DNA from: Methanomicrobiales archaeon
GTDB taxonomy: Archaea; Halobacteriota; Methanomicrobia; Methanomicrobiales; Methanospirillaceae
DNA: 34,673 nt
Direction of reading: 5' to 3'
Assembly (NCBI GenBank): GCA_013415575.1
Contig: JAAEES010000001.1
Span: 1-34,673, forward strand
Part shown: positions 1 to 34,673 of the stretch, one piece after another
Numbering within the stretch: the first letter of the stretch is position 1
Layout: every line of letters starts with the position of its first letter
Made by a program: the position numbers and the translations under genes
The notes under the pieces: model-generated
Seen by the model: the letters and a program-made list of their open reading frames with translations, nothing else
Database searches by the model: none
What the model was told of the DNA's origin: nothing

Positions 1-246
1 ACAGGAGTTGCAGACCACACACCGGAGACGGTCGATAGTCCAGGTTTTCTCTTCCCTTGCCACGCATATCGCCTCGGCCGGGCACTTCTTCATGCACAGA
101 CCGCACGAGATGCACGCTGAACCGTCGAATACCACGTGTCCCCGGGAGATATCGGTCATCTTTGCCGGCCGGGAAGGGTACATCAGGGTTGCCGGCCGGG
201 AAATCATGCTCTTTATCGCCGTTTTAGCCATCTCAAAGAATGCCAC
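1..246 (-). CDS. echF: Ech-type hydrogenase ferredoxin subunit EchF, truncated by window start
   Basis: Reverse strand reads (V)AFFEMAKTAIKSMISRPATLMYP...GSACISCGLCMKKCPAEAICVAREEKTWTIDRLRCVVCNSC: 4Fe-4S ferredoxin motif; GTG at 246 or ATG at 231; directly after echE. Confidence 0.8.
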   Translation of the reverse strand, partial: MAFFEMAKTAIKSMISRPATLMYPSRPAKMTDISRGHVVFDGSACISCGLCMKKCPAEAICVAREEKTWTIDRLRCVVCNSC

Positions 247-252
247 TCCTCA

Positions 253-1332
253 TCACCTCTCCATGCATCCGATGCACGGGTCGATCGAGAGCACGATCAC
301 CGGTACATCGGCAAGTTCACAGCCCTGGAGCATTTTGACCAGGGGCGGTACGTTGGTCAGGGTCGGCGTCCTGATACGGGATCGGACCAGGTGCTTGGTT
401 CCATCCCCCTTGACGTAGTGGACGAGTTCGCCCCGCGGCTGTTCTGCCCTGGAGAAGTACTCTCCCTCGGGGTTGCCCTTCACTTTGACCTCGATTTCGC
501 CGTCAGGGATCCTCTCAATCGCCATACGGATGATCTCCACTGAGGAAAAGAGCTCCCTGACTCTCACCGCGCAGCGCGCATAGCAGTCACCGCCCTTCTC
601 GACCACCGGTTCAAACCCGAGATCGCCATAGGCAGCATATCCTGTCATCCTCATGTCGATTGCCACCCCGCTCCCGCGGCCGGTGGGGCCGACGGCACCG
701 GTATCATAGGCATCGGTCTTCGACAAGTTCCCGACACCCACCAGTCGTGACTTCACCGAATCATCATGCAGGAAGACATCCGCGAGATCTGAGAGTTTTT
801 GCTCAAAGCCTGCGAGATCTGCAGCCATTGCAGTGAGCTTCCCGTTGCTGATGTCCCTCCGGACCCCTCCAACCTTACAGCTCCCCTGGATAACTCTGCC
901 TCCAGTGGTCTCCTCAAGGACGTCGAGCACAAACTCACGCAAACGCCAGGAGTTCATGAAGAGGTTCTCGAAACCCATCGAATCGGCAAACAGACCAAGC
1001 CAGAGGAGGTGGGAGTGAATTCTCGAGTATTCCGACCAGATCGTGCGGAGGTAGTGTGCCCGGGGCGGGACTTCAAGGTCCATGACCTGTTCAATACCCT
1101 GGCAGTACGTCATGCCATGGATGAAGCTGCAGATGCCGCAGGTCCGCTCGGCGATGTACACGTATTCCGGGAACTCCCGTTTCGTGACCAGGGTCTCCAG
1201 CCCCCGGTGAATGTATCCGATCGAGGGTATGGCGTCAACAACCGTCTCATCCTCGAGCACGAGGTCCAGGTGGATTGGCTCGGGGAGAACGGGATGCTGG
1301 GGGCCAAACGGCATCACGATCTGTCGTGACAT
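253..1332 (-). CDS. echE: Ech-type [NiFe] hydrogenase large subunit EchE
   Basis: 359 aa; N-terminal RTCGICSFIHG and C-terminal DPCIGCMER Ni-binding cysteine motifs. Confidence 0.92.
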   Translation of the reverse strand: MSRQIVMPFGPQHPVLPEPIHLDLVLEDETVVDAIPSIGYIHRGLETLVTKREFPEYVYIAERTCGICSFIHGMTYCQGIEQVMDLEVPPRAHYLRTIWSEYSRIHSHLLWLGLFADSMGFENLFMNSWRLREFVLDVLEETTGGRVIQGSCKVGGVRRDISNGKLTAMAADLAGFEQKLSDLADVFLHDDSVKSRLVGVGNLSKTDAYDTGAVGPTGRGSGVAIDMRMTGYAAYGDLGFEPVVEKGGDCYARCAVRVRELFSSVEIIRMAIERIPDGEIEVKVKGNPEGEYFSRAEQPRGELVHYVKGDGTKHLVRSRIRTPTLTNVPPLVKMLQGCELADVPVIVLSIDPCIGCMER

Positions 1333-1697
1333 GGGCCCTCCCCCTTGAAGACCTGGGTTCTGAACGGATATGGCACGGCCGTCCTGATGAAATTCCCATG
1401 AAAGTCGACATTCATTCCCTTCACCTGCACCCCAAAGAGGTCGTGCATCTCGTTTTCATATACAAATGCGCCCCAGTACATCCCGCTGATGCTCGGCACT
1501 TCAGTGTCGGGGTCAATGATGATCCTGACATTCTCAAACCGCAGGTCCTTCTCAAAGGAGTAATTGATCTCGAAGAGGTCCCCGACCTTGCTGCAGGTCA
1601 CCTGGACAAGGCGGTATCCTCCACTTCTATAGGCTTGCACCTTCCCGATCAGGTTCGCGACCTCTATCTCTGTGGTTGTCTGCTCTTCGATTTTCAT
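1314..1697 (-). CDS. echD: Ech-type hydrogenase subunit EchD (NADH dehydrogenase 30 kDa-like)
   Basis: Start refined to MKIEEQTTTEIEVANLIG; NuoC-like C-terminus (YWGAFVYENEMHDLFGVQVKGMNVDFHG); position in operon. Confidence 0.85.
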   Translation of the reverse strand: MKIEEQTTTEIEVANLIGKVQAYRSGGYRLVQVTCSKVGDLFEINYSFEKDLRFENVRIIIDPDTEVPSISGMYWGAFVYENEMHDLFGVQVKGMNVDFHGNFIRTAVPYPFRTQVFKGEGPCHDRS

Positions 1698-2161
1698 ACC
1701 GTCTCTCCTCCGGTCGCTTTCTTCCCGGTGTCCGGTTGTCTCATCCGGGCCCTTTTTTCCTCGAGAATGCCCAGAGCCTTGACGATGCCGTCGATGATCG
1801 ACTCCGGTCGTGCCGCACATCCGGGTACGTAGACATCCACGGGGATGATGCGGTCGATTCCTCCCATGATATTGTAGCACTCACGGAAAACGCCTCCTGA
1901 AGTGGCACAGATCCCGACGGCAACCACCACCTTCGGATCAGGGATCTGTTCATAGATATTTTTGATAACCTCCCGGTTCTGTTCATTAACGCCCCCGGTC
2001 ACAACGAAAATGTCAGAATGTTTGGGGTTACCGGTGTTCAGAATTCCGAATCGTTCGACATCGTAGAGGGGAGTGAGACACGCAAGCACCTCGATGTCGC
2101 AGCCGTTGCAGGATGAGGCATCGTAGTGCAGTATCCAGGGGGATCGGGTGAGGTATGTCAT
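1694..2161 (-). CDS. echC: Ech-type hydrogenase small subunit EchC
   Basis: Start refined to MTYLTRSPWILHYDASSCNGCDIEVLACLTP; NuoB-like CxxC...GICATSGG...PGCAARPE cluster ligands; 4-nt overlaps with neighbours. Confidence 0.9.
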   Translation of the reverse strand: MTYLTRSPWILHYDASSCNGCDIEVLACLTPLYDVERFGILNTGNPKHSDIFVVTGGVNEQNREVIKNIYEQIPDPKVVVAVGICATSGGVFRECYNIMGGIDRIIPVDVYVPGCAARPESIIDGIVKALGILEEKRARMRQPDTGKKATGGETV

Positions 2162-3024
2162 GGCAGAAGACCTCCCGCGAGGTAGTAGAGCACAGCAAGG
2201 TTCACCAGACCCAGCATGCCGGCAATAATCCAGGCACTCCGGAGCGTGAACTGCCACTTTACACGGGAGAAGGTATTGTCAATCAGGATCTCCAGCAGGT
2301 ATGCGATAACCAGTGCTGCGAGAGCCAGGGGTATGCTGAAGGCAAAGAAGAGGAAGATGACCCCGAGCAGAAAGACATTCTCATACCAGTGGGCGATCTC
2401 AATCTTTGCGAGGCTTGGGCCGGTGAATTCCGTTGTGACTCCCTTGACCAGTTCCTGATGCGCATGGTGCGAGGTTGAGAGATCGAAGGGGGACTTGCGG
2501 AGCTTGATGGTGAGCACCATGAGGAACCCGATGAACACTCCCGGCAGGTACATGATAAGGGGAAGGGATGAGGCGGCAATATCGCTCACAAAGAAGCTGC
2601 CCGCAACCATGTACATTCCGACCGCGGTGAGGATGATCATAGGCTCATATGCAATAATCTGGATAAGCTCACGCTCGGCGCCGATGAAGCTGTACGGGGA
2701 ATATGACGCATAGCCTCCGAGCACGAGGAAGATGTGGGCAAGAGTGAAGGCAAAGATTACCAGCAGCATGTCCCCGCCGGCGAAGAAGAGCGCACCGGAT
2801 ACGATGATGAAGACCAGGTAGCTCAGCACGTAGAAGTTCTGCGTGGTGGTAACCACGAGATTCTCCTTCTCGAAGAGCTTTCCCACATCGTAAAATGGCT
2901 GCAGGATCGGGGGCCCGACCCGGCCCTGCATCCGTGCGGTCACCTTCCGGTCGATCCCGCTGACGAGCCCACCGATGAACGGGGCAAGGATGATGAAGAG
3001 GAGTGCAGTCCAGAGCGAAATCAT
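2158..3024 (-). CDS. echB: Ech-type hydrogenase membrane subunit EchB (NuoH-like)
   Basis: 288 aa polytopic protein; RVGPPILQPFYDVGKLFEKE; overlaps echA and echC. Confidence 0.9.
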   Translation of the reverse strand: MISLWTALLFIILAPFIGGLVSGIDRKVTARMQGRVGPPILQPFYDVGKLFEKENLVVTTTQNFYVLSYLVFIIVSGALFFAGGDMLLVIFAFTLAHIFLVLGGYASYSPYSFIGAERELIQIIAYEPMIILTAVGMYMVAGSFFVSDIAASSLPLIMYLPGVFIGFLMVLTIKLRKSPFDLSTSHHAHQELVKGVTTEFTGPSLAKIEIAHWYENVFLLGVIFLFFAFSIPLALAALVIAYLLEILIDNTFSRVKWQFTLRSAWIIAGMLGLVNLAVLYYLAGGLLP

Positions 3025-4925
3025 AGGATCATCCCCGCAAGAATAACCCCGGCCAGGAGAATGAGACCGAAGCAGAGCGCTGTGCCGGTCATCAGCAGCC
3101 TCTTTTCGCCAAACATGTCATTGAAGTAGTAGTTGGTGAGGGTCACATCCCGTGTGATCCCCATGGACCCCGCGAATTTCAGGTCAGGGCTGGTCGGCCT
3201 CCCTCCCATGTAGGCGGAGACTTTCTTCCCGTTGTTGCCGGAAATAAGCATGGAGAAGGGCATGATCATCAGCAGGAAGAGCATCATGGCCATGATGATG
3301 AGGTTGTCCTGGGAGAGCCGGGCGGTCTGTCCGTATACCGCAAGCACGAACGGCTCGATGAGGGTGGACGAGATGAGAGGGAAGATCAGGCAGATGAGCA
3401 CGGTCAGCCCGGTCAGGATATAGAGGACTAACCATTTTTCGACCTTCACACTCTTCTCTTCACCAACTGCATTCGGATCGAACGAAAGGATCTTCCCCAT
3501 CCATTTGGACCAGAAGAAGACGGTGAGCGACCCGCCGAAGGCAAGGATGGCCACAAAAATGAGGCCGAACTGGGCTTCGATGAACGCCTCGATCGCTGCC
3601 CACTTGGAGATCAGCATCCCGAACGGAGCAAGGAACATGCCGGCAATACCGACAATCATCATCACCGCGAGTTTGGGCATCCGGATGATGAGGCCGGACA
3701 TATCCTCGATATTTCTGCTGCCGATGCGGTGTTCCACCGTCCCTACACAGAGGAAGAGGAGCGACTTGGCAATGGCATGGAAGATGATCAGCAGGATGGC
3801 GGCCCACACCAGCTTGTAGGTTCCGACACCGGCACAGGCCACGATAAGGCCGAGATTGGCGATAGTGGAATACGCGAGCACTTTCTTTGCATTGCTCTGG
3901 GATATGGCGATAGCAGAGGCCAGCAGGAAGGTAAATCCCCCGATCAGGCCGATGATCAGTCCTTCAGGCGTCCCGGTAAGGACTGGTGCAAACCGTACGA
4001 TGATGTAGACCCCCGCCTTCACCATGGTGCTGGAATGGAGAAGGGCAGACACCGGTGTGGGTGCCACCATCGCACCTACCAGCCATGATGAGAATGGCAT
4101 GAGAGCAGCCTTGGTGATGCCGGCAAATCCCAGCAGTACGGCCGGGATGAGAGCGATCGCATGCCCTGAAGCCAGAAGGTTTTCAATCTCGAGCAGGCCT
4201 CCGGTAGGATCGACCGAAAGTACGTAGATGAGCGCCCCGGCAAAGGCAATACCGCCGAGCAGGTTCATCTCCAGGGCAAGGAATGCGTTATTGGTCGCCT
4301 CATGGGTTTCGGCATACCCGATCAGGATGAACGAACAGAGCGTGGTAATCTCCCAGAAAAAGAAGACCCAGAGGAGGTTATTGGAAAAGACCAGCCCGAA
4401 CATTGCGGCAAGAAAGACGAATACCATGAAGAAGTAAAGTCTCCGCCGGTCTTTCACTTCAGGGTGACGGGTATGGTAGGTCTCCATGTAGCCGAGAGAA
4501 TACACACAGATGAGTGTCCCGATGATCCCGATGATCATGGCCATGATGAGTGAGAACTGGTCGATAAACAGGTTGGTTTCGGGATGAGCATCGGAGAGCA
4601 GCACGAGTTCAACAAGGAGCAGGAGTGCAGTCTGGAAGAGGACGAGTACGACCGCGAGGTACTTCCTGTACCGAATGCCCAGGTAAAGCAACAGCACGGC
4701 AATGATCAGCTCGATTCCGAACATAATCTCTGTCGCCGGTTCAAAGGGGGCTGAAAAGAGTACCAGTCCCTGATTGTAGTACCGTATAAGGAGGTATACT
4801 GAGCCAGCTCCTATGACCAGGGCGGCAATCTTCACCACAGAATCGCGAAAAGCACCCCGTGAAATAAACAAGAGGAGAAATGCGACAATGGTGGGAAATA
4901 TGATGAGAAATGCCAGTTCGATCAT
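3021..4925 (-). CDS. echA: Ech-type hydrogenase proton/sodium antiporter-like subunit EchA (NuoL-like)
   Basis: 634 aa; NuoL/Mrp motifs (LLWVFFFWEITTLCSFILIGY, ALLHSSTMVKAGVYIIVRF). Confidence 0.9.
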   Translation of the reverse strand: MIELAFLIIFPTIVAFLLLFISRGAFRDSVVKIAALVIGAGSVYLLIRYYNQGLVLFSAPFEPATEIMFGIELIIAVLLLYLGIRYRKYLAVVLVLFQTALLLLVELVLLSDAHPETNLFIDQFSLIMAMIIGIIGTLICVYSLGYMETYHTRHPEVKDRRRLYFFMVFVFLAAMFGLVFSNNLLWVFFFWEITTLCSFILIGYAETHEATNNAFLALEMNLLGGIAFAGALIYVLSVDPTGGLLEIENLLASGHAIALIPAVLLGFAGITKAALMPFSSWLVGAMVAPTPVSALLHSSTMVKAGVYIIVRFAPVLTGTPEGLIIGLIGGFTFLLASAIAISQSNAKKVLAYSTIANLGLIVACAGVGTYKLVWAAILLIIFHAIAKSLLFLCVGTVEHRIGSRNIEDMSGLIIRMPKLAVMMIVGIAGMFLAPFGMLISKWAAIEAFIEAQFGLIFVAILAFGGSLTVFFWSKWMGKILSFDPNAVGEEKSVKVEKWLVLYILTGLTVLICLIFPLISSTLIEPFVLAVYGQTARLSQDNLIIMAMMLFLLMIMPFSMLISGNNGKKVSAYMGGRPTSPDLKFAGSMGITRDVTLTNYYFNDMFGEKRLLMTGTALCFGLILLAGVILAGMIL

Positions 4926-5065
4926 GGAAAAATCATCCAGGCTAACAGGTTTGCAATTTCTTCATTATTAATCATACTAAATGTGCAAAAGGTATCTTTT
5001 TTAAAACCAGCCGACAGGTGGATATGGTTTTCCGAATTGAAATAGGATCAGGGAACCTCCCACAG

Positions 5066-5076
5066 AGCTTTTTTAT
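5066..5076 (+). promoter_or_regulatory. Candidate TATA element upstream of the 109-aa ORF
   Basis: AT-rich gcttttttatacc about 50 nt upstream of ATG 5125. Confidence 0.35.
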
Positions 5077-5124
5077 ACCGTGAGATGTAATTCAGCCATA
5101 CCCCCGGATGCAGGGTGACGTGCC

Positions 5125-5454
5125 ATGCCTGAGGTCTCAAAAACGGAAATCGGGAGGCGTTTTTTCAAGCTCCAGAAGGAAAAGAATGTGGAAAAAGCAA
5201 TCGAGAAGATCAGACAGAGTATGGGCCCTGAGTGGTCACTGTTCACCCATGCAGACATAGAAGCGCTGAAATATATTCTCGGCGAGAGCTGGGTGTTTAT
5301 CGATCGCGATGCCTGGGAGAAGATCTCTTTTACCCGTTTGTCGGGAATCGATCTCCGCGAGCTGATCCGGACCGGAAAGGAGGCACTCGACAGGGTCATT
5401 ACCGACCAGGCCGCCGTCCAGAAGGCTACAGTGATTCTATCAAAATCATCCTGA
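5125..5454 (+). CDS. Hypothetical protein, 109 aa
   Basis: Plausible soluble charged protein MPEVSKTEIGRRFFKLQKEKNVEK...; divergent from echA; TATA-like upstream. Confidence 0.65.
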   Translation: MPEVSKTEIGRRFFKLQKEKNVEKAIEKIRQSMGPEWSLFTHADIEALKYILGESWVFIDRDAWEKISFTRLSGIDLRELIRTGKEALDRVITDQAAVQKATVILSKSS

Positions 5455-5763
5455 ATTCCCCCCTTTTTTCCATAACTGCATGGCAATGCGGGTGAGCATA
5501 TCTTTATTCAGAATATACCCACAACCGGAATGGTGTACAGTTCCGGACATGGCTGGTGCAGCCGGTAATCAGGTGCCGGACGGGTGGGGTCTGAAACATG
5601 CGTTCATACAGGAAACTCAGGCAGGTCCTCGTCACTATGAAGAATGGACACGCGGGCGCTGCAGGTGATACGGATCATCTCGTTGGTATCTATGACCGGA
5701 TTGCCCGGAAAGAAAACAGAAAATAAGGATTGATGTTCCGGCGGGCCTGGATGAGGGAATCGT

Positions 5764-6411
5764 TCAGGCAGCCGCAGCTTTCTTCTTCTTCCGCTCCAGC
5801 AGCTTCTTGACTTTTTTCAACCGGTAGAGGTCTTCCCGCTCCCGCTCTCCAATGGTGATCTTGATGTATTTCGCCTGGGCCTTTAGTTCCGGTATCAGCA
5901 CCTGCTCCAGGGCATTCACCCTCCGCCGGTTCATCTGGATTTCTTCGCCAAGCCTTCTGAGCGCTGTCTCGGTCTCGGCAAGACCAATGATGAGGTCAAG
6001 TTCGGCCTCAAACTTCTCTGCAGTCTCATCTATTCTCCCGCTCACGCCAAGAGGGCTGTATCCCCGCTCAAGGCCGCTCTGGGAAAACCGTTTTTTCTCT
6101 ATGATGGGGACGGGCACTCCCATGATATTCTTTCCCCGGATATCAAGGGAGATGTGGCGTTTGGTGGCGAAGGAGACTGATTTCAGCGTGACGGGATCAT
6201 CGACGGCCTGAGCGATCAGGAGCGAGCGCTGGGCGCTGTCGGCCACCGTCTCGAGCATATCCCGGGAGTCGGAGACCGTGACCATGATCCGGAAGAATTC
6301 CTGGATGAGGGCATCCATCTTCTCCCTGAGGAGATCCCGTCCCTGCTCAGCAAGCTTGATCTGCGCCCGTTTCCTGATAAGCTCCATCCGGGTTGGATTC
6401 ACCTGCTCCAT
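5764..6411 (-). CDS. atpD: A-type ATP synthase subunit D
   Basis: 215 aa; MEQVNPTRMELIRKRAQIKLAEQGRDLLREKMDAL and RRRVNALEQVLIPELKAQAKYIK, typical of V/A-ATPase D. Confidence 0.95.
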   Translation of the reverse strand: MEQVNPTRMELIRKRAQIKLAEQGRDLLREKMDALIQEFFRIMVTVSDSRDMLETVADSAQRSLLIAQAVDDPVTLKSVSFATKRHISLDIRGKNIMGVPVPIIEKKRFSQSGLERGYSPLGVSGRIDETAEKFEAELDLIIGLAETETALRRLGEEIQMNRRRVNALEQVLIPELKAQAKYIKITIGEREREDLYRLKKVKKLLERKKKKAAAA

Positions 6412-6412
6412 A

Positions 6413-7816
6413 TTATTCAGATCCTGCCTGGTACGAAGGATGGTACCGCTTGATAAACTCGATTTTTATCCGTTTGAGCTCATCTTCCGGTAGCGAAGAG
6501 AGCAGTTCCCAGCCGATGGTGAGGGTATCTTCAATTGACCGGTTCTCATCCCCCTGGGAGATGAACCTGCGCTCGAAATGGTCAGCGAACGTAAGGTATT
6601 TCCGATCAAGATCGGTGAGCGCCTCCTCCCCGACAATCGCCACCAGCCTTCTGAGATCGCGTCCGTACGCGTACGAGGCATAGAGCTGGTCAGCTACATT
6701 CCGGTGATCTTCCCTGGTTTTTCCGGGACCGATGCCGAGGTTCATCAGCCGGGAGAGGCAGGGGAGGGCATCGATGGGAGGATCAGCTCCCCGGCGGAAG
6801 AGGTCACGGGACAGGACGATCTGGCCTTCGGTGATGTACCCGGTCAGATCGGGAACAGGATGGGTAATGTCATCATCCGGCATGGTCAGAATGGGAATCT
6901 GGGTAATGGATCCGGTTTTCCCTTTGATCCTCCCGGCACGTTCGTAGATTGAAGCCAGATCAGTATACATGTACCCGGGATAACCCCGCCGGCCAGGAAC
7001 CTCTTCTCTCGCCGTGGAGATCTCCCGGAGTGCTTCACAGTAGTTGGTCATGTCGGTGAGGATGACCAGGACATGGAGGTTATGGGTATAGGCAAGGAAT
7101 TCAGCAACCGAGAGGGCACACCGCGGGGTTGCCACCCGCTCAATGGTCGGGTCATCGGCAAGGTTCAGGAAAAAGACCACCCGCTCCAGGGCACCGGTCC
7201 GTTCAAAGTCGCCCATGAAGAACGATGCCTCTTTATAGGTAATCCCCATAGCAGCAAAGACCACCGCGAACTGTTCGCCTTCGCCGATCACCTTGCTCTG
7301 CCGTGCGATCTGGGCTGCGAGCTTGTTGGCCGGAAGCCCGGATCCTGAGAATATCGGCAGTTTCTGACCCCTGACAAGGGTATTGAGTGCATCGATCGCC
7401 GAAACTCCGGTCTGGATGAAATCAGAGGGTTTGTCCCTGGCATACGGATTGATGGGCATGCCGGCAATATCTACCGTGTCTTCAGGGATAATGTCCGGCC
7501 TCCCGTCGCGTGGTTTGCCAACACCATTGAAGATTCTCCCCAGCATGTCGAGAGAGACATCGATCCGTGGTGGTTCGCCGGTAAACCTGACACTGGTTAC
7601 CGAGTTGTCAATTCCGCTCGTCCCTTCATACACCTGGACCACGGCCATATCCTTGGAGATATCCAGGATCTGGCCGTTCCGCGTCTCCCCGTCAGGGAGT
7701 TTAATCCGCGCTGTTTCACCGTAAGATGCTCCAACAGGTCGTTCAACAAAGAGGAGAGGGCCGGAGACATAGCTGACGGTGCGATACTCTCTGCTCATCA
7801 GCGATCGGGTCTTCAT
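6413..7816 (-). CDS. atpB: A-type ATP synthase subunit B
   Basis: 467 aa; [17 protein letters not shown]...[21 protein letters not shown]. Confidence 0.96.
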
Positions 7817-9552
7817 ACTTCCACCACCAGGGCCCCGATTTGCTGAGGGATTTTCTCTGACAGTGCCCTGATATCTTCAACAGCGCTGAGTTCCTTCATC
7901 CGGGCGATCTCCGCCTTGAGGGGGACTGACCCGATCTGCTTGAGGGAGACTCCCCGTTCGATAGCATCGGTGATTGCTGTATCGTACGCCTGGATTGCTT
8001 TCAGCATCCAGTACTGCTTGTCGAGGGGGCAGAAGGAATCGGTATCGCTGTAGGCACTCTGCTGCAGGAAATCTTCCCGGATCATCTGTGTCACCTCCAG
8101 AATCGCCTTCTCACTGTCGGGAAGTGCATCCGGCCCGACGAGCTGGACGATCTCCTGGAGCTCCACTTCTTTCTGGAGGAGGTACATCATCCGGTCCCGC
8201 AGGTCCTTCCAGTCGGATCCCACGTTATCGAGATACCAGCTCCGGAGGCTGTCCAGGTAGAGGGAATAGCTCTTGATCCAGTTAACCGAGGGAAAATGCC
8301 GCCGGTAGGCGAGGCTGGTGTCAAGGGCCCAGAATGTTCCGGCAATGCGGAGGGTATTCTGGGTGATCGGCTCAGAAAAGTCACCACCCGGAGGGGATAC
8401 GGCCCCGACAATGGTCACGGATCCTGTCCGGTCGTCAGGTCCCAGGCAGGTCACCCGTCCTGCGCGTTCATAGAACGCTGCCAGACGGGTAGCAAGATAG
8501 GCGGGATATCCCTCCTCGCCCGGCATCTCCTCGAGCCTGCCGGAAACCTCCCGCAGCGCTTCACCCCACCGGGAGGTTGAATCGGCCATGAGGGCAACGT
8601 CATAGCCCATGTCACGGTAATACTCCGCTATAGTGATGCCGGTATAGATGGATGCTTCACGGGCAGCAACAGGCATGTTTGACGTGTTGGCGATCAGGAT
8701 GGTCCGTTCGATCAGGGGAAGACCAGTCCTCGGGTCCACCAGCTCCGGAAATTCCGAGAGGACATCGGTCATCTCGTTCCCCCGTTCCCCACAGCCGATA
8801 TAGACAATGATCTGGGCATCGGCCCATTTGGCAAGCGTTTGTTCTGCCACAGTCTTGCCGGTCCCGAATCCGCCAGGGATCATGGCTGTGCCTCCCTTGG
8901 TGAGAGGAAAGAGGCTGTCAAAGATCCGCTGGCCGGTGATGAGGGGGATGGTCGGGTCCAGTTTCTTCCGGTAAGGTCTCCCTTTCCTGACAGGCCATTT
9001 CTGCAGCATGATGATTGGAATGTTTCCATCAAGAGTGCAGACTGGTTCAGTGAGGGAATATGCTCCGGATTCGATTGCGGTAATTGTTCCGGATACTCCG
9101 GGTGGAACGAGAATGGTGTGCCGGATATGGAATTCCTTAACCTCTCCTATGACACTTCCTCCGGAAACACGATCCCCCTTCTTCGCAGTTGCCAGGAATT
9201 CCCATCGTCGGGAAAGATCGATTCCCGGGACGGCCAGGCCCCGTGAGATGAAACTCCCGCTCTGCTCCACCAGGAGGGGGAGAGGCCGCTGCACTCCGTC
9301 ATAAATAGAGGAGATGAGACCGGGGCCAAGATCGACTGAGAGGGGCTGCCCCGTGTTCTCTACCGGCTCGCCGATGGAGAGGCCGGTGGTGTCTTCATAA
9401 ACCTGAATGACCGCCTCCTCCCGGTCAAGCCTGATGATCTCGCCCGGGAGTTCTTCGTCCCCCACCTTCACCACATCATACATTTTTGAGCCCCGCATCC
9501 CTTCAGCGATCACCACCGGGCCGGAGATACGGGAGATATGACCATGTATCAT
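7813..9552 (-). CDS. atpA: A-type ATP synthase catalytic subunit A
   Basis: 579 aa; Walker [41 protein letters not shown]. Confidence 0.97.
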
Positions 9553-9554
9553 CG

Positions 9555-9875
9555 TTACCGCCTCACCACAATGTTGTACCCGATTGCCCGCTGCAGGAGC
9601 CGCTCGATATAACTCATACCGCCGCCACCCCTCTTGCGGACTGGGATGGGTATGATAATCGGCCGGTAGGTCTTTTCAATTTTCGCCAAGATCTTATCAT
9701 CGAGCACCTGCATGTAGTCCTCGTTCAATGCCACGATTCCGGTATCGTCCCTGAGCAGGAGCTCCGGGATGATCTTCTTCGCCTCATCCATACTCCTCAC
9801 CTCTATGACATCCACACCGGCCAGCCTGAAGCCGGCAGCGGTATCGGGATCGGTCACCACCGAAAATTTATACAT
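9555..9875 (-). CDS. atpF: A-type ATP synthase subunit F
   Basis: Start refined to [26 protein letters not shown]; between atpC and atpA. Confidence 0.9.
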
Positions 9876-10926
9876 GGAATAACTCCCGCTCAAGATCCTC
9901 ATCCGATACTCCCGCATACTTGCACCGGGCAATGATGCGGAGGTTTATCACTTCACCATACTTGGCCCACAGATAGCCGATCACCACACCGATGTCCAGG
10001 GGGTCTCCCCGAAATAAGCGCATTCCTTTCCTCATGAGATAGAGGTCAAGCTCCTTCTCGATGATGGAGATCGTACCCGGACTATACGCCACGGGGGGGA
10101 GGCCCTGGAGAAAATAGTACGGGGTCCCGTCAAGAACAGATACTGCCTCTTCAGGAGAACGCATCGAGGCCATTGCGATGAACTTTTCCCGATCGATGTG
10201 GCCTCCCCCTTCGAGGAAGAGGCTCATCGCAGGCTCGGTCTCGAGGTTATCCCGGATAATTCTCAGCACGTTTTTAATGTTCATCGTGTCGATCTCGGCC
10301 CGGATCAGGTGCCTGATGATCCGATTCTCGGAGCCCCTTCCCTGCACCGCTGCCAGTGCATTCTGGTAGTGGAACAGGTCGAGGGCATATTCGAGGGTGA
10401 CAAGTTCGCGTGATTCAGCCCACTCATCGACTGATTCGGTGAGGGGAATGGCATACGGTATGTTCCAGGTAGCCATCAGATCGATGATGCTCCGCACATC
10501 AGGCTGCTTGAGAAGTTCTGTCAGGGTCGCATCATCAAGCACTCCTGCAGGCACCAGGCATTCAAAGATCTCATCATGGGAAGCATGGATGTTTTTCCCC
10601 CGGAGGATGGTCTTGATGTTCTGGACATCCCAGCGGGAGAGGAAGATCCGGATATAGCCTTCTGCCCGCGTCCCCCGGACGAGATCAGAGATGTTCTGGT
10701 AGGTCCTGATGAGGTTCTTCCGGAGGGCAAAGTCAACAGCAGCAATGCCGGTGTGGATCACACTGGCTTCCTCTATCTCCCGTTTATAGGGGGTATTTTC
10801 CAGTTCTGAGAGAACAGAAGGCAGATCCTGCCTGATGAGCAGCGTATCGTATGATTTTTTATCCAGAAGTACGCTGTGCATCCCCCGTACCCGGGCATTA
10901 ACATACCCGTAGTCCATCACCATCAC
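9868..10926 (-). CDS. atpC: A-type ATP synthase subunit C
   Basis: 352 aa; YGYVNARVRGMHSVLLDKKSYDTLL; subunit C/V-ATPase d-like. Confidence 0.93.
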   Translation of the reverse strand: MMVMDYGYVNARVRGMHSVLLDKKSYDTLLIRQDLPSVLSELENTPYKREIEEASVIHTGIAAVDFALRKNLIRTYQNISDLVRGTRAEGYIRIFLSRWDVQNIKTILRGKNIHASHDEIFECLVPAGVLDDATLTELLKQPDVRSIIDLMATWNIPYAIPLTESVDEWAESRELVTLEYALDLFHYQNALAAVQGRGSENRIIRHLIRAEIDTMNIKNVLRIIRDNLETEPAMSLFLEGGGHIDREKFIAMASMRSPEEAVSVLDGTPYYFLQGLPPVAYSPGTISIIEKELDLYLMRKGMRLFRGDPLDIGVVIGYLWAKYGEVINLRIIARCKYAGVSDEDLERELFHV

Positions 10927-11504
10927 CTGAAAAGAAGAGAATATATCTCTTTTTTCAATGCCTCCTTTGCATTTTCAAACCTCGTTTCCAGGGTGTTGTC
11001 GATTGTGATGCTGTCATCCCCGCTCCGGACAATAAGACCCCCGAGGCATGTGAGATCGGGCACAATGACCAGCCTGGTGCCGGTCTTTCCGGAAGATGCG
11101 GTACAGAGAGGCGCGTCCTTCGGATCGAGATGAACTACTGCCTCACTGGCAGGAATACCTTCCAGGGATTCATCAAGCAGGTGCGAAAAGCTTGTCGGAT
11201 ACCGGGGGTCCATCCGGCAGGAATCAAGGCGTTTTTCTGCCTCTGCAAACGCTTCCCGGTAGATTCTTTCCTTTTCGACAATGAGATCGGCCTTCAATTC
11301 TTCGGAAAGAAGGTACAGGGATCGGTTCCTCTCAATCTTCACGCTGCTCTCCGCTTCCGCGAGCAGCCTCTTGTTAATCGCCTCTGCCTCACGCTGTGCA
11401 TCTGTTATGACAGATTCGGCAGCTCTCCTGGCACTCTCCAGGATTGACTGTACCTTTTCCTGGGCACTGAGCTCCATGGACTGGAGCAGTTCATTGTACG
11501 CCAT
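10923..11504 (-). CDS. atpE: A-type ATP synthase subunit E
   Basis: 193 aa coiled-coil, AQEKVQSILESARRAAESVITDAQREAEAI; operon position. Confidence 0.9.
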   Translation of the reverse strand: MAYNELLQSMELSAQEKVQSILESARRAAESVITDAQREAEAINKRLLAEAESSVKIERNRSLYLLSEELKADLIVEKERIYREAFAEAEKRLDSCRMDPRYPTSFSHLLDESLEGIPASEAVVHLDPKDAPLCTASSGKTGTRLVIVPDLTCLGGLIVRSGDDSITIDNTLETRFENAKEALKKEIYSLLFR

Positions 11505-11606
11505 CGTCTCTCAGCCTGTCCCGCCTCCGGATAATGGGGACTGCCCGTTACAGACTCTTCCCGGAAACAGGACTCATGTTCGATAGGTGATCTCTGCACT
11601 CACACG

Positions 11607-11855
11607 TCACAGCATGATGATAATCATTGAAGCGACCACAAAACCGAGGATGACCAGGGTTTCCGGTATTGCTTCCAGGACGATAATTGATCCCGCAGTC
11701 TCGGGTTTTTCGGCAATGGTCCCCGCACCTGCGGCACCAATACGGTTTTGAGCCCATGCCGTCCCGATTGCTCCTGCTGCAAACGCGATTGCAGCGCCGA
11801 TTGGCTTTTCCCAACCGGCCATCACGATTTCGGTTGCTGTTGCGGCGTCAGCCAT
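11607..11855 (-). CDS. atpK: A-type ATP synthase c subunit (K), two-helix proteolipid
   Basis: 82 aa; two hydrophobic helices; carboxylate in VLEAIPETLVILGF; GGAGATGA ribosome-binding site upstream. Confidence 0.9.
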   Translation of the reverse strand: MADAATATEIVMAGWEKPIGAAIAFAAGAIGTAWAQNRIGAAGAGTIAEKPETAGSIIVLEAIPETLVILGFVVASMIIIML

Positions 11856-11982
11856 ACATTCATCTCCGATATGTGATAGAATAAAGGTTATATTATTTAA
11901 AGTACATAGCTTTACGACATGGCATCTCCTCGAAAAATCCTTTATTTAGTATAATTCTCTTAATATACAGTTAAAAATTATA

Positions 11983-13902
11983 TCAGGTTTCTTTCTCTCT
12001 GCCGAACGGGCGATAGAGCTCGCCACCCCCTTCATAGAATTTTGAATAAAATTCCACGAGGTGCAGTCGCATTGAGTGAATACTCGGACTGAACATGCCG
12101 AGGATTATATTGAGGGAATGAAGAAGCACGGCGATGAGCACCCCGACAGCGACGATCCCGACCGCTCCTGCAAGTTCATTGGCGACCAGAGCGAGGATTA
12201 CCGATGCCATTCCAAGGGCCATGATCCTGGCATAGGAGAGAATGTTCCCCATGGTCCCCGCAATCTCTATTGCACCCCGGACACCGCCTCCATACAGCAG
12301 GACCGGCAATGCTGCAATGATGACGAAAATGCCTGCGAGCAGGAATGCCCCCGGAATGAGCTCTGCAAATACGAGAACCAGCAGAATAATGCCGATAATC
12401 ATTGCGAGCATCCCGCATTTCTCGCAGAAATGCTTTTTACTCTTCCGGTAGTAAGCGTTGAGCATTCCAATGCCCAGGCCAATCGATACATGGAGGATAC
12501 CAAGCACGATGGAAAAAATAAGCAGCGGTATCATGGCTTCGATCCTGTTCAGGGTCACCCCCCCGATGGTTACCGGGTGCAGCCATCCCATTTCTTCTCC
12601 AAAATTCCCAAAGAATTCCCCGTAGAGGAACCCGAAAAAAATGGTGGATATTGAAGAGATGATCAGGATATTCATCAGCTGCTTGAGCCATTCGAGTTTT
12701 TTGAAATAGAGTTTCATAACGATGGCAAAGCCAAGGATACACAACCCGTACCCGATGTCTCCGACGATGACTCCAAAAAAGATGGGGAAGAATATCGCGA
12801 TGAACGGACTTGGATCGATCTCCATGTATTTCGGCGGGGTTATCAGGCGGTTAAAAAATTCAAACGGGCGCACCCATCGCGGATTGTCATAGAATGCAGG
12901 GGCATACTCCATCTCTTCGGAAGGAACATCCATCTCGGTCATGACCACCCGGCCCCCGAACGTCTCTTTCATGGCCGCCTTCGTCCTCTTCAGGTATTTT
13001 CTGGGTACCCACCCCCTGACCAGGATTGTGTTATCTGACTGGCCGAAGTGTGCAAAAGCCTGCAATTCTTTCTCCCTATCCTCAAGGATCCGCTGGAAGA
13101 CTGACAATTTTTGATAGAACACGGAGGAGAGACTGGCAAGGTCCTGGTCAATTGTTGCCATCTCTTCATCGATTTCGAGTTTTTTTCTTCCGATAAGTGC
13201 GATGGCCTTGGGGAGCGGCATATTTGCATAGTCTTCCGGGATCCTTACCTCATTGACATTCTGCGAGAAGAGAAACGAATGGACCTGTTCTGAAAATTTC
13301 TTATTGAAGACCGTGATCACGGCGGTGGTCTGCTCATCGAGATCCGCGGCAATGAATTCAAACTGGTTCCTGGTGATATTCTTCAGCACGGAACGGATGG
13401 GCTCAAGGACATCCCTGAACTCCTTCTGGATCAGCAGAACGGTCACTTCAAAGCCTTCCAGGAGAGGGATCTGGCTCTCCAGGGGCTGAATTTTTTCGAT
13501 GATTTTCTCGTACCGCTCAAGAGCTGTTTTCGACAGCTCAAGATCACCCTTCCTTCCGGCCAGAGCCCGTGTCCGGCTTTCAAGCTCCCCGATCTCACTG
13601 GAAATGACTGATATCAGTTCTGTCGCGCTCTTCAGGTGGAGTTCCTGATAGATGCGATCCTGCTCCTGCCGGTTTTCAGGCATCCTGGGAAGGATCTGGT
13701 AAATGCCGTTAATTTTAACCAGGAGAAGAGTGAGGTCAACCTGGGTCGTAGACTCCATCGGACGGAAGACCTCATTGAGCTGAGGAAAGCTCTCAGTGGC
13801 ATCCTGGAGATGAACCGTCCCTTCCTGGTAGAGGACGTCGATGATCTCCTGATAATCATTCTTTGGTCCCACCACGAGGACATTTGTCATTCTCTGGAGC
13901 AT
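11983..13902 (-). CDS. atpI: A-type ATP synthase subunit I (a subunit)
   Basis: 639 aa; soluble N-half and polytopic C-half; LLHSLNIILGMFSPSIHSMRLHLVEFYSKFYEGGG. Confidence 0.95.
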   Translation of the reverse strand: MLQRMTNVLVVGPKNDYQEIIDVLYQEGTVHLQDATESFPQLNEVFRPMESTTQVDLTLLLVKINGIYQILPRMPENRQEQDRIYQELHLKSATELISVISSEIGELESRTRALAGRKGDLELSKTALERYEKIIEKIQPLESQIPLLEGFEVTVLLIQKEFRDVLEPIRSVLKNITRNQFEFIAADLDEQTTAVITVFNKKFSEQVHSFLFSQNVNEVRIPEDYANMPLPKAIALIGRKKLEIDEEMATIDQDLASLSSVFYQKLSVFQRILEDREKELQAFAHFGQSDNTILVRGWVPRKYLKRTKAAMKETFGGRVVMTEMDVPSEEMEYAPAFYDNPRWVRPFEFFNRLITPPKYMEIDPSPFIAIFFPIFFGVIVGDIGYGLCILGFAIVMKLYFKKLEWLKQLMNILIISSISTIFFGFLYGEFFGNFGEEMGWLHPVTIGGVTLNRIEAMIPLLIFSIVLGILHVSIGLGIGMLNAYYRKSKKHFCEKCGMLAMIIGIILLVLVFAELIPGAFLLAGIFVIIAALPVLLYGGGVRGAIEIAGTMGNILSYARIMALGMASVILALVANELAGAVGIVAVGVLIAVLLHSLNIILGMFSPSIHSMRLHLVEFYSKFYEGGGELYRPFGREKET

Positions 13903-13913
13903 ACTCTCTTAAC

Positions 13914-14234
13914 CTACGGAAATGCCACCCGTTCCAGAATTTTTTCTGCTGCAGCTGCAATCCGGCCTTCACCATTCTCCAGAATCCGCGTTCTCTCTCC
14001 TGCAGCCCGTTCCCTGATCTGTTTAAGATCCTCTGAAATCTGCGCCATTCCCTCATCCCGTCGTTTCACAGCCTGTCGGGATCCATCCTCCCGTGCCCGG
14101 ACGAGGGTCTGTTCTGCCGCCGTTTTCGCTTGACTGATGATCTGTTCTGCTTCCTTCCTGGCCTTTTCTTCTTTTTCCTTCAGCTCGAGCTCCTTGGTTC
14201 TGACCTGTTCGAGGAGCGAGGTATCACCGGTCAT
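13914..14234 (-). CDS. atpH: A-type ATP synthase subunit H
   Basis: 106 aa coiled-coil protein preceding atpI, as in methanogen atpH. Confidence 0.85.
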   Translation of the reverse strand: MTGDTSLLEQVRTKELELKEKEEKARKEAEQIISQAKTAAEQTLVRAREDGSRQAVKRRDEGMAQISEDLKQIRERAAGERTRILENGEGRIAAAAEKILERVAFP

Positions 14235-14508
14235 GGGTCCTCCTGTTATAACCCGTGCCTGTGTTTGAGGAGTGCCGAGACTCCGAACTGGGGGGGTGCA
14301 GAATCTATTCTGCTGCCCTGAGTTCTTGCAGCTGCTATGCGCTCTTCGCAGCGCCGTAAAGCCGCCATTTTCAATTTCTCTATCATTTCCGTATTGGAAA
14401 GATTCATACGAGTCCCGGCGATCCCTTCAGACAGGATCGGTGAGTCCCTTGCCCTGTGAGTATATATAGATTTCGACGAAGCCCCTCCGGAATGGTAAAG
14501 AAATTAAC

Positions 14509-14520
14509 TCTTATAAAAAT
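14509..14520 (+). promoter_or_regulatory. Candidate TATA box for universal stress protein gene
   Basis: ctcttataaaaatc about 90 nt upstream of ATG 14609. Confidence 0.4.
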
Positions 14521-14608
14521 CAATACTGTTTCCGACACTGGTACTACCCGGAAAACTCCAATGGTTTTAAGAGCTGTCCGGGTATTTCAGCTACAGGAGT
14601 GGTCGGGG

Positions 14609-15529
14609 ATGTTTCAAAAAGTATTATTCGCGACTGATTTTTCAGAATATGCAAAAAAAGCTCTCGATTGTATTGCAGGTTTTCCGAATACCAGGGAGAT
14701 ACTCCTGCTCCATATTCTCGATGAGGCAAGATCTCCGTGGGGAGGGGAGATACATGAAACCCTTACCCCGTATGAAAGGAATTCTCTCAGGGAGGAAAAG
14801 CATCACCTTGAAAAACTGGTAAAAAACCTCAAAGTGACCGTAGAAGTACGAGCATCGTCCGATATTGCCGGGGAAATACTCGAAACCGCAGAAGAGAGAG
14901 AAGTCTCCCTCATCGTTGTGGGTGCCCGGGGAAAGAGCGTTGTCGATGGCATCCTTCTTGGCAGCGTATCGATGGCAATCATCCGCCGGAGTACCCTGAA
15001 TGTCCTGGTCATGCGCCACAAAGTGACCGAAGGGCTCTCGGGAAAGACGTATGAACTGTTATGCCCGATGATACTCTCCCGGATTCTTTGCCCGATTGAT
15101 TTTTCACCCCCTTCCGACCGTGCGATAGACCTTCTTCGTTCAACAGAGGGGATTGGCGAGGTCATCCTCCTGAACGTAGTCTCCCGTGGCGAAACGGTAG
15201 CTGATATCGAGAAGGCAATCGGGGAAGCAGAGCGTCAGTTCGAGGCAATTGGCAGGACGCTCACCGGACAGGGCATCAGGGTCAGGACGATGGTACGGAC
15301 AGGGGACCCCGGGTCGGAAATCATCAAAGTGGCCGAGGAAGAGGATGTATCGGTCATCTGGATCAGCTCACTTGGAAAAGGGTGGTTCCGGGAACTGGTA
15401 CTCGGGAGTACCGCTCATACCGTCGCCATGAATGCCAAACAACCGGTTATCATTATCCGCACTTCCAGGCCGGAGAGAACGGATCAGGCGATATCTGAGA
15501 GCATCATATCCGGGCATCACGGTGCTTGA
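14609..15529 (+). CDS. Tandem-domain universal stress protein
   Basis: 306 aa; two UspA-like domains (MFQKVLFATDFSEYAKKAL...VVGARGKSVVDGILLGSVS and ILCPIDFSPPSDRAIDLL...ISSLGKGWFRELVLGSTAHTV). Confidence 0.9.
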   Translation: MFQKVLFATDFSEYAKKALDCIAGFPNTREILLLHILDEARSPWGGEIHETLTPYERNSLREEKHHLEKLVKNLKVTVEVRASSDIAGEILETAEEREVSLIVVGARGKSVVDGILLGSVSMAIIRRSTLNVLVMRHKVTEGLSGKTYELLCPMILSRILCPIDFSPPSDRAIDLLRSTEGIGEVILLNVVSRGETVADIEKAIGEAERQFEAIGRTLTGQGIRVRTMVRTGDPGSEIIKVAEEEDVSVIWISSLGKGWFRELVLGSTAHTVAMNAKQPVIIIRTSRPERTDQAISESIISGHHGA

Positions 15530-15630
15530 GCAGGGGTAAAGGGTCCATTCAAAAATATTCACATCTATACCAGAACCGATTTTTTACCCGGAAAAATGAG
15601 AATATCCCTGGCATATCCAATTCGATAATT

Positions 15631-16068
15631 TCATACCACTGCGAGCCTGCCGAGGACACCCAGGACAAACGCCATCACCAGCAACGCGACGGTTTCGGTC
15701 AAACCAAGGATAATCATAAGATTGCCAAATCCTTTACCCGTCTCTCCCATTGTATCGCTGGCGCAGGCACCGCACTTGCCCTGGAAATATGCAGAAAGAC
15801 CAATGGCCGCGCCGCAGAAGGCGCCGATGCCCCATAAATCGTTGCCCTGTATCGCCAGGTCCACCATCGAATTCATGACGATGAACCCGTAAATCGTCTG
15901 GGTGAGCGGTGCGGCAGCAAATGCAACAAGCATGAAAGCCGCCGGCTTGTTCTGGATGTAATTCTTTTTCCAGGCGCCGATCGCCGCCATTCCGGCAGTG
16001 CCTGAACCCGCGGCAGATCCCAAACCGGCCAAGCCAAGCACCAGGCCCAATCCCAGATCCATGGTCAT
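15631..16068 (-). CDS. ntpK: V-type ATPase c subunit (NtpK-like), four-helix proteolipid
   Basis: 145 aa; two fused hairpins; PLTQTIYGF, FQGKCG and GLTETVALLV motifs. Confidence 0.9.
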   Translation of the reverse strand: MTMDLGLGLVLGLAGLGSAAGSGTAGMAAIGAWKKNYIQNKPAAFMLVAFAAAPLTQTIYGFIVMNSMVDLAIQGNDLWGIGAFCGAAIGLSAYFQGKCGACASDTMGETGKGFGNLMIILGLTETVALLVMAFVLGVLGRLAVV

Positions 16069-16081
16069 AGTATCTTCCTTT

Positions 16082-17848
16082 TTACTCCCTGAACGGATTG
16101 AATGCAGTCCCGCTCCATGTCACGTTCGCATGCCCTGAAAATTCAAGCACATTGAGCCGTACACCGTGCACGAGGACCGACATCAATCCCAGGATGAGGT
16201 TTAAGCTATGGCCGGATAAAAGAATTACGGCACCTACCACCAGTGCAACGACACCACTGCCGAATCCGGATGCGAGGTAATTAGTCGTATTTGCCACCGC
16301 CAGGGTTGCCATGCCCACGGCAAAAAGACGAATATAGGAGATAACGTCAGTGATATTACTCATAAAACTCAATGCGATCGTTCCCATCCCCTCCCCGATG
16401 CCTCTGAGGATATTCGATCGCCTGGGGTTGGTGAAAAGAATTACGAGGATAATTCCTCCAGCAACCAGCCACATCCCCAATGCGGGAAAAGGTTCTCCCA
16501 GTATCAGCGTCCTTGCGAGGAAGAAAGCCATCCAGAGAATGCAGATATAGCCGATATCAGCAAGCACGTTCAGCGATGGAAACTTCAGCAATGCCCGCCA
16601 GGAATGGGCAACCGATAGATGCAGGGCTCCTAAAAAGAAGCAGAGCGATGTCACGAACGCGGCGTCATTGAGTTGTGGAACGAGCGCGGGCAATCCCCAC
16701 TGGCCAAAAAAAGTGCCGGTCAGCAGTCCCCAGATAACGGTACTGAGCCCCAGTAGATAGAAAAGGGAGACAGCCGTCTTCATCTCCCTGTCCATCATCA
16801 TCTTTTTCTTCAGCCATATTGACAGCAGGAACGCTATTCCGATATATGCCAGTCCATACCCGGCATCACCAATGAGAATACCGAAAAATATGCTGAAAAA
16901 TACCAGGAAGACCATGCTGATATCCATCTCATGATATCCGGGTGTCAGTCCCAGGAGTCCGAGAACTGGTTTAATCAGCTCGGCCCACCGGGAGTTGCGC
17001 AGGAGTGTTGGCACATTGTCCTCAAAGGAGGGTTCAGCGATGAGTATTCCCCACCTGTTGGTTTTGGCCTCACCAATGAGGTGGTCTGCCCGATCAAACG
17101 GGATGTATCCTGTTACATAGCTGAGTGCACCATCATTGCCCATCCCGGCCAGGACCTGCTGGAATTCGATCTCTTTCTCCAATTTCCGGTTCACTTCGGA
17201 AAGACTGTCATAGTACCCTGCGGAACTGGCGATCTCGGATGCAATGATCTCCGCGTTCCGGTTATTTTCATCGAGACGTGATCTGAGCGCGGAAAGCCCC
17301 TGTTCAGGGGGAATGACCTCCTGAAAGTCGCATTCGAACTGCCGTCGTGATATTCCCACGACGTTGGCGATGTCGCCAGCAGTACCTAGTGTCCTGACTA
17401 CCACGTCATCGGGAAATTTCCCGATTTCCTTGACCGGAACCTGGTATAATTTCAGGTAAATACCCTGGTCTATCAGGGACTTTACCTGGTTTTGATCGAT
17501 ATCGCCCCATCGTTCCCATTCGGCAATCTGACCGATGATATTCCGTGCAGAGAGCTCGAGTTGTTCCTGTCTCCGTCCCATTTCAATGATACCGGTGGCA
17601 ACCGCCATCCAGTCACCGCTCATCTGTCGTTGCGGCCGGGTTTTCCGCTCTGCCATGGATACCTTGTTCAGGACATCGAGTGAAGAATTGATCAGGGCAA
17701 CCTTTTCCAGGAGTCCGGATATATCCCTGCTTTCAGGCAGATTCTGGTGTTCGACCTGCATAACACCCAGTTTTCTCAGTGCGGCTATGGTCGCTTCCGC
17801 ATCCTTTGACTGGAAGATAACGGTGGCCTTTTTCATCGGTACGATCAT
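16082..17848 (-). CDS. ntpI: V-type ATPase subunit I (NtpI-like)
   Basis: 588 aa; C-terminal LSGHSLNLILGLMSVLVHGVRLNVLEFSGH. Confidence 0.92.
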   Translation of the reverse strand: MIVPMKKATVIFQSKDAEATIAALRKLGVMQVEHQNLPESRDISGLLEKVALINSSLDVLNKVSMAERKTRPQRQMSGDWMAVATGIIEMGRRQEQLELSARNIIGQIAEWERWGDIDQNQVKSLIDQGIYLKLYQVPVKEIGKFPDDVVVRTLGTAGDIANVVGISRRQFECDFQEVIPPEQGLSALRSRLDENNRNAEIIASEIASSAGYYDSLSEVNRKLEKEIEFQQVLAGMGNDGALSYVTGYIPFDRADHLIGEAKTNRWGILIAEPSFEDNVPTLLRNSRWAELIKPVLGLLGLTPGYHEMDISMVFLVFFSIFFGILIGDAGYGLAYIGIAFLLSIWLKKKMMMDREMKTAVSLFYLLGLSTVIWGLLTGTFFGQWGLPALVPQLNDAAFVTSLCFFLGALHLSVAHSWRALLKFPSLNVLADIGYICILWMAFFLARTLILGEPFPALGMWLVAGGIILVILFTNPRRSNILRGIGEGMGTIALSFMSNITDVISYIRLFAVGMATLAVANTTNYLASGFGSGVVALVVGAVILLSGHSLNLILGLMSVLVHGVRLNVLEFSGHANVTWSGTAFNPFRE

Positions 17849-18456
17849 TGTGCCACCTCTTCGAGGGCGGATTCCTCGATCTTGTTCTTGGCAATTTTAC
17901 TCCGGCCGACAGCATTGGTCATCTGGTCGCCGATATAGATTTTAATGAGGCGTATTGCCTCCTTTGCCTCCGGGATTTTCACCTTCTCGAACAGGTTGAC
18001 GCGCTGGGTAGTGACCCGCAGTTCCTGGTTCAGAACAGATATTCCCTGCTGGAGAACGCGCACTTCCTCACGCAGTGAAACGAGTTCCCGAAGTGTGTCG
18101 AGTCCCGTATCCAGCCAGAGCGGCATCAGAAACAAGTCATACTCAGCCGATCCGAACACAACACGTTCGAAGACCGGGATATCAACTCCGGCAATATTCC
18201 TCCTGGTGGTGATTACCATTTCGGGCTTCAGCCACTTCCTCACCCCTGGAACTTCGGACAGGAGCCCTGACCACACCTCTGACGATCGCCTCTGATCCGA
18301 CAGCGATCGTTCCCTCTCCCGGAGAACGCCTTGCTGGTGCAGAATTTCAAGCTGGATCTGCTGCTTTTTCAGCTGCAGGGTAGGCAGAAACCTCTCGTAT
18401 TGCCGCAGTGCATCCCTCTGGGTCTTCAGTTCACCCTGCGAAAATTTAATTTTCAT
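17845..18456 (-). CDS. ntpD: V-type ATPase subunit D (NtpD-like)
   Basis: 203 aa; [27 protein letters not shown]; operon position. Confidence 0.9.
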
Positions 18457-19750
18457 GGTTTTCTGGCCAGTATTGATCGATCAGGGATCTCTTGATTCCC
18501 GTTTCCTCCGGCAGGAAGCAGTCGTGCAGAATCTCCCAGCCGAGGTCGAGCGCTTTCTCGAGGGGGATATTTACTTTCAGGGACATCATTTTTTCCTCGA
18601 AGAGTTTTCCGTATTTGAGGAGTTTCAAATCCCAGGCACTCATCTGGAATCCCATCGACTGTTTTTCCTGCGTTTCGCGATAATCGGCAAAGAGTTGGAT
18701 CATGGAATCCATAATCGTCCGGTGGTCATCCCTGGTTTTCCCGTTCACGAGCTGCTTTAAGCGGCTCAACGAACCGAATGGTTCGATAACACCATTTTTG
18801 AGGTAAAATTGTCCCTCCGTGATGTATCCGGTATTGTCCGGAATCGGATGGGTAACATCGTCTCCCGGCATGGTGGTCACCGCAAGGATGGTGATCGAGC
18901 CTGCGGTCTCGAAATCAACCGCTTTTTCATACCGGGCTGCAAGGAGACTGTAGAGGTCCCCGGGATATCCGCGGTTCGAAGGTATCTGCTGCATCGTAAT
19001 GGCGATCTCTTTTAATGCATCGCAGAAATTGCTCATATCTGTCAGCAATACAAGAACCCGTTTTCCATCGAGGGCGAAATGTTCTGCCACTGCAAGGCTG
19101 ATATCAGGAACCAGCAGACACTCGACAACCGGATCGGCTGCCGTATGCATGAATATGATCGAATGGGAGAGTGCGCCGTGCTCCTCGAGAGTATCCCTGA
19201 AGAAGAGATAATCATCGTATTTTAAGCCCATCCCTCCCAGGATGATGATGTCAACCTCTGCCTGTGTCCCGATCCTGGCGAGAAGTTCGTTGTATGGCTC
19301 TCCGGAGATTGAAAATATCGGGAGTTTCTGGGATTCGACGAGTGAATTGAACACGTCGATCATGGGTATGCCGGTCCGGATCATTTTGCTGGGAATTATC
19401 CGCTTCACCGGGTTGACAGGCGGCCCCCCGATATCAGTCAGGTTTTCAGAAAGATCAGGCCCGTTGTCGAGAGGACGGCCGCTTCCGTTAAAGACCCTGC
19501 CGAGAAGCAAATCACCGGTAGCAATCCGCATCGGGTGCCCGAGAAACCGCACCCTGTCTCCCGTGGAAATGCCCCTGCTGCCTGCGAAGACCTGTAAGAA
19601 TACCTGGTTCCCGTCAAGGCGGATCACCTGGGCGAGAGATGTTCCCCGGCGGGTTGTGACTTCTGCAAGCTCCGTATTACCGACGTTTTCAGCCCCGACG
19701 GTAATGACATCGCCGACAATCTGGTTTATGCTCGTATAGACTTTATACAT
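18446..19750 (-). CDS. ntpB: V-type ATPase subunit B (NtpB-like)
   Basis: Start refined to [38 protein letters not shown]. Confidence 0.93.
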
Positions 19751-21488
19751 GGCCGCCATCCTTCGATCGCACGAGGAGAAATGCCCGGATCTCTCTCTCG
19801 GTCTTTGTAAATTCATCACTCTGCCAGGGCGTCGAGTTCCAGCCCCGGAAGAGCTGTCTCAGCTGCTGGAAAAAACGGAGCGCTTCATCTTTGTTTCCAA
19901 AAACGAATTCCGTTTCAATAATACGGTGAATAAAATCAAAAATGTAGATCTGCCGTTCCCGGGAAGTTGCTTCATCTACCGGATCAAAGGCATTCTGCTG
20001 CAGGTAGACAAAATCGAAAAATTCAGCTTTGAGAAAATTCACATAATCATGGAGCGAGGTTCCTTCTTCACCGACGACTTTCATCATCTGGGCAATATCA
20101 TTGCCTTTCCGCAGGATTCCCTGCCCTCTCTCCTTCTGTTCCTCATCGATGAAGCTCCTGTATTTGCTCCAGCTGATGAGCGGGTCAATGGCGGGATACC
20201 GTCGGGCATCGGAACGACTGCGGGAAAGGCCGTGGAAGGCACCAACGACTTTCAGTGTTGCCTGGGTCACCGGCTCCTCAAAATTACCTCCTGCAGGGCT
20301 GACGGCCCCGCCGATAGTAACCGACCCCGTTGAACCATCATGGAGACGAACCATCCCCGCCCGTTCATAGAATGAGGCGATTCGCGACTCCAGGTATGCA
20401 GGGAACGCCTCCTCTCCGGGAATTTCCTCCAGCCTTCCGGACATTTCACGCATGGCCTGGGCCCAGCGGGAGGTTGAATCCGCGAGAAGAAGCACATTGA
20501 GTCCCATCTGGCGATAGTATTCCGCAATAGTGACTGCCGTATAAACGCTTGATTCCCTCGCTGCTACGGGCATCGAACTGGTATTACAGATAATGACCGT
20601 GCGATCACTCAGCGGCCGGTTGGTTCTCGGGTCGGTGATGGCAGGGAACGTTCGTAACGTTTCAACAATCTCGCCCGCCCGCTCGCCGCAGGCAGCGATG
20701 ATAACGATATCGACATCGGCATGGCGGCTGATCAACTGCTGTAAAACGGTTTTTCCCGCTCCGAAAGGACCCGGGATACAGTACGTTCCTCCCAGGGCAA
20801 CGGGAAAGAGCGAATCTATCAGACGCATTTTGGTAACCAGGGGTTCACCCGGCTTAAGCCGCTCGGCATAGGCCTGAATCGGGATCTTCACGGGCCAGGT
20901 CTGACTTAAAAATACAGGATGAATTTTTCCGTCCTGATCTTTTACCTGGGCGACGGGCTGGCGTATCGTGAACCTGCCGGCATTTTCAATTGATACAAGA
21001 TTGTAATTTCCTGTCAGGGTGAACGGGACCAGGCAGTAGTGGCGGAATATTTTCTCTTCCACAAATCCGATTTTATCTCCCGCCTTCACCCTTTCTCCGG
21101 GTTTTTTCAACGGAGTGAATTCCCACGTTTTCGATTCCGGAAGTCCTGTAACATAAACCCCTCTCTGCAGGAAAAAACCGCATTGCTCGGCGATCTCCGG
21201 CAGGGGATTCTGGAGACCGTCGTAGATCTGGCCAAGCATTCCCGGGCCGAGCTCGATCGACAGGAGTTCGCCGGTAAATTCAACGTCCTCTCCGATTTTT
21301 AAGCCGGTGGTCGCCTCATAGACCTGCATCTCGGCAAGATTGCCACGGACACGGATGATTTCGGATTTCAGACGCTCATCCCCGTGCCGGATATATGCTA
21401 CTTCGTTCTGCATGACGGGAGTATCAAAAGATACGGTAACCATGTTGCCGTTGATTTTCATGATTCTCCCCTGTGACAGCGCAGTCAT
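19743..21488 (-). CDS. ntpA: V-type ATPase catalytic subunit A (NtpA-like)
   Basis: 581 aa; Walker [41 protein letters not shown]. Confidence 0.96.
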
Positions 21489-22028
21489 TCACTCCACCCC
21501 GGGTGCCAGCGCCTCCCGGAGCAGGAGGGCTGCATCTGCACTTCGTATTCTCTCCCAGCGGTGGAGTATCTGCAACTTGTAAGCATAGGTAATCAGGGCG
21601 TCCAGATCGAAATAGTGGGCTTTGGCGAGTTCATCCAGGGTCTTCCAGCGGGTCTCGTCGAGCACCCTCTCACCTTCAAGCAATGAAGGGCTCATCGTTG
21701 CCGCAATAACGACGGGGGCGGGGGAAGGTCCGGGATACGTGTCCGGGCGGAGATAGCGTCCAGCCTCGATGTGCCGCCGGCCAGCCCGCACCTTTACCAG
21801 CTCGTTCCTCAACGTGGTATCGAACCGGATCCACTCCTCAATGAAGTGATGCCGTCTGCCTTGTTCCGAGTAGTGTTCGGGTTGTGGCAGGGTTCTCAAG
21901 ATCTGATAATCTTTTTCCGGGATGAACCGGTGGCATGCTTCAAGGAACTGCTCGAAGGAAAATGGCGGTTTCATTCCGAATTGCAGCGTTGGCAGGCTCG
22001 AGAGCAGGTAAGGGTAAAAATCCGCCAT
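21489..22028 (-). CDS. DUF2764-like V-ATPase operon protein
   Basis: 179 aa MADFYPYLLSSLPTLQFGMKPPFSFEQFLEACHRFI; located between E and A as in Chlamydia/Borrelia V-ATPase operons. Confidence 0.8.
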   Translation of the reverse strand: MADFYPYLLSSLPTLQFGMKPPFSFEQFLEACHRFIPEKDYQILRTLPQPEHYSEQGRRHHFIEEWIRFDTTLRNELVKVRAGRRHIEAGRYLRPDTYPGPSPAPVVIAATMSPSLLEGERVLDETRWKTLDELAKAHYFDLDALITYAYKLQILHRWERIRSADAALLLREALAPGVE

Positions 22029-22034
22029 CTTCGT

Positions 22035-22646
22035 TCAGTCCTCCACTTCCCCCTGAAGTATCTTTTTCAACTTCGGTTTGAGGCAGGAAACGATATATTC
22101 TGCGAGTGCACGGTCGGAAAAATCATAGGAGGATCTTCCACCGTCAAAACTGATGGTAAACCCGCCCTGGATATCTCCTCTTTGCCGTAAGGAAATATCT
22201 CTCTCTGTTTCCTTCCGGAGTCTGTTCAGGTAATGCTTTTCCAGAAGTTCCAGATCGTTACCATTGACCATGACGATAACTTCGGTCCGCTCCGCGGTGG
22301 AATAATTTCTGATCAGTTCCGTGAGGAGTCCGGAGATTACTTCCGGGGTGAGCGCCTGCCGGGTGTCTGCAACTACGATTCGTTTGAGCATGGCGTTGAT
22401 CTCTTCTCGTAAGGTGAGAAGGAGATCTCTTCCTGCCTGGGCGAGCAGCGCCCTTTCTCTCTCATCCTCGCGGCGGATCCTCTCATGGGCGGCGGAGATC
22501 ATCTCTTCAACCTCGATCTTTGCCTGGTTGAGAATCGCATCGGCTTTCTGCTGTGCTGCAGATTCAATGAGTCGGGCCTTTTCCTCCGCAGCCCTGATGC
22601 CTTCCTGGTTTATTTTCTCAATGAGGTCGCTGATATCTTCCGGCAT
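22035..22646 (-). CDS. ntpE: V-type ATPase subunit E (NtpE-like)
   Basis: 203 aa coiled-coil; IEEMISAAHERIRREDERERALLAQAGRDLLLTLREEIN; first gene of operon. Confidence 0.88.
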   Translation of the reverse strand: MPEDISDLIEKINQEGIRAAEEKARLIESAAQQKADAILNQAKIEVEEMISAAHERIRREDERERALLAQAGRDLLLTLREEINAMLKRIVVADTRQALTPEVISGLLTELIRNYSTAERTEVIVMVNGNDLELLEKHYLNRLRKETERDISLRQRGDIQGGFTISFDGGRSSYDFSDRALAEYIVSCLKPKLKKILQGEVED

Positions 22647-22913
22647 TGAAGAGACTCATCTCCCTCGGGTTTTCATCAAGAACGTTATCATCCCTATCCC
22701 ATTCCAAACACCGACATTGAAAGTCCGATCGATCCCGGACTACAGTGCTTCCGTGAATCCAGTTCATGCTGAATCACGGGCACCAGAGAACCCGGCAATC
22801 TCCATGCATCACATCAGGATATTACTCATCATATACATTCCTCTCTTGCATAAGAGCCGGGCGTCCGACCCCTTCTCCTCATCGGCATCGAAAGATACCT
22901 TTATTTTGTTATT

Positions 22914-22928
22914 TGCTAACATATAGCA
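22914..22928. promoter_or_regulatory. Inverted repeat TGCTA-acata-TAGCA upstream of livG
   Basis: Dyad with the same half-sites and spacing as at 27755-27769; just downstream of TTTATTTT. Confidence 0.55.
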
Positions 22929-22950
22929 TGATAAATGGTAGCAAGGAGGG

Positions 22951-23682
22951 GTGTTCATGCTAGAACTTGACGCGGTGACAAAAAAATTCGGCGGGCTGGT
23001 TGCGGTCAACGCAGTGGACCTCCATGTCGGCGAGGGAGAGATCCTGGGGCTTGTCGGGCCGAACGGTGCGGGGAAGACCACGCTCCTGAATCTGATATCC
23101 GGTATTTACCGCCCGGACGGTGGAAGGATCCGCTACCGCGGTGAGGAGATATCCCACCTTTCCATGGATCGTGTCTGCCGGAAAGGTATTGCAAAGACAT
23201 TCCAGCACACGCATTCCTTCCCCGGTCTTACCGCCCGTGAAAGCGTCATGATCGGATCCCTCTTTGGCAAAAGCCACCATCCTACAATGGATGAAGCCTC
23301 GCGGGAGGCTGCGGAACTCCTCGATCGGGTCGGGTTTCCCCGGGAACGGATTGATATGCCCCTCTCAAACCTGAACGTAATTGAACTCCGGAGAACCCAG
23401 CTTGCCCGGGCCCTTGCCTCACGCCCGAAAATCCTCCTCCTCGATGAAATGATGACCGGTCTCAACCCAAGCGAGAGCGGAGAGGCAGTTGCGCTCATCA
23501 AATCTCTCCGCGACGATGGTCTCACTGTCGTCGTGATCGAGCATGTCATGCGGGTTATTCTCGGGGTATCCGATCGCCTGGTGGTTCTCGACAGGGGAGA
23601 GAAAATTGCAGAGGGAGTCCCTGACCGGGTTGTGCGGGACAAGCGGGTAATAGATTCGTATCTTGGCGAACGATATGCATGA
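22951..23682 (+). CDS. livG: Branched-chain amino acid ABC transporter ATP-binding protein LivG
   Basis: GTG 22951 or ATG 22957; Walker A GPNGAGKTT; AAGGAGG upstream; LivG-like C-terminal insert. Confidence 0.9.
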   Translation: MFMLELDAVTKKFGGLVAVNAVDLHVGEGEILGLVGPNGAGKTTLLNLISGIYRPDGGRIRYRGEEISHLSMDRVCRKGIAKTFQHTHSFPGLTARESVMIGSLFGKSHHPTMDEASREAAELLDRVGFPRERIDMPLSNLNVIELRRTQLARALASRPKILLLDEMMTGLNPSESGEAVALIKSLRDDGLTVVVIEHVMRVILGVSDRLVVLDRGEKIAEGVPDRVVRDKRVIDSYLGERYA

Positions 23683-24395
23683 ACGTTCCTGTGTCACCCC
23701 TCCTGGAGGTTCGTAACCTCTCAGTCTTTTATTCCGGTCTCCAGGTGCTCTGGGATGTCTCCCTCTCGGTTGATAGCGGGGAGATTGTTACCATCCTCGG
23801 CGCAAACGGCGCCGGTAAAACCACGCTCGTCCAAAGCATCTTCGGGCTGGTCGGGGAACGGCATGGGCAGGTCTTCTTCGGGGACACCGATATCACCGGC
23901 CTTCCTGCTTATGATGTGGTGACCAGGGGGCTCTCCCTGGTCCCGGAAAAGCGGGAACTTTTCCCCAAGATGACGGTCATCGAGAACCTTGAACTCGGCG
24001 GCTTTCCCCGGCCGGAGAAGGCAGCCGGTTACAATGAGATGTTTGCGCTCTTCCCTATCCTTGAGGAGCGGAAAGACCAACTTGCCGGGACGCTCTCGGG
24101 AGGTGAGCAGCAGATGCTTGCCATCGCCCGTGCACTCATGGCCCGGCCTTCCATGCTCGTCCTGGATGAGCCGTCACTCGGCCTCTCACCGCTGCTGGTG
24201 TCGACAGTCCTTGATGCGGTTGGAACGCTCAACCAATCAGGTCTCTCCATTCTGCTGGTCGAGCAGAATGTCCAGCACGCCCTGGAGATCTCACACCGGG
24301 GCTACATCCTTGAGAACGGAAGGATCATCAGGGAAGGCTCTTCTGAAGAACTGCTCCACGATGACCAGATCCGGGCAGCATACCTGGGTATCTGA
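23679..24395 (+). CDS. livF: Branched-chain amino acid ABC transporter ATP-binding protein LivF
   Basis: GANGAGKTT, LSGGEQQMLAIARALMARPSMLVLDEPSLGLSP; ATGA overlap with livG. Confidence 0.92.
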   Translation: MNVPVSPLLEVRNLSVFYSGLQVLWDVSLSVDSGEIVTILGANGAGKTTLVQSIFGLVGERHGQVFFGDTDITGLPAYDVVTRGLSLVPEKRELFPKMTVIENLELGGFPRPEKAAGYNEMFALFPILEERKDQLAGTLSGGEQQMLAIARALMARPSMLVLDEPSLGLSPLLVSTVLDAVGTLNQSGLSILLVEQNVQHALEISHRGYILENGRIIREGSSEELLHDDQIRAAYLGI

Positions 24396-24488
24396 ATCGC
24401 CCTGCCAGTCTGTGCCCGGGCATGTTCTTCACCTCGTTTCTCTCTCGAGTATCTGGCTAAGAAGACCGGTTCATTTTATGAGGTCGAT

Positions 24489-24496
24489 TAAAAAAG
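24489..24496 (-). terminator. Oligo-T tract after livM
   Basis: Plus strand aaaaaagg gives a T-rich run about 25 nt beyond livM stop on minus strand. Confidence 0.35.
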
Positions 24497-24519
24497 GAGG
24501 TGCCGGGATGTCGGGGAGA

Positions 24520-25509
24520 TCAGGATGTCTTCTGCCTCCCCTCGAAATACTTCCTGACCCGGTCCGGCAGGGAGATGAGCCCTTTTGGCAGGAAGATGAT
24601 GATCAGGACCAGCAGCAGGCCTATGATGATGAAGCGTGCGTAGGTAATTCCGAGACTCTGGAGACCGTCCCACAGGACGGTGATAACGATGGTCCCTACG
24701 ATAGGGCCGGCAAGTGTCCCGAGCCCGCCGGAAATGGAATAGATGATCGGCCAGAATGAGATATCGACACTGAAGATCTCGGGAGTGATGTATCCCATGT
24801 GGTGGATCTCGAGCGCCCCGGCAATCCCGGAAAAGTACGCACTGACCACAAAGGCAAAGAGGCGGTACCTGACCGGGTCGATGCCTGCGGCCCGTGCCTC
24901 CATCTCGTTCTCCCGTATGGCGGCGAAGGCCAGCCCAACCCGTGATCTAAGAATCAGCCAGAAGAACAGGATAATAAGTGCAGCAATGAGGACGATGGAA
25001 TAGTACTCGACGAGCAGGTAGTTTGGGACAGTAGAACTGATCAGCCGTGGCGCGGCAATCCCGTCCCACCCGCCGGTTACAGTGGCAAACTGGCTCACCA
25101 TCAGGGTCTGGATGATTATGGCGAATCCGAAGGTCACCATGGCCAGGAACCACTCCTTCAGGCGTACACAGATCACTCCAATGAAAAGGCCAACGAGGGC
25201 CGCGGCTCCGCCACCGACGAGCATGGTTAAATACGGGGAGATGCCGCTTGCCGAGGCCACCATGGCGGAGATATATCCCCCAAGTCCGAAGAAGGCTGCA
25301 TGCCCGAGCGACCCCTGTCCGGTGTAGGTGAGGAAATTCCAGGATGAAGCATAGATGATGAAGATGACCATCAGGATAAGGAGGGTCAGAATATAGAGGT
25401 TCAGCCCGAAGATGAGGGGCAGAATAATGGCCATGATTAAGAGAAAAATGATTCCATAGAGCCTGGTCTTTTTAGACTCAATGCCCAGGGTTTTATTCAT
25501 ATCAATCAT
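24520..25509 (-). CDS. livM: Branched-chain amino acid ABC transporter permease LivM
   Basis: Start refined to MIDMNKTLGIESKKTRLYG; YASSWNFLTYTGQGSLGHAAFFGLGGY. Confidence 0.9.
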   Translation of the reverse strand: MIDMNKTLGIESKKTRLYGIIFLLIMAIILPLIFGLNLYILTLLILMVIFIIYASSWNFLTYTGQGSLGHAAFFGLGGYISAMVASASGISPYLTMLVGGGAAALVGLFIGVICVRLKEWFLAMVTFGFAIIIQTLMVSQFATVTGGWDGIAAPRLISSTVPNYLLVEYYSIVLIAALIILFFWLILRSRVGLAFAAIRENEMEARAAGIDPVRYRLFAFVVSAYFSGIAGALEIHHMGYITPEIFSVDISFWPIIYSISGGLGTLAGPIVGTIVITVLWDGLQSLGITYARFIIIGLLLVLIIIFLPKGLISLPDRVRKYFEGRQKTS

Positions 25510-26387
25510 TCGGCCGACTCCCCGAAGATCCCTGTGGGGCGGATGATCAGCACAAGGATCAGGATAATGAAAGATACCGCGTCTTTCCACGCACCGCCCA
25601 GAGTGAAGATAGCAAAGTTCTCGGCGATACCATAAATGAGGCCGCCGATAATCGCGCCGGGAATGCTGCCGAGTCCTCCGATGATCACGATGGCAAAGGC
25701 CTTGATCGCCGGAATCGAACCCATATAGGGGTTGAATACCTGGCCGCTCACCACCCAGAGCGTCCCTGCTGCCCCGGCAAGTCCTGCGCCGATCCCGAAC
25801 GAGAGCATATCCATCCGCTCGACGTTGATACCCATCAGCATAGCGCCTTTCCGGTTCTGGCTGGTCGCCCGCATTGCTTTGCCAAGCCGGGTTTTCCGGA
25901 GAAAGAGATACAGGACGATCAGGATGAGGATGGTGGTAATAATGATGATCAGGTAATCAAGGGGCATGTTCACCCCAAAGATCGAGATGGTGATCTTTTC
26001 GTAGGGGCTATGGATGATCCTCCACTCATCGGTCCAGATGAGAGCTGCCGCATTCTGGATGATGTAGATGAGACCGATGGAGATGAAGATCTCATTCAAC
26101 TTTCCGGTACCGAGGATCGGCCGGAAACAGAGGCGCTCGATAATGATACCGGCAAGAATGAGGGTGGGAACCGATGCCGCCAGCAGGACATACGGGTTGA
26201 ACCCGGAGAGGGCATAGAAAGTAAAGGTGATGTATGCGCCAAGCATGAGCAGTTCGCCATGGGCAAAGTTCACCACCTTCATCACACCGAAGATGAGGTT
26301 TAACCCGATGGCAAGGAGAATGTAGATACACCCTGCATACAGCCCCCAGATCAAAACCTGGAGTACAACATCGATTCCTCCTGCCAT
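25506..26387 (-). CDS. livH: Branched-chain amino acid ABC transporter permease LivH
   Basis: 293 aa; LNLIFGVMKVVNFAHGELLMLGAY. Confidence 0.92.
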   Translation of the reverse strand: MAGGIDVVLQVLIWGLYAGCIYILLAIGLNLIFGVMKVVNFAHGELLMLGAYITFTFYALSGFNPYVLLAASVPTLILAGIIIERLCFRPILGTGKLNEIFISIGLIYIIQNAAALIWTDEWRIIHSPYEKITISIFGVNMPLDYLIIIITTILILIVLYLFLRKTRLGKAMRATSQNRKGAMLMGINVERMDMLSFGIGAGLAGAAGTLWVVSGQVFNPYMGSIPAIKAFAIVIIGGLGSIPGAIIGGLIYGIAENFAIFTLGGAWKDAVSFIILILVLIIRPTGIFGESAE

Positions 26388-26426
26388 AGATCAGCATCCA
26401 CCTTCCGTACTAAAAAGGATGATTAT

Positions 26427-27734
26427 TTATCCCTGCCCGGGTGTATACCAGTCAGGGAGCACGAAATCGGTCTCTTTTAATGAATCCGGCCAGACGATGA
26501 CCGGACGTGTTTCACCGGCATCCTGATCCCATTTCAGCTGTGCCAGGTAGAGGTCAAACTTGCTCTCCCTGAAATCATCAGAGAAGACGATAGTGCCGTC
26601 CTTCATAACCTCGATCATCTGGGGAATCTCCAGGTCATTAAGGGCGTCACGGACTGCATCTTTATTGAGCGTTCCCGCATTCTCGACAGCCTGGGTCCCG
26701 ACGAATACTGCTTCATAGGTTGCAACACCCATCATGCCGGGGAATCCGTTCCAGCGGTTATCGAAGTTCTGGATAAAGGCTGCGTGGGCGGATTCTGTCT
26801 CCTTCGGAGCAGCATACGGTGAGAACCGGCTCTGGAGCATCATGTATTCTCCGTAGGTTCCCACACCTTTGTAGAAGTCGGGATCGTCATTACATTCGAT
26901 GGCAAAGAAGATGGTGTCCAGTCCGACATCCCGGCGTCCCTGCTGGATGAGCGGGACCAGCTCGTTGAGGAAGGTAACCGTGTATACCGCATCGGGGTTG
27001 GCCGCCTTGACCGATGTCAGGGCTGTCCTGAAATCGGATTCACCCATCTTGAAGCTCGCTTCTGCAACGACCTCTATGGGAAGATTATAGTTCTTTATAT
27101 GATTATGGACGGCATCCCGCTGCCCGGTGCCAAACGATGTGTCCTGGTAGATGATGGCCAGCCGCAGCGGCCGGTCTGCAGAGAACCCGAACTTGTCATT
27201 AATAGCCGGGCGCATCTCCCGATCGATAAAGAGCATGATGGCCTCGGCGGAATCCTCGGCATTCGGCCGGTGGAAGAACATGGTACTGGTATCAATATCC
27301 GTCCTTCGCGACACCGCTGAGCTCGAGGCCCCGGATATGATGTAGGGTACCTTGTGCTCGGCAACAATTGACTGGTGGGCGGAGACCACGGCACTCGAGA
27401 ATCCACCGACAAGGAAGTCGACGTTGTCCTGGGTGATCAGCCGGGAAACCGCTTTCTGTCCGCCTTCACGGGTTGACTCATCGTCACCCTGGATAAGGCG
27501 GATCGGTATCTTCTTTCCGAGATCGGCCACATAGACACCGCCGTCTGCATTTATTTCATCAGCAGCAAGGACAGCTGACTGCCAGATATCTTTCCCGGTC
27601 GTGCTTGCCGGCCCCGTCATCGAGGCCACGACGCCAATCTTCAGCTCATCAGTTGCTGCCTGTTGCTCGGTGCATCCGGCAAGCAGTGCAAAGCCGATGC
27701 AGAGGAGGCATATCACAAGAAATTCCTTTTTCAT
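26427..27734 (-). CDS. livK: ABC transporter substrate-binding lipoprotein, Leu/Ile/Val-type
   Basis: 435 aa; lipobox LLAGC; IGVVASMTGPASTTGKDIWQSAVLAADEINADGG. Confidence 0.9.
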   Translation of the reverse strand: MKKEFLVICLLCIGFALLAGCTEQQAATDELKIGVVASMTGPASTTGKDIWQSAVLAADEINADGGVYVADLGKKIPIRLIQGDDESTREGGQKAVSRLITQDNVDFLVGGFSSAVVSAHQSIVAEHKVPYIISGASSSAVSRRTDIDTSTMFFHRPNAEDSAEAIMLFIDREMRPAINDKFGFSADRPLRLAIIYQDTSFGTGQRDAVHNHIKNYNLPIEVVAEASFKMGESDFRTALTSVKAANPDAVYTVTFLNELVPLIQQGRRDVGLDTIFFAIECNDDPDFYKGVGTYGEYMMLQSRFSPYAAPKETESAHAAFIQNFDNRWNGFPGMMGVATYEAVFVGTQAVENAGTLNKDAVRDALNDLEIPQMIEVMKDGTIVFSDDFRESKFDLYLAQLKWDQDAGETRPVIVWPDSLKETDFVLPDWYTPGQG

Positions 27735-27754
27735 GGTTCTCCTGCCTTGAACTA

Positions 27755-27769
27755 TGCTATGTTATAGCA
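27755..27769. promoter_or_regulatory. Inverted repeat TGCTA-tgtta-TAGCA upstream of livK
   Basis: Dyad (ATGCTAT gtt ATAGCAT) 21-35 nt upstream of livK ATG; matches the site before livG. Confidence 0.6.
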
Positions 27770-28057
27770 TGACACGTTGGAGGATAATGAAAATAAAGAT
27801 TGCTATTCGACTGCTGACTGTGAGAATTGATATTTTAAGACCGGAAATGAGTGAAAATAAGTAAGCTCCTCATTTCATTGACCCGTGTGAAATATATTTT
27901 TGTATGACCGGCCCCCGCTATAATCGCGCAGGACAGGGCTGCCCGGACCGGATCCCCCGTGCCCTCCCGTGGTTGTGCGTATGGGGGCAGGACAAAATTC
28001 TGCGGGAGATGAGATGAGCCCAGGCATCATGAACGGTTAAAGTGGTTGCAGGAGACG

Positions 28058-28636
28058 TCAGACCCTGGTGATTGACGACAGCCATGCCTGTGAACCTTCC
28101 GGTCTTGTGTGGCTCTCAAAGACCGCGGCCCTGATCTCATTGATTCTCCACCCATCAGAAAAAGCAGCCTGTATCTCCTTTTTTGCAATCCGGCGGGGGC
28201 CGTATCCTGCAGGCTCAAGCTCGCTAAAGGCAAGCATGAAATAGGTTCCTCCCGGTTTCAGGACCTCAGATAAGTTCCACACAAAACAAGGGCGCTCGGT
28301 GTCAGAAAGGGTATGAAACAGGCCGGAATCGATGACGATGTGAAAGGTCCTGCCGATCTCGTACAATTTGAGTGTATCCTTTACGAGGAACGTTGCAGTA
28401 ATGCCTCGTTCTTCCGCCCTCCTCCGGGCGATTGCTATCGCTGACGGTGCCGAATCCACCCCCCAGACATCGTGGCCGCGGCCCGCCAGGAAAAGGGCAT
28501 TTTCCCCGGTCCCGCACCCCACATCAAGCACGTCTCCGGAAATCTTCCCAGATTCCTCAAGGCGCACGAACTCTCGCTGTGCCCTCCCGATATCCCACGG
28601 CGGTTTACCGTGGTAGGCCTTTTCAAAAAAATCCAT
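28058..28636 (-). CDS. Class I SAM-dependent methyltransferase
   Basis: Start refined to MDFFEKAYHGKPPWDIGRAQ; SAM motif VLDVGCGTGENALFLAGRGHDVWGVD. Confidence 0.88.
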   Translation of the reverse strand: MDFFEKAYHGKPPWDIGRAQREFVRLEESGKISGDVLDVGCGTGENALFLAGRGHDVWGVDSAPSAIAIARRRAEERGITATFLVKDTLKLYEIGRTFHIVIDSGLFHTLSDTERPCFVWNLSEVLKPGGTYFMLAFSELEPAGYGPRRIAKKEIQAAFSDGWRINEIRAAVFESHTRPEGSQAWLSSITRV

Positions 28637-28847
28637 TCTGCATGGTTGATTGCCTACAGGGGATGAAGACGCTTTCGATGAAGGGAGAATGAGGGGATGA
28701 ATCAACCCATCCTGCCGATCCAATGCCGCTGCAGCGTGAATATGAAGAACAAATATTATTTTGACATGAGGATAAAAGAGATTTTGCCGTTACTAATTAC
28801 CAAGCGTGATCTATATTAATATAAGTCCCTGATGCTATCCTACACGT

Positions 28848-29009
28848 ATGGCAAGCTGGCTTCTTACACTTGGAATTATTTTCATCGTCATCGCGATTAT
28901 CCTGATGCTGCTCGGATTTGTCGGAAAGATCGCCTGGACGATCGGAAAATGGCTGATTATTATTTTCATTGTCCTGGCTCTCGCCTCATGGGTCTTTTCA
29001 ATTATTTAA
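28848..29009 (+). CDS. Small hydrophobic membrane protein, 53 aa
   Basis: MASWLLTLGIIFIVIAIILMLLGFVGKIAWTIGKWLIIIFIVLALASWVFSII; two predicted helices; below the 60-aa track cutoff. Confidence 0.6.
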   Translation: MASWLLTLGIIFIVIAIILMLLGFVGKIAWTIGKWLIIIFIVLALASWVFSII

Positions 29010-29267
29010 TTTTTTAGCCGAGCTCCGGTACACTTCTGATACGTATTCCATACGCTGGGTTATTTGGAGATCTCTGGATATTCTCGGCGGGGTTGCTCTG
29101 TTTCAAACCAGATAAAGGGGGCTGCCTGTTGTGAACCATCAAGAAGGGTAAGAAAGACTTTCCAGGGCGTTATGACTTCAGCGCAGGGACAGGTGCGGAT
29201 TTTCAGGCAGATGATACGACGGGTAAATAGAGATTGTTATGTATCAGTATTGCCAATCCTATAGGTT

Positions 29268-29375
29268 ATGTTTGGATTGCCGGATGTCACCGTCTTTACC
29301 GTAGGAGGGGCCTTCCTGCTCAGTATCGTGGCGCTCGCTCTCTGGGCGCTCTGGTGGAAGGAGGTCCCGCTATGA
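29268..29375 (+). CDS. Small single-helix protein coupled to symporter, 35 aa
   Basis: MFGLPDVTVFTVGGAFLLSIVALALWALWWKEVPL; stop overlaps symporter ATG (ATGA). Confidence 0.7.
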   Translation: MFGLPDVTVFTVGGAFLLSIVALALWALWWKEVPL

Positions 29376-30880
29376 TCGATCCTCTTGAAATTACGCTCGT
29401 GATCCTTTATTTTCTCGCCTTGATCGGAATAGGGATCTGGGCCTCGAAGAAAATCCAGAATATGTCCGATTACGTGGTCGCCGGCAGATCACTTGGGTTC
29501 TGGGTTTTTACCTTCCTCATGATCGGCTCGGTCTGTTCCGGCATGTCACTGCTCGGGGTATCGGGTCTCGGATATAAATTTGCATGGCCCACCATATGGG
29601 AGCAACTGGCAGTACCGCTCTCGATCGCATTCTGCATCATCTTTTTCGGAGTGAAGATGTATGCGATCTCAAAACGGAGCGGCTTCATCACCGTACAGGA
29701 CTACTTTGCCCAGCGGTTTGAGAGCCAGAAAACGCTCCGCGGGCTCTCCGCCATTTCAGGAATTGTGGTATCTATGATATACCTTGCCGGTCAGTATACT
29801 GCCATCAGTATCGTCCTGATGTGGCTCTTCGGCCTCCCGCACTGGGTGGCATTGCTGATCGGAGCGGCAATCGTTACGGTCTATACCGTAATCGGAGGAC
29901 TCTATGCCGTTGCATGGACCACCCTGGTGCAGGGCCTGATCCTCCTTTTCGGCGTGGTGATTATGGCGCCAGTGGTGATCTCCGCTGCCGGGGGATTCAC
30001 CGCTGTGAATGCCTACCTCGGGGCCCTGAATCCGGCCTCGGTTCTCCCCTGGTCGACTGGTCCCGGAGCGGTCTTCACCCCCGAATATATCGTCTCCTTC
30101 TTCCTGCTTCTCACCATCGGACTTGCCTGTGCCCCGCATGTCATTAATAATGTGCTTGCCGTCAAGGATGCGAACTATTTCAGGTGGACACCACTTGTGG
30201 CATTCCTGATCTACGGAGTGGTGATGTTTTTCCTCAAGTTTGCCGGGTTTGCCGGAGTGGTCCTGGTGAATGAAGGGCTCGTGAGCCTTCCGGATGTGAA
30301 GAACGCTTCGGATTTCATATTCGTCTACGGGGTCCAGCATGCGTTCGGGAGCCTCGCCCTCTGGGGAATCTTTGCAGTTATTGTGCTCGCCGCGGTGATG
30401 TCCACGACAGACCGGCTGATGCTGACGATCGGGACCTATTTCTCCTGGGATCTCTACAAAAAGATCCTGAAACCTGATGCATCAGAAAAATCTGTCCTTG
30501 CCGTGAGCAGGATCTCGGTCTTTGCCGCTGCAACCATCACCCTCGTCCTGGCCCTAAACCCGCCTGAAATGCTGGTGTGGTTAATATGGGCCGGGATCGG
30601 GATCATGTTTGCCACCTTTGCCGTTCCCCTGCTTGCCGGCCTGTACTGGCGGCGCGCCACCCGGGAAGGAGCGATTGCGGCGATGTCCCTCGGCCTGGTA
30701 TCTTCACTTGCGTTCGGAGCGGTCACCTATTTCAGAATAGCCCCACTTCCGGTTCATTTCTCTCTTTACGGGTTCATAATAGCGGTGATTGCCATGATCA
30801 CCGTCAGCCTGCTCACCAAGCCTCACAGTAAGGAAATCCTCGATGAGACCATGACCGGCTGGTTTATCCAGCCTCGATAA
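29372..30880 (+). CDS. Sodium:solute symporter (SSS family)
   Basis: Start refined to MIDPLEITLVILYFLALIGIGIWASKK; SSSF features (DYVVAGRSLGFW, VYTVIGGLYAVAWTTLVQG). Confidence 0.92.
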   Translation: MIDPLEITLVILYFLALIGIGIWASKKIQNMSDYVVAGRSLGFWVFTFLMIGSVCSGMSLLGVSGLGYKFAWPTIWEQLAVPLSIAFCIIFFGVKMYAISKRSGFITVQDYFAQRFESQKTLRGLSAISGIVVSMIYLAGQYTAISIVLMWLFGLPHWVALLIGAAIVTVYTVIGGLYAVAWTTLVQGLILLFGVVIMAPVVISAAGGFTAVNAYLGALNPASVLPWSTGPGAVFTPEYIVSFFLLLTIGLACAPHVINNVLAVKDANYFRWTPLVAFLIYGVVMFFLKFAGFAGVVLVNEGLVSLPDVKNASDFIFVYGVQHAFGSLALWGIFAVIVLAAVMSTTDRLMLTIGTYFSWDLYKKILKPDASEKSVLAVSRISVFAAATITLVLALNPPEMLVWLIWAGIGIMFATFAVPLLAGLYWRRATREGAIAAMSLGLVSSLAFGAVTYFRIAPLPVHFSLYGFIIAVIAMITVSLLTKPHSKEILDETMTGWFIQPR

Positions 30881-31123
30881 CCGACCCTCTTTTTCCGCCG
30901 TGCTCGGGATGAGGACCGTAGAGACTGTGCGGCATGGTGCCCGCCCTTGTCCGGTCGGGGAATTCACATTTCACTCTCTGTTATTGTCGATTATTCTCGA
31001 AATTTTAATCCTTGAATATACGAATAACGGCTAAATATACTCCTTTTTCAGAGCATTATTGCATGCGCGCTTGCCGGATCCGGGTCGGTAATCAAAGGGT
31101 ATAAAAACAAAAACAAGAACAAA

Positions 31124-31132
31124 TTATAAATA
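31124..31132 (+). promoter_or_regulatory. Candidate archaeal TATA box for the tandem RNA array
   Basis: TTATAAATA in a strongly AT-rich tract about 60 nt upstream of the first structured unit. Confidence 0.5.
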
Positions 31133-31185
31133 GTAGTATCAACTATAGGAATCTGCCTCAGAGTGGATACTGCTGGGGAAACGTG

Positions 31186-31470
31186 CAGCGATTGGATGAG
31201 TCACCCGATCAAAACGGCTTGACGATCTCGTGGCGACGGAGAAATCTGATCACTGGGCCGAACAAATGTTCAACAGGCACGATGCCGGAATGGAATGAGT
31301 CTGTCATATCAAAACGGCTTGACGATAGACAGGCGACGGAAAAATTCCCTTACCGGGGCCGGACAAATGTCTAAGGAACATGATGCCATACTACCACGAA
31401 TTCACCTGACAAAACGGCGGAAGTCGGGTGAGTGGCAAAGACGTGGTATCGTGGGGCCGAACACAGGTTC
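31186..31470 (+). ncRNA. Candidate tandem structured RNA array, three units
   Basis: AAAACGGC at 31211, 31311 and 31411; each is the loop of a hairpin with a different but complementary stem, enclosed by a second helix and followed by GGCCG and a 4-bp/4-nt hairpin. Confidence 0.6.
31197..31422 (+). repeat. Tandem imperfect repeats with exact 100-nt period
   Basis: AAAACGGCTTGACGAT...GGCGACGGA and GGCCGRACAAATGTYY recur at +100 nt; third copy diverged. Confidence 0.75.
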
Positions 31471-31606
31471 CTGGTGAAAATTCCTCCTGGGGCAACTGTT
31501 ATTCTGCTGCCATGATGTGGTTTTAATTCAGGTTGTTCCCTTATCGTATCAGTGATGAGGAGGATTTTCCGGCGCCCCCGCCTCGTAGTGAGCAAATGCA
31601 TCGGGT

Positions 31607-32431
31607 TTGCGCACGCTCCGGATTGTGAGGACCGGAGATACCGATCATCTCATCCAGCCCGAGACAGGGAGGGATGTGAGTAAAGAGATCACAACCTTTA
31701 CACGACAGTTTTTGGAATCGCTCCCTGAAGTGGACGGCTTTATCCTGAAAAACAAATCACCGACCTCGGGGCTGCGGGATGCGAAGGTGTATCCCTCTGC
31801 CGGAAAATCTGCACCGATCGGCCATGGTCCGGGCTTCTTCGGCCGGATGGTGCTGGAGAGGTATCCCCTGCTTCCCGTGGAAGATGAGGGGAGGCTGCGG
31901 AATGTGCGTATCCGGGATCACTTCCTGACAGGTATTTTTACACTTGCCGATTTCAGGGAAGCGAAAACCCGGGAGAGAATCAGCGATCTTGCGCGGTTCC
32001 ATACCGAGAATGAATACCTCCTCCATGCCCACAGCCGGAGGTTACAGAAGGAAATGGGAGTCATCGTCGCCAATCCGGAGGGACTTCCTCCTGGGTTGCT
32101 GTTTGAACAGTACGGGGTACTCCTGGGGCGTGCCCTTGCACATCCTCCTTCATACCGCACCACTATCGATGTCCTGTTCCACGCCATGGGGCACTTCCGG
32201 GAGCGGATTAGCACAGGTGAGCATGACTTTTTTCTGCGATCACTTGAACGGTACCGTGATGGCAGGGCTTCGGTCTGTGCACCGAAGAATATCATAGCGC
32301 TGTGGATCGAACGTTACGATGAAGAGGACCTGCGGAACCAGACTTTCTTTGCCCCGTTTCCCGAAGACCTTATCGAACCTGCACCGGCAGAGACGGATCG
32401 TGGTCGGGACTTCTGGAAGGAAGAGGACTGA
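31607..32431 (+). CDS. DUF523/DUF1722 (YbgA-like) protein with incomplete N-terminal DUF523 module
   Basis: 274 aa from TTG; LPEVDGFILKNKSPTSGLRDAKVYP (DUF523 tail) and HFLTGIFTLADFREAKTRERISDLARFHTENEYLLHAHS (DUF1722). Confidence 0.75.
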   Translation: MRTLRIVRTGDTDHLIQPETGRDVSKEITTFTRQFLESLPEVDGFILKNKSPTSGLRDAKVYPSAGKSAPIGHGPGFFGRMVLERYPLLPVEDEGRLRNVRIRDHFLTGIFTLADFREAKTRERISDLARFHTENEYLLHAHSRRLQKEMGVIVANPEGLPPGLLFEQYGVLLGRALAHPPSYRTTIDVLFHAMGHFRERISTGEHDFFLRSLERYRDGRASVCAPKNIIALWIERYDEEDLRNQTFFAPFPEDLIEPAPAETDRGRDFWKEED

Positions 32432-32481
32432 AGAGAAAAGCCGGTGAGAAAAGGAAAGGTGGCATCTCAGGAGGTCTCGGC

Positions 32482-32501
32482 CCTGCCCTGTTCAGGGCAG
32501 G
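32482..32501. terminator. Perfect inverted repeat, possible terminator or processing hairpin
   Basis: CCTGCCCTG TT CAGGGCAGG about 50 nt after the DUF1722 stop; no strong oligo-T follows. Confidence 0.35.
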
Positions 32502-32757
32502 ACGTCAACCAATGGACTGAACGTTCATTCGGTGACTTAGTTGGACACTAATACACCTGCTATAGTGTGGATACGAATGATTATTAAACCTTTTGGATTT
32601 TTCCGGAGGGAATCGGCGGAAGATACTGTGGTTCCGGACGAAAACAAGCATTCTTCACGGATTCTTCTCTTTTCCTCAGGAAAAATGCACCTCATCCACT
32701 TCCACAGCACGATCCGGACCCTTTCAGGAGCCTCTGCCAACAGGACTGTCCTCCCTG

Positions 32758-33384
32758 TCACAGGGAAGTGACGGTGCCTGACATGATCATCTCTTTCATC
32801 GTTCCCAGGCCCTCCCTGAATTCGTCCAGGTATTCCTGCATGGAGAGACTTCCCTCCGGGAATGGGCAGTCGAGGTCGTACAGGCGTTCAATGGTCGGCC
32901 TGGTCGGAAGGAGGAGGTCAAGGGACACACCCGACCTGATGCAGGCCCGCTCCATTGCCTCACGGAAAATACCGATGCAGTACGCGATCCGGGCCCGGTA
33001 GATGTCCCGGGTTTTTTCAAGGAAGAGGGAGAGCCGTTCGGTCTCTATCTCGAGAAAATCCTCACGTATCCGTTCATCCGGGCACCTCCCGAGCATATAC
33101 TGGTAGTGGGCGAACGGATACATACGCTCAAGCTCAGCCGGAACCACCCCGCAGGTACCAAACACAATGATCTGGTACTCATCATCATCGAGCACCAGGG
33201 TGATAATTTTCCGAAAGAGCCGGTGGCTTGGGCTGCTGCTGTAGGGTTTCCGGAGAGCACAGGGGATAAAGATGGCGATGTCCCGTGGAGCAATCGGATA
33301 ATCGTTCACAATAAAGCGGAACGCCTCTTCGAAAGCAGGATGGTAAAAGGGGGGGTCGGTCAGGGGGCCCTGCATCATTCCCAC
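32758..33384 (-). CDS. DUF5591-like protein (related to a domain of archaeosine synthase ArcS)
   Basis: 208 aa; IFIPCALRKPYSSSPSHRLFRKII and GTCGVVPAELERMYPFAHYQYMLG. Confidence 0.7.
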   Translation of the reverse strand: MGMMQGPLTDPPFYHPAFEEAFRFIVNDYPIAPRDIAIFIPCALRKPYSSSPSHRLFRKIITLVLDDDEYQIIVFGTCGVVPAELERMYPFAHYQYMLGRCPDERIREDFLEIETERLSLFLEKTRDIYRARIAYCIGIFREAMERACIRSGVSLDLLLPTRPTIERLYDLDCPFPEGSLSMQEYLDEFREGLGTMKEMIMSGTVTSL

Positions 33385-33440
33385 ATGTTCTCACGTGACG
33401 GGAGAAGAACATTCTCCCCGCTGAGGGAACGGGAACACAG

Positions 33441-33815
33441 CTACTGCATACGAATATATCCCCTTGAGAGAAGATCGGAGAGCCAGCGATCAAGGTAATC
33501 GGCAAGCTCATTCTTCGCTTTCAGATCCACTCTTCCCGGTTCAGGATACACCATCCTCCTTCCCGAGCGATCCTGGAACGTGAGGGGTTCGGCCGTCCTG
33601 TTCTGGTGAAAGACCCGGATCTCCATGTCAGGGTCTGCAACGACCGCACCGTCGATGACCGGGTTATGTGAGAGGGCATAGACGTCACTTTCGACACGGT
33701 CGATGCAGAGCGGCAGGTAAGGGGGGTTCTCGATTACCGCATATTGGTTTACGGATAAGACTCCCACCTTCTCAAGTTTGTCATAGATGCTCCGGTAGAT
33801 ATCTCTCACACACAA
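33441..33815 (-). CDS. Hypothetical protein, 124 aa
   Basis: MCVRDIYRSIYDKLEKVGVLSVNQYAVIENPPYLPLCID...; plausible composition, family not firmly recognised. Confidence 0.65.
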   Translation of the reverse strand: MCVRDIYRSIYDKLEKVGVLSVNQYAVIENPPYLPLCIDRVESDVYALSHNPVIDGAVVADPDMEIRVFHQNRTAEPLTFQDRSGRRMVYPEPGRVDLKAKNELADYLDRWLSDLLSRGYIRMQ

Positions 33816-33955
33816 TCCCTGCCTTTCTATCGGTTATATCGGTGAGAACCTAAAAAAATCTTGTCCAGAGGTGCCGGCAGGTTTCAGAACGGGCCCGTAC
33901 AGGATGAAGGGTATGAGCAGCTGCTGCTCGTCACGATACATTCTGCGGATAATTC

Positions 33956-34460
33956 TTAAAGATGTCCGGAAAGGATGCGGATTCCGATGAGAATGAGGAT
34001 GATTCCTCCGGCAATCTCCACCGATCTTCCGAAGCGGGAAGCGAGACGGCCGCCGACCATCACTCCAGCGAATGCGAAGAGCAGGCTGACCAGACCGATC
34101 ATGAGTGCCTCGAATATGATTCCGGAAGAGATCAGAGCAAGGGAAAGTCCAACCCCGAGGGAATCGATACTGGTGGCGATTGAAAGGAGGAGGAGCACCG
34201 GCATCGAAAGATAATCTCTCCTCCGTTCTTCCTCCCCCGAAAAACCCTCGACGATAACCTTTCCACCGATGAGCGAGAGAATGATAAAGGCCGCCCAATG
34301 ATCAAACGATGCGATGACCGGGGCAAGCCAGGTTCCAGCCAGCCACCCGAGCAGTGCCATTCGTTTTCCCGGAAGAGATGGTAGTTCCCGCAGCCAGGGA
34401 GACGGCAAAACAGTCCATGGCCAGCCCGATGGCAACCAGCAGGATGACGGAAAACTCCAT
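33956..34460 (-). pseudogene. mntP: mntP-like manganese efflux pump, frameshifted with apparent internal deletion
   Basis: N-terminus MEFSVILLVAIGLAMDCFAVSLAAGTTISSGK is in a different frame from RMALLGWLAGTWLAPVIASFDHWAAFIIL...; switch near 34360. Confidence 0.75.
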
Positions 34461-34608
34461 CCTTCTAATGTCGATACATGAAGTATATCTCTTTTCGTAA
34501 TTGGAAAGAAACGAATCGTTCGATGCTGGAGCCTGACGTAAAGAAAATTATTTGACCGCACCGAAGAAATTATTGCCATGCCATAACATGACAGGGTGAG
34601 CGGTCATT

Positions 34609-34673
34609 GTAGCAGAAGACTATGATTCAATGTACCGGCAGTCAATCGAGGATCCCGGAGAATTCTGGGGAAA
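34609..34673 (+). CDS. acs: Probable acetyl-CoA synthetase (AMP-forming) N-terminal fragment, truncated by window end
   Basis: Peptide AEDYDSMYRQSIEDPGEFWGK resembles the N-terminal DYxxMYRxSIEDPxxFW of Acs; no standard start upstream before an in-frame TGA, only ATG 34630. Confidence 0.45.

Follow-up and report, generated by a model that had tools for sequence, protein, structure and literature searches.

The closest described counterpart of the protein considered here is NtpK, the ring subunit of the Enterococcus hirae Na+-ATPase, for which the Na+ ligands (the side chains of T64, Q65, Y68, Q110 and E139, and the backbone carbonyl of L61) are taken as stated in PMC2359735. In archaea, c subunits with several hairpins have been described, with three in M. 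jannaschii and thirteen in Methanopyrus kandleri (PMC2359735). Among methanogens, Methanospirillum hungatei carries three AoA1 clusters (Aha1-3), which have been called unusual and of which two are adjacent by locus tag (PMC4704411).

The window, by which we mean the whole 34,673-nt stretch of DNA that was analysed, comes from a metagenome-assembled genome (MAG) of 229 contigs (1.4 Mb, 78% complete, 3.7% contamination). It carries a bacterial-type ATPase operon next to an archaeal one, and the nearest named relatives are Methanoregulaceae/Methanomicrobiales MAGs. We consider it quite probable that the small K protein of the former is the rotor subunit of a Na+-translocating V-ATPase, likeliest an ATP-driven Na+ pump, and that its operon came from an Omnitrophota-related bacterium and spread by exchange at a single slot. 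The features on which the argument draws are as follows.

5764..14234, minus strand: archaeal A1AO operon (H, I, K, E, C, F, A, B, D), immediately downstream of the bacterial-type operon (Pfam, NCBIfam).
14456..15529, plus strand: universal stress protein (usp) gene, between the two ATPase operons, a conserved landmark of the slot (PF00582, synteny).
15631..16068, minus strand: subunit K (c, proteolipid), 145 aa, four TM helices, one predicted Na+ site (ORF, NF005174, profile, AlphaFold model).
15694..15696, minus strand: TM4 carboxylate E125 (NtpK E139) of K (profile alignment, 77 homologues).
15781..15783, minus strand: TM3 Q96 (NtpK Q110) of K (profile alignment, 77 homologues).
15889..15912, minus strand: TM2 half-site of K, A53-P54-L55-T56-Q57-T58-I59-Y60, with no carboxylate at position 55 (NtpK alignment; P, Q and Y invariant, T/S, n=77).
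16082..17848, minus strand: subunit I (a), 588 aa (best family NF004429, 425.6 bits, under its cut-off of 799).
17845..18456, minus strand: subunit D, central stalk (NF002565, 209.3 bits, cut-off 189).
18446..19819, minus strand: subunit B (NF002555, 739.6 bits, cut-off 431).
19743..21488, minus strand: subunit A, catalytic (NF003220, 761.8 bits, cut-off 470).
21489..22028, minus strand: DUF2764 protein, 179 aa, all alpha (PF10962).
22035..22646, minus strand: subunit E, peripheral stalk (best family NF002424, 119.2 bits, under its cut-off of 241; related operons have a homologous gene in this position).
22951..27734, strand not specified: branched-chain amino-acid ABC transporter genes LivG, F, M, H and K, the other flank of the slot (Pfam for the genes at 22954 and 26430, synteny, flank tree).

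Past the end of the two ATPase operons and on the same strand lie Ech/Mbh-like membrane hydrogenase or complex-I-like genes (253-4925, minus strand; 49-kDa, 30-kDa, 20-kDa, NuoH-like and antiporter-like). Further A1AO genes are found on other contigs of the same MAG; the additional A-type ATPase A, B, C and F genes on three of these (G000:C79, G000:C96 and G000:C67) may represent one genuine third operon together with a copy from another strain or from a contaminant.

At 15631-16068 the plus strand contains stops, and the minus strand is an open 145-aa frame in which the motifs listed by a first-pass annotation (PLTQTIYGF, FQGKCG and LTETVALL) are all present. The four-helix proteolipid reported there is borne out by two PF00137 hairpins, by a match over residues 5-138 to the spirochaete-type NCBIfam model NF005174, 'V-type ATP synthase subunit K' (162.9 bits, curated cut-off 127), and by an AlphaFold model built from a 50-sequence alignment (mean pLDDT 93.7), whose helices 3-38, 47-73, 79-110 and 114-144 form a four-helix hairpin pair. 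A comparison of such a model with NtpK had been suggested as a check, and Foldseek matched the model to eukaryotic V-ATPase proteolipids and to the E. hirae ring 2bl2_A (TMq 0.77, probability 1.00). The K family profile likewise found E. hirae NtpK (2bl2/2cyd/3aou) as its top match in the PDB (E 6.6e-6). This link required the family profile, as single-sequence phmmer of K against the PDB gave weak matches to chloroplast c rings only.

In the profile alignment, NtpK P62, T64, Q65, Y68, Q110 and E139 fall on P54, T56, Q57, Y60, Q96 and E125 of K, so that all the side-chain ligands of NtpK pair with identical residues. The first-pass annotation had drawn these equivalences from motifs read by eye; they now stand in register by profile alignment to 2bl2. 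It had also noted alanine at the position of L61, which is Ala53 in K and alanine in 73 of the 77 homologues. Across these homologues, the most distant at 37% identity, Q57, Y60 and Q96 do not change, position 56 is T in 49 and S in 28, and E125 is kept in all 75 of the 77 whose sequence reaches that column. Only 16 of the 145 columns are invariant, and four of the five side-chain site residues are among them (hypergeometric 4.8e-4, a guide value, since alignment columns are not independent). In hairpin 1, L55 replaces the carboxylate, which is absent from that hairpin in all homologues, and S22 replaces the glutamine; therefore there is one site per four helices, in agreement with the single carboxylate-bearing hairpin described earlier. 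That K is a rotor subunit with a predicted Na+ site is thus well supported by the comparison of both sequence and fold.

What kind of enzyme does K belong to? The minus-strand gene order is E, DUF2764, A, B, D, I, K. K, B and D score above the cut-offs of spirochaete-type NCBIfam models (NF005174, NF002555 and NF002565), and A and B fall far below those of the archaeal equivalogs (555.9 bits against a cut-off of 972 for TIGR01043, and 339.4 against 845 for TIGR01041). On these sequence grounds the operon is a V-ATPase of the spirochaete/PVC type, not an archaeal ATP synthase. The V-ATPase assignment of the first-pass annotation thus stands, while the bacterial-type identity of the operon and the A1AO operon adjoining it had been overlooked. 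The catalytic subunit looks intact, with a nearly invariant P-loop (GPFGAGKT, in the region G240-T247); homologues of subunit B align from 19750, where the conserved start probably lies (434 aa); and R507 (SYIR) and R564 (RLN) of subunit I are invariant in 80 homologues.

Pfam and NCBIfam searches found no subunit C or F in the E-DUF2764-A-B-D-I-K operon, and genome-wide searches gave no match to PF01992 or PF01990 in Victivallis vadensis or in three Omnitrophota, possibly with incomplete genomes, that carry this operon too. This type of enzyme seems to manage without canonical C and F genes. It is tempting to propose that the DUF2764 protein is a shortened, highly diverged subunit C (d), and this is probably the case. 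A 78-sequence DUF2764 profile gave a weak, collinear match to the third repeat of subunit C (PF01992; pairwise P 5.5e-4); a shallower profile comparison with five subunit C sequences, and a search of the DUF2764 profile against the PDB, gave no match. The AlphaFold model is all alpha (pLDDT 91.5), and its highest-probability Foldseek match, a Vo chain of the Thermus V/A-ATPase, is not significant (E 0.72, probability 0.38); that chain has 322 aa, and its length and chain letter fit subunit C.

The genomic setting of the operon gives the more important result. Among 232 genomes of the class Methanomicrobia, the bacterial-type operon occurs in 26 and a multi-hairpin c subunit in 57, and none has both, against 6.4 co-occurrences expected (p 4e-4, for genomes of which many are incomplete and without phylogenetic correction). 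The c subunits of the 57 usually have six hairpins and five complete Na+ sites. In the six-hairpin form, of about 481-485 aa, PQTQxxYG is followed by four ETQAIYG and then by ETFAIFG, and helix 1 of the later hairpins carries Q; hairpin 1 has no carboxylate, and the last hairpin lacks the Q and Y for a next site. In this way n hairpins make n-1 sites, and the same logic gives one site for the two hairpins of K and NtpK. An example is L128:9239-10681(+), with five carboxylates and the complete Na+ pattern, in an A-type ATPase operon; others are found in Methanomicrobiales loci L100, L102, L104, L106-L108, L127, L129-L136 and L144, and L103 and L105 encode three-hairpin proteins of about 243 aa.

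The window's genus has the layout (SSF symporter)-LivKHM-LivFG-(slot)-usp-A1AO. The slot holds the bacterial-type operon in the window and in G001, G002, G008 and G011, and an A-type operon with a six-hairpin c subunit in G006, G009 and G003, the contigs of the last two ending before the far flank. A second genus shows the same alternation (G019, G171 and G172 versus G031 and G173). Bacterial-type and six-hairpin operons are thus exchanged in this slot at shared flanks. In the tree of the Liv flank, the window is sister to the six-hairpin genome G006 (99/99), which argues that the slot was swapped in situ and repeatedly; to fit the well-supported branches, the slot state must have changed at least three times. 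The usp copies of six-hairpin genomes have about 41-43% identity to that of the window, against 53-77% in the others; since usp diverges more between slot states, the exchanged segment may include it. Arrival of usp along with the bacterial operon was considered and rejected, as usp is absent from all Omnitrophota loci compared. In G007, of the same genus, the A1AO operon is inverted and lies on the opposite side of the bacterial-type operon (L112), which suggests local rearrangement around the slot. We would put at about even chances the reading that one Methanomicrobiales slot is a place where entire rotary ATPases of the Na+ type are traded, the six-hairpin archaeal enzyme (five sites per six hairpins) and the Omnitrophota V-ATPase (one site per two) replacing one another repeatedly by recombination in the flanks, with a change of ion/ATP ratio and the coupling ion kept.

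How, then, might the bacterial-type enzyme work? Each K would hold one Na+ between its two hairpins, bound by T56, Q57 and the A53 carbonyl of TM2, Q96 of TM3 and E125 of TM4, with Y60 steadying the E125 glutamate. As the ring turned, E125 would release its ion and take up the next one where it faces the conserved subunit I arginine(s), and the DUF2764 protein would be the likely stand-in for subunit C. The analysis shows the rotor subunit and its ligand set, the type of operon, the phylogenetic nesting of the archaeal copies and the exchange at the slot; Na+ as the actual ion, the direction and the DUF2764 role are what we infer.

The enzyme is probably an ATP-driven Na+ pump. This role is the likeliest because the cell keeps other A1AO ATPases, and also because of the low density of sites in the ring. 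As those ATPases persist in the same genomes, ATP synthesis would not depend on the bacterial-type enzyme. The argument from site density should be taken with caution, given that four-helix, one-site c subunits also occur in archaeal ATP synthases, as in Pyrococcus furiosus, and that the predecessor in the slot has about five sites per six hairpins; the direction is therefore unreadable from stoichiometry. Of the first-pass reading of a Na+-translocating, likely hydrolytic V-type ATPase, the first part is well supported, with the full NtpK ligand set conserved family-wide and full sites in the slot partner as well; hydrolysis is a plausibility argument only. Rather unlikely, though the strongest of the alternatives, is that the enzyme serves as an additional ATP synthase, driven by Na+ and living on the gradient made by the methyltransferase Mtr. 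Methanoregula-type methanogens are said to use this gradient with a V-type ATP synthase (PMC10579272), and a catalytic subunit that looks intact would suit synthesis as well. However, other operons of the A1AO type, with single-hairpin c subunits, are present in the genome, and one site per two hairpins would mean fewer ions per ATP, which would make synthesis harder for hydrogenotrophs with their low ion-motive force.

As to the ion, it is improbable that H+, or either ion, is bound in the living cell and that the Na+ ligands of the ring are kept as a relic of descent. Na+-type enzymes can carry protons when Na+ is absent, and some of the ligands persist in H+ enzymes (PMC2359735); the c subunit of the adjoining A1AO operon, a single hairpin of 82 aa, has just such a partial set (Q and PET, no Tyr), a pattern as in the Thermus c subunit. 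In K, however, the full set is retained down to 37% identity while about 90% of the columns vary, and complete sites are found in each of the two enzymes that occupy the slot. A Na+ pump remains the reading that we prefer.

In a tree of subunits A, B, D and I (the best 80 matches as rows, under a quick LG+G4 model), the archaeal copies fall in a single clade (100) within the Omnitrophota. A constraint uniting all 26 Omnitrophota is rejected (p 5.8e-5), and one limited to the nearest 17 is not rejected (p 0.07). The nesting and the rejected constraint together support transfer into archaea, from a donor that can be placed only broadly, as Omnitrophota-related. In line with this placement, subunit B shares 85-94% identity with other methanogen copies, 79-83% with most of the nearest Omnitrophota and about 74-76% with Lentisphaerota and Spirochaetota. 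We propose that the operon would have passed once from an Omnitrophota-related bacterium to Methanomicrobiales, and would later have spread among them by in-situ exchange with the resident six-hairpin Na+-type A-ATPase, beside usp and the A1AO operon. That the operon is instead a contaminant or a mis-binned bacterial contig, as the 229-contig source and near-relative operons under bacterial labels (L011 and L015) might suggest, is scarcely credible and is refuted by recurrent synteny across independent genomes: the operon shares one contig with the A1AO operon and the Ech-like genes, and the same gene order occurs in 10 or more genomes, in one of them on a single 2.17-Mb contig. L011, labelled Deltaproteobacteria, has 93% identity in B and is likely a mis-binned methanogen contig; L015, labelled Planctomycetales, has 83% in B and is sister to the archaeal clade, and its label may be wrong.

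Rotary ATPases are often viewed as core enzymes that are slowly exchanged, and here a whole bacterial-type enzyme has replaced an archaeal one at the same methanogen locus, in a swap that apparently retains Na+ as the ion and changes the design of the rotor. The in-slot swap of two independently built Na+ rings is evidence, beyond the reading of motifs, that it is Na+ that selection retains. Genome pairs that share their flanks and differ in the slot, such as the window's genome and G006, make directly testable the cost and benefit of a different gear ratio to a cell near the energetic limit. We found no paper on a bacterial-type ATPase in methanogens, on the function of DUF2764 or on six-hairpin c subunits, a weak absence in each case, with most subscription papers outside the search.

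Compared with E. hirae NtpK (2bl2, 2cyd, 3aou), K has the same four helices, one site per subunit, ligands at aligned positions and a hairpin 1 free of carboxylate; it differs in its sequence (about 23% identity), in Ala for L61 and in that its Na+ site is predicted from sequence. The operon order is also another than that of the E. hirae system, and the methanogen operon has no recognisable C or F gene. With the multi-hairpin c subunits of M. jannaschii and M. kandleri K shares the site logic, and the six-hairpin form fills the same slot as the K operon, whereas K itself has two hairpins and one site. The archaeal A1AO ATP synthase belongs to the same rotary superfamily but has another gene order, C and F subunits and a single-hairpin c. 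The spirochaete/PVC-type V-ATPases of bacteria match in the order E-DUF2764-A-B-D-I-K and in the K, B and D subfamilies, over their cut-offs; what differs is the host, a methanogenic archaeon, and the placement of the archaeal copies in a clade of their own within Omnitrophota. Finally, the horizontal transfer of the atp operon in Thaumarchaeota (PMC6863869) is alike in that a whole V/A-ATPase operon moves between lineages; there, however, the transfer is among Thaumarchaeota and the enzyme is presumed to pump protons, while here an Omnitrophota-type operon has passed to methanogens and is exchanged at one fixed slot. The rotor is of a known kind; what is new is that the enzyme has been swapped across domains while the predicted ion specificity stayed the same.
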